From a virus: DNA of 50,689 nucleotides. Location of the stretch: positions 1-50,689 of the IMG/VR virus record IMGVR_UViG_3300033146_000748. One strand, given 5' to 3'. The notes beneath the pieces were generated by a model. It did no database searches, was not told the origin of the DNA, and saw only the letters and a list, made by a program, of their open reading frames with translations. The position numbers and the translations under genes are program-made. Below are positions 1-50,689 of the stretch, piece after piece (positions within the stretch are counted from its first letter, which is position 1; every line of letters starts with the position of its first letter).

Positions 1-37
1 TAGAAGCCACATGTTGATCCAATTCAACTACGGGGGC
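1..37 (-). tRNA. tRNA-Arg(UCU), 5' part only
   Basis: Read on the minus strand this is the first 37 nt of a tRNA: acceptor strand GCCCCCG, D-stem GTTG/CAAC with GG in the loop, anticodon stem TGTGG and loop beginning CTTCTA, giving anticodon UCU. The window edge removes the 3' half. A consensus sigma70 promoter lies just upstream at 99-127, so this tRNA probably starts a separate transcript. Confidence 0.75.
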
Positions 38-98
38 AAAATGTTTAACTATACAACCTTTTGTGTCCTTTTCACAGACACGACTACTATATTTGTTT

Positions 99-127
99 AT
101 TATACAATCATTCATATTTTTTGTCAA
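99..127 (-). promoter_or_regulatory. sigma70-type promoter, perfect consensus
   Basis: On the minus strand TTGACA (127-122), a 17-nt spacer and TATAAT (104-99) match both consensus hexamers exactly. It lies just downstream of tRNA-His and fires leftward towards tRNA-Arg(UCU) and genes beyond the window. Confidence 0.85.
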
Positions 128-128
128 T

Positions 129-204
129 TGGTCAGGGGTAGGAGGATCGAACTCCTATTTGCTGGGTCACAACCAACACGATTAACCAATTATCTTAACC
201 CCTA
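129..204 (-). tRNA. tRNA-His(GUG)
   Basis: The cloverleaf has acceptor TAGGGGT/ACCCCTG, anticodon loop TTGTGAC on stem GTTGG/CCAGC, T-arm AGGAG-TTCGATC-CTCCT and encoded CCA. Pair 1:72 is U-G, position 73 is A, and no G-1 is encoded, whereas bacterial tRNA-His carries G-1:C73. Decoding specificity is clear; charging by the host enzyme is less certain. Confidence 0.85.
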
Positions 205-212
205 TTATATTT

Positions 213-286
213 TGGTACTCCCTGATGGAATCGAACCACCATCAATAGGATGTAAGCCTATTGTATTCCCATTATACGAAGGGAGC
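213..286 (-). tRNA. tRNA-Val(UAC)
   Basis: Acceptor GCTCCCT/AGGGAGT, anticodon loop CTTACAT on an AATAGG/CCTATT stem, T-loop TTCGATT and encoded CCA form a standard class I tRNA reading GUA and related Val codons. Confidence 0.92.
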
Positions 287-295
287 TTATATTTT

Positions 296-370
296 TGGTG
301 GAACTGGTGGGATTTGAACCCACAACCTTCTATTTGCAAAACAGATACACTCCCATTGTGTTACAGCCCC
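296..370 (-). tRNA. tRNA-Ala(UGC)
   Basis: Acceptor GGGGCTG/CAGTTCC contains two G-U pairs. The anticodon loop TTTGCAA sits on TCTGT/ATAGA, the T-arm is GTGGG/CCCAC, and CCA is encoded. Confidence 0.92.
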
Positions 371-381
371 ATATATTCTTT

Positions 382-456
382 TGGTGGGAGTGAAAGGAAT
401 CGAACCTTACGTCTTTGTCTTATCAGGACACTGCTCTACCATTGAGCTACACTCCC
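382..456 (-). tRNA. tRNA-Ile(GAU)
   Basis: Acceptor GGGAGTG/CACTCCC, canonical D-arm, anticodon loop CTGATAA on TGTC/GACA, T-loop TTCGATT and encoded CCA. Confidence 0.92.
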
Positions 457-528
457 TTATATTTTTTACATGCCCACTAAAATCGTCTATTCCTAATCTT
501 GTTGAGTAGCTAATTCAACATCAAAAAG

Positions 529-559
529 GACAATATTGGTCAACACCCAATATTTTGTC
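529..559 (-). terminator. intrinsic terminator-like hairpin between tRNAs
   Basis: On the minus strand an 11-bp stem (arms GACAA-ATATTGG and CCAATATTGTC, one bulged A) with a 7-nt loop is followed by CTTTTT. A second small hairpin (TGTTGA/TCAACA) follows at about 500-523. It lies downstream of tRNA-Gly and may end or process the transcript. Confidence 0.5.
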
Positions 560-578
560 TCGATTAAAGTAGAAAATC

Positions 579-653
579 TGGAGCAGGTACTCGGAATTGA
601 ACCGAGATCTTCTGATTGGAAGTCAGACATAATAGCCGTTATACGATACCCGC
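579..653 (-). tRNA. tRNA-Gly(UCC)
   Basis: Acceptor GCGGGTA/TACCTGC, anticodon loop CTTCCAA on TCTGA/TCAGA, T-arm CTCGG-TTCAATT-CCGAG and encoded CCA. Confidence 0.92.
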
Positions 654-664
654 ATTTTATTTTA

Positions 665-741
665 TGGTAGGATTGGTAGGAGTCGAACCTACAACATTTG
701 GTTTCTAAGACCAACACCTCTGCCAATTGGGTCACAATCCC
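665..741 (-). tRNA. tRNA-Leu(UAG), short variable arm
   Basis: Acceptor GGGATTG/CAATCCT, anticodon loop CTTAGAA on TTGGT/ACCAA, T-arm GTAGG/CCTAC and encoded CCA. Anticodon UAG reads CUA (Leu). The variable region is only about 5 nt (ATGTT), whereas bacterial tRNA-Leu is class II with a long variable arm. The backbone nearly matches that at 1166-1242, so the two are paralogues with different anticodons. Confidence 0.8.
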
Positions 742-807
742 ACATTTTTATTATATTAAAGTGACTTTTTTGTATTTGAGAGTCACTAACAACTCAAATA
801 ATACTCT

Positions 808-883
808 TGGTGGAAAGTCAAGGAATCGAACCTTGTTATTCCGAGCTTCAATCGGACGCATTGACCACAATTGCTTACTTTCC
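808..883 (-). tRNA. tRNA-Phe(GAA)
   Basis: Acceptor GGAAAGT/ACTTTCC, anticodon loop TTGAAGC on TCCGA/TCGGA, T-arm CAAGG/CCTTG and encoded CCA. Confidence 0.92.
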
Positions 884-890
884 TTGAACT

Positions 891-965
891 TGGAGCCCCA
901 TGACGGATTCGAACCGCCGTCGGCTGCTTACAAGACAGCTGCTAAACCAACTCAGCTAATGGGGC
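891..965 (-). tRNA. tRNA-Thr(UGU)
   Basis: Acceptor GCCCCAT/ATGGGGC, anticodon loop CTTGTAA on GCTGT/GCAGC, T-loop TTCGAAT and encoded CCA. Confidence 0.92.
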
Positions 966-982
966 AAACTCTATTTAATTTT

Positions 983-1056
983 TGGCAGGGATAGTAGGAA
1001 TCGAACCCACATCTACTGGTTTGGAATCAGGTATTCTACCATTGAACTATATCCCT
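983..1056 (-). tRNA. tRNA-Trp(CCA)
   Basis: Acceptor AGGGATA/TATCCCT, discriminator G73 and encoded CCA resemble bacterial tRNA-Trp. The anticodon loop TTCCAAA gives anticodon CCA. The stem has an A31-C39 mismatch and an open outer pair, so the anticodon helix is weak, but no other register keeps U33. Confidence 0.82.
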
Positions 1057-1068
1057 ATATTTAATTTT

Positions 1069-1152
1069 TGGAAGAGGCTAGAGTAATCGAAACCCACGGT
1101 GTTACCCGTCCCTGGGGTTCAAGCCCAGTTTGTCACCTTGACGGTAGCCTCC
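1069..1152 (-). tRNA. tRNA-Ser(UGA)
   Basis: A class II tRNA: acceptor GGAGGCT/AGCCTCT, anticodon loop CTTGAAC on CTGGG/CCCAG, a long variable arm containing ACGG/CCGT, and encoded CCA. The T-loop TTCGATT sits on an imperfect TGGGT/ACTCT stem. Confidence 0.88.
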
Positions 1153-1165
1153 ATATATTCTTTTT

Positions 1166-1242
1166 TGGTAGGACTGATAGGAATCGAACCTACAACATTG
1201 AGATTTTGAATCTCACACCTCTTCCAATTGGGTCACAGTCCT
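1166..1242 (-). tRNA. tRNA-Leu(CAA), short variable arm
   Basis: Acceptor AGGACTG/CAGTCCT, anticodon loop TTCAAAA on TGAGA/TCTCA, variable ATGTT, T-arm GTAGG/CCTAT and encoded CCA. CAA reads UUG (Leu). Like its paralogue at 665-741 it lacks the class II variable arm expected for Leu. Confidence 0.8.
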
Positions 1243-1250
1243 ACATATTT

Positions 1251-1326
1251 TGGCAGTGCTAGGGGGAATTGAACCCGCCATCATCAGTGTGAAAGACTGA
1301 TATCCTAACCATTAGACGATAGCACC
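1251..1326 (-). tRNA. tRNA-Glu(UUC)
   Basis: Acceptor GGTGCTA/TAGCACT, anticodon loop CTTTCAC on TCAGT/ACTGA, G73 and encoded CCA. Confidence 0.92.
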
Positions 1327-1344
1327 ATATTCTATTTTATTAAA

Positions 1345-1426
1345 TCCGAGCATCAATCGACAAAAGTTCATTTGTTTATATTTCAAGTATAAGAAGTAAC
1401 TCTTATCTACGGCATCGGAAACTTTT
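1345..1426 (-). ncRNA. candidate pseudoknotted RNA between tRNA-Asp and tRNA-Glu
   Basis: Two complementary pairs cross: AAAAGTT (1426-1420) with AACTTTT (1368-1362), and TCCGA (1419-1415) with TCGGA (1349-1345). Between them is a 6-bp hairpin ATAAGA/TCTTAT (1389-1406). The order a-b-a'-b' is that of an H-type pseudoknot. The edge touches the CCA of tRNA-Asp. Function unknown; it may be only tRNA spacer. Confidence 0.35.
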
Positions 1427-1501
1427 GGCGCCCGTGACGAGGATCGAACTCGCCACAACTTGATCGACAGTCAAATATCACCACCAGGTGAACTCACGGG
1501 C
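1426..1501 (-). tRNA. tRNA-Asp(GUC)
   Basis: Acceptor GCCCGTG/CACGGGC, anticodon loop CTGTCGA on TTTGA/TCAAG, G73 and encoded CCA: a canonical tRNA-Asp. Confidence 0.92.
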
Positions 1502-1508
1502 TAAACTT

Positions 1509-1581
1509 TGGTAGCGGGTGCAGGAATCGAACCTACTATGTCGGGGATATGAACCCTAACCCCATGCCAATGACACCCGCA
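1509..1581 (-). tRNA. tRNA-Met(CAU), initiator-like features
   Basis: The anticodon loop TTCATAT gives CAU. The first base is unpaired (U1 opposite U72), followed by six good pairs GCGGGT/ACCCGC, and the anticodon stem ends in three G-C pairs (GGG/CCC). Both traits are marks of bacterial initiator tRNA. The D-region is short, total length is 73 nt with encoded CCA, and a canonical D-arm is hard to draw. tRNA-Ile with lysidine at C34 cannot be excluded. Confidence 0.78.
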
Positions 1582-1599
1582 TCAAACTTAAAATCAAAG

Positions 1600-1765
1600 A
1601 GAACAGTTTCATCATGAGAGTTTCGGTTACTCAATCGGTGGGTTTCCCCACTGAATATGACACACCTACTTTTCCATCAAGAATTTTCGGTAGTTACGTT
1701 AGAACCTTAAATTGTTATCACGCGGGATAACCAGTTCTGTCTATCCAAACCTACTTTCCTGTTCT
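1600..1765 (-). ncRNA. candidate structured RNA closed by a 7-bp helix
   Basis: Minus-strand AGAACAG (5') pairs with CTGTTCT (3') across about 150 nt. Inside are hairpin GTTATC-CCGCGT-GATAAC, hairpin GTGGG-GAAA-CCCAC with a GNRA tetraloop, hairpin GAGT-AACCGAA-ACTC, and two near-copies of GGAAAAGTAGGT. There is no ORF. The element lies between a tRNA-like gene and tRNA-Met, so it is probably co-transcribed. I do not recognise the family. Confidence 0.5.
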
Positions 1766-1775
1766 TACGATTAAG

Positions 1776-1849
1776 TATTCTAAGTTGGATTCGAACCAAC
1801 CCTTCCCCCCACTCATTAGGGGGCGTGCTACCACTACCACTACCAGAAT
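1776..1849 (-). tRNA. tRNA-like gene, anticodon unassignable, no CCA
   Basis: Acceptor ATTCTGG/TTAGAAT, D-stem GTG/CAC with GG in the loop, a C5/G5 anticodon stem and T-arm GTTGG-TTCGAAT-CCAAC are all present. The CCCCC/GGGGG stem encloses an 8-nt loop (TAATGAGT) without a standard U33-anticodon register, and the 3' end is A-CTT, not CCA. It may be degenerate or use an expanded loop. Confidence 0.55.
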
Positions 1850-1871
1850 AACTTAAAATATCTAATATTTA

Positions 1872-1951
1872 TTGGTTCTGACTTTGGTTTCAATCAAGAT
1901 TTCTAAGATCTTGTATCTTTCACCCAATGGGAGGTTTTGCCCCCGAACCAA
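1872..1951 (-). tRNA. tRNA-like element with UAG-type anticodon hairpin
   Basis: TTGGTTC and GAACCAA close an 80-nt element. It holds a perfect anticodon-type hairpin CAAGAT-CTTAGAA-ATCTTG, whose loop is identical to that of tRNA-Leu(UAG), and a GGGGG/CTCCC hairpin. No normal T-arm or CCA is seen. It is the first element behind the promoter at 1963-1991. It could be a decayed tRNA or a tRNA mimic. Confidence 0.4.
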
Positions 1952-1962
1952 CTTACAAACAC

Positions 1963-1991
1963 ATCTTACCATTTCATTATTCTATTGTCAA
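1963..1991 (-). promoter_or_regulatory. sigma70-type promoter inside the tRNA island
   Basis: TTGACA (1991-1986), 17-nt spacer, TAAGAT (1968-1963) on the minus strand. Transcription would start near 1956 and enter the tRNA-like elements, the 1600-1765 RNA, tRNA-Met, tRNA-Asp and onward. Confidence 0.75.
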
Positions 1992-2063
1992 GATGTTTTT
2001 TCAAATCATGAGGGATTTTTATTTTTTATACTCACTGAGGTAGAATCCCATAACTACTTGAGT

Positions 2064-2130
2064 TCATAATATATCCGCACCGTATCCCTTAGACTTGTCG
2101 TGGTAGTCGCCGTGATTGTCTATATTATGA
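2064..2130 (-). ncRNA. 67-nt element closed by a perfect 10-bp inverted repeat
   Basis: Arms TCATAATATA and TATATTATGA flank 47 nt that are richer in G+C than the surroundings. An internal TAGAC/GTCTA pairing overlaps the closing stem by two bases, so two folds compete. It lies between tRNA-Pro and the next promoter. Function unknown; possibly a processing or regulatory RNA. Confidence 0.4.
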
Positions 2131-2138
2131 GGTAAAAA

Positions 2139-2217
2139 TGGTCTGGGTGGTAGGTTCTGCCCCCACATCCTCCCGCTTCCAAGGCGGGCCACTTCTCTAT
2201 AATCGCTTCACACCCAG
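2139..2217 (-). tRNA. tRNA-Pro(UGG) with atypical T-loop
   Basis: Acceptor CTGGGTG/CACCCAG with C1-G72 as in bacterial tRNA-Pro, anticodon loop CTTGGAA on CCCGC/GCGGG, A73 and encoded CCA identify it. The T-stem GTGGG/CCTAC carries loop GGCAGAA in place of the near-universal TTCRANY, and the D-region has no clear stem or GG pair. The usual D-loop/T-loop contact therefore cannot form in the standard way. Confidence 0.75.
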
Positions 2218-2223
2218 ATAAAC

Positions 2224-2261
2224 TTTGAGGCTGCCCGACAACCGAGCACTCACACCCCAAA
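2224..2261 (-). ncRNA. two-tier hairpin after the interrupted tRNA-like gene
   Basis: A 7-bp helix TTTGGGG/CCTCAAA (one G-U) encloses a 5-bp helix GCTCG/CGGGC with loop GTTGT. There is no trailing T-tract, so it looks more like a processing or structural hairpin than a terminator. Confidence 0.35.
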
Positions 2262-2264
2262 CAT

Positions 2265-2396
2265 TAACTCTAATAGGATTCGAACCTATACGCTATGAAC
2301 TAAGCCCCAGTCTTCCTCATCACCTGATTTGTCAAATCTAGGCTAGGCTAAAGAGCCGAGGTCCTCCAGTGTGTCTACCTCTTTCACCATAGAGTT
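2265..2396 (-). tRNA. interrupted tRNA-like gene, Leu-type D-arm
   Basis: Acceptor strands AACTCTA and TAGAGTT, a Leu-type D-arm (GTG AAAGAGGTAGA CAC) and T-arm ATAGG-TTCGAAT-CCTAT are intact, but 81 nt separate the D-arm from the T-arm, about 48 nt more than a class II tRNA needs. Within it is a strong hairpin CCTAGATTT-GAC-AAATCAGG. No CCA follows. It may hold a small insertion or intron, or be a decayed tRNA-Leu. Confidence 0.5.
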
Positions 2397-2435
2397 AATA
2401 GATAAAAATTTCAATTACACCATCCTGATGAATTT

Positions 2436-2524
2436 TGGCTCCCCTTGTAGGAATCGAACCTACCATCGGATTTCTCACGCCAAACGGTTAACAGCCGCCT
2501 CGCCCACCTTGAGCGCTAAGGGGA
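2436..2524 (-). tRNA. tRNA-Asn(GUU) with long variable arm
   Basis: Acceptor TCCCCTT/AAGGGGA, G73, encoded CCA, anticodon loop CTGTTAA on GGCGG/CCGTT and T-arm GTAGG/CCTAC match tRNA-Asn. The variable region is about 19 nt, where tRNA-Asn normally has 5. The total length of 89 nt is class II-like. Confidence 0.82.
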
Positions 2525-2568
2525 AAACTCTTTATATAATATTAAAGTCACTTCACATTGTTAGTGTG

Positions 2569-2642
2569 TGGTTCGGGTGAGAGGAATCGAACCTCCATAG
2601 GTAGATTAAAAGTCTACTGTTCTACCACTGAACTACACCCGA
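2569..2642 (-). tRNA. tRNA-Lys(UUU)
   Basis: Acceptor TCGGGTG/CACCCGA, anticodon loop CTTTTAA on GTAGA/TCTAC, T-arm GGAGG/CCTCT and encoded CCA. Confidence 0.92.
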
Positions 2643-2829
2643 TCATTAATAACTTTAATTGGTTAAAGATACACTGTTAATTCAGAAGACTTTTCAATCT
2701 TTTACAGATACCTAGAATACTCTAACTTCAACCAATATTAAATGGTTGGCAATTTTGTCAACTCCAAAAAGAATAAATCTTTTCGAAACCCCACGGAGTG
2801 AGGAGGTTCGCCATGACCTTTTTATAATT

Positions 2830-2918
2830 TGGTGGGAGTTGGAGGATTCGAACCACTTGCCAACCGACCTTACTTTATATGACGCTGGTTTTACAGACCA
2901 GTGTAAGGAACAACTCCC
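2830..2918 (-). tRNA. tRNA-Tyr(GUA), no normal D-arm
   Basis: Acceptor GGGAGTT/AACTCCC, anticodon loop CTGTAAA on CTGGT/ACCAG, variable region starting CGTCA as in bacterial tRNA-Tyr, T-loop TTCGAAT and encoded CCA. Only 10 nt lie between the acceptor and the anticodon stem, too few for a D-arm. Instead CCTTAC pairs with GTAAGG beyond the anticodon arm, and a D-loop-like stretch CGGTTGGCAAG lies just before the T-arm. Confidence 0.7.
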
Positions 2919-2933
2919 AAACTTTTTATTTCC

Positions 2934-2992
2934 TCAAGACAAGTAAGATATTATCAAATCTCAATCATCTTGTCAATACTTTTTTTATTTTT
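2934..2992 (-). repeat. 59-bp direct repeat, copy 1 (carries a promoter)
   Basis: Identical over 59 bp to 3185-3243. Each copy contains a complete sigma70-type promoter followed upstream by an A/T tract. The copies flank the 48-residue zinc-ribbon gene. Confidence 0.9.
2948..2976 (-). promoter_or_regulatory. sigma70-type promoter for tRNA-Tyr and following tRNAs
   Basis: TTGACA (2976-2971), 17 nt, TAATAT (2953-2948). The start site would be about 20 nt upstream of tRNA-Tyr. Confidence 0.85.
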
Positions 2993-3010
2993 TATTTTTC
3001 AACCACATTT

Positions 3011-3157
3011 CTACTTATAATCTTCATTTTCAACTACTACATCATCACCACAATAAGGACAAACAACAACAATTTCTTCGTCCATGTCAGCAACAATATT
3101 ATCTTCCGTACAATCAAAAGGAACATTACAATATGGACAATGAGCAACTTGATACAT
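3011..3157 (-). CDS. 48-residue zinc-ribbon protein
   Basis: ATG at 3157 follows AAAGGAAA as ribosome-binding site. The product starts MYQVAHCPYC, has a second CPYC pair near residues 33-36, and is otherwise acidic (DMDEE, ENEDYK). Two CxxC knuckles make a small zinc ribbon, a common form for phage nucleic-acid or host-protein binding factors. It is a monocistronic unit between the two copies of the promoter repeat. No known family was recognised. Confidence 0.75.
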   Translation of the reverse strand: MYQVAHCPYCNVPFDCTEDNIVADMDEEIVVVCPYCGDDVVVENEDYK

Positions 3158-3184
3158 AATTATTTCCTTTCTAAAATCATTTCT

Positions 3185-3243
3185 TCAAGACAAGTAAGAT
3201 ATTATCAAATCTCAATCATCTTGTCAATACTTTTTTTATTTTT
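3185..3243 (-). repeat. 59-bp direct repeat, copy 2 (carries a promoter)
   Basis: A perfect copy of 2934-2992. It sits upstream of the zinc-ribbon gene and supplies its promoter. Confidence 0.9.
3199..3227 (-). promoter_or_regulatory. sigma70-type promoter for the zinc-ribbon gene
   Basis: TTGACA (3227-3222), 17-nt spacer, TAATAT (3204-3199), about 35 nt upstream of the ATG at 3157. Confidence 0.85.
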
Positions 3244-3435
3244 GACCAAACTGAGGGCTTCCATAGCTTCCCGTCATGACCTACTCACTATGGCGTGGAC
3301 AATCATATGGCTGCCACCTTTAATTATTACCCGTATCTATCCCTCATCACTATATCAGCTTTAAGTTATCAACCAATAATTAAATTCGGAATTAAGTAAC
3401 TAACTGAACCCCTTCAAGTGATTGTTTGGTCAAAA
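3240..3435 (-). ncRNA. candidate structured RNA closed by a perfect 12-bp helix
   Basis: Minus-strand TTTTGACCAAAC (3435-3424) pairs perfectly with GTTTGGTCAAAA (3251-3240), closing 172 nt. Directly inside its 3' arm, TGAGGG/CCCTCA (3346-3341 with 3257-3252) forms a second helix, and CCATAG/CTATGG (3293-3288 with 3266-3261) a third, with GGTGG/CCACGCC as a bulged helix. There is no ORF. It begins one nucleotide after tRNA-Cys. Family not recognised. Confidence 0.55.
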
Positions 3436-3436
3436 T

Positions 3437-3510
3437 TGGAGTCTCTTAACGGAATCGAACCGATACTTAGTGGGTTGCAACCACTCGCCCTACCATTAGA
3501 CTAAAGAGAC
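3437..3510 (-). tRNA. tRNA-Cys(GCA)
   Basis: Acceptor GTCTCTT/AAGAGAC, anticodon loop TTGCAAC on AGTGG/CCACT, T-loop TTCGATT, U73 as in bacterial tRNA-Cys, and encoded CCA. Confidence 0.92.
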
Positions 3511-3514
3511 ATAT

Positions 3515-3778
3515 TCAAATTTCAAATAACTTATTATCAAAGTGGTTTTTATCATCACCAACCTGATATATTAATAAAACTTCATTACCAGAAGTGCTAT
3601 AATGTATTCCAGTTCTAATACCACCTTTAGGAAAATCTAATACATTAGAACCACCATTTTTAATGGAATCAACAAAATCTTTAGCTTCTTTCAAACCTAA
3701 CTTAAAACTTTGTCGGATAAGTTTAATTGCCACAATATAATGATTTCGATGACCAATATACTTTACTTCATATTTCAT
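3515..3778 (-). CDS. small protein resembling the L7/L12 C-terminal domain
   Basis: The start is ATG 3778 (MKYEVKYIGH...), preceded by AAGGG; a longer reading would run through tRNA-Gln sequence. The 87-residue product contains IRQSFKLGLKEAKDFVD at about residues 20-36. This matches the helix-turn-helix face of ribosomal stalk protein L7/L12 (GLxLKEAKDLVE-type), the part that contacts translation GTPases. The C-terminal half is unrelated. Its location inside a tRNA cluster suggests a translation-related role, but that is inference. Confidence 0.7.
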   Translation of the reverse strand: MKYEVKYIGHRNHYIVAIKLIRQSFKLGLKEAKDFVDSIKNGGSNVLDFPKGGIRTGIHYSTSGNEVLLIYQVGDDKNHFDNKLFEI

Positions 3779-3792
3779 TATGAACCCTTTTT

Positions 3793-3868
3793 TGGCGGGG
3801 GCGGGGGGATTCGAACCCACCAATACACTCAGTCAAAGTGAGTTGCCTTTCCAGTTGGCTACGCCCCT
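3793..3868 (-). tRNA. tRNA-Gln(UUG)
   Basis: Acceptor AGGGGCG/CGCCCCC has a non-pairing A1-C72, as weak first pairs are typical of Gln. The D-stem is GCC/GGC, the anticodon loop CTTTGAC on ACTCA/TGAGT, the T-loop TTCGAAT, with G73 and encoded CCA. It overlaps the stop codon of the next gene by 2 bp. Confidence 0.88.
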
Positions 3869-4181
3869 ATAAATCAAACATTTCATCCCAATCACTTAAA
3901 TTAAGATACATAGTTTTTGTATTCAAGATAGTATCAATTGCTGGATAATTTGTCAAGGCATTTTTTACACTTTCTTCATCAACCACAATCCATTTTCCTG
4001 TGGGATACAAATTATCAACAATTGGTGGATTTCCATTATCAGTTTCTTCTACTTGAATAACAGTTACACCTTCAAACATATGACCATTACATTCTTCACA
4101 TGGTTCATAATTAGTATATATTGGTTCACCTTCTTGTCCGTTGTACTTTGGTTTATTACACCAAAAACATACATCAATCAT
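3867..4181 (-). CDS. Cys-rich phage protein of unknown function
   Basis: Start ATG 4181 (MIDVCFWCNK...), preceded by AAAGGA; upstream sequence belongs to tRNA-Arg. The 104-residue product has CxxC near residues 5-8 and CEEC near 29-32, a probable zinc-binding N-terminal half, and a C-terminal half with LYPTGKWIVV. I recall similar small proteins in other phages, without an assigned function. It lies between two tRNA genes and its TAG overlaps tRNA-Gln. Confidence 0.75.
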   Translation of the reverse strand: MIDVCFWCNKPKYNGQEGEPIYTNYEPCEECNGHMFEGVTVIQVEETDNGNPPIVDNLYPTGKWIVVDEESVKNALTNYPAIDTILNTKTMYLNLSDWDEMFDL

Positions 4182-4196
4182 AATAATCCTTTCTTT

Positions 4197-4269
4197 TGGC
4201 ACCCCCAGACTGAGTTGAACAGTCCACCTGTGGTTCGTAACCACTGAGCCAGAATCCGCTGGTGGGGGT
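4197..4269 (-). tRNA. tRNA-Arg(ACG)
   Basis: Acceptor ACCCCCA/TGGGGGT, D-stem AGC/GCT, anticodon loop TTACGAA on GTGG/CCAC, T-arm GACTG-TTCAACT-CAGTC, G73 and encoded CCA. ACG is the usual anticodon for CGN in bacteria when A34 is deaminated to inosine. Confidence 0.88.
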
Positions 4270-4290
4270 ATAATTTCGTTATCTTTTAGA

Positions 4291-4320
4291 ATAATAACAT
4301 ATACCTTTTCATTTTGTCAA
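4291..4320 (-). promoter_or_regulatory. sigma70-type promoter at the head of the tRNA island
   Basis: TTGACA (4320-4315), 18-nt spacer, TATTAT (4296-4291), about 20 nt before tRNA-Arg(ACG). Confidence 0.7.
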
Positions 4321-4342
4321 TATTTAATTTTCAAAGAACCAA

Positions 4343-4381
4343 AAAAAAGACCACTTAATTTTTATTTTAAGTGGTCTTTTT
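4343..4381 (-). terminator. bidirectional intrinsic terminator
   Basis: AAAAGACCACTTAA and TTAAGTGGTCTTTT form a 14-bp stem with an A/T loop and T-tracts on either strand. It ends the short late unit of the 37-codon ORF. Confidence 0.85.
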
Positions 4382-4414
4382 GTAAAACTTTAGTATTATT
4401 TACTACTTAGACCA

Positions 4415-4528
4415 CTATCCACACTCCTGATAAATACCGTTATTTGAATGGCGCAATACGAGACACGCTGGTATTGTAACCGTATCATTAAATAACCAAT
4501 ATTTTATTGTGGATTGTTGTCTGTTCAT
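4415..4528 (-). CDS. 37-residue ORF of a very short late unit
   Basis: ATG at 4528 begins MNRQQSTIKYWLFND..., ending ...GIYQECG with TAG at 4415. A GGTAGAGAAA stretch precedes the start. A late promoter lies about 33 nt upstream (4561-4568) and a strong terminator about 35 nt after the stop, so the unit appears purpose-built for this small product. It has two cysteines and no recognised motif. An RNA function for the same unit is possible. Confidence 0.5.
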   Translation of the reverse strand: MNRQQSTIKYWLFNDTVTIPACLVLRHSNNGIYQECG

Positions 4529-4560
4529 TTTCTCTACCAATTTTTTATTTTTGTTATATG

Positions 4561-4568
4561 TATTTATA
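4561..4568 (-). promoter_or_regulatory. T4-type late promoter
   Basis: TATAAATA on the minus strand, the exact -10-like element used by gp55-type late sigma factors, positioned before the 37-codon ORF. Confidence 0.65.
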
Positions 4569-4571
4569 AAA

Positions 4572-4644
4572 AAAAGTCAATAATTTCCGAAAAAAATTAA
4601 ATATTTTGTATTTTTTTCGTAATACCTTGAAATTATTGACTTTT
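4572..4644 (-). terminator. long bidirectional terminator hairpin after clpB-like gene
   Basis: Perfect 16-bp arms (AAAAGTCAATAATTTC at 4572-4587 with its complement at 4629-4644) enclose a second perfect 9-bp stem (CGAAAAAAA/TTTTTTTCG). It follows the clpB-like stop codon by 7 bp. Confidence 0.8.
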
Positions 4645-4651
4645 ATTATGG

Positions 4652-6850
4652 TTATTCTGTTACATTAACGGTCAATTCATCATCATTAACATCAACAATA
4701 AGAGTTTGACCTTCATTTACTTCACCACTCAAAAGAGATTTACCAATAACAGTTTCAAGTTTATGAGTAAGAAACCGTTTAAGTGGACGAGCACCATATA
4801 CAGGGTCATATGCTTTATTGACCACATACATTTTAGCTTCTTCTGTAATATCAAGACCAATATTCTTTTCTTCCAATCGTTGTTTAATTTCATTCAAACT
4901 CAAAACAACAATTTCTTTTGTTTCATCCTTACTAAGAGGTTTGAAAAGAATAGTATCATCAACCCGATTTAGAAATTCTGGACGAAACTTAGATTTCAAA
5001 TCACTCATAACATGGTCACGAGCTACAGGAGTAATTTGACCATCAGAACCAATACCTGTCAAAAGATGTTGTGAACCAATATTACTAGTCATAATAATTA
5101 CAGTATTTTTGAAATTAACAGTTCTTCCATGTCCATCAGTAATTCTGCCATCATCCAAGATTTGAAGAAATACATTGAACACATCAGGATGAGCTTTTTC
5201 AATTTCATCAAACAAAACAACTGAAAATGGTTTTCTACGAACTGCTTCTGTTAATTGACCACCTTCCTCAAATCCAACATATCCTGGAGGAGCACCAATC
5301 AAACGAGATACAGAATGTTTTTCCATATATTCACTCATATCAATACGAATGATATTTTGTTCTGTGGCAAACATTGATTCAGCTAATGCTTTTGCCAACT
5401 CCGTTTTACCAACACCAGTAGGTCCAAGGAAGATAAAAGAACCAATTGGTTTACTTGGGTCTTTAATTCCACTACGAGAACGAATCATAGCATCAGATAT
5501 CAAAGTTACAGCTTCATCTTGACCAATCAATCGTTTATGAAGTTCAACATCCAAATTAAGAATTTTTTCAGATTCACTTTTGGTCATATTATCAACTGGA
5601 ATACCCGTCCAACGAGAAACAACCGAAGCAACATCATCAGAACCAATTGAATCACGAAGCATTGCCCCACCATTAAGACTTTCAAGGTCATCTTCCAATT
5701 CTTTCAAATCAATTTCCATTTTAGGAATAATACCGTATTGAAGTTCACCAGCTCTTTCAAGAACACCATTTCTCTCACAGATTTCCAATTCATATTTGGC
5801 TTTTTCAATCAACTTACGAAGACGATTTACACCATCAATTAGAGATTTCTCATTTTCCCATTGTGAAGAAAGAACAGCTTCTTCTTCCCTAAGTTTTTCT
5901 AATTCTTGAACAATAACAGCTCTACGATCACGAGAATTTCTATCAACTTCAGCTTTAAGAGCAGCTTCTTCAATTTCAAGTTGACGAATTTTACGAATAA
6001 TATCATCAAGTTCGGCTGGAAGACTATCAAGTTCAGTTCTAACCAAAGAACAAGCCTCATCCACCAAATCAATTGCTTTATCTGGTAGAAAACGGTCAGA
6101 AATATAACGATGTGACAATTTAGCAGCAGAAACTAATGCTGTATCATGAACTGTAACACCATGATATACTTCATAAGTTTGTTTCAATCCCCGTAAAATA
6201 CTAATTGTATCTTCTACAGAAGGTTGATCAACAATAATAGTTTGAAACCGTCTTTCAAGTGCGGCATCTTTTTCAACATTTTCACGATATTCATCAAGGG
6301 TAGTAGCACCAATACAACGAAGAACACCACGAGCCAACAATGGTTTCAACATATTACCTACATCAACCCCATTTGAAGAACCCATACCAACCATATTATG
6401 GATTTCATCAATGAACAACATGATTTGACCATCTTTTTCCTGAACATAATCAAGAATGAACTTTACACGTTCTTCCAGTTCACCTTGCATTTTAGTTCCT
6501 GCCATCAATGAACCCATATCCAAAGAATAGATTACTTTTTCTTTCAAGGAATCAGGAACATCACCATCAAGGATTCGTTGTGCCAAACCCTCAACAACAG
6601 CAGTTTTACCAACTCCTGGTTCACCAATTAGAATTGGATTATTTTTTGTTTTACGAGATAAAATTTGAATCATTCGTCTAATTTCTTGTTCCCGTCCAAT
6701 TACAGGGTCAAGTTCATTTTGACGAGCTTCTTCAACTAAATCACGACCAAATTTTAGTAATTCGTCATTAATTAGTTTGTCATCAACAACTTCGGTAACT
6801 TCTGGTTGATAATTAACATCAAATGATGCTTGATTTGTACTCCAAACCAT
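4652..6850 (-). CDS. clpB: ClpB-like AAA+ disaggregase without N-domain
   Basis: A hexameric ATP-driven unfoldase that extracts proteins from aggregates. Two AAA+ modules are visible: Walker A GEPGVGKT (residues 76-83) with Walker B LFIDEIH near 146-151, and GPTGVGKT (476-483) with LFDEIEKAH near 546-554. An arginine-finger-type FRPEFLNR stretch follows the second. The middle coiled-coil (about 275-400), with ERAGELQYG, is of ClpB type. No ClpP-binding IGF/L loop is evident. At 732 residues it lacks the roughly 150-residue N-terminal substrate domain of bacterial ClpB (about 860). The own promoter at 6883-6911 and terminator make it a single-gene unit; a J-domain-like gene lies upstream. Confidence 0.92.
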
Positions 6851-6882
6851 ATTATATATCCTTTCTTTTTGAGTTCAGGTGT

Positions 6883-6911
6883 ATAGTAACAGATAGATTT
6901 TATATTGTCAA
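6883..6911 (-). promoter_or_regulatory. sigma70-type promoter of the clpB-like gene
   Basis: TTGACA (6911-6906), 17-nt spacer, TACTAT (6888-6883), ending about 33 nt before the ATG. Confidence 0.85.
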
Positions 6912-6914
6912 CAA

Positions 6915-7130
6915 TTATTTTAAGATACGTTTTTCTTTGGATAGGTTTTTTGATATTTGATTGCAGATGAAACATTTATATTTTTTATCGTGCATTATAA
7001 TTGTAAAATTAGTTGCAGATAACATAATAACATGAGATTTTAATTCAGGATAATCATTACATATTAAAATAGTCTCATCTATATTTTTTATATTAGGTCT
7101 TATATGAATACAATCATTTATTTTTTTCAT
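6915..7130 (-). CDS. 71-residue protein with one CxxC
   Basis: The start overlaps the end of the upstream gene by 17 bp, indicating translational coupling. The product is basic at its C-terminus (KNLSKEKRILK) and carries CFIC near residues 53-56. No family recognised. Its stop codon sits just before the clpB-like promoter, which fits a real gene boundary. Confidence 0.6.
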   Translation of the reverse strand: MKKINDCIHIRPNIKNIDETILICNDYPELKSHVIMLSATNFTIIMHDKKYKCFICNQISKNLSKEKRILK

Positions 7131-7419
7131 TTATGGCTTTACCAACCTCAATAAAATTAAGTCTTGATAATTTTCCACTTTCAATATGAGGGGAAAGTAA
7201 TTCTCTAATTGTTTTAAGATTTTTCTTACCAATTATATTACTATATTCTTTTTTAATTTTGGATAATGTAACAGGAAACATTTGCCCCCTACGAGTTCCA
7301 GAATGGTCAATAAAAGATAAATGAATCCACCTGATTTCTGGTTCATCACCAAAATTAATATAAGTGTCATCATTCAACATAACAACATCATAACCACTTT
7401 CTGACCGCATCCATTCCAT
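7114..7419 (-). CDS. 101-residue protein, unknown
   Basis: Starts MEWMRSESGYDVV with GGAGAA before the ATG and a late promoter TATAAATA 17 nt upstream. The first 40 residues look like a beta-rich fold (YDVVMLNDDTYINFGDEPEIRWIHLSF), the rest is helical and basic. No family recognised. Confidence 0.7.
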   Translation of the reverse strand: MEWMRSESGYDVVMLNDDTYINFGDEPEIRWIHLSFIDHSGTRRGQMFPVTLSKIKKEYSNIIGKKNLKTIRELLSPHIESGKLSRLNFIEVGKAINEKNK

Positions 7420-7435
7420 TATATTCTCCTAATAC

Positions 7436-7443
7436 TATTTATA
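7436..7443 (-). promoter_or_regulatory. T4-type late promoter
   Basis: Exact TATAAATA overlapping the stop codon of the J-domain-like gene, 17 nt before the ATG at 7419. Confidence 0.6.
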
Positions 7444-7723
7444 CTTCCCAATAAGTTTCCCAATATGTTCTTCTATTAACATTTTGTCTAAATCCAGTAT
7501 CCCAAACATTATCAGACTGAATTGAAATCCTTACATTAGAACGAACACTTTCATGTTCATTTTCTGTTCCACCAACCAACCCCCATCTAACAGCAAGATT
7601 CCACAAAGCTCTACTGTTACCACGATTTAACATGATATCATTCATTTTTTCGGATGGATTTGTAATATTTGGATTAGAATCAGGATGAACCATCTTCACC
7701 AATTCTCTAAATGTAAGTTCCAT
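7439..7723 (-). CDS. small J-domain-like protein (HPD motif)
   Basis: The 94-residue product begins MELTFRELVKMVHPDSNPNI, followed by NPSEKMNDIMLNR. Helix II ending in HPD and a following helix III are the core of DnaJ-type J-domains, whose HPD triggers Hsp70 ATP hydrolysis. Helix I and any substrate-binding region are missing, and the C-terminus is polar and aromatic. It has its own promoter (7750-7778) and AAGGAAA site. A partnership with the nearby ClpB-like protein and host DnaK is inferred from position only. Confidence 0.6.
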   Translation of the reverse strand: MELTFRELVKMVHPDSNPNITNPSEKMNDIMLNRGNSRALWNLAVRWGLVGGTENEHESVRSNVRISIQSDNVWDTGFRQNVNRRTYWETYWEV

Positions 7724-7749
7724 AACATTTTCCTTTCTGTTATAGATAC

Positions 7750-7778
7750 ATATTACATCAGAAATAAAAACCTGTCAA
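7750..7778 (-). promoter_or_regulatory. sigma70-type promoter
   Basis: TTGACA (7778-7773), 17-nt spacer, TAATAT (7755-7750), directly before the J-domain-like gene. Confidence 0.85.
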
Positions 7779-7781
7779 GAA

Positions 7782-8627
7782 TTATTCAATAAATGATTTT
7801 ATACGTTTAGCCACATTTACAACATTAGATTCAGGTAAGTATTTATCTAAATTTTCATATACTTGATGAATTAATCCATAATTAATATTATCATAACAAT
7901 TTAATAAGTATTCAATATCAAAAGGTTTTGTTACAACCAAATCTTGAAATACAGAATAATACCATTTATGTTCTTCTGGCAATAATGGAACGATACCTTT
8001 TTCTAATAATCTAAAAACCTCAGATGGGAAATGTCCAGTTTTGTATTGATGATCAGTTCCCAATATCATAGACATTTTCATTTTAGGAATATGATCTTTT
8101 CCACCTTTAATTATATCAACACCCATATCAGAGATTTTACTTCTAATATGATTACTTATTTTATTATTAGAATATACTACAGAAAACTCCCCTGTTTCAG
8201 CAAGAGGCTGATAATATTTTTTGAAAGTTGGTAACAAACCTTTAAGGGGCAAGACACAACCAAAATCAATTGGTCGTGTCTCATCAAAATCCCACTCAAT
8301 ATTAGATGGTATTTTACCCCAATTTGGTTGATATGAAAAGAACATTCTATCATTAAGATAAGATTCCCATAAGAAAACCCCAGGTCTTAATAAAAATGTT
8401 ATTTCTTCAACTGTCATTTTCTGATATTCGTCAAAAATGATCAAAGGAACATTTTTATCAATACAATATTCTATACATTTTGTTTGGTTATAAAAATCTA
8501 CTTCATCTTGAGTATTAACCCATTGAAGGAATATTCCATTTGGTTCATCACTGATATCAACCACATCACAGATTTTATTCAATTCTGAAACCAATAACGA
8601 ATCAGTATTATTAACAGTTATTTTCAT
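7782..8627 (-). CDS. putative GT-B-like glycosyltransferase
   Basis: A 281-residue protein. The C-terminal half contains TGHFPSEVFRLLEKGIVPLLPEEHKWYYSVFQDLVV, which resembles the donor-binding region of GT-B glycosyltransferases (an acidic residue in a gain-of-site helix, then G-I-V-P and a surface His/Tyr). The N-terminal half alternates strands and helices. No full signature is present, so the assignment is tentative. It lies in an otherwise early-gene region. Possible roles are DNA or surface glycosylation. Confidence 0.4.
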   Translation of the reverse strand: MKITVNNTDSLLVSELNKICDVVDISDEPNGIFLQWVNTQDEVDFYNQTKCIEYCIDKNVPLIIFDEYQKMTVEEITFLLRPGVFLWESYLNDRMFFSYQPNWGKIPSNIEWDFDETRPIDFGCVLPLKGLLPTFKKYYQPLAETGEFSVVYSNNKISNHIRSKISDMGVDIIKGGKDHIPKMKMSMILGTDHQYKTGHFPSEVFRLLEKGIVPLLPEEHKWYYSVFQDLVVTKPFDIEYLLNCYDNINYGLIHQVYENLDKYLPESNVVNVAKRIKSFIE

Positions 8628-8639
8628 ATCAAATCCAAT

Positions 8640-8984
8640 TTATTTTTCTTTTTTCTTTTTAATTTGAGATTTACCTGTATGAGTTTTAACAATGTGCATT
8701 TTCAAAGCATGATAATTCTCATAATTAGTTGCTTCACACCAAGGACAAACCAATTTTTCTTCAACAACAACTTTCTCTTCACCTCTCAAAGAATCAATAA
8801 CCTTCGGTGTAATGGCATGAATTTCTTCTCTAGTTTCAAAGTTATTAACTCTAAATCCTTCTGCTTCATTACCAACTTCTTTCATAAGAAATCCCATTGC
8901 ATCTTCTTTCGATTCTGCCAATAGATATAATTTCCAAGTTGCTTGATTTGTCTCATAACTTATAACAAATGTCTGTAGTTTCAC
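8640..8984 (-). CDS. C2H2 zinc-finger protein
   Basis: The 114-residue product has an N-terminal beta-alpha domain (FVISYETNQATWKLYLLAES) and a C-terminal C2H2 finger: CPWC near residues 78-81 followed by H-x3-6-H in ALKMHIVKTH. The tail is very basic (KSQIKKKKEK). DNA binding is likely from the finger and tail, but the target is unknown. Its start overlaps the stop of the following gene in an operon that runs down from the recombinase gene. Confidence 0.7.
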   Translation of the reverse strand: MKLQTFVISYETNQATWKLYLLAESKEDAMGFLMKEVGNEAEGFRVNNFETREEIHAITPKVIDSLRGEEKVVVEEKLVCPWCEATNYENYHALKMHIVKTHTGKSQIKKKKEK

Positions 8985-9220
8985 TATTTTTTCTCCTGTA
9001 TTGAATTTTTAAGAACACTAAACTTTACTGTATATGACATTTGACCTTTTGCTGGATCAACTGAAACAACTTCATACCAAGATATATCATCCCCTACAGC
9101 TTTCTGTTCTTTTTGTTCGGTCATAGAAAGACCTGTTAAAAACTTATCACCAACTTCAACATCATTAACATCTATTAAATTTTCATAACACTTTATAGAC
9201 ATGAAATCTCTAATTTCCAT
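8984..9220 (-). CDS. 78-residue protein, unknown
   Basis: ATG 9220 (MEIRDFMSIK...) is preferred over an in-frame TTG six bases upstream. The sequence VEVGDKFLTG...YEVVSVDPAKGQMSYTVKFSV suggests a small beta-barrel fold. It overlaps both neighbours by a few bases. No family recognised. Confidence 0.65.
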   Translation of the reverse strand: MEIRDFMSIKCYENLIDVNDVEVGDKFLTGLSMTEQKEQKAVGDDISWYEVVSVDPAKGQMSYTVKFSVLKNSIQEKK

Positions 9221-9404
9221 TCCCAACCAACCTTTCTAATTTTATTATTACTCTATCAAACTTAATATCCATTTTTTTAACAAAATCATTATATTCATCA
9301 ACAAGAAGATATAATTCATCTAATACTACTTGTTGTTCCTGTTTCATTTCTTCTTGTTTCAATAAGATTAATCTTTGGACTAAATTGTTTATATTATGAT
9401 TCAT
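9210..9404 (-). CDS. 64-residue coiled-coil protein, unknown
   Basis: Almost entirely helical with heptad-like leucines (LVQRLILLKQEEMKQEQ...LDELYLLVDEY). It overlaps the downstream gene by 11 bp and follows the uvsX stop closely. No family recognised. Confidence 0.6.
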   Translation of the reverse strand: MNHNINNLVQRLILLKQEEMKQEQQVVLDELYLLVDEYNDFVKKMDIKFDRVIIKLERLVGNGN

Positions 9405-9429
9405 TATACTACCTCAGACCATTACAGTC

Positions 9430-10512
9430 TTATATTGCCTCCTCAACTTCCTCAACAATCATTTTTTCCAATATCTTATTTGGTGAAGAATACCCACTTG
9501 TTGTCAAGGTTTTTTCAATTTCATCAAGTAATGGTTTATAATCAATTTTCTTTAATTCATCATAAAACTTTAACTCACCCTGAACTTTTAGATTTAGTAT
9601 TTTACAATCATACCAAGAACCACCTTTTTCAATTAAACCCATATCAGTGGCAATATCAACAATACCTGCTAATTTATTAACACCTTCTTTGTAATTAATT
9701 TCAAACTTTGCTTCTTGGAATGGGGGATAAAATCTATTCTTTAGAGTGGCAGCCTTAATCTCTGTTCCGATTACTTGACCCCTTTGAGCGGCTGTTTTTG
9801 CTAATGGATTTGCATATAATTTACTTTTTTTCAATGTTATAAGATAATCAGCAGCTAATTTTGGATATTTACCACCACCAATTTGGTCTGGTTCACCATA
9901 ACCTGTGGGATTACCATAATAATGTCCTGCTGAAAATGCTATACTATTTTGCATTTTAACAATACCAACAATCATTTTCATTATTCTTTTAATCTTCTTT
10001 TGTAAACCACCTTGATCTGCCTTGACATCACCTTTTATACCATCATCAACCATCTTCTTGGATTCAAGAGCACCAATAGAATCTATAACAATGGCAAGTT
10101 TTGTCCAACCTTCTTCAATGATTTTGGATAGTTCAACCATAATATCTTCTACCCAAGGTGTATTAATAACCATTGCTTTTGTTGGATCAATTCCCCATCT
10201 TGTTACAAAATCACCTGTCCATGCACCCTCAGCATCAATAATAATTGGAGTATAACCAAGTTTTTGTGCTGCTGCCAAGTTAAGACACATGAATGAGGAT
10301 TTACCACTTGCTTCAGGTCCAACAATTAATGTGTGAGTTTTTTCTGCAACACCTTTATACAAAGAACCTGATAAAATCCGATTTAGATCATGTGTTGGAG
10401 TATATAACCATTCATTAATTTTTGATACTTCACTTTCACTCAAAACCATCATTCTTGAACCTTTTGATGCTTTTGCTAATTTTTCTTGTATTTCTTCAAA
10501 TGTAGTTGCCAT
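9430..10512 (-). CDS. uvsX: UvsX/RecA-type strand-exchange recombinase
   Basis: The 360-residue product carries Walker A GPEASGKS (residues 65-72), Walker B LAIVIDSIGALESKK (about 139-152) and RecA-like GGGKYPKLAADYLITLKKS. It forms filaments on single-stranded DNA and drives strand invasion for recombination-dependent replication, working with the gp46/gp47 nuclease also in this window. Its length is close to T4 UvsX. A near-consensus promoter lies just upstream, so it can be expressed early with the small genes that follow. Confidence 0.95.
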   Translation of the reverse strand: MATTFEEIQEKLAKASKGSRMMVLSESEVSKINEWLYTPTHDLNRILSGSLYKGVAEKTHTLIVGPEASGKSSFMCLNLAAAQKLGYTPIIIDAEGAWTGDFVTRWGIDPTKAMVINTPWVEDIMVELSKIIEEGWTKLAIVIDSIGALESKKMVDDGIKGDVKADQGGLQKKIKRIMKMIVGIVKMQNSIAFSAGHYYGNPTGYGEPDQIGGGKYPKLAADYLITLKKSKLYANPLAKTAAQRGQVIGTEIKAATLKNRFYPPFQEAKFEINYKEGVNKLAGIVDIATDMGLIEKGGSWYDCKILNLKVQGELKFYDELKKIDYKPLLDEIEKTLTTSGYSSPNKILEKMIVEEVEEAI

Positions 10513-10535
10513 TTATAAACCTCAGTTTTTTATAT

Positions 10536-10564
10536 ATTATAACAAAATATACCACATATGTAAA
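10536..10564 (-). promoter_or_regulatory. sigma70-type promoter of uvsX
   Basis: TTTACA (10564-10559), 17-nt spacer, perfect TATAAT (10541-10536), about 24 nt before the uvsX ATG. Confidence 0.85.
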
Positions 10565-11167
10565 TCAATCATTTGCCATTAATCTACATTGTTCATCAAA
10601 TCTTTTTACTTCCAATTCACGATCATATCCAATGAAACTATAAGAACAACCATGTGTATAATAATCTAATTGATCTGCATACTTATCTTCAAATGGCGAC
10701 CAATAAATAATATGTTCAAATGAAAAATCATCAGCATATTCTGGTTGTTTTCCCTCAATCCAATATGGGGTAATTTTGAACTTTTTGAACCCGTCACCAT
10801 AATTAACAGGAGATGAATCAATCAATTTGAACTCAACCTCTTCAACACGATCTTCTTCTAAATATTTCTTAAACTCTCTTACTTTATGGATTAATTGATG
10901 GTTAATCATATTAGATTCCAATGCAAACTTACCATGTTCAATTAATTTAAGACCCAAATCAATTGCACTTTCACCTCTAATCCAAGTGGTTATGTTTATA
11001 TTCCCATCATCACCTTTAATGTTTAAGAATACATCCCTATCTTCATATGATCTCTCATGATTCAATCCTTTAATCTCAAATGTCAACTTACTATCATCAG
11101 ATAAACATGAAGGATATGGTATTTCTACAAATGATGATCCACTTTCTTTATCTTGGACTGTTTTCAT
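10565..11167 (-). CDS. 200-residue protein, unknown
   Basis: ATG 11167 is chosen because GGAGGG stands seven bases ahead; an upstream in-frame TTG overlaps that site. The sequence is acidic and beta-rich with charged turns (DRDVFLNIKGDDGNINITTWIRGE) and a helical middle. No catalytic motif or family was recognised. It overlaps the end of the preceding gene and is part of the 18.6-10.6 kb replication operon. Confidence 0.75.
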   Translation of the reverse strand: MKTVQDKESGSSFVEIPYPSCLSDDSKLTFEIKGLNHERSYEDRDVFLNIKGDDGNINITTWIRGESAIDLGLKLIEHGKFALESNMINHQLIHKVREFKKYLEEDRVEEVEFKLIDSSPVNYGDGFKKFKITPYWIEGKQPEYADDFSFEHIIYWSPFEDKYADQLDYYTHGCSYSFIGYDRELEVKRFDEQCRLMAND

Positions 11168-11583
11168 TTTGCCCTCCAAATAAAAATCTCATTATCTTCT
11201 TCATCAAAAGTTGTTCCAATCAACACATGACCAGTTTGAATCAATTTATCATCATCTTTATTTGTTTTTGACATAACCAATTTATCTAAATCCTGTTCCA
11301 TTTTAATCTCCTTATTTTTCTCTTTTTCCCACGCACATTGAGCATAATGGGCAATCTTCATAAAATCCAACAACTGTTGTCCTGATCGTTGTTGTGAACC
11401 ATATCGTTTTGCATATCTGGTCAAATGATTTACACAATCTTCAACCGAATAATCGGTAATCTCATCTTCACCTACATCACCATATTGTGGAACAGTATAA
11501 TCTCTTAAATGATCCAATACAAAATTGGAAAACTCCATCCACTGTAATTCCCTTTGGGATATATTATCAATATCTCTTTTCAT
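11164..11583 (-). CDS. 139-residue protein, unknown
   Basis: An N-terminal helical domain (LQWMEFSNFVLDHLRDYTVPQYG ... YSVEDCVNHLTRYAKRYG) followed by a helix with QQLLDFMKIAHYAQCAWEKEK. This arrangement recalls small phage proteins with a nucleotide-metabolism context, but I cannot assign a family. It overlaps the neighbours by 4 bp at each end (ATGA-type), showing coupling. Confidence 0.7.
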   Translation of the reverse strand: MKRDIDNISQRELQWMEFSNFVLDHLRDYTVPQYGDVGEDEITDYSVEDCVNHLTRYAKRYGSQQRSGQQLLDFMKIAHYAQCAWEKEKNKEIKMEQDLDKLVMSKTNKDDDKLIQTGHVLIGTTFDEEDNEIFIWRAK

Positions 11584-12089
11584 ATTACAAATAACTCTCC
11601 TTTTTCTTCAAATATATTAATATTTCTTGTTCCTATATAATCATTAAAATTACCAACTGCAAAATAATCATATACTGTAAACTTATTCCTAACACTATTT
11701 GGTGTTCCTACACATATTACATTTCCAATTCCACTTTTTTTAAACATTTCAATAAAACCTTTAATATCATATAGGAAAAATATTTCATCAACAAAAATTG
11801 TATCAATATCTCTACGATTAGATCTATAAAATATTGCATTACCGACACATATAGATCTTTTTTTATCAAATAAAAGTGTTGGATGGTTATAATACATATC
11901 ATTTAACTGATTCATGACATGAGTTTTCATCATACTATTAGGAACAACATACAAAGAATTATTTGTTTTTACATACAAATCAATCAATGCAGTTGTTTTA
12001 CCAGATTGTCGGGGGGCAATTATACATCTATATCCATTAATAGGTGTTAGAGCATTTAACCATTTATTTGATATCCGAATATCTAACAT
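11580..12089 (-). CDS. mini P-loop ATPase resembling a terminase/helicase core
   Basis: The 169-residue product contains Walker A APRQSGKT near residues 26-33, a VVPNSMMKTHVMNQL stretch like the adenine/helicase motif of terminases, and Walker B IDTIFVDEIFF near 95-105, then motif-III-like VICVGTPNS. The terminase large subunit also has a nuclease domain, absent here. It is therefore an isolated ATPase core, a possible DNA translocase or accessory packaging factor. It overlaps both neighbours. Confidence 0.6.
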   Translation of the reverse strand: MLDIRISNKWLNALTPINGYRCIIAPRQSGKTTALIDLYVKTNNSLYVVPNSMMKTHVMNQLNDMYYNHPTLLFDKKRSICVGNAIFYRSNRRDIDTIFVDEIFFLYDIKGFIEMFKKSGIGNVICVGTPNSVRNKFTVYDYFAVGNFNDYIGTRNINIFEEKGELFVI

Positions 12090-12264
12090 TATGATCCTCT
12101 ACTATTACCTCTTTTATCAAACCACATCTTGAACAATAAACATGACTTAATGTATAAGAACCATCCCTGTTAATATTTGGACGATTTTGTGTTGGTAAAA
12201 ACTCAACCCAATTATAACGATATGGTTTATAGTCATGACCAAACAATTTACATTTAACGGACAT
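12064..12264 (-). CDS. 66-residue zinc-binding protein (DUF1660-like)
   Basis: Begins MSVKCKLFGHDYK and carries CSRCG near residues 44-48. The C...GH...CxxC layout is typical of small phage zinc-ribbon proteins of the DUF1660 kind. It overlaps the preceding and following genes. Function unknown. Confidence 0.7.
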   Translation of the reverse strand: MSVKCKLFGHDYKPYRYNWVEFLPTQNRPNINRDGSYTLSHVYCSRCGLIKEVIVEDHNVRYSDIK

Positions 12265-12757
12265 ATGATTTACCTATCCTTTTTACCCAACTCTCAAAAA
12301 ATGGAGAATATGGACGATGACATATATAATTATCAAGTTGACGATTTAATTCTAACACCAACAATCTCAATTCTGTCTGTTGTTCATATATATCAGCACA
12401 CTTAGATTCATTCTCTAAATATTCAACATTCTTCATATTAAGGTTGAATTGTTTTAATACTTCAATAATCACCATCAATGATTCTGGTGGCAATTTAAGT
12501 TTAATATTGTCAGATTGTTGAGGAACTTCTGTAGCTTCATCTGATATTTCCATAAACTCCAAAGACTTTTCATCTTGTTCTTTAATTTCTTCAATTTCAT
12601 CATCAGTTAAATGAATATTGTGTAACCCACCACTAATATCATCGTCATATAAAGATAATTTTAAGTCATTCAACTCTTCATTAGTTAAAGGTTCAGAATC
12701 AAATGTCTTTTGAGTAACTTCCTCAATATATGGAATATTATTCTTCATCTCTGTCAT
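12254..12757 (-). CDS. acidic 167-residue protein, unknown
   Basis: Strongly acidic N-terminal two-thirds (DDISGGLHNIHLTDDEIEEIKEQDEK), then two helices (LMVIIEVLKQFNLNMKNVEYLENE, RLLVLELNRQLDNYICHRP). Acidic segments of this kind can mimic DNA or bind basic partners, but nothing specific was recognised. Short overlaps to both neighbours. Confidence 0.65.
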   Translation of the reverse strand: MTEMKNNIPYIEEVTQKTFDSEPLTNEELNDLKLSLYDDDISGGLHNIHLTDDEIEEIKEQDEKSLEFMEISDEATEVPQQSDNIKLKLPPESLMVIIEVLKQFNLNMKNVEYLENESKCADIYEQQTELRLLVLELNRQLDNYICHRPYSPFFESWVKRIGKSYVR

Positions 12758-13193
12758 AAATTGATTCCGCCATAATATCTAGTCTTTCTGCCCATTTGGC
12801 ATCATCTGTATTATCAACAATCTCTTCATAAAATGTTTGAACGGTTGGTTTTCTTACACCATAAGGAACTTCTTTTTCAAAATCTACATCAGCATGATAT
12901 AATCCATGTGAAATAAGACGAACACGGTCCCTTTCAGACATTTCATGATATACATTCTTATCAAGATAAAGAATATAATCAACACCATCGGGATTACCAT
13001 TAGTTGCTGTAATATGTCTCAACAATGGAGAACACTTTTCCAACTTAACTAATACATATTTCCCACCTGACTTCCTTTTCTTTGTATCCATTACAATCTC
13101 AATAGTAACACCATTCAAAGATGGAAACTTTGTTCTGATAACCTCTTGAACTTTATCAACTATTTCTGTTGTTGCTTCTTCAAATCTACTCAT
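12738..13193 (-). CDS. phage metallopeptidase-like protein, altered active site
   Basis: The 151-residue protein resembles the putative phage metallopeptidase family, which has a small zinc-peptidase fold with an HExxH helix. Here the helix reads LISHGLYHADVDF: both zinc histidines are kept (H-x3-H) but the catalytic Glu is Gly. Upstream DYILYLDKNVYHEMSERDRVRLI is also family-like. It may bind zinc without proteolysis. It overlaps its neighbours in the replication operon. Confidence 0.6.
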   Translation of the reverse strand: MSRFEEATTEIVDKVQEVIRTKFPSLNGVTIEIVMDTKKRKSGGKYVLVKLEKCSPLLRHITATNGNPDGVDYILYLDKNVYHEMSERDRVRLISHGLYHADVDFEKEVPYGVRKPTVQTFYEEIVDNTDDAKWAERLDIMAESIYDRDEE

Positions 13194-13593
13194 CCCTAAC
13201 TCCCTCTACATAATTATTCGGTGTATATACAACACACGGTTTACCTATTTTTTTCATTTGATATATCATATTCTTAGACCCTCGTGAATGACCATCCCAA
13301 TATACAATTGCCATATCAGCATATTTTGCCATATCAGAGTTTCTTAAATGACCAGCACCTTTACCTAATGACCAATCAGCAGGAAACTTTGTTAACTCTA
13401 AATTAAGTTTTTCAGCTAATTGTTCACCTAATTGATCAATTCCTTTTGCTGTTCCACTTACTATTTCAGTTATTCTACCAGACCATTCACATTCTGTAAA
13501 CAATCGTTCCATCCAAGGACATTCATCCAAGGACATTTGATTACCTTCATCATCTGTTCCTAATGACCTACTTCCTGCAATAACACATTTCAT
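13186..13593 (-). CDS. SLOG-superfamily protein (DUF2493/YspA-type)
   Basis: The 135-residue Rossmann-like protein begins MKCVIAGSRS and contains IVSGTAKGIDQLGEQLA, the GSRS and SGxAxGxD nucleotide-binding signatures of SLOG (LOG/DprA/TIR-sensing) proteins. VYWDGHSRGSKNMI completes the pocket. SLOG proteins bind or process nucleotide-derived signals. In phages they may counter nucleotide-based defence, but that is inference. It overlaps neighbours by 4-8 bp. Confidence 0.8.
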   Translation of the reverse strand: MKCVIAGSRSLGTDDEGNQMSLDECPWMERLFTECEWSGRITEIVSGTAKGIDQLGEQLAEKLNLELTKFPADWSLGKGAGHLRNSDMAKYADMAIVYWDGHSRGSKNMIYQMKKIGKPCVVYTPNNYVEGVRDE

Positions 13594-13829
13594 CTATTCT
13601 CCCCCATTTTTCCTTCTTCATGTAATCTTGTAAGACATCTATGTTCAGCTTCAATTAAAAACTTAGTTAAAGATTTCATATCAGAACCATGAAACTTTTC
13701 CAAAATGGTATTGAAATTGAGTGCAACTTTATATTGTTCATATGTTTTACAAGAATCAAATGTATTAACAACCTTACATACATCCCTAGCAACCCTTGTA
13801 AAATCTCTATCTTTTAATTCTTCATTCAT
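13590..13829 (-). CDS. 79-residue helical protein, unknown
   Basis: All-helical product (FTRVARDVCKVVNTFDSCKTYEQYK...SLTKFLIEAEHRCLTRLHEEGK). It overlaps the SLOG gene by 4 bp. No family recognised. Confidence 0.6.
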   Translation of the reverse strand: MNEELKDRDFTRVARDVCKVVNTFDSCKTYEQYKVALNFNTILEKFHGSDMKSLTKFLIEAEHRCLTRLHEEGKMGENR

Positions 13830-13836
13830 TATAATA

Positions 13837-14040
13837 TCACTCCATTGATTTTCTATGACATTCCTCTAAAAAACAATTCAATGTTGTATAATTATCTTCA
13901 TAAAATTCTTTTTTTGCGGCATCATACATAATATCATAATACTCAATTATATTATTCCTATGTTCATGACTTTGGATGACTATTCTTTTTGTTATCCGTT
14001 TTAACATCCATCGTTCAAATCTTGTCATTTTATATCTCAT
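13837..14040 (-). CDS. 67-residue basic protein, unknown
   Basis: N-terminus MRYKMTRFERWMLKRITKRIVI is basic and amphipathic, the rest helical and acidic. The start overlaps the stop of gene 46 by one base (TAATG), showing coupling. No family recognised. Confidence 0.6.
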   Translation of the reverse strand: MRYKMTRFERWMLKRITKRIVIQSHEHRNNIIEYYDIMYDAAKKEFYEDNYTTLNCFLEECHRKSME

Positions 14041-16262
14041 TATGATATCCCTATTGTAGAAAATCCATCTTCTTTTGTAACTCTATATATTGAATCTCCA
14101 CCAAAATCCACAACTTCTTCACGGTGGGATACAACAAATACTTTCAAATTATCTTCTCGTTGTTTCATTTTAATAATATCAAATGTTTTCTCAATACCAA
14201 AACTGTCAATACTACTATCCAACAATTCATCTAATACCAAAACATCTATATAAGAACCTGCTTGTCGTCTCGCCACATCCATCATGGCAAACTTTAATGA
14301 CAAATCAATACTCTTACCTTCTCCACCTGACATATTACCAAAATCACAGTCTCCAACACCATAACCATTGATTGTACCATCTAACCAAGCATCCAATTCA
14401 ATATAATAATTATGACCTGTTTCACTCAAATAATGATTGGTTTGTTGTTGAAGATATGGAATAATATTACTAATGGCATATTGTTTAACATTTTCATCCT
14501 TCAATGTCATTTTAATATACTCAAGATAATCCTTCATTGATTGAAGTTTCTTAATATCTCCATCACTACTAGATAATTCAGATTCCAATTGACTTTTAGA
14601 TGCAACATTTGTTTGATATTCCAAAGTCACACGGTCATATATTTCCTTTTGACTATTATAAATTGATTGTTCTGTTTCAACTTTTTGTGTAAGTAATTGA
14701 ATATTATGTATAATTTCATCATAATCTTTCAATTCAGAACTTTTAACTGAATGTTCCACCTCCAATTCAGAAAATGTCTTAAAAAGTTTTCCCATTTCGT
14801 CATCAAGACCTGATATTTTCATTTCCAAATTAAGAACTTCTGTTCCTATCAAAGATAGTCGTTCATTAATATCTTCCAACTCTTTTTCTTTCTCTTCAAT
14901 ACCAGATAATTTAATAAGATGTTGTTCTAATTGTTGTTGTTTTGATTTCTTTTCTTTATATTCAACAATTTTTAATGAAACCTTCCCCATCCTTACATTA
15001 CATTCATCTAATATTTTTGAATTTTCAGATTTATCAGATAATAGATTACTAATTTTATCATTTAATTCTTCTATTTTTTCTTCAACATGAGATTTAATGT
15101 GTTCAATATCAACCTCTTGAAAACAAGTCGGACAAATTGTAGAATCAGTAGATGTATAATTCTCCCATTTACTTAATTCACTTCTCAATCTAGTCAATTC
15201 AGAATCAATTACTTTATTCTTACCTGATACCTCAATCTTTTCCTCATTCATTGCATCATAATCAGCTTGTTCATCTTCAATGAATTCATCCCAATCAGGC
15301 ATATTTTCAAGAACTTCTTTAATTTTATTATACTTTTCTCGTTGATCGGTCAAATCACCAATTGCTTTAACCCTCTGTTCCAGAGTATTCTTTTCACCTT
15401 GTAATGAACTTATCTGTGATTTAACATCAGCAACCTCATCTTTCAACTCACTAATTTCATTAAGTATTTCTTGTTTTCTATTATTCAGATCATCAATTTC
15501 ATCTTGAATACTTTTTTTCTTGTTCTCATCAACAGGATGATCTTTGAGATAATCATCCAATTCTGATTGAACTTGAATAACAGATTTTTCATAACTATCA
15601 ATATCAGGCATAGTCATACCATTTATGATAACATCCAACTCTTCAATTCGTTTTTGTTTGTATCCAATTTCCATTTCAATTGAAGAAATCTTTTCTTGTA
15701 AACTCAACAATTTAGAATTAACCAAATCATTTACTTTAGAATAAATCTCAAGATTAAAAAACTTCTCAATAAACCTTCTCTTATCTGCTTTGGGAGTATT
15801 AAACATTGAAATCATATTATTGGCATTTTGAAACAATAATGTTTGTGCTGCCTTAAAATCCATACCAATTAAATCATTTTCCAACTCCATCTGAAATACT
15901 CTTTTATCAGATAATTTTGGAACTAATACACCATCTTTAGTTAATTCTAATTTCCCAGGTTTAATCCCACGATGAAGAATATAAGGAATACCATCTTTCT
16001 CAAAATGTAGTCTTACCTCACATTGTTTACCGTTTTTCCAATTAATAATTTTTGGAAGTGCCACACCCTTACTGGTCTGACCAAATAAAGCAAAAGGAAT
16101 TGCTTCAAGAAAACTTGTTTTACCAGCACCATTTGACCTATCCATATCTTTATCATGACCCAAAACAATATTTACCCCTTCTTTAAGGTCAATTGTCTGC
16201 CATGTATTTCCATATGAAAAAAAGTTCTTTAATTCTACTTGGTTAACAACTATCTTACTCAT
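14040..16262 (-). CDS. 46: gp46 recombination nuclease ATPase subunit (SbcC/Rad50-like)
   Basis: ATPase half of the gp46/gp47 complex that resects DNA ends to feed UvsX. Walker A RSNGAGKTS at residues 42-50, a long coiled coil from about 180 to 600 with a Zn hook CPTC at 377-380, ABC signature MSGGEGKS near 655 and Walker B VLVLDELLDSS near 690. At 740 residues it is longer than T4 gp46 (about 560) because of the coiled coil. The partner gene 47 lies 1.4 kb upstream, separated by a release-factor-like gene and three small genes. Confidence 0.93.
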   Translation of the reverse strand: MSKIVVNQVELKNFFSYGNTWQTIDLKEGVNIVLGHDKDMDRSNGAGKTSFLEAIPFALFGQTSKGVALPKIINWKNGKQCEVRLHFEKDGIPYILHRGIKPGKLELTKDGVLVPKLSDKRVFQMELENDLIGMDFKAAQTLLFQNANNMISMFNTPKADKRRFIEKFFNLEIYSKVNDLVNSKLLSLQEKISSIEMEIGYKQKRIEELDVIINGMTMPDIDSYEKSVIQVQSELDDYLKDHPVDENKKKSIQDEIDDLNNRKQEILNEISELKDEVADVKSQISSLQGEKNTLEQRVKAIGDLTDQREKYNKIKEVLENMPDWDEFIEDEQADYDAMNEEKIEVSGKNKVIDSELTRLRSELSKWENYTSTDSTICPTCFQEVDIEHIKSHVEEKIEELNDKISNLLSDKSENSKILDECNVRMGKVSLKIVEYKEKKSKQQQLEQHLIKLSGIEEKEKELEDINERLSLIGTEVLNLEMKISGLDDEMGKLFKTFSELEVEHSVKSSELKDYDEIIHNIQLLTQKVETEQSIYNSQKEIYDRVTLEYQTNVASKSQLESELSSSDGDIKKLQSMKDYLEYIKMTLKDENVKQYAISNIIPYLQQQTNHYLSETGHNYYIELDAWLDGTINGYGVGDCDFGNMSGGEGKSIDLSLKFAMMDVARRQAGSYIDVLVLDELLDSSIDSFGIEKTFDIIKMKQREDNLKVFVVSHREEVVDFGGDSIYRVTKEDGFSTIGIS

Positions 16263-16626
16263 TTTCCACCTCTTTAATATCTACCCACTTTCCATCAACT
16301 TTTACTTCAACTTTAATATAATCCTCATTCATCATCTCATCCACTTTTTGTTCAATGGTTTTTTTGGTGATAATCTCTTTGCTCCTTGCATTCAACCAAG
16401 AAACAAAAGTGGGAGAATTAGCAAGTCTACGGAATGCAGTAATTTTATTTTGATGTTGGGATTTTCCATCACGAGATTCAGCCCAAAGACCACTCTCATT
16501 ATGTTTAATACGAACACCAGAATCAGTTTTATTTTGATGTTGTCCACCTTTACCACCACTCTTAAACGTTGTAATAGTAAAATCTTTTTTTGTTAATGAC
16601 AATAAATGTTCTCGTTCTTTCACCAT
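16255..16626 (-). CDS. GGQ-motif release-factor-like protein
   Basis: The 123-residue product contains KSGGKGGQHQNKTDSGVRI, with GGQ at residues 27-29, the peptidyl-tRNA hydrolysis motif of class I release factors. The codon-recognition domains of RF1/RF2 are absent and there is no obvious long ArfB-type tail beyond about 100 residues, though the C-terminus is charged (EVKVDGKWVDIKEVENE). It could rescue stalled ribosomes or release peptides. Start ATG 16626 overlaps the stop of the preceding small gene; the stop overlaps the start of gene 46. Confidence 0.8.
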   Translation of the reverse strand: MVKEREHLLSLTKKDFTITTFKSGGKGGQHQNKTDSGVRIKHNESGLWAESRDGKSQHQNKITAFRRLANSPTFVSWLNARSKEIITKKTIEQKVDEMMNEDYIKVEVKVDGKWVDIKEVENE

Positions 16627-16778
16627 ATTCTCCTGATTTTTAATTTACCACACCACTTACATACATATCGTTCATGTTTATAATTATTTGGACATACTGG
16701 TTTTGGTGTAGCACATTTTCTCAACTCATATTCATGAATACCCAATTTACACAATAATATTCTTAAATTGTAATACAT
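16620..16778 (-). CDS. 52-residue zinc-ribbon protein
   Basis: ATG 16778 gives MYYNLRILLCKLGIHEYE..., with CATPKPVC and CKWCG cysteine pairs, a compact zinc-binding layout similar to DUF1660-like phage proteins. It begins 3 bases after the upstream stop and its TGA overlaps the GGQ gene start, so it fills a gap that would otherwise be empty. Confidence 0.7.
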   Translation of the reverse strand: MYYNLRILLCKLGIHEYELRKCATPKPVCPNNYKHERYVCKWCGKLKIRRIW

Positions 16779-16780
16779 AA

Positions 16781-17101
16781 TCACTCACTTTCGTATGGAC
16801 TAATCTTCCTAACCTCAAACAATGTCAATAAGTCTACATCAATTTCACCCTCTTCGTCAACATAAACCTTTGTTTTATTTTCACACTGTGCATCAACAAT
16901 TCGTCTATCAGCAACCTGTTTCAAATATGTATTAACCTTATACTCATTATTCTCAGCAAAATCATCAATTGTATTTGCATATACTTCCAATAAATGATCA
17001 TAACAAAAATGATATATCCTATCAATTTCACCCTCATTCTTTACAAATATAATTGATTTCACATTTTTAGTTGTTCCACATACATCACATTTCTCTTTCA
17101 T
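16781..17101 (-). CDS. 106-residue zinc-binding protein, unknown
   Basis: N-terminus MKEKCDVCGTTKNV with a second CYDH site near residue 33: a C2CH zinc ribbon. The rest is helical and acidic (EEGEIDVDLLTLFEVRK). Family not recognised. It sits between gene 47's follower and the small zinc-ribbon gene in one operon. Confidence 0.7.
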   Translation of the reverse strand: MKEKCDVCGTTKNVKSIIFVKNEGEIDRIYHFCYDHLLEVYANTIDDFAENNEYKVNTYLKQVADRRIVDAQCENKTKVYVDEEGEIDVDLLTLFEVRKISPYESE

Positions 17102-17104
17102 TTA

Positions 17105-17653
17105 TTACTCCATTTCAAATATATTTTCATCTTCAAACCATTCTGATTGAATTGGTTTTTCATCTAATGTCTTTACTCCCGAATGTATCTTATCAATCTC
17201 TTCTTGTGGTAAAATTACACGATCTCTTCTTAATGTATCAAGTTGACCATGAATGTCAATCATACCTCTTCTATACTGTTGTTCCAAATTATTTCCACCA
17301 TATGTCACCTCTTGATTATTAGATATCAACCTCTCTAATTCCAATCCATCAGGCAAATAAACATAACTAACAAACTCAATAAAATAACCAAATGATGTAC
17401 CATTTTCTACATTAGATTCAACCCACCTCACATATATAATCTCAGTATAAGAAAATACAATTTGTTCAAAGGATGTATTATAATACATTGAACTTTCATC
17501 AACTAATGGGGCAGTTATAGATGGCATTAAAGCCATTGAACGATACTCATACTCTGGTTGGGGTGACATATATTCAATCTTAGGTGGTCTTATCTCGTAT
17601 CTATCATAAGGTATATGTCCATCATTTATAACAACTCTTCTTGGACCTCTCAT
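17105..17653 (-). CDS. 182-residue protein, unknown
   Basis: A proline- and tyrosine-rich N-terminus (IPYDRYEIRPPKIEYMSPQPEYEYRSM) leads to a beta-rich middle (FSYTEIIYVRWVESNVENG...FGYFIEFVSYVYLPDG) and a helical C-terminus. It overlaps gene 47 by 4 bp. No family recognised. Confidence 0.7.
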   Translation of the reverse strand: MRGPRRVVINDGHIPYDRYEIRPPKIEYMSPQPEYEYRSMALMPSITAPLVDESSMYYNTSFEQIVFSYTEIIYVRWVESNVENGTSFGYFIEFVSYVYLPDGLELERLISNNQEVTYGGNNLEQQYRRGMIDIHGQLDTLRRDRVILPQEEIDKIHSGVKTLDEKPIQSEWFEDENIFEME

Positions 17654-18678
17654 TCAGACAACTCCTCATATAATTGTTCTGTAATCTTTTCTATCACCTT
17701 CACATTCAAATGTTTTGGTTGTTCTGAATGAAATAAGAAATCTTTATGAACTTGTAGAGGTCCTAATAATTGAATGTCATCAGTAACAACATCCTGTGTC
17801 ATACCTTTAGAAAATCTATATTCTGTAAATATTTGATGGGGGTCAGTCTTTTGAACTTCTGTTATAATTTGATTGTTTACCGTTGTTCCATAATCTTCAT
17901 GAAAAATAATCCTTACAACTTGACCTTCAAACTCTTTACCAACTAATACATCGGGTTTGGCAATCCATTGAACAAACTTTGGAAACTTCTTCCATTCAAT
18001 AAACTCTAAATCACCATTATCATCATCAAATACATAAAATCCACGACTACCTGAATCATTAAATGTCATATGATAAGGTGAACCCAAATATTCAACATTA
18101 TGATCATATGAACCAATTGTATGAAAATGTCCTGATAATGTCTTGTCAAACTTTGAAAAAGAACTAAAGTTCCAATCACCATCTTTAACTGTTTGTCCTG
18201 TAGTATTCATATTCGCACCATTGATTTCCCAATGACCCAAACAATACTTCTTATCAGTTTGTCTCATCTTATTGATAAAATCATCTCTATATTCAACATC
18301 ATCAACAACCCAAGGAACTAATAACATATTTCCAACTTCAACAGGCTTATCAATAATCTCTATATGACAATCACTTGTAAATATTTGATGGGAATTAGGA
18401 TAATATCTATCTTTGTAAAATAAATCATGATTTCCTAATATTAGATAGGACTTATTAAAGTTCTTTAATTTATTACCAATTACCTTAGCATAATCAAGTG
18501 TTTTGAGTGACATATTTTTTCTATTATCAAAAAAATCACCCAAATGAATCAACTCAGTAATATCATTTTCATTGGCATAAACAACTATATCTTCAAACAA
18601 ATCTGATACCAATTCAAGATAAAAATCATTTGCTTTCTTATATCCCAAATGAGTATCAGTTACCAAAATCCTCTTCAT
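17650..18678 (-). CDS. 47: gp47 recombination nuclease (SbcD/Mre11-like)
   Basis: Calcineurin-type metallophosphoesterase. Visible metal motifs are DTHLG (residues 8-12), GDFFDNRK (about 46-53), GNHD (about 80-83), a central GHWE and C-terminal GHFHT. It makes the nuclease half of the complex with gp46. ATG 18678 is preferred over an in-frame TTG six bases earlier; GGGAG lies upstream. A strong promoter stands before it, making 47 the first gene of the long operon that runs down through 46. Confidence 0.93.
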   Translation of the reverse strand: MKRILVTDTHLGYKKANDFYLELVSDLFEDIVVYANENDITELIHLGDFFDNRKNMSLKTLDYAKVIGNKLKNFNKSYLILGNHDLFYKDRYYPNSHQIFTSDCHIEIIDKPVEVGNMLLVPWVVDDVEYRDDFINKMRQTDKKYCLGHWEINGANMNTTGQTVKDGDWNFSSFSKFDKTLSGHFHTIGSYDHNVEYLGSPYHMTFNDSGSRGFYVFDDDNGDLEFIEWKKFPKFVQWIAKPDVLVGKEFEGQVVRIIFHEDYGTTVNNQIITEVQKTDPHQIFTEYRFSKGMTQDVVTDDIQLLGPLQVHKDFLFHSEQPKHLNVKVIEKITEQLYEELSE

Positions 18679-18718
18679 AAACAAAAAAACTCCCTATAAC
18701 AATTTAATTATTATAAGG

Positions 18719-18747
18719 AGTATAACACAAAATATAAAGTATGTAAA
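18719..18747 (-). promoter_or_regulatory. sigma70-type promoter of gene 47 operon
   Basis: TTTACA (18747-18742), 17-nt spacer, TATACT (18724-18719), just before the gene 47 leader and after the epimerase stop. Confidence 0.8.
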
Positions 18748-19590
18748 TTATCCGAAAATTGATTCAATTCCTTGTTGTAAACTAATCTTTGGTTTCCAAT
18801 TTAAATCATTATATGCTTTGTTATTATCAGGAAGACGGTGATATGGTTCACCTTTTCTCCCTTCAATGTGTTTTACTTTTAAATTTGGATGATATTTTTT
18901 AACCATGTCAACAAGATCGTTAATTTTTGTTTGGATATTAACACCTAAATTATATACTTCATGTTGAATATCATCAAGACAAGACATTAAAAATAACCCA
19001 TGAACCAAATCATCTATATGAGTAAATGATCTGGTTTGATTTCCATCACCACATATCTCAAAGGTATCATCTTCTTGGACACATCGTTTTAACATAGGAA
19101 TTATTTTAGTATCATTAATATTAAAATTACCTCCATACACATTAAAAAATCTTGCAATTACCCAATCAACCTCTATTTCATTATAAAGAATATTTTCTGA
19201 TAACATTTTAGACAAAGAATAACAATTACGACTATATTTTGGATTAACAATGAGATCTTGTCCTTCAACCAACGAACCAGTATTATAACCATATACCTCT
19301 GATGTTGAAGCATAAACTAATCTACATTTATTATTCAAATTATTATTCTTAATATAATCAATTACACTTAATATACCATTTATATTACTAGAAATTATAT
19401 CTCTATATTTATTTTCAAACTCTAATGGACGAGATTCAGATGCCAAATGATATATTACATCAAATTTTATATCATCATATATAGAACTTATATCAGATAC
19501 ATCACCTTGATTGAATATAAATCTTTCTGATTGTATATTATTATAAGATTCAATTGTATTAAAAGATAATGAATTTGATAAATTATCCAA
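18748..19590 (-). CDS. NAD-epimerase/dehydratase lacking the N-terminal GxxGxxG
   Basis: An extended short-chain dehydrogenase of the UDP-glucose 4-epimerase/UDP-glucuronate decarboxylase type: VDVIYHLAS-type motif, STSEVYG, catalytic YSLSK (Tyr-x3-Lys), NVYGGN, FTHIDDLVHG and a C-terminal RKGEPYHRLPD. The first visible segment, ...VFVLDNLS, matches the end of beta2 in the family, so about 25-30 residues with the NAD-binding GxxGxxG loop are missing. The only in-frame start is TTG at 19590, and upstream codons do not restore the motif. It is either truncated or non-functional. Confidence 0.8.
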   Translation of the reverse strand: MDNLSNSLSFNTIESYNNIQSERFIFNQGDVSDISSIYDDIKFDVIYHLASESRPLEFENKYRDIISSNINGILSVIDYIKNNNLNNKCRLVYASTSEVYGYNTGSLVEGQDLIVNPKYSRNCYSLSKMLSENILYNEIEVDWVIARFFNVYGGNFNINDTKIIPMLKRCVQEDDTFEICGDGNQTRSFTHIDDLVHGLFLMSCLDDIQHEVYNLGVNIQTKINDLVDMVKKYHPNLKVKHIEGRKGEPYHRLPDNNKAYNDLNWKPKISLQQGIESIFG

Positions 19591-19612
19591 TACAAATACA
19601 TAATCACCAAAA

Positions 19613-20218
19613 TCATAATGATAATGAATCCATGAAATTACTTAAATCAACACCTGTTTCAATAACAAATAATTCTTTTATTTCTTCATTATCATATGAA
19701 TCCATAATTGAATATTTAAAATTATTAAATTTTGTCATATAATAATTATATTCCGATATAACATCAAGATTCATTAAATATTCATCTAAAATATTAATAA
19801 GTTTTTCATCTTCAGTATTAATTATTTCAAGATATATATCTTCTCTATTTTCATCGGTAATAAAAAATCCTTTAGATGATAAAATATTATTCAATCTTAC
19901 ATAATTTATAAATACAATATAAAATTCAGAATCAAATATTCTATCTATAAAATATTTTTTATATGAAACCATAACATTATTTTTAAAATTATCCAAAGAA
20001 TCAATAGGAACTAACTTGAATTTATCAATTGATATATAACCAATATTTTTTGGATATATCATCTGATACCGTTTAATATTATCTTTTACATAATTATATA
20101 CAATTTCACCAACTTTAACATATTTATCTTCATCAACACTAAAATCATCTTCTTTTTCACCATATCCAGTTATTTTAAATTCATATTTGGATATATCACA
20201 TTTTTTCAACAAAAACAT
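19613..20218 (-). CDS. 201-residue protein, unknown
   Basis: ATG 20218 is preferred; GGAGG lies 11 bases upstream and overlaps an earlier in-frame ATG at 20236. The protein is rich in Ile, Tyr, Asn and Lys, with alternating beta and helical segments (EFKITGYGEKEDDFSVDEDKY...), and no recognisable motif. Its end lies where the N-terminus of the epimerase would be expected, suggesting a deletion junction. It follows the Cys-rich gene. Confidence 0.65.
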   Translation of the reverse strand: MFLLKKCDISKYEFKITGYGEKEDDFSVDEDKYVKVGEIVYNYVKDNIKRYQMIYPKNIGYISIDKFKLVPIDSLDNFKNNVMVSYKKYFIDRIFDSEFYIVFINYVRLNNILSSKGFFITDENREDIYLEIINTEDEKLINILDEYLMNLDVISEYNYYMTKFNNFKYSIMDSYDNEEIKELFVIETGVDLSNFMDSLSL

Positions 20219-20266
20219 ATAAAACACTACCTCCATATAACAATTTATTAAACATATATATTATTT

Positions 20267-20923
20267 CTAAAAGTAAATAATATTAACTTTAAGTCTCATG
20301 TCAGAATAATTACAATCACATGTACATGAATAATTACAATTACAAGTACAATAATTACAATCACAAGTACAATAATTACAATCACAAGTACATGAATAAT
20401 TACAATGACAAGTACATGAATAATTACAATCACAAGCACATGTAGTTGCAACATCTGATTTTAATTGATCCTTCATTGCCTCCACAGTTTCATGAGTAAT
20501 TAATTCTTCAGGTGCAATTTCATTATCAGAATATGGGGATTGAACTGTACCAGAAATAACATCTATAAATAAATCTCTGATTGTTCTTATTTCAGATGTA
20601 TCAACTACACCATGTAAAACATCTATTGGTGCCCCAGCAATATTTCTTCTATCTGCTTCAACATTCAACTCATGTTGTAGTTCATCTAACTCATATTCCA
20701 AATCTATAACTTCACCAGCAATAACATCAACATTTGTATATGTTATAGTTCTTGGTCCAACATATCCCGCATGTGAAGAACATGAATTATTATGATTAAG
20801 ACAACCATTGGTTGCATTATGACTATGACATCCTGTAGTATTTGAATTTCCTTGACAACCTACTGTTGTATTATTAGAATGACACCCTACATTTCCATTA
20901 TGCCCATTACAACTACAACCCAT
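20267..20923 (-). CDS. Cys-rich repeat protein with S74-type tail
   Basis: 218 residues with about 25 cysteines in two blocks. The N-terminal block (1-50) has GC(H/Q/L)xxN repeats; residues about 60-155 are a helical middle with ordinary composition; the C-terminal block has six units of the form NY(S)CTC(D/H/N)C. The last residues, SDMRLKVNI, match the start of the S74 intramolecular chaperone of phage fibres, which normally runs another 100 residues. GGAGG precedes the ATG. It is downstream of a radical SAM gene in the same operon, so it is a candidate substrate, metal-binding protein or virion appendage. Confidence 0.75.
   Translation of the reverse strand: MGCSCNGHNGNVGCHSNNTTVGCQGNSNTTGCHSHNATNGCLNHNNSCSSHAGYVGPRTITYTNVDVIAGEVIDLEYELDELQHELNVEADRRNIAGAPIDVLHGVVDTSEIRTIRDLFIDVISGTVQSPYSDNEIAPEELITHETVEAMKDQLKSDVATTCACDCNYSCTCHCNYSCTCDCNYCTCDCNYCTCNCNYSCTCDCNYSDMRLKVNIIYF
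20305..20442 (-). repeat. tandem coding repeat of about 21-24 bp
   Basis: Six units of the AATAATTACAATCACAAGTACATG kind, differing by 3-bp indels, encode the NY(S)CTCDC repeats at the end of the Cys-rich protein. Indels keep the frame. Confidence 0.85.
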
Positions 20924-20932
20924 ACTTCCTCC

Positions 20933-21799
20933 TTAAAATTGACCAAATTCACATTCGGTAAATTTTTCTTTTGTTAAAATCCCTTTTGTTGGACTAAGAT
21001 AACGATTACCATCGAATGTAGACTTATCACATTCTAAACATCCATATTCTTGTCCTTCTCCACAAGCTAAACCACAAATAGGACGATGATATATTTTATA
21101 TAATTCTCTCATAATTGATTTATAATCTTTTTTTAATTTAAAACCAACACCATCTCCTAAATATTGATCAAGACGTTCAAAAGCAAAACTAAATGAAATT
21201 TTAATACAAGTGGGATACTTTTCAAAAATTAAAATAGCTTCTTCAACTAATTTATCCCAATTTTTTTCAGACACAGTATATGATATTCTAAATGGTCTTT
21301 TATCATGTGTCAATTTATCTATCACACTTTCAACTATCTCTTTAGAACTTGAACCATCTGGAAATGGACGTAAATCTTGTCCAATACCATCATAACTAAT
21401 TTCCAATTCCAATCTAAATCCCTTTTCATCAGACTCATCAAATAATTTTAATAATTTATCATAAAAAGATTGATTATTTAATAATACACCATTAGTTGTA
21501 AAAGTAGCATAATATTTTTTGTCTAACTTTTTAGAAGAATTTAACAAAGATTCAATTAAATATTCCAATTCAGTTATAGCTAAAGTAGGTTCTCCACCCA
21601 TGATGACAATTGTAGTTGATTTAATCTCCCCTTCTGTTGTTTCTAATTCTTCAATAAAATCATCAATCTGTTTTTTAGTAACTTCATAATGTTGGAAATC
21701 AGGTTGATTTCTTTTATTTGATTCATAACAATATTCACATTCCAAATTACATCTAGTAGTCAAATATATTATATTTGTCTTTTGGGTTTTATCACTCAT
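20933..21799 (-). CDS. radical SAM enzyme with C-terminal Cys cluster
   Basis: ATG 21799 (MSDKTQKTNIIYLTTRC) is chosen; earlier in-frame codons lie at or before the promoter start site. The CxxxCxxC for the SAM-cleaving 4Fe-4S cluster is at residues 17, 21 and 24, followed by MGGEPTL. The C-terminal 45 residues carry at least five cysteines (CGLACGEGQEYGCLEC...TECEF), fitting a SPASM or twitch auxiliary cluster as found in peptide-modifying maturases. The next gene downstream encodes the Cys-rich repeat protein, a plausible substrate. Confidence 0.88.
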   Translation of the reverse strand: MSDKTQKTNIIYLTTRCNLECEYCYESNKRNQPDFQHYEVTKKQIDDFIEELETTEGEIKSTTIVIMGGEPTLAITELEYLIESLLNSSKKLDKKYYATFTTNGVLLNNQSFYDKLLKLFDESDEKGFRLELEISYDGIGQDLRPFPDGSSSKEIVESVIDKLTHDKRPFRISYTVSEKNWDKLVEEAILIFEKYPTCIKISFSFAFERLDQYLGDGVGFKLKKDYKSIMRELYKIYHRPICGLACGEGQEYGCLECDKSTFDGNRYLSPTKGILTKEKFTECEFGQF

Positions 21800-21834
21800 T
21801 TTAATATCCACATTTTTTTTATTTTTTATCATAT

Positions 21835-21863
21835 AAAATAACACATTAACAAATAAATGTCAA
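21835..21863 (-). promoter_or_regulatory. sigma70-type promoter of the radical SAM/Cys-rich pair
   Basis: TTGACA (21863-21858), 17-nt spacer, TATTTT (21840-21835). The -10 is weaker than elsewhere in the window. Confidence 0.55.
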
Positions 21864-21864
21864 T

Positions 21865-24800
21865 TTAATATGAACCACCATCAATATCAATCTCACCAGT
21901 TGCAAGATCAATGATATGTCCGAATGAATCAAATGAAAGTGATGTAATATGATCACCATCATCAATAACAAATGGACTTGCCCCTACATTACCACTTAAT
22001 ATATCCTTGTTATAATGAGTAATATCAATTTTATCATCACGAGGATTAATAAATGTTAAACTAATATTAGAATCATCAGCATCACCAGATGTTGTTCCAT
22101 GACCACTCCATACAAATCCATCATTTTGAGGAAGAGTGTTATCATATATATATTCATGACTAGTATAACCAAAACCTTCATCAATGATACTAACATCAAC
22201 AATAGAACCAACAATATAAGGTACTAGTATAGCTCCTGTACCAGTAGAATTAATAGAAACTGATGATATAGTATAATATTTTGATGCTATAGCTGATTTA
22301 CTTACTGCTGTAATTCCACCTGAACCGTCAATCGCCGATACAACCCAAATTGTACCACGTCCATCTCCATATATTGATATCGTATCATTTACAGAATAAC
22401 CAGAACCACCATTCTGAATTTCAATATAATCTATATCACCTAAAACCTTAGATATCCTTAAATCAACGGTAGTATTACCAGAATCATTAATATCAAATGA
22501 TGTTTCTGTTATAGTAGTAGAAGTACCTGCAGAATCAAAAACAGGAAAGTTTGTTGTTGTTCCTGTTCCTCTACTTTGAGGATAAGCTGGGTCAGATATA
22601 TCAATATTAATAAATCCAGAACCACCATTATCAATATCAAATAAAGAAATTTCATTTGGATAAATATATACTGATTTTAATATAATACCACTATCAGAAC
22701 CATCATTAATAATATTTCCAGAAGGAGATGTATATGTTAAACCATTTTCAGTAAAAGATTCATTTAAAAACCTAATTGAACTATCATCTTCTGATACCAA
22801 TACCAAACCTAAATATTCATCAACATAATCTTTATTTACTAATTCATTTCCACGTCCTGATTTGAATATATAATGAGGATAAATTGGATTATATTGTTGA
22901 TTACCATCTAACGAAACACTACCATCCGATAAAATAACATTACTAGTAGAAAAACTATCATCAAAATAAGCCTTTGTAATTAAATGATTTGGAGCTGTTG
23001 GATATATATAACCATCAACAACACTAGGATAATTGATCGTATTATCTAATGGACGAGAACAATCAAGATTCATATATTGTAAATGGTCATCTGAATCTAA
23101 ATCATACAAATCAGAATGAGAAGCACCAACCGTAACTTCTCTTAATATTAATGTACCACCAGTACCACCTGGAACTGTAACACTTTCACCTTTAACATAT
23201 CCAGTACCAGAAGAAGAAACTGAAACACCTGTTAATGATCCTGCTGAAACAGAGTTAATATTAATAGTTAAAGAAATACCAGAACCATCTAATATTGAAA
23301 TATTATTTCCAACAGAATAACCAGAACCTGCATTTTGGATTTCAACTTCCAAAACTTTTCCAATTGGGATAGTATTTGATGATTGTAATAAATTACATAA
23401 TCTTGCATCAATATATCCATATGTAACCAAATTTTCAGGGTTTTGTTCAATGGTAGATGTTAAATATAATAACCTATCAGATTTAGGATAATCTTTTCTT
23501 ACAATATTAGAAACATATATTACTCCATTGACATCTGTAAATGTATCAGAAGATGATATATTAGTATAAACATTTTCAATAATATCATCAATTTCAGCAC
23601 GAGAAGTTAGATTACCGCCAACTACAGAGGTGTGAATATTTGTTGTTATTCTACCAGCTGTATAATCATCCCCATCATTTCTCAAATATTGAGGATGAGG
23701 GTCAATTTGAGATTGATGTTCACTTATTTTTGTAGTAACAAATAATGTAGACGATAAACTTTGACTAGAAGATGAATCTAATATAGCATATGTAACAGAA
23801 GAATCATAACTTAACACATCTGTTGCAGTTAATGTACCATCCCTTAATAAATAATCACCACCACTTCCAAGTCCTAATGAAGCAATTTCTATATCTACAT
23901 AATGTTTAGTAGAAAGATGTTGGTCTAATACTGGATCAACCCCTGAAATAGTTCCTGTAAAACCTATACCAGCCCTATCTCCTGTACCTAAAATATATTG
24001 AGTATGATCATCATCACCCAATCCACTAATATTACCATGATCTATTAAAGAACCATCATTCAAAACATCATTCAAATACAAAACCGTAACCAAATCAACA
24101 TCAAAATTTGGATATACAGAATTATCATGAACTCTTGGAATTTGAGTATATCTATTAGTATTATCATTAAGTAAACTTACATTAGTTATTGGTTGACCAT
24201 TAAAATATTCAGCATTAAGATCATTAACTAATATTTGATTACCATTAACTGTAAAAGGAGCACCTGTTAATTCATTAAATGATACATTTTTATTAAATAT
24301 TGTATCATTATTTATTGTAATTGTTGTTTGTTGTATATCTATAGATACATTATCAAGTGATGTTATAGTTGCTATAGCAGAACCAATAAAATTATCAAAT
24401 GTAACTTGATCATATATTGTATAATCATTTCCACCATTATTAACATTAATAGATGAAATTGAACCAGAAGATACAACAATATCAACAGTTAATCCTGTTC
24501 CTGTACCACCAGAAGTTGGTTCATTTAAATATGTACCATTTGTAAACCCTGAACCAGAATCATCTAAACTAATACCAATTACAGAACCAAATTGACTATA
24601 ACCTAATTTTAATCCTGTATCATTACCTACAATAACATTTGTAATAACACCTTTAGTTGGATCTACTTCAAGGTTTTCAATAAAATATCTTGGAGAAATT
24701 AGAATCCAACGTCCTGATGCACCAACATCTGTTGGGGCTATTATTGTTGGATAAACTGGTGTATCAGATGAAATATTATCATATCTATAAAAGTTTATAG

Positions 24801-24927
24801 CATTTAATGTATCATCTTTAACAACAGCAAGATCATTATTCTTTAATAAACTTGCACTTATATTATCTAAAGAACCAGAAGCACCACCTGTCTGGTATAT
24901 TGCTCCAAATATTCTATTAACAGCCAT
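21865..24927 (-). CDS. large fibre/appendage protein with GGxGY beta-modules
   Basis: 1020 residues, rich in Ser, Gly, Asp and Thr, with an N-terminus (MAVNRIFGAIYQTGGASGSL) resembling other virion-attachment regions. Repeats such as NAGSGYSVGNNISI, NGGSGYSVNDTISI and DEGFGYTSHEYI occur near residues 125-190, 535-600 and 830-930; related modules are inserted in the tail sheath. Fibre-type linkers (DDHTQYILGTGDRAG, LDQHLSTKHYVD, DLDSDDHLQYMNL) lie between. GGAGGAA precedes the ATG. It is likely a long or neck fibre; receptor binding is inferred. Confidence 0.75.
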   Translation of the reverse strand: MAVNRIFGAIYQTGGASGSLDNISASLLKNNDLAVVKDDTLNAINFYRYDNISSDTPVYPTIIAPTDVGASGRWILISPRYFIENLEVDPTKGVITNVIVGNDTGLKLGYSQFGSVIGISLDDSGSGFTNGTYLNEPTSGGTGTGLTVDIVVSSGSISSINVNNGGNDYTIYDQVTFDNFIGSAIATITSLDNVSIDIQQTTITINNDTIFNKNVSFNELTGAPFTVNGNQILVNDLNAEYFNGQPITNVSLLNDNTNRYTQIPRVHDNSVYPNFDVDLVTVLYLNDVLNDGSLIDHGNISGLGDDDHTQYILGTGDRAGIGFTGTISGVDPVLDQHLSTKHYVDIEIASLGLGSGGDYLLRDGTLTATDVLSYDSSVTYAILDSSSSQSLSSTLFVTTKISEHQSQIDPHPQYLRNDGDDYTAGRITTNIHTSVVGGNLTSRAEIDDIIENVYTNISSSDTFTDVNGVIYVSNIVRKDYPKSDRLLYLTSTIEQNPENLVTYGYIDARLCNLLQSSNTIPIGKVLEVEIQNAGSGYSVGNNISILDGSGISLTININSVSAGSLTGVSVSSSGTGYVKGESVTVPGGTGGTLILREVTVGASHSDLYDLDSDDHLQYMNLDCSRPLDNTINYPSVVDGYIYPTAPNHLITKAYFDDSFSTSNVILSDGSVSLDGNQQYNPIYPHYIFKSGRGNELVNKDYVDEYLGLVLVSEDDSSIRFLNESFTENGLTYTSPSGNIINDGSDSGIILKSVYIYPNEISLFDIDNGGSGFINIDISDPAYPQSRGTGTTTNFPVFDSAGTSTTITETSFDINDSGNTTVDLRISKVLGDIDYIEIQNGGSGYSVNDTISIYGDGRGTIWVVSAIDGSGGITAVSKSAIASKYYTISSVSINSTGTGAILVPYIVGSIVDVSIIDEGFGYTSHEYIYDNTLPQNDGFVWSGHGTTSGDADDSNISLTFINPRDDKIDITHYNKDILSGNVGASPFVIDDGDHITSLSFDSFGHIIDLATGEIDIDGGSY

Positions 24928-24955
24928 TAAATTATTCCTCCAAAATTACACTATA

Positions 24956-25396
24956 TCATGTTTTTTTCTTTTTCTTTTTAACTTCATTAGTCATAACAGT
25001 GTAATCAATTGCCTTATGAGAATATGTCATTGTATCATCTTCAAACATTCTTTCTCTATTATTAAAACATTGATCTTTTATATCACTATGCCGTTTTTGT
25101 TTGTTTATATAATTAACAAATGAATGGTTACAGACTGTTGTTATATAAGCAAATGGATTATTTGACTTTTTAAGGTCAAAGTTCTTTAAGTATTTACAGC
25201 AAGTATACACAGCTTCTTGTATCATATCCTCCTTCCAAGTATAATTTATAAAATTACCTTTATTTGATATGTTCTTTGCTATCAGTAATAGCATTGAACC
25301 TAATCTCTCCGATATGATAGAAGTTTCATTAAACTTTTCTATTTCTGGTATGAGGTCTTTATTCCTCACATAATAATTAACGGTCTTTTCAGACAT
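24956..25396 (-). CDS. 55: gp55 late-transcription sigma factor
   Basis: ATG 25396 follows GGAGGAAAAC; the earlier ATG overlaps that site. The product (about 146 residues) begins MSEKTVNYYVRNKDLIPEI and contains LGSMLLLIAKNISNKGNF, TWKEDMIQEAVYTCCKYL and NPFAYITTVCNHSFVNYINKQKR, a close match in order to the sigma-region-2-like domain of T4 gp55. It replaces host sigma on core RNA polymerase and recognises TATAAATA, which occurs before several virion genes here. The lysine-rich tail (KKKKKKT) is unusual. Confidence 0.88.
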   Translation of the reverse strand: MSEKTVNYYVRNKDLIPEIEKFNETSIISERLGSMLLLIAKNISNKGNFINYTWKEDMIQEAVYTCCKYLKNFDLKKSNNPFAYITTVCNHSFVNYINKQKRHSDIKDQCFNNRERMFEDDTMTYSHKAIDYTVMTNEVKKKKKKT

Positions 25397-25446
25397 GTTT
25401 TCCTCCATATATGTATTTTATATACCATATATGATAACATTAACCG

Positions 25447-25818
25447 TTACTTTTGTAAACTTTTTCTAACACTTTTTTCAAATTCATTTTGTATGTTAGA
25501 TAATTCATCATTAAACTTAAACCATTTCTCTTTAAGTTGTCTTATCTTTTGTGCATCCATCCGTATAACTTCTGGTGAATGACCTTGTTCCTCTAAACAA
25601 AAATCAAATACATACTTACCTCTATATATAGATTTAAGTTCTTTGTTCGCTCGTTCTAATAATTCCATCATCGCATCATCTAATTGATACTTCTCTTGTA
25701 TTCTTAATACCAAATCATAATTATTAGTTTTATTCTCAACCAAATCAATATTTAATGATCTAAACGAACTTACATCATCATCATCAGTAGAAACTTTTAG
25801 ATATCTATATAATCTCAT
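25447..25818 (-). CDS. 123-residue protein next to gene 55, unknown
   Basis: Acidic N-terminus with DDDDVSSFRSL, then helices (QEKYQLDDAMMELLERANKELKS; VIRMDAQKIRQLKEKWFKFNDELSNIQNEFE). Its size and neighbourhood would suit a late coactivator such as T4 gp33, but no gp33 signature was found. It overlaps the upstream fibre gene by 4 bp. Confidence 0.6.
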   Translation of the reverse strand: MRLYRYLKVSTDDDDVSSFRSLNIDLVENKTNNYDLVLRIQEKYQLDDAMMELLERANKELKSIYRGKYVFDFCLEEQGHSPEVIRMDAQKIRQLKEKWFKFNDELSNIQNEFEKSVRKSLQK

Positions 25819-26921
25819 TGTGATATCCTTACAAAATGTTGAATCGCATCTGATACTCTAATTTCAATGGAATCAGAACTAATTCTTGTTATTTTTATTG
25901 GTTGAACCACAACTCCCGTTACAGGAGATGAAGTGGTTTCCCATAATATAACATTAGGAAAATCTACTCCTAAATTATGTTGTACCACATATCCATATGA
26001 ACCATCTGTATTTAATGACCAATTTGCTGGTTGTATCGTCATCCCAAATGATCTACCTTCAATCATTGATTTAGTAATAAAATCTGTTCCAGATAATGAA
26101 TTATAAGTAATTGCTGATAAATATCCAACTGGAGCAGTATAATCTCTTGTACCATCTACATGAGAATAAATATGATGATCATCAACATTAGGATCAGTAA
26201 CATGATCCCACCATCTTTTACCTAATGAATTGGAAATTAATTTATTTCTATCAGTATTTGTATCTGTAATATCAATTACATCAATACCATGTGGTTTACC
26301 AGGACCACCAACCACATCTACTCTTTCAAATGAACTACTTTCAATATTAAATATCCAATCTTCTATTGAATTAAATATTGTATTGGAATGTGATTCCCAA
26401 TTATTACCATTCACATTTTTAATCAATTTATTTGGTTGGGTATTTTCTGGTATTCCTGTATAACTATCAAGATTTACTGGTCTTATACCATGTATTTCAG
26501 TAATACCACCAACTCCAATTTTCATAAATCTATGATCTTCCCAACCTTTTGCAAGTAGATTAGAAACAGCTTTATTTTTTAATGGGTCGGTACTAGTAAC
26601 ATCAACTTCAGCAACAGAAGTTGAAAATACATCAATATAATCAATATATCCTGCTGAAACTCCTGGTGATTTCCAACCAATCTTAAATTTTTGATCAAAG
26701 AAATAACCATTTGCTTCAGTAGTATCAGCAATCCAAAATTCAAAATAACCTTTTCTACTTGTATATGTTTGAGGAGCAGTATTTGTTGCTATTCCTCCTA
26801 TTTCATCTGTATAAACATATGCTGGATCACTTGTTCCTGCTATATAAATTGTTATTTCTGCATTTTCAATTGGATTTCCTTCATCTGTTACAAGAAACTG
26901 CCAATAATGTCGTCTAGCCAT
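25815..26921 (-). CDS. tail fibre/baseplate-associated protein
   Basis: 368 residues. The N-terminus (MARRHYWQFLVTDEGNPIENAEITIYIAGTSDPAYVYTD) forms a beta-sandwich seen at the virion-binding end of baseplate-attached proteins. The C-terminal 100 residues (YGYVVQHNLGVDFPNVILWETTSSPVTGVVVQPIKITRISSDSIEIRVSD) are a fold common at the tips of short fibres. It follows the gp7-like gene and precedes gene 55. GGAG lies before the ATG and a late promoter variant upstream. Confidence 0.75.
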   Translation of the reverse strand: MARRHYWQFLVTDEGNPIENAEITIYIAGTSDPAYVYTDEIGGIATNTAPQTYTSRKGYFEFWIADTTEANGYFFDQKFKIGWKSPGVSAGYIDYIDVFSTSVAEVDVTSTDPLKNKAVSNLLAKGWEDHRFMKIGVGGITEIHGIRPVNLDSYTGIPENTQPNKLIKNVNGNNWESHSNTIFNSIEDWIFNIESSSFERVDVVGGPGKPHGIDVIDITDTNTDRNKLISNSLGKRWWDHVTDPNVDDHHIYSHVDGTRDYTAPVGYLSAITYNSLSGTDFITKSMIEGRSFGMTIQPANWSLNTDGSYGYVVQHNLGVDFPNVILWETTSSPVTGVVVQPIKITRISSDSIEIRVSDAIQHFVRISQ

Positions 26922-26949
26922 GAATTACTCCGTTTTGTTTATTCCTTAT

Positions 26950-26957
26950 TATTTATC
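26950..26957 (-). promoter_or_regulatory. late promoter variant GATAAATA
   Basis: One mismatch from TATAAATA, about 30 nt before the fibre-protein ATG at 26921. Confidence 0.45.
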
Positions 26958-26961
26958 AATT

Positions 26962-29865
26962 CTATCCTAGTAATGCTTCATTTAAATGATCTAATAAAAT
27001 AATATTATTTTCATCTAATAAAAATACATCTAATCCCAATGGATCTTTAAAAATTCTAAAATGTCCTATAAAGTTAACTCCAAATGGTTTATATATCCCA
27101 CTTAATGAACTATAAACAATTCTTTGTCTACTAAGTCTTCCGATTCTATTATTTGCTATTTCTATAGCTGTAATCATATATTCCTTTTCTTCTAATTGTT
27201 CAAGTCCTTCATTCTTTACAATAAATGTATAATAATACCAAAACTCATCCTCACCATAATATTGAACATCACCGTAAATAAAATTCTTATTAGATGGATG
27301 ACTATAATCATAATAATGAATATCTTTATCTTCTTTTCCGCCAAATAAAAATAAAGCATCTCTATGTCCTTCTGGTAAAAATGTAAATATCTCATCATCT
27401 GTTTCAATAGTTAATCTATATTCAACTGTCATCATTTCACCAATTGGACTTATAGGAACTAAACCAGAAAATGAAACCAAATCACCTACTGGACTGATTG
27501 CCGCAAAACCTAAATAATCAGCTGGATTACCTCTACTTGATAATTCCCATAAAATTACTAATACAGATTCATTATTGATGTTATATTCATTTAATAATAT
27601 TCTTGCTGGCTCTAATTTAACACTATTTTCATCATAACAAGCAACCTGAAATACATTTATTGAATAAGGATGATCTATTACCCAAGCAATCCAATCATTA
27701 CCAGCATATGAATAATTTGATGTTATACTATTTATATTATTAAATACCCATACATCATCAGTTATAATATCATCTATTATATCATCACCATCAATATCAA
27801 TTTCATCTCCAAGAGCAATACCAGATCTTATATATACATTATAATCAGCATCAACATTAGAAAGTTCAATTGTATTATTATCAAAAATATAACTATTATC
27901 TTCATTTATAACTTTATTGTCAATAGTTGTTCTAACTTGATACATAACTTCTTTTCTATTAAAACCATGTATTATTCTCCAATTAACAGGACCACCAGAA
28001 AAATCAAGATCGGATTCAACACGAGAAGCTGTTGATAATACAGCAAAGCCCATTACTTCTTCATCAAATCTTAAAACAACAGTATGATCATCAATAACTT
28101 CAATTTCATCTGGTATCAATCTTTCAAATAAGTCATCAAAAGCAGTAATATATAAATCTTCCGTCATCAGTTCATGTGTAACAACCCATATATCTTCTGG
28201 TTCACGATGAATACTAATCATATTATTACTATCAAATACTGTAGAACTAAGAGCATTTGTAATACTATGACTTGTATATGGACGATTATATAATGAAAAT
28301 TTCTCACCAGTTAAATCAGTATATGGTGCATATATAAAATTATAACCTGATTGTCTATTAACTGGTCTTTGTAGTTCCCAATTATTATATAATGATTTTG
28401 CAAGTTGTTCAGGCATAATATATCTATCATTCATTGGTTCTACTGATAAATCCAAATCAACACGATAGTATGGAGACAACATTTTATTATCAGAAGAAAC
28501 ATAACCATCAGGATATGTAGTTTTATCAAATTGTGAATACCAATATACCCCAGCACCTAATGTACCATCTGGTGTGTCTTTACCATATAACTCAGTATAA
28601 ATATGATCCTCATATTCTGTTATAATGCCACCAACATCTTCATGCCATCTTTCCATTACATTAAATATATTTCTTGAATTCCGACATAATATATCATAAA
28701 TAATATACATTGCAGCATATGTACCTTTACGTTTCATTAACCATACTAATTCAGCTGCATATTCTCTGTATTGTTCTAAGAACCAATCATCAATAACACC
28801 TTCATTCAGCATATCATAAAATGTAGGAATATATCCAAGATACTTTCTGTCTGTTTCCCTTGCATCTCTTAACGTCCATACATCTTTAAGCAACTGATAT
28901 CCTTCTGAATATAATTGATCAAAATAGGTATCAAAAAACTCCATTGCCTTTTCAGTTCTATTTGGAGCTGGTAATGCTGATCTCACCCAATCTTTCATAC
29001 CATTAAATACAATATGATATAATTCAGGATCAGATTGATTTTCTTTTACTGTATGATATATCTCACCAAAATATACAAATCTCTTATCAGTATTAACATA
29101 ATTTCTAATAACATAATCAATATCAAATTGTGATTGATAATAATTATATGCAAAATTCTTCAACCAATCTTGAAATGCACTATCCTTTCTAAAATACATC
29201 TCAACAGAGTTCTTTAATATGTCATCAATTGTCAAATTACCCCATTTAATTGGACTATTATCATATTCATAATCATAAGTTTGAATACTAACAAAATCTG
29301 AATCATAATAAGGTTCATCAACAGGAATATCTGAATTATAAATTATTGTATTTGTTTCATCTGGAATAATTTCACTAACTTCAACATTATTAAATCTGAA
29401 ATATTTCTTTTCTCTTGGTTCTTCATACAAAGGACGTAATCTAACTGGAACAAATCCAAATTCGTCAATTTTAGCATACATATCAACATAAGAACCACCA
29501 TCAACAACTATAGTTCCATAATTATCACCTAATCGTAATATACCAGCATGCGGTTCAGAATCATCAATATGATAATTTGCCATAGGACTACGATCAATCC
29601 AAACATTCCATGCAACATCAGAAGTATAAAATTGAATTGATTGATCTGTATTAGGATCAAAAGTTGGATATCTATCTAATGTATCAAGTTGATCGGTACT
29701 TGTTTCTAAATTAACCGTACCACCAATCCAAATTACATCAGTAAATATAACCCTTTTATATAAATTAACCAAATCAGGATTAACATATTCTGGTCTTACA
29801 GGTTCAACTAAAGATAATAAAAAATCTTTTAATAAAAAATATGGGGAATCAGCAAATCTATTCAT
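26962..29865 (-). CDS. 7: baseplate wedge protein, gp7-like
   Basis: 967 residues. Its N-terminal half carries a helical segment with FFDTYFDQLYSEGYQLLKDVWTLRDARETDRKYLGYIPTFYDML, then LVWLMKRKGTYAAMYIIYDIL: a KGT helix pair shared by tail-protein I / gp7-type wedge components. The C-terminal half is beta-rich. Its position directly after gp6 and the usual T4 wedge order support gp7. It is slightly shorter than T4 gp7 (about 1030). Confidence 0.65.
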   Translation of the reverse strand: MNRFADSPYFLLKDFLLSLVEPVRPEYVNPDLVNLYKRVIFTDVIWIGGTVNLETSTDQLDTLDRYPTFDPNTDQSIQFYTSDVAWNVWIDRSPMANYHIDDSEPHAGILRLGDNYGTIVVDGGSYVDMYAKIDEFGFVPVRLRPLYEEPREKKYFRFNNVEVSEIIPDETNTIIYNSDIPVDEPYYDSDFVSIQTYDYEYDNSPIKWGNLTIDDILKNSVEMYFRKDSAFQDWLKNFAYNYYQSQFDIDYVIRNYVNTDKRFVYFGEIYHTVKENQSDPELYHIVFNGMKDWVRSALPAPNRTEKAMEFFDTYFDQLYSEGYQLLKDVWTLRDARETDRKYLGYIPTFYDMLNEGVIDDWFLEQYREYAAELVWLMKRKGTYAAMYIIYDILCRNSRNIFNVMERWHEDVGGIITEYEDHIYTELYGKDTPDGTLGAGVYWYSQFDKTTYPDGYVSSDNKMLSPYYRVDLDLSVEPMNDRYIMPEQLAKSLYNNWELQRPVNRQSGYNFIYAPYTDLTGEKFSLYNRPYTSHSITNALSSTVFDSNNMISIHREPEDIWVVTHELMTEDLYITAFDDLFERLIPDEIEVIDDHTVVLRFDEEVMGFAVLSTASRVESDLDFSGGPVNWRIIHGFNRKEVMYQVRTTIDNKVINEDNSYIFDNNTIELSNVDADYNVYIRSGIALGDEIDIDGDDIIDDIITDDVWVFNNINSITSNYSYAGNDWIAWVIDHPYSINVFQVACYDENSVKLEPARILLNEYNINNESVLVILWELSSRGNPADYLGFAAISPVGDLVSFSGLVPISPIGEMMTVEYRLTIETDDEIFTFLPEGHRDALFLFGGKEDKDIHYYDYSHPSNKNFIYGDVQYYGEDEFWYYYTFIVKNEGLEQLEEKEYMITAIEIANNRIGRLSRQRIVYSSLSGIYKPFGVNFIGHFRIFKDPLGLDVFLLDENNIILLDHLNEALLG

Positions 29866-29868
29866 AGA

Positions 29869-31830
29869 TTATCCTTCATTTACAAATATACAAAAATCAG
29901 CTGCTAACTGTGGAAATTGGTTATGTCCTAATTTTATAGGCTGAATTGTATTATATGTCATATCAATTGTATTATTATCATATCCAGTATCAATAAAATG
30001 TGGATAATAATTATATATATTATCATTGTATATATACATTTCATCAGGAACAATTGAACATGTACCTGTCCAAGTTCCTCCTATATTTTCACATTTCTCT
30101 TGTGTATCAATATTTTCAACTCTACTTGGGTCACGATGAATTAAAACGTCACGGATAACCAAACTTTGAATACCTCTTACATGTTGAAATGTATTATCTG
30201 GTGAAACATTACTTGGATCAACTATATAATTATAAACTTCTCTAAAATCAATAACTTCACCAAAGTTTCTATTGACATTATTAAAGTAATATTTCAATTT
30301 TTCAAGTACATCTTCCTTAACAACTGTCCAACTATAACTTCTTCTTACTTTTAATCCAATATCAAATCTAAAATATACAAGTTCTGGTAACTTAAACTCT
30401 TCCCATATACCCAACATCTTTCTAGGTTCAAGATATTCAAGTAATTGTTGTTCCCATAATGTATTATAAACATGATCAATATTAAACATTGTTGGATATA
30501 ATAATTCTCTTGGTAAATTATTACTAAACTCATTATCAACACTTACTTCAACTAATGATATATTATTATCACCACCATTCATCCATTCTGTTGGAATAAT
30601 TGAAATATATGCTCTATTATAATATGTTGTATCTAATACTTCTGGATGTTCTTCTTGTTCACCCCAAACATTAGCAACTGTAATATCACCACGAGCAGAT
30701 AAATTACCAATATAATCCTTACTTGTAACATTTCTCAATTGTGAATGTGAATATGCCATTCCACCAATTTTTAATTCTTCAATTGATTCAGGGTCAGCCC
30801 CACCAACGGATGGATTAACATTTATAACTGTATATCTATCTGATGGAACAACAATTGAACTTGATATATTAGTTATAAATGGTATGTCAGTTGTACCTAA
30901 TATTGTATCTTTAACTGGTTTATTGTCATCATTAAATACATTTGCTGTAATAACACCTTCTGAACCTAATGATTTAATTGGATATATTTTAATAACATCA
31001 TCATATTCAGGAACATTTCTTGTATGTGAAAATGATAATATTGCTCTTTTATATTTGTCATAATAAAAAATATAAGCATTTGGCTCATCAACCAATCCAG
31101 ATAAATCATCAAAAAAATCTGATATCCTTGTCCAAGCAATCTCTGCAGCACCAACTGTAACCAACAAAGATTCTTTTGTATCTTCATAAGGATAAACACC
31201 CATATCCCATTTTTCAAAAGGTAAAACAATTTGATTGGATATAATATCTTCGCCTGTATATACCAATGATTCTTGTAATGGTTCACCTTGTTTCATTATA
31301 ATATCAAATTCAACATAATTATAATTTTGTTCCAATTCAGAATCATAACCAGTTTGAAGGTTATCAACAGTAACATCAAAAGTATAATCTTCTGGCATAC
31401 AATAATAGATGTTATCTCCATTCGGTGCAACCAATCCAGTATTAACCTTAAACCATTTTGGTATATATAATTGATCATTTATATCAAAATATGTTATTGT
31501 AGAATCATCATTTCTTTGTCTAATAGTAATGGTTAATACAACCTCAGAAGAAATATATCCTGTAGGAGTATAACCTTGTTGACGAACTAATGAATGAACA
31601 ACTTCATAGATATCAGCAGTTTCAGTATGTATATTCTGTGCCAATCTATTAGTGTAAAATGTATTAAGATCACCAATATAAGACAATAATTCCATAATAA
31701 GGGTAATGTTAGCACCCTCAAAATCATAATCCTTAAAAGTTTCTGTCTTACTTAATATCTTTTTTAGTCGTTCCTTTAATGTTAAAAAATCTACATTTGT
31801 ATAATCTGGAACTAATCCATAATCACTCAT
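29869..31830 (-). CDS. 6: baseplate wedge protein gp6
   Basis: 653 residues. The N-terminus FLTLKERLKKILSKTETFKDYDFEGANITLIMELLSYIGDLNTFYTNRLA is diagnostic of gp6/baseplate J-type proteins, which form the inner wedge ring that senses host contact. The middle is beta-rich and the C-terminus carries a repeated aromatic region. Length is close to T4 gp6 (660). It is 2 bp from gp25 and 3 bp from the gp7-like gene, so the wedge genes are one unit. Confidence 0.85.
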   Translation of the reverse strand: MSDYGLVPDYTNVDFLTLKERLKKILSKTETFKDYDFEGANITLIMELLSYIGDLNTFYTNRLAQNIHTETADIYEVVHSLVRQQGYTPTGYISSEVVLTITIRQRNDDSTITYFDINDQLYIPKWFKVNTGLVAPNGDNIYYCMPEDYTFDVTVDNLQTGYDSELEQNYNYVEFDIIMKQGEPLQESLVYTGEDIISNQIVLPFEKWDMGVYPYEDTKESLLVTVGAAEIAWTRISDFFDDLSGLVDEPNAYIFYYDKYKRAILSFSHTRNVPEYDDVIKIYPIKSLGSEGVITANVFNDDNKPVKDTILGTTDIPFITNISSSIVVPSDRYTVINVNPSVGGADPESIEELKIGGMAYSHSQLRNVTSKDYIGNLSARGDITVANVWGEQEEHPEVLDTTYYNRAYISIIPTEWMNGGDNNISLVEVSVDNEFSNNLPRELLYPTMFNIDHVYNTLWEQQLLEYLEPRKMLGIWEEFKLPELVYFRFDIGLKVRRSYSWTVVKEDVLEKLKYYFNNVNRNFGEVIDFREVYNYIVDPSNVSPDNTFQHVRGIQSLVIRDVLIHRDPSRVENIDTQEKCENIGGTWTGTCSIVPDEMYIYNDNIYNYYPHFIDTGYDNNTIDMTYNTIQPIKLGHNQFPQLAADFCIFVNEG

Positions 31831-31832
31831 AA

Positions 31833-32219
31833 TTATCTAGCCCTTATAATATTTCTATATGTATTGATGTTGTCACCATTTCCTGTATTACCAATATAAT
31901 AATTTAGATTTATCTCATATAAACCATTATCTTCATCTGCAATAATATCAAGACCTTCAACTACAATTCTTGTTTCCCATCTCTCAATCGCATCCCAAAT
32001 CAATTCAGCCAACCGTCTTGATGTTATCTCATCTATTGGTTCAAATAATAAATTGTATATAGGTAAAGCAAACTCAGGGACCATTCTTCTTGAACCTTGT
32101 AGTGTTTGAAATATGTTCCCCAATGAATTGCCTATAGCATTTTCATTAGTCATATCAACAATATCACCATTATTCTTCATGTTAAAGTTTATATCTATAT
32201 CTTTCCAAAAATATCCCAT
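31833..32219 (-). CDS. 25: baseplate wedge protein gp25
   Basis: 128 residues with the gp25/lysozyme-like fold order: WKDIDINFNMKNNGDIVDMTNENAIGNSLGNIFQTLQGSRRMVPEFALPIYNLLFEPIDEITSRRLAELI. The EPxD helix and the C-terminal strand pair are typical. It bridges wedge and sheath initiation. The LAELIWDAIERWE segment is the conserved helix used to attach to gp6. Confidence 0.9.
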   Translation of the reverse strand: MGYFWKDIDINFNMKNNGDIVDMTNENAIGNSLGNIFQTLQGSRRMVPEFALPIYNLLFEPIDEITSRRLAELIWDAIERWETRIVVEGLDIIADEDNGLYEINLNYYIGNTGNGDNINTYRNIIRAR

Positions 32220-32234
32220 AATATACCTCTATTG

Positions 32235-32242
32235 TATTTATT
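32235..32242 (-). promoter_or_regulatory. late promoter variant AATAAATA
   Basis: One mismatch from TATAAATA, about 16 nt before the gp25 ATG; plausible but close to the start codon. Confidence 0.3.
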
Positions 32243-33041
32243 AAAAGAAACTCGGTGGTGTTGGTGTTTTAGGAATATTATTTTTAACTGTTTGTTTTAT
32301 TTCTTTCATCTTCAAATCCGATGAACTTTTAACAGTTTGAGTTAAATTATTAGATGTTTCTGTCATAGTTTTTAATCCACCTGCCATTGAATCCATATAA
32401 GATGTATCTATTCCATTATCAACTGCATATGAATTCAAATCTGCCTTCATCTTTTCATAAAATGTATCATTATCAGGCATACCATTACTATCCAAACCTA
32501 ATTCATTCATATACATATTCACTTCGGATGTAATATCATCAATCATACTTGAATCAGATAAACATCCAATACTACCCTTCATATCACTAATAAGTTTATC
32601 TATTCCAAGACTTGCGATCATCTGTTGAACTTTAGCAAACATTGCAAATACTTGTTCCATTATCCAAGACAAATCTGGAACAGCAGAAAATGCGGCTGAT
32701 AATATATCTTCAATAAAACCTAATCCATTATTTATCATACTTTTTAATGAATTTGCAGCACCATCAAAACAACTTCCAGTTAAATTCATTATATCATCAA
32801 GTTCCCCTAATTTAGAATTGGTTAATGATTCAGCAACACTTCCAGCACTCAATAAATCATTCTGAGATGGTAAATTAGGTAAATTAAGTGGATCTAAATT
32901 ATCCAATATATCACTCATACCTGATGTAGAATGATCCATTGCTTTCTTTGCAGATTTTAATTGTTCCAAACCTGATGCCATCTTATTAACAACTCCATCA
33001 TCAAGACCAGTTGCATTTTCAACAAAACTTGGTAATGCCAT
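32241..33041 (-). CDS. 266-residue helical tail protein, unknown
   Basis: Start follows AGGAGG. The product is helical with several hydrophobic segments (GLGFIEDILSAAFSAVPDLSWIMEQVFAMFAKVQQMIASLGIDKLI near 108-153) and a threonine/serine-rich end (TPTPPSFF). It is encoded between the PAAR and gp25 genes, so a baseplate-hub association is likely, but no family was recognised. It may function as an assembly or tip-linked protein. Confidence 0.7.
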   Translation of the reverse strand: MALPSFVENATGLDDGVVNKMASGLEQLKSAKKAMDHSTSGMSDILDNLDPLNLPNLPSQNDLLSAGSVAESLTNSKLGELDDIMNLTGSCFDGAANSLKSMINNGLGFIEDILSAAFSAVPDLSWIMEQVFAMFAKVQQMIASLGIDKLISDMKGSIGCLSDSSMIDDITSEVNMYMNELGLDSNGMPDNDTFYEKMKADLNSYAVDNGIDTSYMDSMAGGLKTMTETSNNLTQTVKSSSDLKMKEIKQTVKNNIPKTPTPPSFF

Positions 33042-33044
33042 AAT

Positions 33045-33338
33045 TTAACCTCCTGCGAAGACATCCCCTGACCCGACAGCTACCGATGAACCACAAGATA
33101 TGGGATCTCCTATTCTTCCTATTTGTTTTCCATTTACATATACCGTTGATGAACCTGATGATAATGTTGCACCGTGTGGGGGTGAACTTGGACAAGCATG
33201 TGGCGCCCATGAATCACCTTGTCTATGTACTGCTATGCTATTTACAAATACATCTCCTGATGCACCTGATGAGGGTCTTGGTGGCGCCCCACAAGGATCA
33301 CCTGTACTGTTGTCACCCAATCTAGTTACAGCTGGCAT
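33045..33338 (-). CDS. PAAR-domain tail-spike tip
   Basis: The 97-residue product begins MPAVTRLGDNSTGDPC and has repeated short Gly-Asp turns (VHRQGDSWAPHACPSSPPHG, VNGKQIGRIGDPISCG). This cone-shaped zinc-binding fold caps the central spike of contractile tails and helps pierce the host envelope. The neighbouring spike gene (gp5-like) lies beyond the inserted APS-kinase gene. Confidence 0.9.
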   Translation of the reverse strand: MPAVTRLGDNSTGDPCGAPPRPSSGASGDVFVNSIAVHRQGDSWAPHACPSSPPHGATLSSGSSTVYVNGKQIGRIGDPISCGSSVAVGSGDVFAGG

Positions 33339-34244
33339 TTAATCACCTCTTTCCACCAACAAAAAATTAATTATATCCATTGGAACATATTTACTTAATT
33401 CATCAATATTATTATCTTGAATTAATTTTCTACATTTCGTTCCTGATATACCTGCAATCTCTTTATCAACTTTTATTTCATTAATATCATAACCAACACC
33501 TCTTCCATAATTAACAGAATTAATATCAGGTATGACTATAATTTTTACATTATCATTATCCCTATAATAAAAATCTAACATTTCTTTTGTTTCATAAGCA
33601 GTAAATGGATTATTTTCATCTGGTTTAATGTCTCTTATTGCCAACATTACTTTTTTACCTTCTTCTAATTTCTGATTTATTATATAATCATGTCCATTAT
33701 GAAAAACACCATTCCACCTACCAATATACATTTCATATACATTATCATAATAACCAATATAATCTAATATATCAGTTACACATTCTTCTATTGTTTTATT
33801 AAATGTATCTAATATTAAATCTGGATTGGCTGGTGTCTCATATGGGTCTGATATACCAGTGAAATTATCAATCAATCCATCCAATGCTCTTAAATATAAT
33901 CCCTTTACATCTCGTTTGATACATTCCTCCACAGAACAATCAACAAACACTTCAATAAAATTATCTTCACCAATAATATTTTTAATCTCTTTTCTCGTTG
34001 AATTATATGGAGAAACAAATGAACAAATAACATTAGTATTCTTTACACATATCTTTGCTATTTCCGCAACCCTATATAAATTCAAATCTCTATCTTTCTT
34101 AGAAAACCCCAATCCCTTTGATATATAAGAATCTCTAATATCATCACCATCTAACACAATACCATTTATATATTTGTTCAATTCTTTTGCAATTGTCGTT
34201 TTTCCTGCTGACGGTAATCCTGTCAACCATATTACTTTATTCAT
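33339..34244 (-). CDS. APS kinase fused to a NadM-like nucleotidyltransferase
   Basis: Residues 1-160 match adenylylsulfate kinase (CysC): P-loop GLPSAGKT (9-16), DGDDIR (32-37), FVSPYNSTR (76-84), EVFVDCSVEEC and KGLYLRA...NFTGISDPYETP. Residues 165-301 match an HxGH nucleotidyltransferase: RWNGVFHNGH (176-185), NPFTAYE (212-218), VIPDIN (237-242) and ISGTKCR (266-272), the set seen in archaeal-type NMN adenylyltransferase. The fusion lies in the baseplate operon between PAAR and gp5 genes, with a tight spacing on both sides. It may make PAPS or modify a nucleotide; the exact substrate is unknown. Confidence 0.85.
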   Translation of the reverse strand: MNKVIWLTGLPSAGKTTIAKELNKYINGIVLDGDDIRDSYISKGLGFSKKDRDLNLYRVAEIAKICVKNTNVICSFVSPYNSTRKEIKNIIGEDNFIEVFVDCSVEECIKRDVKGLYLRALDGLIDNFTGISDPYETPANPDLILDTFNKTIEECVTDILDYIGYYDNVYEMYIGRWNGVFHNGHDYIINQKLEEGKKVMLAIRDIKPDENNPFTAYETKEMLDFYYRDNDNVKIIVIPDINSVNYGRGVGYDINEIKVDKEIAGISGTKCRKLIQDNNIDELSKYVPMDIINFLLVERGD

Positions 34245-34258
34245 TAATACCTCACATT

Positions 34259-35263
34259 TTATGGATTAAGATCTATTCTTGCACCTTTTATAGTTATATT
34301 TCCACCAGCTTCAATATGTATATTTCCACCAACAGATACAGCCCAATCTTTTCCTATTGTTTCTTTACAAGTCTGTCCTACTGTTCTTGTTTCATTGTTT
34401 CCTATATTTTCAGTCTCATCATTTCCTATTGTTGTTTTTCTATCAACATCAACTTTTATAGTTTCTTCACCTTTTATATATTTAGTTTTATCTATGTCTA
34501 TAGTTTCATTCTCATTACCAAATACATGTTTATTTTCATCTCCTTTGGTAATCATGAATCTATCACCTTCATTACGAAATACCATATTACCTTGAGCATC
34601 AATTTCTATATAAGTATTTGATGGATGAAATATATGAACTCTCTCAGCACCAACTGTACTATCTATTTCTATAGTTATACCACCATGTGTAGTTAATACT
34701 ATGTTATGTGGATATTGTGCTGCATATGGTGATTCTGGTTCATCCCATTTCTCACCTGTAGATTTCTCAACTTGAAGATCAAGATTATTATTCTTATGTT
34801 CAACTATTGTTCCTTCTGAAACTCCACGACTTAATCTATGATAATCTGGTTCATTTAATCTATCAGATCGTGGATACTTTCCTTCTGGATCATTAAACCC
34901 TTTAGATGTATCTGGTTTTTCAACTGGTAAACCTGGAACAGTAGCAAAATATCTCAAACATTCCCAATTGCCATTCTCAAAAAAACAAAATACATGTGAA
35001 CCTTTTAATGGAACAGAAAACATACCATGACCACTTACAGAACCCTCAATCAACCCCAAACATGGTTCACCCCAAGGTAAAATGTCAGTAGGAATACCTT
35101 CTTTTTGTTCTGATGACTTTAATTCATCATGTATTCCCCATATTCGTATCTTACATCTACCTAATTGTTCTGGATCATTATTATCTTCAACAACACCCCT
35201 ATATATCCCATTAAATGTTGAAATCTTTGGAGTTAAATGTTTTATATCTGTTCTTACTGCCAT
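34259..35263 (-). CDS. 5: gp5-like central spike, no lysozyme domain
   Basis: 334 residues. The N-terminal OB domain (NGIYRGVVEDNNDPEQLGRCKIRIWGIHDE...) links to a linker and then a C-terminal beta-helix of repeats (KTTIGNDETENIGNNETRTVGQTCKETIG). T4 gp5 has a lysozyme domain between them; here no such domain is seen, so the spike resembles VgrG/gp5-N-plus-C forms. It sits below gp27 and carries PAAR at its tip. Confidence 0.85.
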   Translation of the reverse strand: MAVRTDIKHLTPKISTFNGIYRGVVEDNNDPEQLGRCKIRIWGIHDELKSSEQKEGIPTDILPWGEPCLGLIEGSVSGHGMFSVPLKGSHVFCFFENGNWECLRYFATVPGLPVEKPDTSKGFNDPEGKYPRSDRLNEPDYHRLSRGVSEGTIVEHKNNNLDLQVEKSTGEKWDEPESPYAAQYPHNIVLTTHGGITIEIDSTVGAERVHIFHPSNTYIEIDAQGNMVFRNEGDRFMITKGDENKHVFGNENETIDIDKTKYIKGEETIKVDVDRKTTIGNDETENIGNNETRTVGQTCKETIGKDWAVSVGGNIHIEAGGNITIKGARIDLNP

Positions 35264-35270
35264 ATTATCC

Positions 35271-36536
35271 TCATATATTAAATTTCTTTGATGGTACTAA
35301 TTCTTTATTTGATGATTCACCATAACCATTCTTAATACATACAATTTTCTGTTTATATCCATTATCAACTTTATTACTAAAATAATGTGTAATTGATTTT
35401 ATTAAATACTTTCCATCCATTTGTTTATTTTGAACTTCTTTCTCTTCATCGTAAGACGGCCAAAGTATTCTAATAAGTCCACCACAATGACGTTGTTCAT
35501 GTCCTTGAACTGTTATTTCTAAAAGTTGTTGATGACAATATTCTTTTATCCAATTGCCATACCATATATTATCAAGAATATCTTCATTACTATATCCATC
35601 AATTGTTTTTCTTGGTCTTTCAATAAACAAACCTTTAGGATATAAAGTTTTTCTTCCTAATATAGTAAACCTTTTTATTGCTGACTCATAATCATAATCT
35701 TGTCTGATTAATTTCTTTCTTCTTATATCATAACCCAATAATGTTCCACCTGATAATGACCTCAATGCTATAAGATCAACATGTGATAATTTATAATCAT
35801 TTATCTTATTAATATAAATTGGATTTTGTTGATCAAACCCATATACATTATTATCACCAACGGGATTCATATATTTCTTTTGTGATAACAATTGTTCCAA
35901 TGTAACCAAAGAATAACCAAACTTCTTAGATTTCGTATCATTGTATCTATAAAACAAATATCCAGGTTGTCCAGTTTTTACACCACTTGCTCTATTCATC
36001 AACCAAGATATGTTTTCTGCTGGTGTTCGTAAATGTGTATCAAAATGTTCAATCTTCTCATTAGTCTCTTCTAATAAAGAAAACTCATCAACACCAAGGT
36101 GATTTTTTGATATATCTTTAATTATTTTTGATATTTGTGTATCATTCCATCCTTTATGCCAACCATTTGAATGTAACTTTTGATAATTAACATCAACTAA
36201 AAATAATTCAACTTTTGATCCTTCTGACATTCTTAAACCAGAAATCGGTGTAACCTTACCAATTTTATATACTTTCATATCAATAGTTCTGTAATCACCC
36301 GTACCACCTGTATTACCAAAAGTTAACCGAAATATTTCATTTCCATTTATAGAACCAGTTTCCATTAAACCAACTCTATCCCAAAATGATATTTTACCAG
36401 TAATAGAAGAAGAAAATATATCCTCTATAATATAGATATAATCAACAGATGTACCTGTCAATAAACGAGATTCTTTCTTATCAGTTAATATCTCCACTGA
36501 AAATACTTCATTACCTAATGGGGTATCAAGAGCCAT
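35271..36536 (-). CDS. 27: baseplate hub protein gp27-like
   Basis: 421 residues beginning MALDTPLGNEVFSVEIL, with tube-like domains (DIFSSSITGKISFWDRVGLME, FRLTFGN...). The layout (two tube-fold domains with a hub insertion) and position next to gp5 and gp53 identify the hub trimer onto which the spike docks. A few residues after the last strand, KWYYS-type features of T4 gp27 are not visible. Confidence 0.75.
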   Translation of the reverse strand: MALDTPLGNEVFSVEILTDKKESRLLTGTSVDYIYIIEDIFSSSITGKISFWDRVGLMETGSINGNEIFRLTFGNTGGTGDYRTIDMKVYKIGKVTPISGLRMSEGSKVELFLVDVNYQKLHSNGWHKGWNDTQISKIIKDISKNHLGVDEFSLLEETNEKIEHFDTHLRTPAENISWLMNRASGVKTGQPGYLFYRYNDTKSKKFGYSLVTLEQLLSQKKYMNPVGDNNVYGFDQQNPIYINKINDYKLSHVDLIALRSLSGGTLLGYDIRRKKLIRQDYDYESAIKRFTILGRKTLYPKGLFIERPRKTIDGYSNEDILDNIWYGNWIKEYCHQQLLEITVQGHEQRHCGGLIRILWPSYDEEKEVQNKQMDGKYLIKSITHYFSNKVDNGYKQKIVCIKNGYGESSNKELVPSKKFNI

Positions 36537-36905
36537 TTATAAACTCTCCAATTCAGCAATATTATCAAAAATTGAATATATATTATTATATTTTAATATT
36601 CTAAGAACTTGCCCTGGAACTAACCCTTCAAATGGATTATCTATTCCATTAAACAAACCAACAATCCACCACAAATATGGAGTTTTATAATGATATGCAG
36701 ATATATTATCCAACCAATCGTCTTCTGTTACTGTATAATAATCAAAAAGCGATTCATTATTATATATTTCATCTGGTATTGTATATGATCTAAATATATT
36801 CAAATATAATAATTTATTGGATGTATCCTGAACTACTGGATATAATCTTAAATTAGATGAAACTGGCAAATCACGTTCAAGTTCTTTATATGGAACAACA
36901 GACAT
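36537..36905 (-). CDS. 53: baseplate wedge protein gp53
   Basis: 122 residues with the gp53 signature FDYYTVTEDDWLDNISAYHYKTPYLWWIVGLFNGIDNPFEGLVPGQVLRI, a LysM-like fold jo ining the wedges. Shorter than T4 gp53 (196), but the conserved core is complete. Confidence 0.88.
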   Translation of the reverse strand: MSVVPYKELERDLPVSSNLRLYPVVQDTSNKLLYLNIFRSYTIPDEIYNNESLFDYYTVTEDDWLDNISAYHYKTPYLWWIVGLFNGIDNPFEGLVPGQVLRILKYNNIYSIFDNIAELESL

Positions 36906-36908
36906 AAA

Positions 36909-37634
36909 CTATCTCCTACTTGTAACTGTTATTTTTTTATGTTTTTCATTAAGTAATGTACTTCTATATAATGGATTCAAATCAATAAAAGTTATATCCA
37001 ACTGTGCCTTTGAAGGATAACCATCTAACCAAGGACCATCATATGTGGTTTGAATAGATTGTATACCAACACTCTTTATACTAATTATATCTACAGGTTG
37101 ATTGTCACCAGTATATGTCTGCAAACTAAAAACATATGGAAATGCAAATTGTGTAACATTACCATTTATTTCAGGACATGATTGTTCAATTAGTTTTTGA
37201 CATGGACTAAAAACATCATCATAAGTAGAAGTATATACAGAAAATAGTAAAGCTATTGGAATACTTCTTCTGGATGTATTACTATATAATATTGGATTAT
37301 CAGCTTTATCCCCTACAGAAAATCCACCTTTATCAATAACACCAGTTGCTTGTTTAGTTGCTGTACTATACTTAGATTTTACATCTCTAATACCAGAAGC
37401 TATAGTGGTCAACTCATCCCAAGTATGTTGAACTGTTGCCATATAACTCATTGGCATCAAAAAGTTCATTGGTTCTTCACGAGTAGTATCATCAGATATA
37501 TTATCAATTCTTTTAGTCAAATCATTCATCTTTAGTTTTCGTGGGATTATCTGTAACCAAAGACTATCTTTTGAACTAGATCTACTCCTATTGATATGTC
37601 CTGGATAATACTGTCCTCCGAATGTATAACTCAT
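36909..37634 (-). CDS. 48: gp48-like baseplate-to-tube cap protein
   Basis: The ATG at 37634 overlaps the tape-measure stop (TAATG), and GGGGGATGG stands before it; an upstream in-frame TTG is less likely. The product (241 residues) contains NRSRSSSKDSLWLQIIPRKLKMNDLTKRI and a beta-rich second half (QTTYDGPWLDGYPSKAQLDITFIDL). Such proteins form the platform on which tail-tube assembly starts. Assignment between gp48 and gp54 is not certain. Confidence 0.7.
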   Translation of the reverse strand: MSYTFGGQYYPGHINRSRSSSKDSLWLQIIPRKLKMNDLTKRIDNISDDTTREEPMNFLMPMSYMATVQHTWDELTTIASGIRDVKSKYSTATKQATGVIDKGGFSVGDKADNPILYSNTSRRSIPIALLFSVYTSTYDDVFSPCQKLIEQSCPEINGNVTQFAFPYVFSLQTYTGDNQPVDIISIKSVGIQSIQTTYDGPWLDGYPSKAQLDITFIDLNPLYRSTLLNEKHKKITVTSRR

Positions 37635-39529
37635 TAACCCATCCCCCAAGTTTTAGAAAATAATACAACTCCCATTGCTTCTGGATCAGTTGGTATTTCA
37701 TTTCCACCATCAGATACATTAATTATTTCTTGATTTTGTATTATTTGTTTATTTGTTGTATTTGTTTCTGTTAAATTTCTATTAGTAGTATTAAGTGCTG
37801 ACACTGTATCTTTACTTCCTTTAATCTGTTCTTTTATTGCCGATGCTTTTGCTCTTTCAGCTATATGTGTATCAAAATTAGTCATATTTGCCTTTGATGC
37901 TTCAAGATCACCAACCGATTCAGTATCAACTCTATATACTCGTGTGGTTGTTGTTTTAGTTCCACTATTATCATTATCAGAACTTAATTTCTTTATATAC
38001 TTACCTATAAATGGAACATCACCTAATAATCCAATTAACCAATCAATTACAGAATTTTTTATAAAACTAATATCAATTCCAATCTTATCAAATAAATTAA
38101 CAAAGAAATTACCCATTGCATCACCAAACTCAGTAAATAAATTAGGTAAATCAATCAATAACCAATCCAAAAATGGTTCAGTAATATTTTTATACATACC
38201 TTCTGTTAACATATTTACAGCATTCGTTATAGCATCAGCACCAAAATCAACTCTGAAATCAGTGAACATACTTAATAACCAATTTACAACCATCTCAGGT
38301 AAATCAAGAAATACCGAAAGAATACCAGATGCAGCACCAAGGATTTTATCTCTAAGATTATCACCCTTCATCCAACCTTTAATTCCTTCCCATACCATCA
38401 TCAAAGGCATTAAAAATTTACCAAATATTCTACCAACGGCACCTAATAACTTAACCATAAATGTTTTTGGGATCATTTTTTCTAATTTATTAAAACCTTT
38501 TACAATATCAGTAAAAAACTTACCTACACGAATGAACATTTTACCAATTTGACCTTCTTTACTAAAAAAGTTAGCAACAAACTTAAATCCAGCTTTTATG
38601 GGTTTCCAATATACACTCAATTGTTTAGTTAATGATCCAACAAAACCAATCAATAATGCAGCAATAGGAAGAAGATATTTCATAAAGCCCTTTGTTTCTG
38701 GTTTTTCCAACATCTTATCTTTTTTATCTTGTCTCATTTTTGCATTAAATAATTCATAATTCTTCTTTGAGTATATAGCAGTCATTTTTTCATATTCATT
38801 TGACTTTGTTAACAATGTTTTAGTAAGAATATAACCACCTTTAATAACTGCCATAAAAGGTCCTGTAATAGCTTCTAATGGTGCCAATACTGTTGAAAAT
38901 TCAGTTTTTAACATTCCAGTTACAGTTTGAAGACCTTGTTTATAATGTTCAACCATATCCTTACTTACAAATCTCATCATAAAAGGAAACTTATCAACAA
39001 CTGTTTCTCTCATAACTTCAGCACCATGTACAAATTTCTGAGTTAATGGAAAAAATAATGAATTTGCGTTATCCTTAATTTTATCCCAATCAAGTGCATC
39101 ATCATTATTCCTCACTTCTTCTATTAACATTTCATAATTACGTCTATCTTGTTCAGAAGCATGTTCCATATTTTCAGTTATTTTCAACATTGATTCAATC
39201 ATCATTTTTTTAACTTCTTCTGGATTACCATGTTTCAAAACTGTTTTTATATTTTCGTCACTATGTGCAATTTGAGAAAGATATATTTCCATCTGACGTT
39301 TTGTACCCTCTTCCATACCAAGATATCTTGACATTGTTTCTGCTGTATTAGCGTAACCATCAATACTTTTCATCATTTCATCAAGATCATCTTGTTTCTT
39401 TGATGCAAGTTCAATGTATTCATTAAAATCCATTTTCTCATTTTTCATTACATCCAATGTCATTTTTAAACCTTCAATAACACGAGTATTATTTTCTATT
39501 ACTTTGTCTGATATGGTATTATTTGCCAT
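37634..39529 (-). CDS. 29: tape-measure / gp29-like protein
   Basis: ATG 39529 (MANNTISDKV...) is chosen because GGAG lies before it and the terminator hairpin upstream excludes the earlier in-frame codons. At 631 residues it has a long helical N-terminal half, a hydrophobic pair near 310-345 (YLLPIAALLIGFVGSL) and another near 415, and a Ser/Thr-rich C-terminal end. Position between the tail chaperone and gp48 is the classic place of the tape measure, which sets tail length. Confidence 0.85.
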   Translation of the reverse strand: MANNTISDKVIENNTRVIEGLKMTLDVMKNEKMDFNEYIELASKKQDDLDEMMKSIDGYANTAETMSRYLGMEEGTKRQMEIYLSQIAHSDENIKTVLKHGNPEEVKKMMIESMLKITENMEHASEQDRRNYEMLIEEVRNNDDALDWDKIKDNANSLFFPLTQKFVHGAEVMRETVVDKFPFMMRFVSKDMVEHYKQGLQTVTGMLKTEFSTVLAPLEAITGPFMAVIKGGYILTKTLLTKSNEYEKMTAIYSKKNYELFNAKMRQDKKDKMLEKPETKGFMKYLLPIAALLIGFVGSLTKQLSVYWKPIKAGFKFVANFFSKEGQIGKMFIRVGKFFTDIVKGFNKLEKMIPKTFMVKLLGAVGRIFGKFLMPLMMVWEGIKGWMKGDNLRDKILGAASGILSVFLDLPEMVVNWLLSMFTDFRVDFGADAITNAVNMLTEGMYKNITEPFLDWLLIDLPNLFTEFGDAMGNFFVNLFDKIGIDISFIKNSVIDWLIGLLGDVPFIGKYIKKLSSDNDNSGTKTTTTRVYRVDTESVGDLEASKANMTNFDTHIAERAKASAIKEQIKGSKDTVSALNTTNRNLTETNTTNKQIIQNQEIINVSDGGNEIPTDPEAMGVVLFSKTWGMG

Positions 39530-39540
39530 TATTTTTCTCC

Positions 39541-39582
39541 AATAAAAAAGGGATCTGAGAGTATTTATCCTTCTCAGACCCC
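39541..39582 (-). terminator. intrinsic terminator containing a late promoter in its loop
   Basis: Stem GGGGTCTGAGA (39582-39572) with TCTCAGATCCC (39560-39550), one mismatch, 11-nt loop, followed by TTTTTTATT. It ends transcripts from the tail chaperone genes. Confidence 0.8.
39562..39569 (-). promoter_or_regulatory. late promoter variant GATAAATA in the terminator loop
   Basis: One mismatch from TATAAATA, about 33 nt before the tape-measure ATG, so it could restart transcription right after the terminator. Confidence 0.5.
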
Positions 39583-39614
39583 TTATGAGCCTCATTGGGT
39601 TCAATTACCCAAGA

Positions 39615-39806
39615 TTATTTATTATATAATTCAGCTTCTTCCTTTAAGTCCTTTAATAACATTCCAAGTATCATCTGTCGTTCAAAATCTGGCAACCGAT
39701 TGGAATCTTGGATTGAAATATTTGCCTTGTGTGCCAGAATATATTGTTCTCTTATTATAGAATCAAGTGAACAATCATTTACCAAGACAAATATTAGCCG
39801 AAAAAA
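39615..39806 (-). CDS. -1 frameshift extension of the tail chaperone
   Basis: After the slippery heptamer T_TTT_TTC (39806-39800), the -1 frame reads CGG CTA ATA TTT GTC and continues for 61 codons to TAA at 39615. The predicted fusion would be about 310 residues. Its tail is helical (DSIIREQYILAHKANI, PDFERQMILGMLLKDLKEEAELYNK). This overlaps the 0-frame stop and lies between the tube and tape-measure genes, as frameshifted tail-assembly chaperones do. No convincing independent start codon is seen. Confidence 0.7.
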   Translation of the reverse strand, partial: FFRLIFVLVNDCSLDSIIREQYILAHKANISIQDSNRLPDFERQMILGMLLKDLKEEAELYNK

Positions 39807-40546
39807 TCCGTTAATGGTATCGACTGTTTAGCCGTAAAATCACAATTAATACATGATACTTCAACATCAAAATCTACACCAAACTCATTCTTCTCAAACC
39901 ACTCTTTGAATTCATCAAATTGTGAACTCATTAAATTATCAAGTATATATATCTTATCATCCAATGGAATATTATTAACATCTCCATCTGTTGAGATAAC
40001 CTTTTTTACACAACAAGCATATAAAGTTGTCGCCATCTCTATCTCTCGTTGACGACCTTTCAATTTCTTTCTCTTTACATAATTAAATGCCGCTTTCTGA
40101 TCTTCACGAGTTGGAAAATCAATTACTAAAGAAAATTTAGAATTAATTTTAATGATATTATCAATTTCTTCTTGTTTCTTTTTAACATTCAAATCATCTA
40201 AAGAAAAACTCTTTATATTATCCAATTTACATTCTGGACATTTGAAATTGAAATTGTATGTAGAACCTTTAGATATTTTTCTTATCTCTAATAATAAATA
40301 AAATCTATCTTGAAGATATAATTTATTAATATTAAACCCTTCAGTAACAACACATTCCGTTATCAATTTATCTAAAGCCTCTTCAACTATACCAACATCT
40401 GTCTCATCTTCATATATTAATATTTTTTTCATTTGACCAGTAGTAATAGGTCTAACCAATAACTTTTCACCACTACCTGGTAATGTACAAGGAAACTCGT
40501 AAGAATCAAATAAACTTCTTACATCCACAGATTTATTTTCACTCAT
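39794..40546 (-). CDS. 26: gp26-like tail/baseplate assembly protein (tail chaperone, short form)
   Basis: 250 residues. The N-terminus (VDVRSLFDSYEFPCTLPGSGEKLLVRPITTGQMKKILI) and zinc-type pairs CPEC (about 127-130) and CINC (about 233-236) fit the T4 base-plate gp26/gp51 family. It ends DFFG-stop directly after the slippery T_TTT_TTC. The gene follows the tube gene, so it corresponds to the tail-assembly chaperone position of other myoviruses. GGGAGAAA precedes the ATG. Confidence 0.8.
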   Translation of the reverse strand: MSENKSVDVRSLFDSYEFPCTLPGSGEKLLVRPITTGQMKKILIYEDETDVGIVEEALDKLITECVVTEGFNINKLYLQDRFYLLLEIRKISKGSTYNFNFKCPECKLDNIKSFSLDDLNVKKKQEEIDNIIKINSKFSLVIDFPTREDQKAAFNYVKRKKLKGRQREIEMATTLYACCVKKVISTDGDVNNIPLDDKIYILDNLMSSQFDEFKEWFEKNEFGVDFDVEVSCINCDFTAKQSIPLTDFFG

Positions 40547-40566
40547 TTATTTCTCCCTATTTTTAA

Positions 40567-41106
40567 TTAAACTGATGCGTCTGTTGCTTTTTGTCCATCA
40601 AAAATACTATCAACAATGTGATATTGATATGCAAATGTAACATCAAATGTTGAAATTTCTTTACTACTATAATCCAATGTAACTTCACCGACACCAGACG
40701 GCCATGCCTTCATTAAACTATAGGACATCACCTGTTTACCGTTTACATCAATTTGTGTTAAATCAACTTGACCAAAATATTCATCTGGTTTACCATGAAC
40801 ATTTGATGCTGGATCATGAATCTTTTTCATCCACTCCAAAAACTTACTTCTTAACTGTTGATCAACATCAGACTTAAATGAAATAGTAAAATCGGAAAAT
40901 GTATTAACCCCACCAATTTTATATTCATTTCCCTGCCAATTTGTTGTTATTGGTTCAATTGATTGTGCTGGCAAAGTTGTAGAATTAACAAGGTATGGAT
41001 GGTTATTATCAAAATTAACACCCCCACCTGTTACTTTTGCATAAAATAAATATCCTCTTGCAAAATCTTTGTATGTACCAACCATACTATCTAAATTAAA
41101 TCCCAT
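40567..41106 (-). CDS. 19: tail tube protein gp19
   Basis: 179 residues with the gp19 order: MGFNLDSMVGTYKDFARGYLFYAKVTGGG, the strand set TLPAQSIEPITTNWQGNEYKIGG, FSDFTISFKSDVDQQLRSKFLEWMKKIHDP and the C-terminal FDVTFAYQYHIVD. It forms the stacked hexameric inner tube. AGGAGGAA precedes the ATG. Length agrees with T4 gp19 (163). Confidence 0.9.
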   Translation of the reverse strand: MGFNLDSMVGTYKDFARGYLFYAKVTGGGVNFDNNHPYLVNSTTLPAQSIEPITTNWQGNEYKIGGVNTFSDFTISFKSDVDQQLRSKFLEWMKKIHDPASNVHGKPDEYFGQVDLTQIDVNGKQVMSYSLMKAWPSGVGEVTLDYSSKEISTFDVTFAYQYHIVDSIFDGQKATDASV

Positions 41107-41128
41107 TTTCTTCCTCCTATAAATTGAA

Positions 41129-41147
41129 GGGGGGAGTAAATCCCCCC
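41129..41147 (-). promoter_or_regulatory. GC-rich hairpin between sheath and tube genes
   Basis: GGGGGGA-(5)-TCCCCCC forms a 7-bp stem followed by TTCAATTT. It is the most GC-rich feature of this AT-rich region and may attenuate or protect mRNA ends to set the sheath:tube ratio. Confidence 0.5.
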
Positions 41148-41156
41148 ATTATCATA

Positions 41157-43427
41157 TTAAACAGCTGCTGCTGCCTCTTCAAATGAAGCACCTGTTTTAG
41201 TAGCAACAAAATTAAGGACAATAAATTCAGCAGTTCTTGTTGGTTTGATTAAAATATCACACCACAACTCATTTCTATCTATTCTTTCTGGTGTATTATT
41301 AGTTTCATCACAAATAACTCTAAAGTCATATATTCCTCGTCTTGACTGTACATCTCTCAAGAATGGATTAATCATATTAACTAATAAGTTTCTTGTAATT
41401 TGGTCATTAGGTTCAAATAAGAAATATTTAGCAGCCGTTGAAATTGCTTTCTCAAGAACAATAAACAATCTTCTAACATTAACACGGTTAAATGCTGAAG
41501 ATTTAGCCAACATTGTCTTTTGACCCCAAACAACCTTACCTTGTCCAGCGAATGATACAATTGGATTAATACCATTTGAATAAAGAATATCTCTATTACC
41601 TAATTTTGGATTCCACGCTAATCTTCTAACACCAGTTAAAACAGCTCTATTAAGACCAGCAGGCGCCCACCAAGGATCAGCGACATCATCAGTTTTTGCA
41701 TAGATACCAGCAATGTATCCTGACGCTGGCAACCAACGATACTTTTGATTATATTTATCATAAACTTCTATCCAGTTTCCATATACAGAAGCGTAAGATG
41801 TATTTTCATTAAATCCACCCGAAACAAATGAACCTGTTCCATTTCTCCAATCTCTCAATTGAACGGTTTCATTACCTTTATTATTAACAACCAAATTCTT
41901 TGGAACATCAAGAACTGTCATACAATCAAGTCTTTCTTCACACATAGCAATCAAATCAGACTTAACTGTTTCACTCTTTGCTGAATCAATAATAAGATTA
42001 ACATCAATTGTTTCTGGATCTTCGTATAATCTATATGCTGCGATAATTTCAGCATCAGAAGGTACACCTGTTCCATTAGATGCTCCACCAAATTGATAGA
42101 ATACATCCTGTGAAATACTAGTTGGGAAAACTTCATTAACAAACGAAGATACATCAGCTGATACTCTTACATATGCTGATTGTTGATTAACTACATCCTC
42201 AACAAATCTTTTTGCACCTGTTTCATCCAAAGCATCTGGATCAGTAGAAACATTAAAAGTTTCTCTTGTTACCCAAACAGATTTTCTTTGTGGCATTTCT
42301 TGAACCAAAATCAAAAAATCTTTATTGGATGCTAATTGAGAATCAATCTCAGCAAATGCAGAATAAGCATCACCAAATGTTGATTTGTCAAGTGTACCAT
42401 TTAACATTCCTTGTTGTGTCTCATAATCAAGGAAAGCGATACGGATGTTATCACCCCATTCACCTCTTGAACTACTAATAAACCAGAGATAATCATTAGG
42501 ATTTGAAACTTGAACGTCATCACCAAAATCATCTGGATCTTCGGATGGAAGAATTGAAAAATCAAGACACTCACCATTTATATCAAAACTTTCATCCCCA
42601 CCAGAATTAAGTACCACCTCACCATCTTCAAGTGAACCTTGTCCAGAAGTACCTGAACCTGTTACATCAGTAAAATCTACAGTAAATCCTGTACCGTGAC
42701 CACCTGTAGTTGATAATGTACCAGAAGTATATCCATGTCCACCATCTTCAATACTAAAAGTTAATACTTTACCCTCACTATCAACAGTTTCAACTTTCAA
42801 TTGAGCATCATTACTACCACCAACAACAGTAACAACATCATCAACTAAATATCCACCAACATTTAATGGATTACCAACAATTTCAGAATAAGTTGAAACA
42901 GCATTACCATTTGCAACATACCCAATACCACCTGTTAATAATTGTACAGACATAACAACACCATTAAGTACATCTAATACTTTTACCAAAGCATCAGTCA
43001 TTCCTGCAACATTACCATCAATTGATACAATTTCACCTTCAATATATCCTGTACCACCACCATTTAATGTTACTTCTGTAACTGTACCACTTTCAACAAC
43101 GGTGTCAACTGTTAACCCACTACCAGCTCCATTACCAATAGACATACTAGAAAATTCAGCACAGTCTGCCATTACTCTAGTTGCGTAAAGTTTATTTCCA
43201 TATTTCAAAAATCCTGCTGCGGACAACAAATCCTCATATGATTCATTTGTTGGTTCACCGAAAGCCGCAATTAAATCATTCTCATCGGTAATAAATGTTT
43301 GTTTTTTCTCTGCACCTTTGTATGTTTCTCTTAGTGCGATAACCCCTATACTTGTAGCAACGGCTGGAATAGTCGTAGACAAGTCAATCTCATTGACATC
43401 TACAAGTGGAGATAAATAAAAAGCCAT
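41157..43427 (-). CDS. 18: tail sheath protein gp18 with inserted beta-modules
   Basis: 756 residues. The C-terminus (DRDILYSNGINPIVSFAGQGKVVWGQKTM...VRRLFIVLEKAISTAAKYFLFEPNDQITRNLL...RNELWCDILIKPTRTAEFIVLNF) is diagnostic of gp18. The N-terminus (MAFYLSPLVDVNEIDLSTTIPAVATSIGVI) is also family-like. Residues about 97-255 are an insert of repeated GGxGY modules (LNGGGTGYIEG, LTGGIGYVANG, EDGGHGYTSG), similar to the long fibre protein. Sheath contraction drives infection; the insert probably decorates its outer surface. Confidence 0.92.
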   Translation of the reverse strand: MAFYLSPLVDVNEIDLSTTIPAVATSIGVIALRETYKGAEKKQTFITDENDLIAAFGEPTNESYEDLLSAAGFLKYGNKLYATRVMADCAEFSSMSIGNGAGSGLTVDTVVESGTVTEVTLNGGGTGYIEGEIVSIDGNVAGMTDALVKVLDVLNGVVMSVQLLTGGIGYVANGNAVSTYSEIVGNPLNVGGYLVDDVVTVVGGSNDAQLKVETVDSEGKVLTFSIEDGGHGYTSGTLSTTGGHGTGFTVDFTDVTGSGTSGQGSLEDGEVVLNSGGDESFDINGECLDFSILPSEDPDDFGDDVQVSNPNDYLWFISSSRGEWGDNIRIAFLDYETQQGMLNGTLDKSTFGDAYSAFAEIDSQLASNKDFLILVQEMPQRKSVWVTRETFNVSTDPDALDETGAKRFVEDVVNQQSAYVRVSADVSSFVNEVFPTSISQDVFYQFGGASNGTGVPSDAEIIAAYRLYEDPETIDVNLIIDSAKSETVKSDLIAMCEERLDCMTVLDVPKNLVVNNKGNETVQLRDWRNGTGSFVSGGFNENTSYASVYGNWIEVYDKYNQKYRWLPASGYIAGIYAKTDDVADPWWAPAGLNRAVLTGVRRLAWNPKLGNRDILYSNGINPIVSFAGQGKVVWGQKTMLAKSSAFNRVNVRRLFIVLEKAISTAAKYFLFEPNDQITRNLLVNMINPFLRDVQSRRGIYDFRVICDETNNTPERIDRNELWCDILIKPTRTAEFIVLNFVATKTGASFEEAAAAV

Positions 43428-43443
43428 ATTGTTTTCCTCCTAA

Positions 43444-43944
43444 TTAAATGTTTCTTATTTCATACCTATCATATATAAAGTTAGCTGATGATTCCAAGTT
43501 ATTAGAACCTTCACGGTATGTTAAACTTATTTCACCTAACATATTAATCCACACTCCTGTTAAATCCATCACCAATATTTCTTTACGGAAATTATCCAAT
43601 ATTCTGAGTGTGGCATCTACTTTATATTGGTCTGTTGATCGTCCATATCGATCCTTATTATTATTTATAAAAGTTAACCATTTGTATAATACCAACCAGT
43701 TAGAAAATGTTGAATCTACTGTAAATTGTACAAGCCAAGGTTCATATGTAATAGCACCAATATCTTGATGTATTGTTCCACCTTGCCAAGAAACATCAGT
43801 AGTATCCAATGTTAATGATGGTATAACAGTTGTATGTATATTAAGAGTTAAACCTTGTGTTTCCCTTATATTTTCACCCATAGGCACCATAGGAAAAATT
43901 AACTCAAAATTTGTTGGTGTTGCTTTATTAAGATTTGTTCTCAT
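43444..43944 (-). CDS. tail-tube-like paralogue (possible tube terminator/initiator)
   Basis: 166 residues with a tube-type sequence pattern: NFELIFPMVPMGEN...LNIHTTVIPSLTLDTTDVSWQGG...YEPWLVQFTVDSTFSNWLVLYKWLTFINNNKDRYG. The resemblance is to gp19 and gp48/gp54-type tube folds. It is encoded before the sheath, so it may cap or terminate the tube. Family assignment is uncertain. Confidence 0.7.
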   Translation of the reverse strand: MRTNLNKATPTNFELIFPMVPMGENIRETQGLTLNIHTTVIPSLTLDTTDVSWQGGTIHQDIGAITYEPWLVQFTVDSTFSNWLVLYKWLTFINNNKDRYGRSTDQYKVDATLRILDNFRKEILVMDLTGVWINMLGEISLTYREGSNNLESSANFIYDRYEIRNI

Positions 43945-43954
43945 TTATTATTTC

Positions 43955-44266
43955 CTATACTGGATGTTGTGTTGGTTGTTGAGGACCAAATTCAAGACCA
44001 CTTAAATATGCGACACCGCCCATTTCCATATTATAAACATATATATAATCAATATCATTTTGAGAATTATTTGATGGACCATACCAAGTTAAATCAAAAA
44101 CATGCCAGACATTCGGATCACGATGAGTATCATCACCAAGAATTAAATTACCATTTTTATCTCTAATCTCAATACCTGTAATTGTATGTGTTGATTTCAT
44201 TCTAACTTTATCTGGTCTATATTCAGTAAACCAAACATCATCAGGATTTAAACTACATGTAGCCAT
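43955..44266 (-). CDS. 103-residue protein, unknown
   Basis: Beta-rich with a conserved-looking ...TGIEIRDKNGNLILGDDTHRDPNVWHVFDLTWYGPSNN... No family recognised. Located between the tube-like paralogue and the decoration-like gene; likely virion associated. Confidence 0.65.
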   Translation of the reverse strand: MATCSLNPDDVWFTEYRPDKVRMKSTHTITGIEIRDKNGNLILGDDTHRDPNVWHVFDLTWYGPSNNSQNDIDYIYVYNMEMGGVAYLSGLEFGPQQPTQHPV

Positions 44267-44286
44267 TTTTTTCTCCTTATTAGTTG

Positions 44287-44868
44287 TTATGATGCATCTT
44301 CAAATGTCCAACCACTACCAGCAACATAATGTGTTCCATATAATCCACTATAATTATCAGCTGAATCCCACCATCTTTCAACAGCAACAATCAATCCATT
44401 TGAAACAATAACATCTGCACCATCAGCATCTTTAAATGAACCAGTATAACCATCAACATAATTAGTCCAAAAATTACCATTAGCATTATAAATTAATGGT
44501 TGACCTTCAGATAATTGACCTTGATCGAATTGAACATCCCATATTAATTCAAAATTAAAAGGTGAATTTTCCCAAACACCATGTTCATTATTGAAAGTTA
44601 TTATTTCGTTAAATTGGGTGGGTGCGATTGAAAAATCAACAAATACTTCAACACCCCCAGAAATAGTTCCATTTTCCCAATGAGAAGTTGAATTGTTATA
44701 TATTAAAACATCACCATTTTGTGGATTTGTCAATTCAACATTGATCATTATACCCAAATCATTAATAATATTATTTAATGTTGATGATTTAGTAATACCA
44801 CTTTGATTCAAAACTATTTTTTCAGTACCAACTACTATTGATGGTGCTGGATATTCATAAAATTTCAT
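44287..44868 (-). CDS. decoration/fibre-like protein
   Basis: 193 residues. Contains a module of the type NPQNGDVLIYNNSTSHWENGTISG and a second QPLIYNANGNFWTNYVDG, typical of repeated head-fibre or collar-fibre domains. A late promoter lies upstream (44904-44911). Probably a structural appendage. Confidence 0.65.
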   Translation of the reverse strand: MKFYEYPAPSIVVGTEKIVLNQSGITKSSTLNNIINDLGIMINVELTNPQNGDVLIYNNSTSHWENGTISGGVEVFVDFSIAPTQFNEIITFNNEHGVWENSPFNFELIWDVQFDQGQLSEGQPLIYNANGNFWTNYVDGYTGSFKDADGADVIVSNGLIVAVERWWDSADNYSGLYGTHYVAGSGWTFEDAS

Positions 44869-44881
44869 TATTTATCCTCTT

Positions 44882-45727
44882 TTATGGTTTTATTGTCTGT
44901 TCATATTTATATAGATCTTTTATAGTATCATCAATTGGTGTATCATCATCTGGTATATCAGTTGCATATGTATCACCTTGAAGTGATTGATGTCCTTTTT
45001 CACCAATAACATTATCTACATCATCACCTCTCATCTCAAAACTCTCATCATTAAGATAATAATTTTGAACAACATGATGAACTCGTTTCGCTTCTATAAT
45101 CGGTGAAAATAAATAACCTTGTACCTTAAATGTTAAAGTCCATAAAAGTATTCTATAATTTGCTTCATCTAACTCAACTGTTGCCTCTCTTGAAGCACTT
45201 TCATAAACTACTCTTAATTCCAATGAATCAGAACCCAATTCATCTTTTACACCATCAACACCTTGTATATTTAATTCAGGTATAGTAATTCTAATATATG
45301 CTTCAGGAGTAAAAAATGGAAATATCTGTTCAACTATTTGTGTAATATCAACCATATATTCTGCTGCAATTTGTAGATTGAAAGTAAAATCATAAGGAAC
45401 TGGATTGTAATATTGTTTTATGTCACCTTTATCTGATAATGATACTCTATGATTTCTATTAACTTGACGATCTTGTGCATATTCAACATTGTCAAGATCA
45501 ATTGCCATAATAGGTAACACTGTATCTCGTCTATCTTTAGCTTCTCTTAATTCAGTCCAATACCATTGTTTAGTTTTTGGTGCAAACTTTAACGGTACAT
45601 TAACATATTTTATTACTGCACCTGTATCTGGATTAAATCTTGCTATTGCAATATCATTAAACATATCAAGGAATTGAATAATCGTTTTCCTCATTATGTT
45701 ATAAAAGTAATGTTGACTGGCTGGCAT
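44882..45727 (-). CDS. 15: tail sheath stabilizer gp15
   Basis: 281 residues. The N-terminus PASQHYFYNIMRKTIIQFLDMFNDIAIARF and NVPLKFAPKTKQWYW are diagnostic for gp15, the hexameric ring at the top of the tail that fixes the contracted or extended sheath and joins the head. Length is close to T4 gp15 (272). Confidence 0.85.
   Translation of the reverse strand: MPASQHYFYNIMRKTIIQFLDMFNDIAIARFNPDTGAVIKYVNVPLKFAPKTKQWYWTELREAKDRRDTVLPIMAIDLDNVEYAQDRQVNRNHRVSLSDKGDIKQYYNPVPYDFTFNLQIAAEYMVDITQIVEQIFPFFTPEAYIRITIPELNIQGVDGVKDELGSDSLELRVVYESASREATVELDEANYRILLWTLTFKVQGYLFSPIIEAKRVHHVVQNYYLNDESFEMRGDDVDNVIGEKGHQSLQGDTYATDIPDDDTPIDDTIKDLYKYEQTIKP
44904..44911 (-). promoter_or_regulatory. T4-type late promoter
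   Basis: Exact TATAAATA within the end of gene 15, about 35 nt upstream of the decoration-like gene start. Confidence 0.6.
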
Positions 45728-45730
45728 TAA

Positions 45731-46006
45731 TTATTCCTCACAAGATAATTCCATTTCTTTTAATCTAGTATAATAATCATCACATTCAGCCAAGTGATCT
45801 AATGCAATCCTTTTGGCAATGAACTCAGAAGATGTATGTTCATATTCAACTTTAACACCCATCTTCAATTGTTCTGGATCAACATCAGCTTCAGTGATAC
45901 CTTTTTCTTTAGCTTTACCTTGATTAATAAACTCTTTAACAAAATCAATATCTGTTTCAGCAGATTCATTAATTTCATTTGGTTGTAAAAAATTAGAAAG
46001 TCGCAT
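45731..46006 (-). CDS. DUF5661-like protein
   Basis: 91 residues; the C-terminus KMGVKVEYEHTSSEFIAKRIALDHLAECDDYYTRLKEME matches a phage/bacterial helical family (DUF5661) of unknown function with a conserved EHT and DHL. It is the first gene behind a late promoter (46035-46042) of the tail operon. Confidence 0.7.
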   Translation of the reverse strand: MRLSNFLQPNEINESAETDIDFVKEFINQGKAKEKGITEADVDPEQLKMGVKVEYEHTSSEFIAKRIALDHLAECDDYYTRLKEMELSCEE

Positions 46007-46034
46007 ATCTACTCCTATAAAAAATATCTAATTG

Positions 46035-46042
46035 TATTTATA
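46035..46042 (-). promoter_or_regulatory. T4-type late promoter at the head of the tail operon
   Basis: Exact TATAAATA, about 30 nt upstream of the DUF5661-like gene. Confidence 0.7.
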
Positions 46043-46044
46043 TT

Positions 46045-46866
46045 TTATATTAATAAACTACAATACTGTGGATTAGATAATCTAAACAATCTACGATTAA
46101 TCAATAATCCAAGATTATATTCAGTACAATCAAAATAAATTCTATTTGAAAAATTATGGTAGGCACAATGAATAATAACTTTATCGTCTAAATCTATGAC
46201 AGGCATCCAAGGATACATAGAACACATTTTCTGTTTTAATTTATTATATTTTTGGAGTTGATTTATACAATGATTAGCATAAGAAGTTTTTATATGAGAA
46301 AATAATTTTATTATATCATTTTTGTGATTATTGATGGATTCACGTTCTACATACATTTTCAACCAAAAATTATTCTCATTAAATATGCCAATATAATCAA
46401 AATAATCATAATTATTTAATAAGGATTTTGTTGTAACCTCATCCAAAACAATTATGTTTTTTGAATTGATACTATTCATAAAATCCATATTATAAAATTT
46501 TATAATACTTTTCCCATCAATCTTATATACCAAATGTTCATTATATACATCAACCAAATCAATAATAGTTGGATGATTATATCTCAATAATCCATTAGAC
46601 ATTAATTGAATTTTCTTTACAGATTTATATGACTTTAATAGTAATATAAAATCATCTATATTAGATATCAACCCTATTTCACCACCCGATAATTCTACAA
46701 ATAAATTATTTGAATACATACTTAATGTTTTTATACACCACTCAAAATAATCAAGATCAACTTCAAATTTATTATTATAATTCTTATTTGATTTATTAAG
46801 ATCACAATAATAACAATTTTTGTTACACTTTTTCGTTAATAAAAATTGTACATAAAATAACTTCAT
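46045..46866 (-). CDS. radical SAM enzyme 4 of the operon
   Basis: 273 residues; CxxxCxxC is at residues 14, 18 and 21 (TKKCNKNCYYCD), then ELSGGEIGL (SAM-contacting GGE). The middle is divergent from the classical barrel. The C-terminal third has cysteines (KMCSMYPW, HCAYHNF, FDCTEY, PQYCSLLI) suggesting an auxiliary Fe-S site. Its ATG overlaps the stop of the upstream +1-frame ORF (ATGA), so that frame is evidently translated. Confidence 0.85.
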   Translation of the reverse strand: MKLFYVQFLLTKKCNKNCYYCDLNKSNKNYNNKFEVDLDYFEWCIKTLSMYSNNLFVELSGGEIGLISNIDDFILLLKSYKSVKKIQLMSNGLLRYNHPTIIDLVDVYNEHLVYKIDGKSIIKFYNMDFMNSINSKNIIVLDEVTTKSLLNNYDYFDYIGIFNENNFWLKMYVERESINNHKNDIIKLFSHIKTSYANHCINQLQKYNKLKQKMCSMYPWMPVIDLDDKVIIHCAYHNFSNRIYFDCTEYNLGLLINRRLFRLSNPQYCSLLI

Positions 46867-47039
46867 ATAACACCTGTAATTGGATCTGATATATAATTAA
46901 AAATGCTACATCTTTTTTGACACCTTATTATATTTTTATAATTATCTCTAACATATTTATTATACTCATTATTATAAGCAGATTCAAATGTGACATCATT
47001 GTTATTCAAATTAATTAAATCTTTATTCTTAATACTCAT
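46863..47039 (-). CDS. SPASM C-terminal half in +1 frame (or separate small gene), copy 1
   Basis: 58 codons beginning MSIKNKDLIN; the sequence FESAYNNEYNKYVRDNYKNIIRCQKRC fits the C-terminal end of a SPASM domain (an FxxAY...EY segment and closing CxxxC). It is in the +1 frame relative to the radical SAM gene whose stop codon it overlaps. Its own stop overlaps the next gene's ATG. No ribosome-binding site stands before the ATG, so a +1 shift during translation is one possibility. Confidence 0.6.
   Translation of the reverse strand: MSIKNKDLINLNNNDVTFESAYNNEYNKYVRDNYKNIIRCQKRCSIFNYISDPITGVI
46920..47033 (-). repeat. perfect 114-bp direct repeat, copy 1
   Basis: Identical to 47876-47989. It contains the stop codon of the upstream radical SAM gene and most of the +1-frame SPASM-like segment. 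Confidence 0.95.
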
Positions 47040-47808
47040 ATTTGTCAGTATATTTACCGACCACAGGTAAAGTATCAATCAAATCAACTGAATGAATAAC
47101 AAGATTACAACATTGATGTAATTCTCCATTATCAAATATATACAACCACCGTCCATTAAACCACGGACATTTTTTTGGTGGACTTTTAATGTATTTTGAT
47201 GTTTTATACAAAAAATCTAATGTTCCATTTTTATATTTACAATCGGATGGGGAACTCAAAATACCTTGTTCATATACCATTGAATATTGTCTTAAATAAT
47301 TTTTAACACCCAAATGATAAAAAAACTGTTCCATATTTTGATTTTCATTAAATTTAAATAATATTGTTTTTACTGTTGCATATCCTCCAGCGTCAATAAA
47401 TGTTTTAAGATTATTCAAAACAGTATTCGTATTGACACCCCTATAAGGATTTACATCATTATCAATGTCATCAATGGAAAATTGAACATAATATTTTTCA
47501 GAATTACATATACTAGCCAATTCAACCCAATATTCCTTATCACGAATACCAGCATTAGTTTCCACATTAAAATTAACATTATGATGTTTTGAAATTAATA
47601 AAAATTCAAGTCCATTTTTATGATTTATAAAGTCACCATAACTACCACAAAATTCAATATGTTTTGTATATGGATATATTTTTTTAAATGTATTTAAAGA
47701 CATATCTTTATTGATATCACCAAATCCATTAAACGTATGTCTATTACAATATTTACATTTTGCATTACATTTGGAAGTTATACCCAAATTAATATTATTA
47801 AATTTCAT
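47029..47808 (-). CDS. radical SAM enzyme 3, SPASM half out of frame
   Basis: 259 residues in frame. CxxxCxxC at residues 14, 18 and 21 (TSKCNAKCKYC), FCGSYGDF in place of GGE, VETNAGIRD, YVQFSIDDID and ATVKTIL. The C-terminus has KKCPWFNGRW and NGELHQCCNL, the first SPASM cysteines; the reading then stops at TAA just inside the 114-bp repeat. The remaining SPASM cysteines are in the +1 frame (46863-47039). The start overlaps the preceding +1-frame ORF by 11 bp. Confidence 0.85.
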   Translation of the reverse strand: MKFNNINLGITSKCNAKCKYCNRHTFNGFGDINKDMSLNTFKKIYPYTKHIEFCGSYGDFINHKNGLEFLLISKHHNVNFNVETNAGIRDKEYWVELASICNSEKYYVQFSIDDIDNDVNPYRGVNTNTVLNNLKTFIDAGGYATVKTILFKFNENQNMEQFFYHLGVKNYLRQYSMVYEQGILSSPSDCKYKNGTLDFLYKTSKYIKSPPKKCPWFNGRWLYIFDNGELHQCCNLVIHSVDLIDTLPVVGKYTDKYEY

Positions 47809-48007
47809 TTAATATAATCTCTTTTTGAGGACCAAGAATATTTTTTAAAGTAATTGAAGTAGAACAAGACATTCTACACCTTATTATATTTTTATAATTA
47901 TCTCTAACATATTTATTATACTCATTATTATAAGCAGATTCAAATGTGACATCATTGTTATTCAAATTAATTAAATCTTTATTCTTAATCAGTGGAAATT
48001 GATACAT
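47798..48007 (-). CDS. SPASM C-terminal half in +1 frame (or separate small gene), copy 2
   Basis: 69 codons from ATG 48007 (MYQFPLIKNKDLIN...). The first 44 residues share an identical stretch with copy 1, ending IIRC, then diverge (RMSCSTSITLKN...). It overlaps the upstream radical SAM gene and ends 11 bp inside the next gene's start. A weak GAG precedes the ATG. Confidence 0.6.
   Translation of the reverse strand: MYQFPLIKNKDLINLNNNDVTFESAYNNEYNKYVRDNYKNIIRCRMSCSTSITLKNILGPQKEIILNEI
47876..47989 (-). repeat. perfect 114-bp direct repeat, copy 2
   Basis: Identical to 46920-47033 while the flanking radical SAM genes are clearly diverged. Separation of start points is 956 bp. Confidence 0.95.
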
Positions 48008-48761
48008 CTCTAAATGGTTCATTATATCTAAATTGGGAAGATAACATTGCAAGATTACAACATTGATGTAATTCTCCAAATTCATCAATCATCATTTTTT
48101 TATCATTAGACCAGTGACACATTTTTGTTGATCTAGTAAGATTTTTATTTGTATAAATCAAACTAACTATACCATTTGTCAATTTAGAAGACGAAGGACA
48201 AGAAAAATCACCTTCTGGTTTATATTGAAATGCATCATGTGATTTAAATACAATAACACCTATATCACGAAAATAATCAATCATCTCATCAATAGAATCT
48301 TCATTAAATTTCCAATTAATAGTCTTTACTGCAGCATATCCACCAGAATCAATAAATATTTTAAGATTGTCCAATACATTAGAAGTTCTAACTTTACGAT
48401 AAATATCATATTCATGTTTAATATCATCAATAGAAAATTGAACATAACCATTAGGATTTTTAGATGAAAGTTTTCCAAAAGTTTTCCAATATATTTTATC
48501 TCTAATACCAGCATTAGTTTCTATTATAAATTTTTTATTATGTATATTTAATGTTTCTACCAATTCCAATCCATTAGGTATAGTAACAAAATCACCCCAT
48601 AAACCAATAAATTCAATTCTATCAAAATAATCAATAAATTTTAACAGTGTAGTATTTTTTAAATAAATATTATAAGGAACTTTATTTGTCATATTCCTAA
48701 AACAATCCCAACAACCAGCATTACAATTAGTAGATACCCCAACAGTAACAGAATTCAACAT
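47985..48761 (-). CDS. radical SAM enzyme 2, SPASM half out of frame
   Basis: 258 residues, paralogous to the gene at 47029: CxxxCxxC at residues 13, 17 and 20 (STNCNAGCWDC), FIGLWGDF, IETNAGIRD, YVQFSIDDIK and AAVKTINWKF. The C-terminus has TKMCHWSND and FGELHQCCNL, then stops at TAA within the start of the 114-bp repeat. Start ATG overlaps the upstream B12-type gene by 7 bp. Confidence 0.85.
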   Translation of the reverse strand: MLNSVTVGVSTNCNAGCWDCFRNMTNKVPYNIYLKNTTLLKFIDYFDRIEFIGLWGDFVTIPNGLELVETLNIHNKKFIIETNAGIRDKIYWKTFGKLSSKNPNGYVQFSIDDIKHEYDIYRKVRTSNVLDNLKIFIDSGGYAAVKTINWKFNEDSIDEMIDYFRDIGVIVFKSHDAFQYKPEGDFSCPSSSKLTNGIVSLIYTNKNLTRSTKMCHWSNDKKMMIDEFGELHQCCNLAMLSSQFRYNEPFRDVSISTD

Positions 48762-50134
48762 AATTCAAATCCTTTATTTCTAGCAATATTATTTTTATCT
48801 ATAAGCAACTCCAAATTAGGATCATGATTGTTTTTATATTTAAGAATCAAATTATAGTCTATATTAAAATAATCCTTAAATATAATAGGTTCAACATGTT
48901 TTATGTCATAAATCAATTCATTTTTACTTATATCTTCTGGTACTACATATTGGAACGAATTTAATTTAAAAAACTTATTATTACCAACAATTTTTAATAT
49001 TCTAATCAGATCAATAAAATCTGACATTTCCTCTTGAAAAAAATTATATATAATACCATAACCAACATTATTATATTTTGGATTAATTATTAATTTTAAA
49101 TTCATTTCCCTTGTAGTTGGCTTATTCATCAACTTCAAAATCTTATCTGAAAAATGTTCAACACCTACATAAAATAAACTTCCCGTAAACTTACATAACA
49201 AATCAGAATTATTAAGATATTGTGGTGTTGTTAAATGAACTATATTAAATTTAATTTCATTACCAAAATTATTATATATATTACCAAAAAAATACTGGAT
49301 CTCTTCATCAGTATAAAATGGCAAAGATGAAATACAAAAATTACTATCAATGTTATATTTTTTATTAATAAATCCAATTCTATCTATAACTTCATCAAGA
49401 TGATCATAATTTAATTTAAGATTATTACCTTTATTTTGTGTACAAAATGTACACTTATATGGACACAATGTATGAAAAGAAAAATTATATTGTTTATTTT
49501 TTAACTCAATGTCAGATAATCCAGAATTAAATGAATCCAAAAATTCTTTTTTGTAATATAAACCTTCACTATAACCAGAAGAATCTAATTTATTTTCAAA
49601 AAAATCATCCAAAAAGTTTTCACCATGACCAACAAATACATAATCAGAAAATTCTTCCTTCATAAAAATATATTTTAAATGTGGCTTAAACTCCTTTTCC
49701 TTACCAAAACATATTTTTATTCTACTTCTTTTTTTTATCTCATAAGCAAAGTATAATTGAAAAAATTCAAGATCCTCAAAAGAACGTATAAAAACCCATT
49801 CAGGATTTATATTCACTACCTGTTCTACCATTTTATCTATAATTTTAATCTTATTTTTAAATTTTATCCAATCAACATCATAAGATAAATCACATGAAAC
49901 TTTATTATAATCACATTCAAATGAATTATAACCTGATTTTATAAAAGAATGTACGAAAAATAAAGATAGAGTTGAAATAACTCTATTATTATTTTCATAC
50001 CCAATTAAACATTCCAACAAATCTGAAATATTCAAAAAATCGAAGGGAATTAAATCAACATCATATTTCTTCGTATAATTATAAAAGGATTTATATGCAC
50101 CATTAATAATAGTAGGAGTATAAATTATCTTCAT
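48755..50134 (-). CDS. B12-binding-domain-type radical SAM enzyme
   Basis: 459 residues. The N-terminal 200 residues have a Rossmann-like pattern (IIYTPTIING..., EWVFIRSFEDLEF, YVFVGHGENFLDDFF), as in cobalamin-binding-like radical SAM proteins, but the cobalamin-ligand DxHxxG is not seen. The CxxxCxxC is at residues 224, 228 and 231 (CPYKCTFCTQN). Later YVGVEHFSDKILKLMNK is a family-typical GxEsxsd...lnK stretch. ATG overlaps the upstream stop (ATGA). Possible functions are methyl transfer or ring chemistry. Confidence 0.8.
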   Translation of the reverse strand: MKIIYTPTIINGAYKSFYNYTKKYDVDLIPFDFLNISDLLECLIGYENNNRVISTLSLFFVHSFIKSGYNSFECDYNKVSCDLSYDVDWIKFKNKIKIIDKMVEQVVNINPEWVFIRSFEDLEFFQLYFAYEIKKRSRIKICFGKEKEFKPHLKYIFMKEEFSDYVFVGHGENFLDDFFENKLDSSGYSEGLYYKKEFLDSFNSGLSDIELKNKQYNFSFHTLCPYKCTFCTQNKGNNLKLNYDHLDEVIDRIGFINKKYNIDSNFCISSLPFYTDEEIQYFFGNIYNNFGNEIKFNIVHLTTPQYLNNSDLLCKFTGSLFYVGVEHFSDKILKLMNKPTTREMNLKLIINPKYNNVGYGIIYNFFQEEMSDFIDLIRILKIVGNNKFFKLNSFQYVVPEDISKNELIYDIKHVEPIIFKDYFNIDYNLILKYKNNHDPNLELLIDKNNIARNKGFELC

Positions 50135-50689
50135 TTTTTTGAAAACTCTTTTATTATATTAAATGCTTGTTTAAAGTATTTTTTATGTCTAAAATCATGC
50201 CATAGAAAATTAGCTATACAACCATCACATACTTGATCTGTTAAAGTATCAAATAGTTTCTCGTTTTTGTATAATTTTTTAATATTATCATATGTAAGTG
50301 GTACTGAATCCCCCGTAATTGAAATACAACATCTATTAATTCGTTTATTAGGAAGATCGAATATTGGTTGTGTATATACGTTAGCACAAACTGTACGTTT
50401 ATTGTGTAACCATTTTTCATCATCTATACGTTCAATAATACGTTCGACTCTTTTTACAAAATCGGGTTTAATAATAGGAGAAGCTGCCAACACCTGATGC
50501 ATATACTTAAAATCATTTAATGTTAACAAATCTAAACCAGGTGTTCTTGGTTGTAAAATATGAGGTAACACGTAGGAATCTAAATGTTCGCATTTTTTTA
50601 ATATTTGATCTAAAATTGGTAAATTTCGTTTATTAATAACAAATGTATAATATGTTAATATATCTGTCGGGTATTGAACAATATTAAAA
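50131..50689 (-). CDS. radical SAM/SPASM protein, 5' end outside the window
   Basis: Open to the window edge. The visible C-terminal part (about 185 residues) reads ...YPTDILTYYTFVINKRNLPILDQILKKC..., like the last strands of a radical SAM barrel, then RTVCANVYTQPIFDLPNKRINRCCISITGDSVPL and LTDQVCDGCIAN. The cysteine order C...CC...CxxC is that of a SPASM auxiliary-cluster domain. The CxxxCxxC would lie upstream. A GTG at 50571 is not needed as a start. The stop overlaps the next gene's ATG. Confidence 0.8.
   Translation of the reverse strand, partial: FNIVQYPTDILTYYTFVINKRNLPILDQILKKCEHLDSYVLPHILQPRTPGLDLLTLNDFKYMHQVLAASPIIKPDFVKRVERIIERIDDEKWLHNKRTVCANVYTQPIFDLPNKRINRCCISITGDSVPLTYDNIKKLYKNEKLFDTLTDQVCDGCIANFLWHDFRHKKYFKQAFNIIKEFSKK

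Follow-up and report, generated by a model that had tools for sequence, protein, structure and literature searches.

The window, a viral record of 50,689 bases on a single contig, encodes a 301-residue protein that is probably a compact bifunctional PAPS synthetase, carried as cargo, in which an APS kinase (CysC) is fused to a nucleotidyltransferase (NTase) representing a third class of ATP sulfurylase. Textbooks assign the activation of sulfate to two enzymes with no relation to each other, Sat and CysDN. The broader proposal, which is probable, is that a third, unrecognised and NadM-like class of ATP sulfurylase has displaced CysD/CysN or Sat, has become joined to APS kinase in either domain order and, in phages, provides the PAPS that their sulfotransferases use, with the window gene as its minimal PAPS synthetase. 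The C-terminal NTase would transfer AMP from ATP to sulfate, yielding APS and pyrophosphate, and the N-terminal CysC domain would then phosphorylate the 3'-hydroxyl of APS to produce PAPS. Since APS formation is energetically uphill and depends on the kinase to draw it forward, fusion or tight coupling of the two activities would be helpful. Sulfotransferases, encoded in related phages within the same operon and often beside nucleotide-sugar genes, would consume the PAPS, with a sulfated glycan as the likely end product; the NTase family would thus stand beside Sat and CysD/CysN in both bacteria and phages. An ATP sulfurylase function is the best reading of the genetic context, namely the linkage of kinase and NTase genes, their sulfotransferase neighbours and the replacement of CysD, and these three lines strongly favour PAPS synthesis over the other options offered by an earlier sequence-only reading of this DNA.

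The gene (33339-34244, minus strand) is an uninterrupted open reading frame with an ATG start, and the AlphaFold2 model of the whole protein had a mean pLDDT of 91.2. A full-length copy, 87% identical and in the same slot between spike and PAAR genes, is present in a second viral contig (L001), and hence the fusion gene is not a chance occurrence. The existence of a kinase-NTase fusion, as first read from the letters, is confirmed by the single open frame, by kinase profile matches over their cut-offs and by the NTase motifs. An APS kinase and a domain of the adenylyltransferase superfamily in one chain constitute the architecture of a PAPS synthetase, the second domain being of a family other than Sat.

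The N-terminal domain (residues 3-163; 33756-34238, minus strand) is an APS kinase by family and fold, and would be expected to catalyze the corresponding reaction. It matched Pfam APS_kinase PF01583 (E 3.6e-47; 160.7 bits, cut-off 21.1) and NCBIfam apsK TIGR00455 (170.8 bits, equivalog-domain cut-off 138.7), as well as the sequences of APS kinases of known structure with up to 151 bits. Every one of the key CysC motifs claimed for it earlier was found: the P-loop GLPSAGKTT (residues 9-17; 34194-34220, minus strand; aligned to 2gks), DGDDIR, GFSKKDRDLN, SFVSPY and RDVKGLY...FTGISDPYE. The APS-kinase fold extends over the whole domain (pLDDT by block, 87-98), and APS kinases were the best matches in a structure search with the full model, with 5cb6 giving a Z score of 27.0 (rmsd 1.4, 165 residues aligned); identity with 2gks was 50% over the structural alignment. 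Campylobacter-type phosphoramidate activation also uses an APS-kinase-like kinase; this candidate was dropped, as the domain scored 97.2 against PRK05541/NF004041, a model taken here to describe a possible CDP-phosphoramidate kinase type, under its cut-off of 127. Two types of kinase occur beside NTases in the viral loci, the complete CysC and a shorter version of ~145 residues without the RDxKGLY lid.

The C-terminal domain (residues 169-299; 33348-33740, minus strand), delimited from alignments, its model and Foldseek, is the proposed ATP sulfurylase. It carries the HxGH, NPFTA, PDIN and SGTxxR motifs that were described earlier and, judged by sequence, belongs to a large, unnamed family in phages and many bacteria, with domains of about 110-150 residues (~130 in the window) and the pattern IGRxQPxHxGH ... 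RD ... NPF ... PDIxSVNYGRGVGY ... SxTxxR. A search from an alignment of the NTase and its relatives identified at least 538 stretches of viral contigs encoding members, of which 80 loci were kept as the viral analysis set (some are near-duplicates, and L012 and L001 represent one contig), together with 96 relatives in cellular genome contigs, 80 of them kept. Members of the family occur in Bacteroidota, Marinimicrobia, Dadabacteria, Omnitrophota, Nitrospirae, Planctomycetota and other groups, as well as in hundreds of uncultured phages. With isolated phages, the NTase signature was found in five Stenotrophomonas, Xanthomonas and Clavibacter records only; the remaining matches had NMNAT/Nudix or cytidyltransferase annotations, or involved the kinase part alone.

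Among 70 viral and cellular members, residues G7, R8, H14, G16, H17, R36, P45, P71, D72, G79, R80, G83, Y84, S99 and R104 are invariant (domain numbering; 168 is added for the ORF position). These include both His and the Gly of the nucleotide-binding motif HNGH (HxGH; residues 182-185; 33690-33701, minus strand), the Ser and Arg of SGTKCR (SxTxxR; residues 267-272; 33429-33446, minus strand), in which the Thr is nearly so, and G79, R80, G83 and Y84 of the signature YGRGVGY (residues 246-252; 33489-33509, minus strand), the likely acceptor loop. The invariant Arg36 (Arg204 of the ORF) is aligned with Gly in NMNATs, as read from the alignment. Arg204 and the YGRGVGY loop might be speculated to hold the sulfate, the loop being poorly modelled (pLDDT <50 at residues 246-248 of the full model). 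In a tree of the 70 sequences, viral and cellular members are interleaved, and the window protein clusters with other fused forms at a support of only 0.69, too low for a firm claim.

Genes for the two activities are closely linked. An APS-kinase-like ORF was present in the flanks of the NTase in 58 of the 80 viral loci; when these loci were reduced to 21 clusters at 75% identity, the representatives comprised two fusions, 13 pairs separated by 50 bp or less, four pairs at 218-432 bp and two loci with no kinase. In cellular genomes, a kinase lay near the NTase in 50 of 80 loci, including 13 fusions, nine of them NTase-first and four kinase-first; the occurrence of both domain orders implies at least two separate fusion events. 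Where linked, the two genes commonly overlap or are fused. The sequence-only reading had named separation of the domains into two genes in relatives as a refutation; they are indeed usually encoded by separate, overlapping genes, but this arrangement, rather than refuting the proposal, strengthens the functional link. The 22 viral loci with no kinase near the NTase, including L038, L053 and L084, count against the PAPS reading, and a query with the short kinase detected a kinase elsewhere in just one of these 22 contigs; such NTases either use a host kinase or make a product with another fate. Genes for peptide deformylase and for carbamoyltransferase-like and sigma-factor-like proteins were seen by eye near the NTase in three of the kinase-less viral loci. 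On a 122-kb viral contig (L003:5932-7351), the APS kinase carries what by eye is a C-terminal HAD-like phosphatase domain, possibly a PAP- or APS-handling phosphatase, and is followed by a distinct NTase gene; the kinase ORFs of L017, L030, L039, L043 and L048 (315-329 residues) resemble it in size.

The neighbours of these genes point to the use of PAPS in sulfation. Sulfotransfer_3 exceeded its cut-off in 10 of 37 whole contigs and lay no more than about 3 kb from the NTase in eight of the ten, and sulfotransferase seeds taken from eight loci identified relatives in 23 of the 80 viral loci. The gene order is sulfotransferase, kinase, NTase in L042 and L045, the genes overlapping or lying a few bases apart, while in L070 a sulfotransferase gene precedes a fused kinase-NTase gene. 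Sulfotransferases were also the commonest Pfam neighbours, accounting for 9 of 100 viral ORFs and 8 of 112 cellular ORFs (PF13469; with PF19798 in three), these tallies being slightly raised by the manual inclusion of L042, L070 and L120, loci in which a sulfotransferase-like gene was already known, and by one L120 ORF lying beyond the nearest three. They draw on the nearest ORFs at 25 viral loci and 26 cellular ones, mostly cluster representatives with L042, L070, L058, L048, L017 and L120 added by hand; 100 of 131 viral and 112 of 146 cellular ORFs were submitted, mainly short or very long ones being dropped. Single checks revealed Sulfotransfer_5 in L133, Sulfotransfer_3 in L102 and L094 and Sulfotransfer_1 in L110, and no sulfotransferase match among the scanned neighbours in L118 and L022. 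Adjoining the kinase-NTase fusion of L118 is a 623-residue protein (2541-4409) with a Nudix domain near its C-terminus and an N-terminus that by eye resembles the PAPS-binding motif of sulfotransferases, for which Pfam gave no sulfotransferase match.

The association was also scanned in reverse. Of 382 relatives of phage sulfotransferases, 80 loci were kept; both kinase and NTase were present in 29, the kinase only in two, the NTase only in none and neither in 49, and many phage sulfotransferases presumably use the PAPS of their host. In the Flavobacteriales locus L120, a gene for CysQ, the PAP phosphatase (258.9 bits, cut-off 228.8), comes after the pair. Nucleotide-sugar epimerase and dehydrogenase genes also adjoin the phage kinase and NTase genes, which suggests sulfated glycans as the product. 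The reduction of PAPS was considered as a further use in these phages and was unsupported, as PAPS reductase PF01507 was over its cut-off in none of the 37 contigs.

Replacement of the known ATP sulfurylases is apparent in cellular genomes. Fifty NTase genomes, representing 50 of the 80 cellular loci, were searched; APS kinase was present in 49, Sat in five and CysD over its cut-off in two, with strong sub-threshold CysD matches in two more. The pattern of a gap-filling enzyme, APS kinase present with neither Sat nor a strong CysD match, was found in 41 of the 50 (39 if two with faint CysD-like matches are excluded) and in all six NTase genomes of a single order, that of the L120 genome. Among the 196 genomes of this order, which provided a base rate, the NTase was found in six, a clear APS kinase (E of at most 1e-28, lesser matches being disregarded) in 85, CysD (1e-40 or better) in 127 and Sat in none. 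The 85 APS-kinase genomes divide into 79 with CysD and six with the NTase, with no genome that has both or that lacks both (Fisher p 2.3e-9, a value that overstates independence since five of the six NTase genomes were seeds of the scan and all are of one order); recurrence of the pattern across phyla is the better argument. The start of CysD is 1.5 kb or less from the kinase in 60 of the 79 genomes, and the NTase adjoins the kinase in six of six. Three NTase genomes of Nitrospiraceae/Nitrospirales, which also carry Sat in frame with APS kinase elsewhere, count against replacement. Two Nitrospiraceae loci (L096 and L097), from genomes also having Sat and APS kinase, have the NTase near a gene in which sulfite/nitrite reductase and TusA are joined (Pfam on the L097 copy). 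Binning errors in metagenome-assembled genomes could misplace some of the cellular loci, but one Dadabacteria match, L171, sits in a chromosome record of 1.59 Mb.

The affinities of the NTase itself lie elsewhere. Library profiles matched it weakly (CTP_transf_like, E 0.0082; NadM-type models, E about 6e-6), and a profile of 70 relatives matched NMNATs of known structure with a best E of 1e-9; its first half, with the ATP-site motifs, aligns with NMNATs, while VNYGRGVGY is found in the second half, which is shorter. The fusion protein gave no match to the Sat catalytic domain PF01747 (Pfam, E up to 1), and CysD TIGR02039 was absent from the best 25 of its 28 NCBIfam matches (E up to 1), those listed being P-loop kinases and HxGH NTases. 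The structure search with the full model was dominated by kinases and carried little information on the NTase, which was therefore modelled separately (mean pLDDT 89.5). Foldseek ranked NMNAT 1m8g first (E 2.7e-4, TMq 0.73) and the archaeal ATP sulfurylase 8a8g lower (E 2e-2), and VIA-align placed CoaD (Z 13.5, rmsd 3.6, 124 residues) and NMNAT (Z 13.4, rmsd 3.1, 129 residues) about level; a Sat-type ATP sulfurylase did not figure in the 50 rows listed, which is no evidence against likeness. The precedence of NMNAT over ATP sulfurylase and the tie between CoaD and NMNAT, obtained with a predicted model, would count against sulfate as the acceptor.

Hence, the NTase could be argued to adenylylate a different acceptor, such as another oxyanion or a small phosphorylated metabolite, with the kinase phosphorylating the 3' position of the adenylyl product. 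The same logic operates in CoA synthesis, where CoaD is followed by dephospho-CoA kinase, and the NTase matches no known ATP sulfurylase family and is structurally closest to NMNAT and CoaD. However, this alternative is unlikely given a kinase that exceeds the APS-kinase cut-off, the sulfotransferase and CysQ neighbours and the replacement of CysD next to CysC. The sequence-only reading correctly set the motifs apart from those of ATP sulfurylase; as an argument against sulfate, the observation fails, for it seems to be the novelty of the family.

Much less likely still is that the NTase is an NMN adenylyltransferase making NAD, for phage supply or counter-defence, with the kinase either carried along independently or acting as a nicotinamide riboside kinase. 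The nearest matches in both sequence and fold are indeed NadM-type NMNATs, and in Stenotrophomonas phage Bhz60 a short kinase-NTase fusion (L007:5565-6741) immediately follows a NADAR gene, a hint of NAD chemistry; an annotated cysteine dioxygenase gene is found some genes upstream of that fusion. Nevertheless, the scores with NadM TIGR01527 were 22.3 bits for the window and 36-46 in six relatives against an equivalog cut-off of 181.2, with matches that stop near the middle of the profile, the kinase is an APS kinase, and both the sulfotransferase linkage and the replacement of CysD would be left unexplained. Adenylylation of a nicotinamide metabolite, one of the options offered earlier, is thus disfavoured by family scores far under the NMNAT cut-offs; with CoaD TIGR01510 (cut-off 103.3), the NTase relatives scanned reached at most 26.2.

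The reverse order of reaction was also considered, in which the kinase would act first on a small alcohol and the NTase would then make a nucleotide-activated headgroup, of the Kennedy or NadR type, to decorate the phage or host surface. The location of phage NTase and kinase genes near those for nucleotide-sugar epimerases and dehydrogenases would accord with such a role, but it is highly improbable, as the full kinase retains every APS-kinase motif, including the RDVKGLY-FTG lid, its closest relatives of known structure include complexes with APS, and the replacement of CysD stands against it.

PAPS synthesis thus remains the preferred reading, and the location of the window gene can be considered separately. 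It lies inside a T4-like baseplate operon, between genes for a PAAR protein downstream (33045-33338, minus strand; phrog_281, E 7.3e-29) and a gp5-like baseplate hub/spike protein upstream (34259-35263, minus strand; phrog_430, E 1.9e-74), flanks that bear out the placement given by the sequence-only reading. The survey of gene order in relatives that it had called for was conducted: the kinase-NTase pair recurs, and the insertion between spike and PAAR is common to the window and L001 only, other phages carrying the module elsewhere. In four more distant relatives of the spike (L177-L180), the gene that follows it is PAAR, and neither kinase nor NTase intervenes (a gap of ~170 bp in L178 and L179), and a baseplate function was rejected on this basis; no PAAR match was found in the stretch examined of a further spike locus, L181. 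The position looks like that of cargo, and it lends no support to the earlier suggestion of an activated substrate used to decorate the virion. That the protein is a structural or decayed component of the baseplate operon, as its spike-PAAR position here and in L001 might imply, is scarcely credible with all of its catalytic motifs intact, a full-length copy at 87% identity in L001 and NTase motif residues invariant or nearly so in 70 relatives.

A sulfotransferase was not found in the window, using two HMMs on all ORFs of at least 60 residues and Pfam on 30 ORFs; a sugar-nucleotide epimerase is encoded at 18748-19590. The record may be a fragment, with the consumer of PAPS elsewhere or in the host. 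Sixteen predicted tRNA genes of 15 amino-acid identities lie at one end of it (129-3868, minus strand). Four successive radical-SAM-like genes are located at 46045-50134 (minus strand), and amid them two small overlapping ORFs repeat INLNNNDVTFESAYNNEYNKYVRDNYKNIIRC, as if a cassette had been duplicated. Another radical SAM gene (20933-21844) has directly downstream a gene for a cysteine-rich protein with repeated CDCNYSCTC-like units, and the two (20267-21844, minus strand) could be a modified-peptide pair.

If the proposal is correct, many marine and uncultured bacteria scored as being without sulfate activation do possess it, and pathway tools that rely on Sat and CysD mis-call them; hundreds of phages would make their own PAPS rather than take that of the host, and phage cysC genes and phage sulfotransferases would acquire a concrete role. 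One source lists cysC as an aquatic viral gene that was not validated (PMC12713726), and another describes phage sulfotransferases as known and their function as unclear (PMC10580990). Among openly licensed PMC papers, none was found that describes the NTase family as an ATP sulfurylase or reports the kinase-NTase fusion.

The fusion most resembles the Sat-CysC proteins and human PAPSS1 (2gks and 1x6v) in joining an APS kinase to an NTase of the HxGH superfamily, and the proposed overall reaction is shared; unlike them, its NTase is NadM-like rather than Sat and only ~130 residues in length, within a protein of 301 residues as opposed to 546-630. Compared with the CysC and CysD/CysN system, the NTase takes the place beside CysC that is held by CysD in related genomes. 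CysD, a member of the PAPS-reductase-like family that works with a GTPase, is nonetheless unrelated to the HxGH NTase. The NadM NMNATs (1m8g, 1f9a and 2qjo) share its fold and the motifs IGRxQPxHxGH, NPFT and SxTxxR, whereas the window NTase is under the family cut-offs, has a shortened C-terminal half, and bears the VNYGRGVGY loop and an invariant Arg after strand 2 in place of the NadM residues. Finally, phrog_10255, a 'kinase' of the Stenotrophomonas/Xanthomonas phages DLP_6 and Bhz60, is likewise a fused kinase-NTase, with the signature YGRDVGY, but is distinguished by a short kinase without the RDxKGLY lid, a length of about 245 residues and a different gene context (NADAR in Bhz60).

Follow-up and report, generated by a model that had tools for sequence, protein, structure and literature searches.

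Does the gp26-like gene of a T4-like virus of bacteria stop where its ORF stops, or does it also encode, one base back, the end of a longer chaperone? The locus that raises this question was found in a window comprising the whole 50,689 nt of IMGVR_UViG_3300033146_000748, a 50.7-kb record of an uncultivated virus (Table 1). Comparison with related loci leads us, with high confidence, to read it as a real and conserved programmed -1 frameshift, by which one gene would give rise to two tail-assembly chaperones. An earlier note on this DNA had proposed such a frameshift, and the proposal now draws on conservation of the heptamer and the extension, purifying selection, a lack of usable starts, homology to gp51, and a conserved RNA structure.

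Table 1. Features of the frameshift locus and its surroundings in the window
Feature	Position	Strand	Evidence
gp26-like short tail-assembly chaperone (TAC-N), 250 aa	39794..40546	-	ORF, PF12322, phrog_150, predicted fold
Slippery heptamer T_TTT_TTC	39800..39806	-	Sequence; conserved across relatives
Extension in the -1 frame (TAC-C, homologous to the C-terminus of T4 gp51), FFRLIF...YNK	39615..39806	-	phrog_634, dN/dS
Putative stimulatory RNA (outer stem and inner hairpin)	39718..39794	-	Compensatory substitutions among six relatives
Tail tube protein, gp19-like, upstream neighbor	40567..41106	-	PF06841, E 7e-9; phrog_45, E 3e-38
Tape-measure-like protein (presumed), downstream neighbor	37634..39529	-	Position and length only
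tRNA-Phe (GAA), phage encoded	808..883	-	ARAGORN

The gp26-like gene and its neighbors

The gp26-like ORF matches Pfam family T4_baseplate (PF12322) with an E value of 3e-30 (105.9 bits against a curated cutoff of 24.5) and phrog_150 (baseplate hub) with an E value of 2e-29. In an AlphaFold2 model built with 41 relatives (pLDDT 90), the N-terminal 95 residues aligned with YqbN (3klu) and the HK97 tail assembly chaperone (2ob9) at a Z score of 7.1 over about 90 residues, followed by 3fgx (Z 6.6) and one further chain (5.7); matches below rank 4 reached at most 3.0. Foldseek likewise ranked the HK97 chaperone first (E 0.29). The predicted N-terminal domain thus matches the chaperone fold, a Z score of about 7 being middling.

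The earlier note had placed this gene between tube and tape measure. The gp19-like gene upstream bears out the first part, and the downstream ORF is presumed to encode the tape measure, with no match to any family in Pfam and phrog profile searches. An antisense ORF of 78 aa (39595 to 39831, plus strand) overlaps the extension region. Past the extension, at 39548 to 39612 on the minus strand, a short TTGGG/CCCAA hairpin is followed by a terminator-like GGGGTCTGAGA...TCTCAGATCCC-TTTTTT hairpin, the loop of which contains a T4-late-promoter-like (G)ATAAATAC. This looks like a promoter nested in a terminator hairpin ahead of the next gene, and a similar layout was found in L001, L007, L098, L099, L100, and L107, some of them with TATAAATAC. 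At a distance from the locus, a 16-gene tRNA array (129 to 3868, minus strand) includes a tRNA-Phe(GAA) that would read both slip-site codons and may be connected with frameshifting.

The slip site and the -1 frame

The 0 frame ends in ...ACG GAT TTT TTC GGC TAA, with GAT at 39808 to 39806 and the stop codon at 39796 to 39794, so that the heptamer T_TTT_TTC stands one codon (GGC) ahead of the gp26 stop. After a backward slip of one base, the frame reads TTT TTT CGG CTA ATA TTT GTC TTG ... and stays open for 61 codons past Phe-Phe, up to a TAA at 39617 to 39615. The extension frame comprises 63 residues (FFRLIFVLVNDCSLDSIIREQYILAHKANISIQDSNRLPDFERQMILGMLLKDLKEEAELYNK), the predicted junction peptide of the fusion is ...LTDFFRLIFVLVNDCSLDSIIR, and the fusion product would have 310 residues. 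In the earlier note, the gp26-like identity, the 0-frame ending, and the heptamer were correct to the base, and its stop-free -1 frame of 61 codons and product of about 310 residues agree with our coordinates and translation. The chance of such an open -1 frame is low (65 of 20,000 mononucleotide shuffles), and it is the conservation of the site, over this statistic, that we regard as decisive evidence.

Conservation of the junction among relatives

Relatives were gathered by two gp26-profile scans of viral contigs, in which the heptamer was not used as a criterion and which gave about 160 loci. More than 150 have a readable junction in the -1 arrangement, and all of these share the heptamer layout. 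In the window-type set, T_TTT_TTN lies 0 to 1 codons before the gp26 stop and is accompanied by a homologous -1 extension in 80 of 80 readable C-termini; these extensions span about 60 codons, that of L167 being shortened by an early stop. The same heptamer and -1 layout was found at every readable junction of the marine/cyanophage set, with the exceptions of L004 and L005, whose extension is in the +1 phase and which the -1 counts therefore exclude. Isolates with the layout include Synechococcus phages S-CAM9 and B23, Prochlorococcus phage P-SSM2, Pseudomonas phage Astolliot, and Citrobacter phage Ci1. Heptamer-less relatives with a downstream ORF starting at its own codon, named in the earlier note as the observation that would speak against frameshifting, were sought, and the heptamer was present in every relative with a -1-phase extension.

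The choice of codons at the junction is equally constrained. The terminal Phe-Phe pair is written T_TTT_TTY in 34 of 34 nonredundant relatives (30 with TTC and 4 with TTT), compared with 1 of the 25 Phe-Phe pairs found elsewhere in these genes. The codon before it ends in T in all 34, though the residue it specifies varies among Ser, Asp, Asn, Thr, and Phe, which has a probability of about 10^-6 by codon usage when relatedness is ignored. As far as sequences can tell, the frameshift arrangement is ancient in this chaperone family.

Loci L158, L168, and L169 were considered as heptamer-less and rejected as such: a TGA inside their gp26 frame stops the ORF early and hid the C-termini, which went unread and fall outside the 80. 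An in-frame TGA inside gp26 was also seen in L009 (about 2157 to 2159), and in these four loci TGA probably codes for an amino acid, under a table 4-like code. Another close relative (L098/L175, JRFF01000034.1; 53% gp26 identity) lies on a contig binned with the metagenome-assembled genome Candidatus Izimaplasma HR2, which is either a hint at the host or a binning contaminant.

Putative stimulatory elements

An alignment of the window with L001, L007, L098, L099, and L100 is gap-free from the heptamer onward and revealed a 12-bp outer stem (39794 to 39783 with 39729 to 39718; alignment columns 13 to 24 with 78 to 89) that begins 5 nt after the heptamer and encloses a second hairpin (39775 to 39769 with 39749 to 39743). 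Across the six sequences, 91% of stem cells are paired, versus 32 to 54% when the stem is slid. There are 11 compensatory cells (columns 18/84, 21/81, 22/80, 24/78, and 33/63), compared with 4.2 ± 1.6 in shuffled alignments (0 of 500), six sequences being few for covariation statistics. RNAalifold predicted the outer stem independently, and single-sequence folds gave z scores of -2.2 to -3.0. On synonymous codon resampling, stability was above expectation in L007 (0 of 300), L098 (1 of 300), L099 (11 of 300), and L100 (12 of 300), marginal in L001 (19 of 300), and nonsignificant in the window itself (53 of 300). A downstream RNA fold conserved in these close relatives probably promotes the slip. 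In a second subclade (L140, L161, L163, L170, L172, and L173), a 10-bp hairpin with changes on both sides lies 6 nt past the heptamer, and 0 to 5 of 300 synonymous resamplings were as stable. An Rfam scan detected tRNAs only.

The marine/cyanophage group differs from the window clade in its stimulator. Its downstream sequence folds no more stably than a control taken far upstream (z -0.87 versus -0.80), and a Shine-Dalgarno-like word is found 9 to 10 nt upstream of the heptamer, where the anti-Shine-Dalgarno duplex reaches -6.93 kcal/mol versus -1.60 in an in-gene control. An upstream Shine-Dalgarno-like stimulator is the arrangement of Escherichia coli dnaX. For the window clade such a stimulator is not supported (mean duplex -1.45 versus -1.90 in the control), and strong downstream structure at all loci was rejected, the mean z score being -1.2 and varying by subclade.

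These elements bear on whether the fusion could instead originate in transcription, through RNA polymerase slippage on the six-T run and a resulting mixture of mRNAs. The site is a homopolymer of the right kind, and runs of eight or nine T occur in several relatives (L008 and L009), but the run in the window has just six, the T before both Phe codons is always kept, and the usual ribosomal stimulators are in place, as a covarying stem 5 to 6 nt downstream or as the marine upstream words. We consider a transcriptional origin very improbable and ribosomal frameshifting the better account.

Identity, coding, and starts of the extension

The window's extension matches phrog_634 (baseplate hub assembly catalyst, T4 gp51) with an E value of 0.0036, which is weak alone; 34 of 40 homologous extensions match the same family, the best at 7.6e-10. 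A profile of the relatives' fusions aligns to T4 gp51 over nearly its full length at 40 bits, versus 13 bits for the short-form profile and 21 bits for the profile of homologous extensions, which aligns to the C-terminus of gp51. Because the fusion profile outscores both halves, T4 gp51 can be understood as a gp26-like domain joined to the same extension. A tblastn search of phage records with the 63-aa extension, a short and diverged query, gave no match, and the gp26 and extension profiles found chance or designed-repeat matches only among PDB sequences. The extension was modeled as a small helical domain (pLDDT 86), for which a structure search returned nothing credible and matched no solved chaperone fold. 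Within the 50.7-kb window, no second gp51-like copy rose above noise; one may lie elsewhere in the virus.

The extension evolves as a protein, under purifying selection. Among six close relatives, differences at -1 codon positions 1, 2, and 3 number 227, 125, and 376, and pairwise estimates are dN 0.19 and dS 0.74 between the window and its closest relative, L001, and dN 0.27 and dS 2.49 between the window and L007.

Could this protein come from an independent gp51 gene that has its own start and is read by reinitiation after the gp26 stop, with the heptamer incidental? Cyanophage records (S-CAM9, B23, and P-SSM2) do annotate a coding sequence of its own, and in some an ATG lies just past the gp26 stop; the argument from missing starts is weaker for cyanophages because an ATG can follow that stop so closely. 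In 43 of the 80 window-type loci, however, the first 15 extension codons contain no ATG, GTG, or TTG, and L007 has its first start codon at codon 37, by which point more than half of the conserved domain has been passed. In the window itself the first candidate, a TTG at codon 7 (numbering from 0), lacks a Shine-Dalgarno sequence, in keeping with the earlier note, which found no good internal start. Shine-Dalgarno words of at least 5 bases precede 1 of 80 extensions, compared with 65 of 80 gp26 starts. A separate start is not credible in the window's clade. Since, in addition, the heptamer is conserved far above Phe-Phe codon choice elsewhere, conserved residues run unbroken from the heptamer onward (FFRLIF...), and the T4 equivalent is a continuous fusion, we judge a separate gene very improbable as well.

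In the public records L003, L092, L093, L095, and L096 (cyanophage, Pseudomonas, and Citrobacter), the annotation gives the -1 extension a short coding sequence of its own that begins at an internal codon, so that the first residues of the extension are absent from the records.

Proposed decoding of the locus

Under programmed frameshifting, the majority of ribosomes would terminate at 39796 to 39794 and release the gp26-like short form of 250 residues. A minority would slip by -1 at T_TTT_TTC with tRNA-Phe in the P and A sites, with help from the RNA stem 5 nt downstream and possibly from the stop codon close by, and would read 61 further codons to yield a long form of 310 residues with a helical gp51-like domain at its end. 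Heptamer and stem would set the ratio, with the short form at a high level and the long form at a low one. We expect the short form to coat the tape measure protein and the long form, which would be rarer, to bring in tail-tube subunits. We infer the occurrence and rate of slippage and the roles of both forms; for the ratio, and for what each form does on tape measure and tube, the model is lambda G/GT (PMC5009743).

Possible other layouts of the same two products

In three phages of Firmicutes, a gp51-like extension was found in the +1 phase: Bacillus phage SP-15 (L005, 3600 to 3960), Listeria phage LIS04 (L088), and Streptococcus phage GXN1 (L004, 3700 to 4020). Their gp26-like genes have a common (A/C/G)CC_CGA_TTY just before the stop, a possible +1 frameshift site by its sequence, and the extension profile scores 11 to 16 bits. 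A +1-phase ORF also occurs in Microcystis phage Mel-JY01 (L091, TTT TTT TGG) and jumbo phage L090, with no profile support.

It is an evenly balanced question, in our view, whether the gp26/gp51 two-product output has been kept through at least four decoding layouts, with stimulators and even the direction of the shift exchangeable and the ratio preserved. The four would be -1 at T_TTT_TTY with a downstream stem (the window clade), that heptamer combined with a Shine-Dalgarno-like element upstream (marine phages and cyanophages), +1 at (A/C/G)CC_CGA (SP-15, LIS04, and GXN1), and split genes (T4).

Comparison with known systems

The earlier note had supposed that frameshifting was not a recognized trait of gp26-type proteins. 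That view is superseded: poly-T -1 signals in "TAC-N genes of T4-like phages" have already been reported, according to a passage in PMC12846349 that cites Vladimirov et al. 2022. The PRFect paper cites the same work in connection with T4-like phages in which a separate fused gene takes the place of frameshifting (PMC10885494). The study itself (Vladimirov, Gautam and Davidson 2022, Virology 566:9) is known to us through these two papers, and because both cite it, the principle of frameshifting is known for this family. As cited there, the gp26/gp51 chaperones of T4-like phages share with the window the protein family, the poly-T -1 signals, and the short and long products. T4 itself differs: its genes 26 (minus strand) and 51 (plus strand) are separate and gp51 is a full fusion, in contrast to the single frameshifted gene of the window, and because the two T4 genes lie on opposite strands, they cannot be joined by frameshifting.

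A similar arrangement is described for the chaperone locus of the Vandenendeviridae and Andersonviridae (phage Adele), with a -1 shift at poly-T and an extension that annotations usually list as a hypothetical gene in its own right (PMC12846349). That locus has a GTTTTT motif and belongs to other phage families, and a covarying downstream stem is not among the features described in the passages of PMC12846349 consulted. The covarying stem, the two kinds of stimulator, and the SP-15-type +1 layout are undescribed in the literature searched, in which Vladimirov et al. 2022 is represented by its citing papers. Measured against these sources, the new detail is the lineage-specific stimulators, including the covarying RNA stem in the window's relatives.

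A large uncultivated T4-like branch appears to encode gp51 by frameshifting, so the short "hypothetical" or "gp51" genes of cyanophages and related phages are probably tails of gp26. The RNA stem, Shine-Dalgarno-like word, +1 site, and split genes offer an unusual natural comparison of how chaperone ratios are set, which also bears on the way one decoding signal gives way to another over evolution.

The slip sequence of lambda G/GT differs from T_TTT_TTC. Compared with the lambda chaperones, the window's gp26 is larger (250 aa), has, outside its chaperone-like N-terminal domain, additional conserved parts that contain cysteine, and is related at the level of fold only. The lambda proteins (Levin 1993; Xu 2004; described in PMC5009743) resemble those predicted here in comprising a short form and a minority -1 long form; they are encoded between the tube and tape measure genes, the latter being a presumed one in the window.

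Follow-up and report, generated by a model that had tools for sequence, protein, structure and literature searches.

Clusters of radical SAM (rSAM) genes have been noted in T4-like phages since 2010 without a substrate. The Campylobacter phages CP220 and CPt10 carry 11 and 12 rSAM genes, with five per interchangeable module together with an amidinotransferase (PMC2853527), a T4-like genome from TARA carries 12 (PMC5332604), and pelagimyophages carry rSAM cassettes in the host-recognition region (PMC7029224). Two further systems bear on what follows: CteB, the ranthipeptide maturase that forms thioethers in CteA, a Cys-rich SCIFF peptide (PMC8326336), and the tail-fibre tip of T4 gp37, which binds iron via HxH repeats (PMC11705849). 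We analysed a 50,689-nt stretch of viral DNA (IMG/VR record IMGVR_UViG_3300033146_000748, positions 1 to 50,689), hereafter the window, and compared it with related loci. A first-pass annotation had singled out five rSAM genes at 46045-50689 as a candidate undescribed system, a label that the three earlier reports of this cluster type no longer permit (PMC2853527, PMC5332604, PMC7029224). On balance, we favor a reading in which rSAM/SPASM enzymes act on Cys-repeat fibre tips in a RiPP-like manner, probably forming thioethers, and in which the five-gene cluster adds a further modification.

All five genes of this cluster, which we call block B, lie on the minus strand, and each was confirmed as an rSAM gene by a profile match or an intact ortholog. 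The CxxxCxxC residues stand where they had been placed: at 14/18/21 in the protein of 46045-46866 (273 aa, the final gene of the block), 14/18/21 in that of 47029-47808, 13/17/20 in that of 47985-48761, and 224/228/231 in that of 48755-50134 (459 aa). In the same gene order, PF04055 matched at 46582-46839 (E 1.6e-6, 22.8 bits, under the curated cut-off), 47335-47781 (E 1.3e-10, 35.6 bits), 48267-48737 (E 1.6e-8), and 49001-49477 (E 2.3e-10, 33.2 bits). An intact homolog, L051 1522-2397, shares 43% identity with the 46045-46866 protein over 272 aa. The fifth gene, of which the C-terminal part is present (50131-50688), is cut by the end of the contig and had no Pfam match of its own; we count it as an rSAM gene because it shares 64% identity over 177 aa with an intact CxxxCxxC protein of 310 aa (L050 18657-19589). 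The block is a genuine rSAM operon in a T4-like phage, including the SPASM-like and B12-type-looking members first described. The N-terminal region of the 459-aa protein resembles B12-binding rSAM enzymes (weak NCBIfam B12-binding/rSAM matches), and a SPASM-type Cys set is visible in block B genes, partly split into a second ORF, with a weak PF13186 match (E 0.1 in the L051 homolog). Viperin and other named rSAM families were rejected, with scores far under cut-off. A tblastn search of phage isolates with the 48755-50134 protein and a single-sequence scan of IMG/VR with the 47985-48761 protein gave no match.

The observation that neighboring genes overlap by a few bases holds for 50131-50688 with 48755-50134 (4 nt) and for 48755-50134 with 47985-48761 (7 nt), but the remaining rSAM ORFs do not overlap directly. 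ORFs 47029-47808 (48% identical to L051 542-1525) and 47985-48761 (phrog_21308, E 6.5e-9), the rSAM cores of copies 1 and 2 of a two-ORF enzyme, end approximately 160 to 180 nt short of the next gene. These gaps are occupied by +1-frame ORFs, each with its own ATG, that bear the SPASM-like Fe-S C-terminus: 48007-47798 (-), which matches the C-terminus of the intact L051 542-1525 and overlaps the following gene by 11 nt, and 47039-46863 (-), an open frame with intact homologs and a 4-nt overlap. Both Fe-S C-termini fall within a 114-nt perfect direct repeat (copy 1 at 46920-47033, copy 2 at 47876-47989, both on the minus strand). An exact-DNA search of IMG/VR for the repeat gave no match. Such a repeat is odd between genes whose proteins are just 42% identical, and in the 163-kb contig G007 each of the two homologs is one intact ORF, which would fit frameshifted pseudogenes or an assembly error in the repeat. 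We consider either unlikely, since both C-terminal ORFs are fully open, the ATG lies just ahead of the upstream stop, the next gene is overlapped, and the pelagiphage Mosig, an isolate, has a comparable rSAM split with an overlapping +1-frame ORF. A programmed +1 frameshift joining the two parts is possible; a coupled second ORF, with its parallel in Mosig, is as simple an account.

We documented gene content, order, genetic linkage, and homology for block B and for a second block, A, at 18.7 to 21.8 kb. In relatives, the two blocks form one continuous run beside tail genes, of which the window holds two pieces, and at every inspected locus with enough downstream DNA, block A is succeeded by the rSAM genes of block B. 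In relatives, block A encodes a pair of rSAM/SPASM maturases, each about 370 aa long, and one rSAM protein of about 290 aa. Block B in relatives includes a StrB1-like amidinotransferase (1bwd, E 6e-44, in G007), a DegT aminotransferase, a GT2 glycosyltransferase, an epimerase, a UDP-sugar dehydrogenase, a TPP enzyme, a halogenase, and a carbamoyltransferase. Block B is probably a modification pathway, as the first-pass annotation held, but may well be incomplete here: in relatives the module runs on, with the amidinotransferase, aminotransferase, glycosyltransferase, and epimerase among other genes, past the point where this contig ends. The alternative it had allowed for, a host fragment in a misassembled contig, is not favored, since in G007 the fifth gene, the 47029/47985 family, and 46045-46866 all have orthologs, which lie together on that contig with T4-like tail genes, and in the nearest relative (L007, gp3 84% identical) rSAM genes likewise sit immediately upstream of DUF5661-gp3. 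Because the GC content of the rSAM cluster (23.5%) is lower than that of the tail genes (30.2%), it was likely acquired by the phage.

Substrates had been described as not evident, but the window itself holds a strong candidate with its own rSAM gene about 25 kb from block B. This is a 218-aa Cys-repeat fibre-like protein (20267-20923, minus strand; phrog_26958, E 4.9e-18). Located 10 nt upstream is a sixth rSAM gene that had been overlooked (20933-21844, minus strand, 303 aa), a maturase-like gene with the top PF04055 match of the window (E 5e-13, 43 bits) and 41% identity to L050 8056-8877. With it, CxxxCxxC in a PF04055-type domain, the superfamily criterion, is found in five proteins of the window, one of them below cut-off, and for the cut gene through its ortholog. 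The 218-aa protein runs from a Cys/His-containing N-terminus through a helical middle domain to a Cys core and the apparent start of an S74 chaperone. The C-x-C-x-C-N-Y core (about 20306-20440, with a 24-nt tandem repeat at 20304-20442) forms an array of the type (C-T-C-[ND]-C-N-Y)n. It is followed by SDMRLKVNI, which corresponds to the S74 start pattern SDxRLKxNI; the protein terminates SDMRLKVNIIYF, then stop, and the remainder of the S74 domain was not found in the window. In relatives, S74 is fused to the Cys-repeat protein (L081, L149) or is the next gene (PF13884, L152). An AlphaFold model of the monomer was confident only for the three-helix middle domain, with the Cys core predicted to be disordered, and a fold search with this model returned no match. 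The neighbors, all on the minus strand, are a 1,020-aa tail-fibre/baseplate-like protein immediately 5' of the block A remnant (21865-24927; PHROG baseplate wedge and tail fibre families), a conserved partner gene that at most loci lies 3' of the Cys-repeat gene (19613-20236; phrog_25260), and a nucleotide-sugar epimerase with homologs within the same loci of relatives (18748-19590). Tail genes lie upstream of Cys-repeat loci in relatives as well. Neither of the block A SPASM maturases was seen in the window.

A pattern scan of IMG/VR distinguished records that truly encode the repeat from 19 whose matches, short or out of frame, arose by chance. We detected rSAM genes in 36 of the 37 other records encoding the Cys repeat (2 to 16 each) and in none of the 19; the exception was record G019 (43.8 kb), with a Cys repeat and no rSAM gene. 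Among rSAM-positive records with upstream DNA present, the nearest upstream rSAM gene was always on the same strand as the Cys-repeat gene, usually at a gap of 3 to 15 nt or, with one small gene between, of about 370 to 410 nt, and larger gaps were confined to additional tandem copies and to a few divergent loci. The 52 distinct Cys-repeat proteins fell into 46 leader clusters at 70% identity and are therefore not one clonal family. A reverse scan with the block A rSAM/SPASM family recovered loci carrying the Cys-repeat gene, and more distant relatives of this family adjoin other Cys-rich repeats (CTCTCT, NCHSNCHS, TCQSCDACQ). Four loci from cellular MAGs, probably viral contigs (L163 to L166), were used as support only, and human-faecal "phage" matches with related rSAM genes, which look cellular (SecD-like neighbor, SCIFF-like peptide), were excluded from the counts. 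A tblastn search of phage isolates with the Cys-repeat protein gave no match. One locus, L179, keeps the leader and lacks the repeat array, perhaps through a collapsed assembly.

This recurrent pairing in dozens of divergent viruses suggests that phages chemically cross-link, or alter in some other way, a portion of their own tail. Among solved structures, the block A rSAM/SPASM family, whose members in relatives show Cys sets of the SPASM type, matched best to 5wgg (E 7.6e-32 across rSAM and SPASM), which we take to be CteB. Residue types at the non-Cys core positions (T 71%, N/D 89%, N/D 95%) are among the known ranthipeptide acceptors (PMC8326336). A maturase-like gene adjoins the candidate Cys-rich precursor, as in RiPP loci, at 10 nt in the window and in conserved fashion in relatives; the rSAM proteins of the window fall far short of the curated cut-off for each named RiPP maturase family (20933-21844 against NF047865, PapB-family ranthipeptide maturase: E 4e-20, 72 bits, cut-off 340). 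Pfam detected no RRE leader-binding domain in maturases or small accessory proteins, a search that remote RREs could escape. With good confidence, we regard the Cys-repeat protein as an rSAM substrate and, somewhat less firmly, as the fibre tip of the virion. Block A would then be a RiPP-like maturation unit whose rSAM enzymes recognize the conserved N-terminal domain of the fibre protein and modify its C-terminal array. The most likely chemistry would be thioether linkage of Cys to the Thr, Asn, or Asp residues interleaved with it, for which we put the chances at even. The S74 chaperone, split or fused, would aid trimerisation of the fibre, which would place the modified array terminally on a tail fibre or spike.

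The array might instead be a metal-binding or disulfide-rich needle like the HxH tip of gp37, with rSAM genes that work on other targets and are simply carried along within one host-recognition region. C-x-C-x-C puts all Cys on one strand face in a geometry that fits a metal at the trimer axis, CxxH motifs also occur in the N-termini of Cys-repeat proteins, and gp37 offers the precedent of iron binding (PMC11705849). We nevertheless judge this unlikely, given the linkage to an adjacent rSAM gene in many divergent lineages, the presence of rSAM genes in all but one repeat-encoding record, and the activity of the closest solved relatives on Cys-rich peptides. A boost to host metabolism during infection, proposed for the CP220 rSAM genes (PMC2853527) and compatible with rSAM enzymes in anoxic hosts, is more improbable still: no metabolic rSAM family was matched above cut-off, the genes lie among tail genes beside a fibre-like gene, and each cluster holds several rSAMs of one type.

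Block B (46.0 to 50.7 kb and beyond) is a second rSAM module of this locus, most likely adding a further, possibly sugar-based modification to the same fibre or to a surface glycan. That it acts on the same fibre as block A is a tentative proposal. A nearly even chance attaches to block B being an auxiliary pathway for an unusual amino- or guanidino-sugar or cyclitol that decorates a host-surface or phage glycan, unrelated to the Cys fibre. The amidinotransferase, aminotransferase, glycosyltransferase, and other sugar-type enzymes of its relatives fit such a pathway, as do similar modules in CP220 and Mosig that lack the Cys repeat, but block B continues block A in one gene run at the inspected loci, and its glycan product is hypothetical.

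We see an even case for a broader proposal, in which many tailed viruses covalently remodel a tail fibre with dedicated rSAM enzymes, forming RiPP-type cross-linked Cys arrays at the tip as a previously undescribed virion modification, with alternative cores sharing related leaders and maturases. The conserved, adjoining fibre-like protein is in any case a concrete and directly testable candidate substrate. If the proposal is true, radical-chemistry maturation joins the known routes to phage receptor-binding parts, the presence of up to 16 rSAM genes in some phages is accounted for, and enzymology and peptide engineering gain a large natural collection of Cys-repeat cores paired with their cognate maturases. 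In a search of openly available journal papers, we found phage rSAM clusters and no published pairing of a Cys-repeat fibre with rSAM genes.

Like the Campylobacter phages CP220 and CPt10 (Firehammervirus), the window represents a T4-like phage with a five-rSAM block; the amidinotransferase was seen in the relative G007, whereas the window ends before that part of the module. CP220 holds homologs of the 20933-21844 rSAM (29% identity), the block A SPASM enzyme (38% identity), and block B, but no Cys-repeat fibre gene was found in its complete genome. Pelagimyophage Mosig EXVC030M has rSAM homologs among tail-fibre genes, accompanied by aminotransferase, carbamoyltransferase, and methyltransferase genes, and a split rSAM gene. 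It carries an rSAM of the block B type, but no Cys repeat was found, and the enzyme set differs. Because CP220 and Mosig have modules without the repeat, neither rSAM module is strictly tied to it. The candidate fibre resembles the T4 gp37 tip in having a periodic metal-capable motif, here with Cys rather than His and with rSAM linkage, and resembles S74 (endosialidase) chaperone fibres in having an apparent S74 start, or in relatives an S74 domain, behind the distal part, again differing in the linked rSAM enzymes. As in SCIFF/CteB and PapB systems, an rSAM/SPASM gene neighbors the gene for a Cys-rich protein that combines an N-terminal domain with a repetitive Cys core; unlike in those systems, the candidate substrate is a tail-fibre-like protein of 125 to 380 aa with an S74 chaperone rather than a short peptide, and several rSAM enzymes accompany each candidate substrate.

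The first-pass annotation placed five radical SAM (rSAM) genes at 46045-50689 of the window, and all five are real. The CxxxCxxC motif was confirmed at the residues claimed in four complete minus-strand ORFs (46045-46866, 47029-47808, 47985-48761, and 48755-50134), each of which matches PF04055, with ORF 46045-46866 scoring under the curated cut-off. For the fifth gene, truncated at the contig end (50131-50688, minus strand), the assignment comes from a relative's intact 310-aa rSAM protein (64% identity over 177 aa). A sixth rSAM gene, missed on first reading, is at 20933-21844 and gives the best PF04055 match in the window. The cluster was also proposed as the strongest candidate for an undescribed system; however, rSAM clusters have already been reported in T4-like phages (PMC2853527, PMC5332604, PMC7029224). 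Searches of the accessible literature, a scope that excludes preprints and most subscription journals, turned up no link between rSAM genes and fibre proteins with Cys repeats.

This 50,689-bp IMG/VR fragment carries tail sheath, gp3, baseplate, and recombination genes of a T4-like phage, along with a homolog of peptide chain release factor (RF-1 domain, 16255-16626). The GC content of the rSAM cluster is 23.5%, compared to 30.2% for the tail genes. Despite this difference, an origin as a misassembled host fragment is not favoured, because rSAM genes recur in phage relatives: the nearest by gp3 (L007, 84%) has two rSAM/SPASM genes at the equivalent position, upstream of DUF5661-gp3, and in a further relative of 163 kb (G007), PF04055 matches eight times, in two runs that lie near each other.

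Overlooked on first reading was a 114-nt perfect direct repeat between tandem rSAM paralogs (46920-47033 and 47876-47989), which starts where ORFs 47985 and 47029 stop. Each of these ORFs has its SPASM-like C-terminus in the +1 frame, where it starts with an ATG of its own (48007 and 47039) and overlaps the next gene. Each homolog in G007 is one intact ORF; in the pelagiphage isolate Mosig, a homolog is split, and a +1-frame ORF overlaps it. The paralogs share a second perfect repeat of 29 nt (47100-47128 and 48050-48078) and are elsewhere 42% identical in protein, for which recent conversion, selection, and an assembly effect are alternatives. A B12-type rSAM gene is frameshift-interrupted in G007 (L050 15402-16712), and a homolog is intact (435 aa) in another record, G008 (L052 742-2049).

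Ten nucleotides downstream of the sixth rSAM gene, ORF 20267-20923 encodes a protein whose N-terminus contains Cys and His residues, followed by a helical middle domain, a C-x-C-x-C-N-Y array, and finally SDMRLKVNI, which matches the first residues of an S74 fibre-chaperone domain; the remainder of such a domain was not found in the window. At L152 9637-9948 and similar loci (cluster c10), the Cys-repeat protein likewise ends in the first S74 residues, and a separate gene after it encodes the main part of the chaperone. In G007 and its kin, the equivalent gene is preceded by three rSAM genes and its array numbers 24-25 units; a single 24-nt unit is the sole difference between two of the copies. 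Tandem Cys-repeat genes after one maturase set (four in L148 7198-9762, three in L149 12851-14908) suggest variable tips.

We scanned a degenerate repeat pattern over IMG/VR and sorted the matches by translation: an ORF encodes the repeat in 37 records, and another 19 records match by chance. PF04055 was present in 36/37 of the former and 0/19 of the latter, a contrast that is not size-matched because chance-match records are shorter on average; the adjacency of the two genes is independent of record size. In every rSAM-positive record for which upstream DNA was available, the nearest upstream rSAM gene is on the same strand, mostly 3-15 nt away or, where a small gene intervenes, at about 370-410 nt. 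Distances are larger for additional tandem copies and in a small number of divergent loci (L082/L151, L105/L156). The leaders of 52 distinct Cys-repeat proteins form 46 clusters at 70% identity; the linkage is therefore not that of one clone. The two-unit pattern was also run against 84,980 cellular genomes; four of its matches are real, and each of them lies on a MAG contig.

In a reverse scan with the rSAM/SPASM family, the repeat gene adjoins most of the full-length members. It is missing at contig ends, in L179, which has lost the array, and in the Campylobacter phages. Members that are more distant adjoin Cys-rich repeats of other types, whose leader-like domains are similar. On other phage contigs, CxxCxxC-repeat genes (TCQSCDACQ..CYTGQC; L231 5446-5793, L232 and L234 5422-5769, L240 4771-5601) follow a tail-like protein gene and lie roughly 10 nt upstream of an rSAM/SPASM gene, and a fibre-like protein ending in CTCTCTCTCTC (L238 5403-5978) is encoded by a gene overlapping an rSAM gene. 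Two human-faecal "Bacteriophage sp." records (L244, L245; MT836133, MT836452) carry an rSAM peptide maturase in cellular-looking DNA.

Typical loci begin with block A: two rSAM/SPASM genes, a small gene, an rSAM gene, a small gene, the Cys-repeat gene(s), in some loci the S74 remainder (PF13884), and a phrog_25260 gene. Block B, to which the window's five-gene cluster belongs, comes after it with further rSAM genes and extras that vary by phage (GT2, epimerase, TPP enzyme, halogenase, carbamoyltransferase, DegT aminotransferase, StrB1-like amidinotransferase). Here, 25 kb of the window separate the two blocks, and block A retains a single rSAM gene; the rest of it may lie beyond the contig end. 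For block B, a sugar-linked pathway with a target other than the fibre is no less likely than a fibre-directed role, because Campylobacter phage CP220 and Mosig have similar modules without the Cys repeat.

For the array itself, the main rival is drawn by analogy: it would form a tip that binds metal, as the HxH sites at the T4 gp37 tip do (PMC11705849). We infer instead that the candidate fibre-tip array would undergo thioether-type maturation by the putative block A rSAM/SPASM maturases, with the N-terminal domain of the Cys-repeat protein as guide. No RRE was found with Pfam in the putative maturases or small accessory proteins. The best solved-structure match of these maturases, across both rSAM and SPASM regions, is 5wgg (E 7.6e-32), which we take to be CteB. 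CteB is a ranthipeptide maturase, and the acceptors listed for ranthipeptides are Thr, Asn, and Asp (PMC8326336); in the Cys-repeat core described here, the positions between Cys are T, N/D, and N/D.
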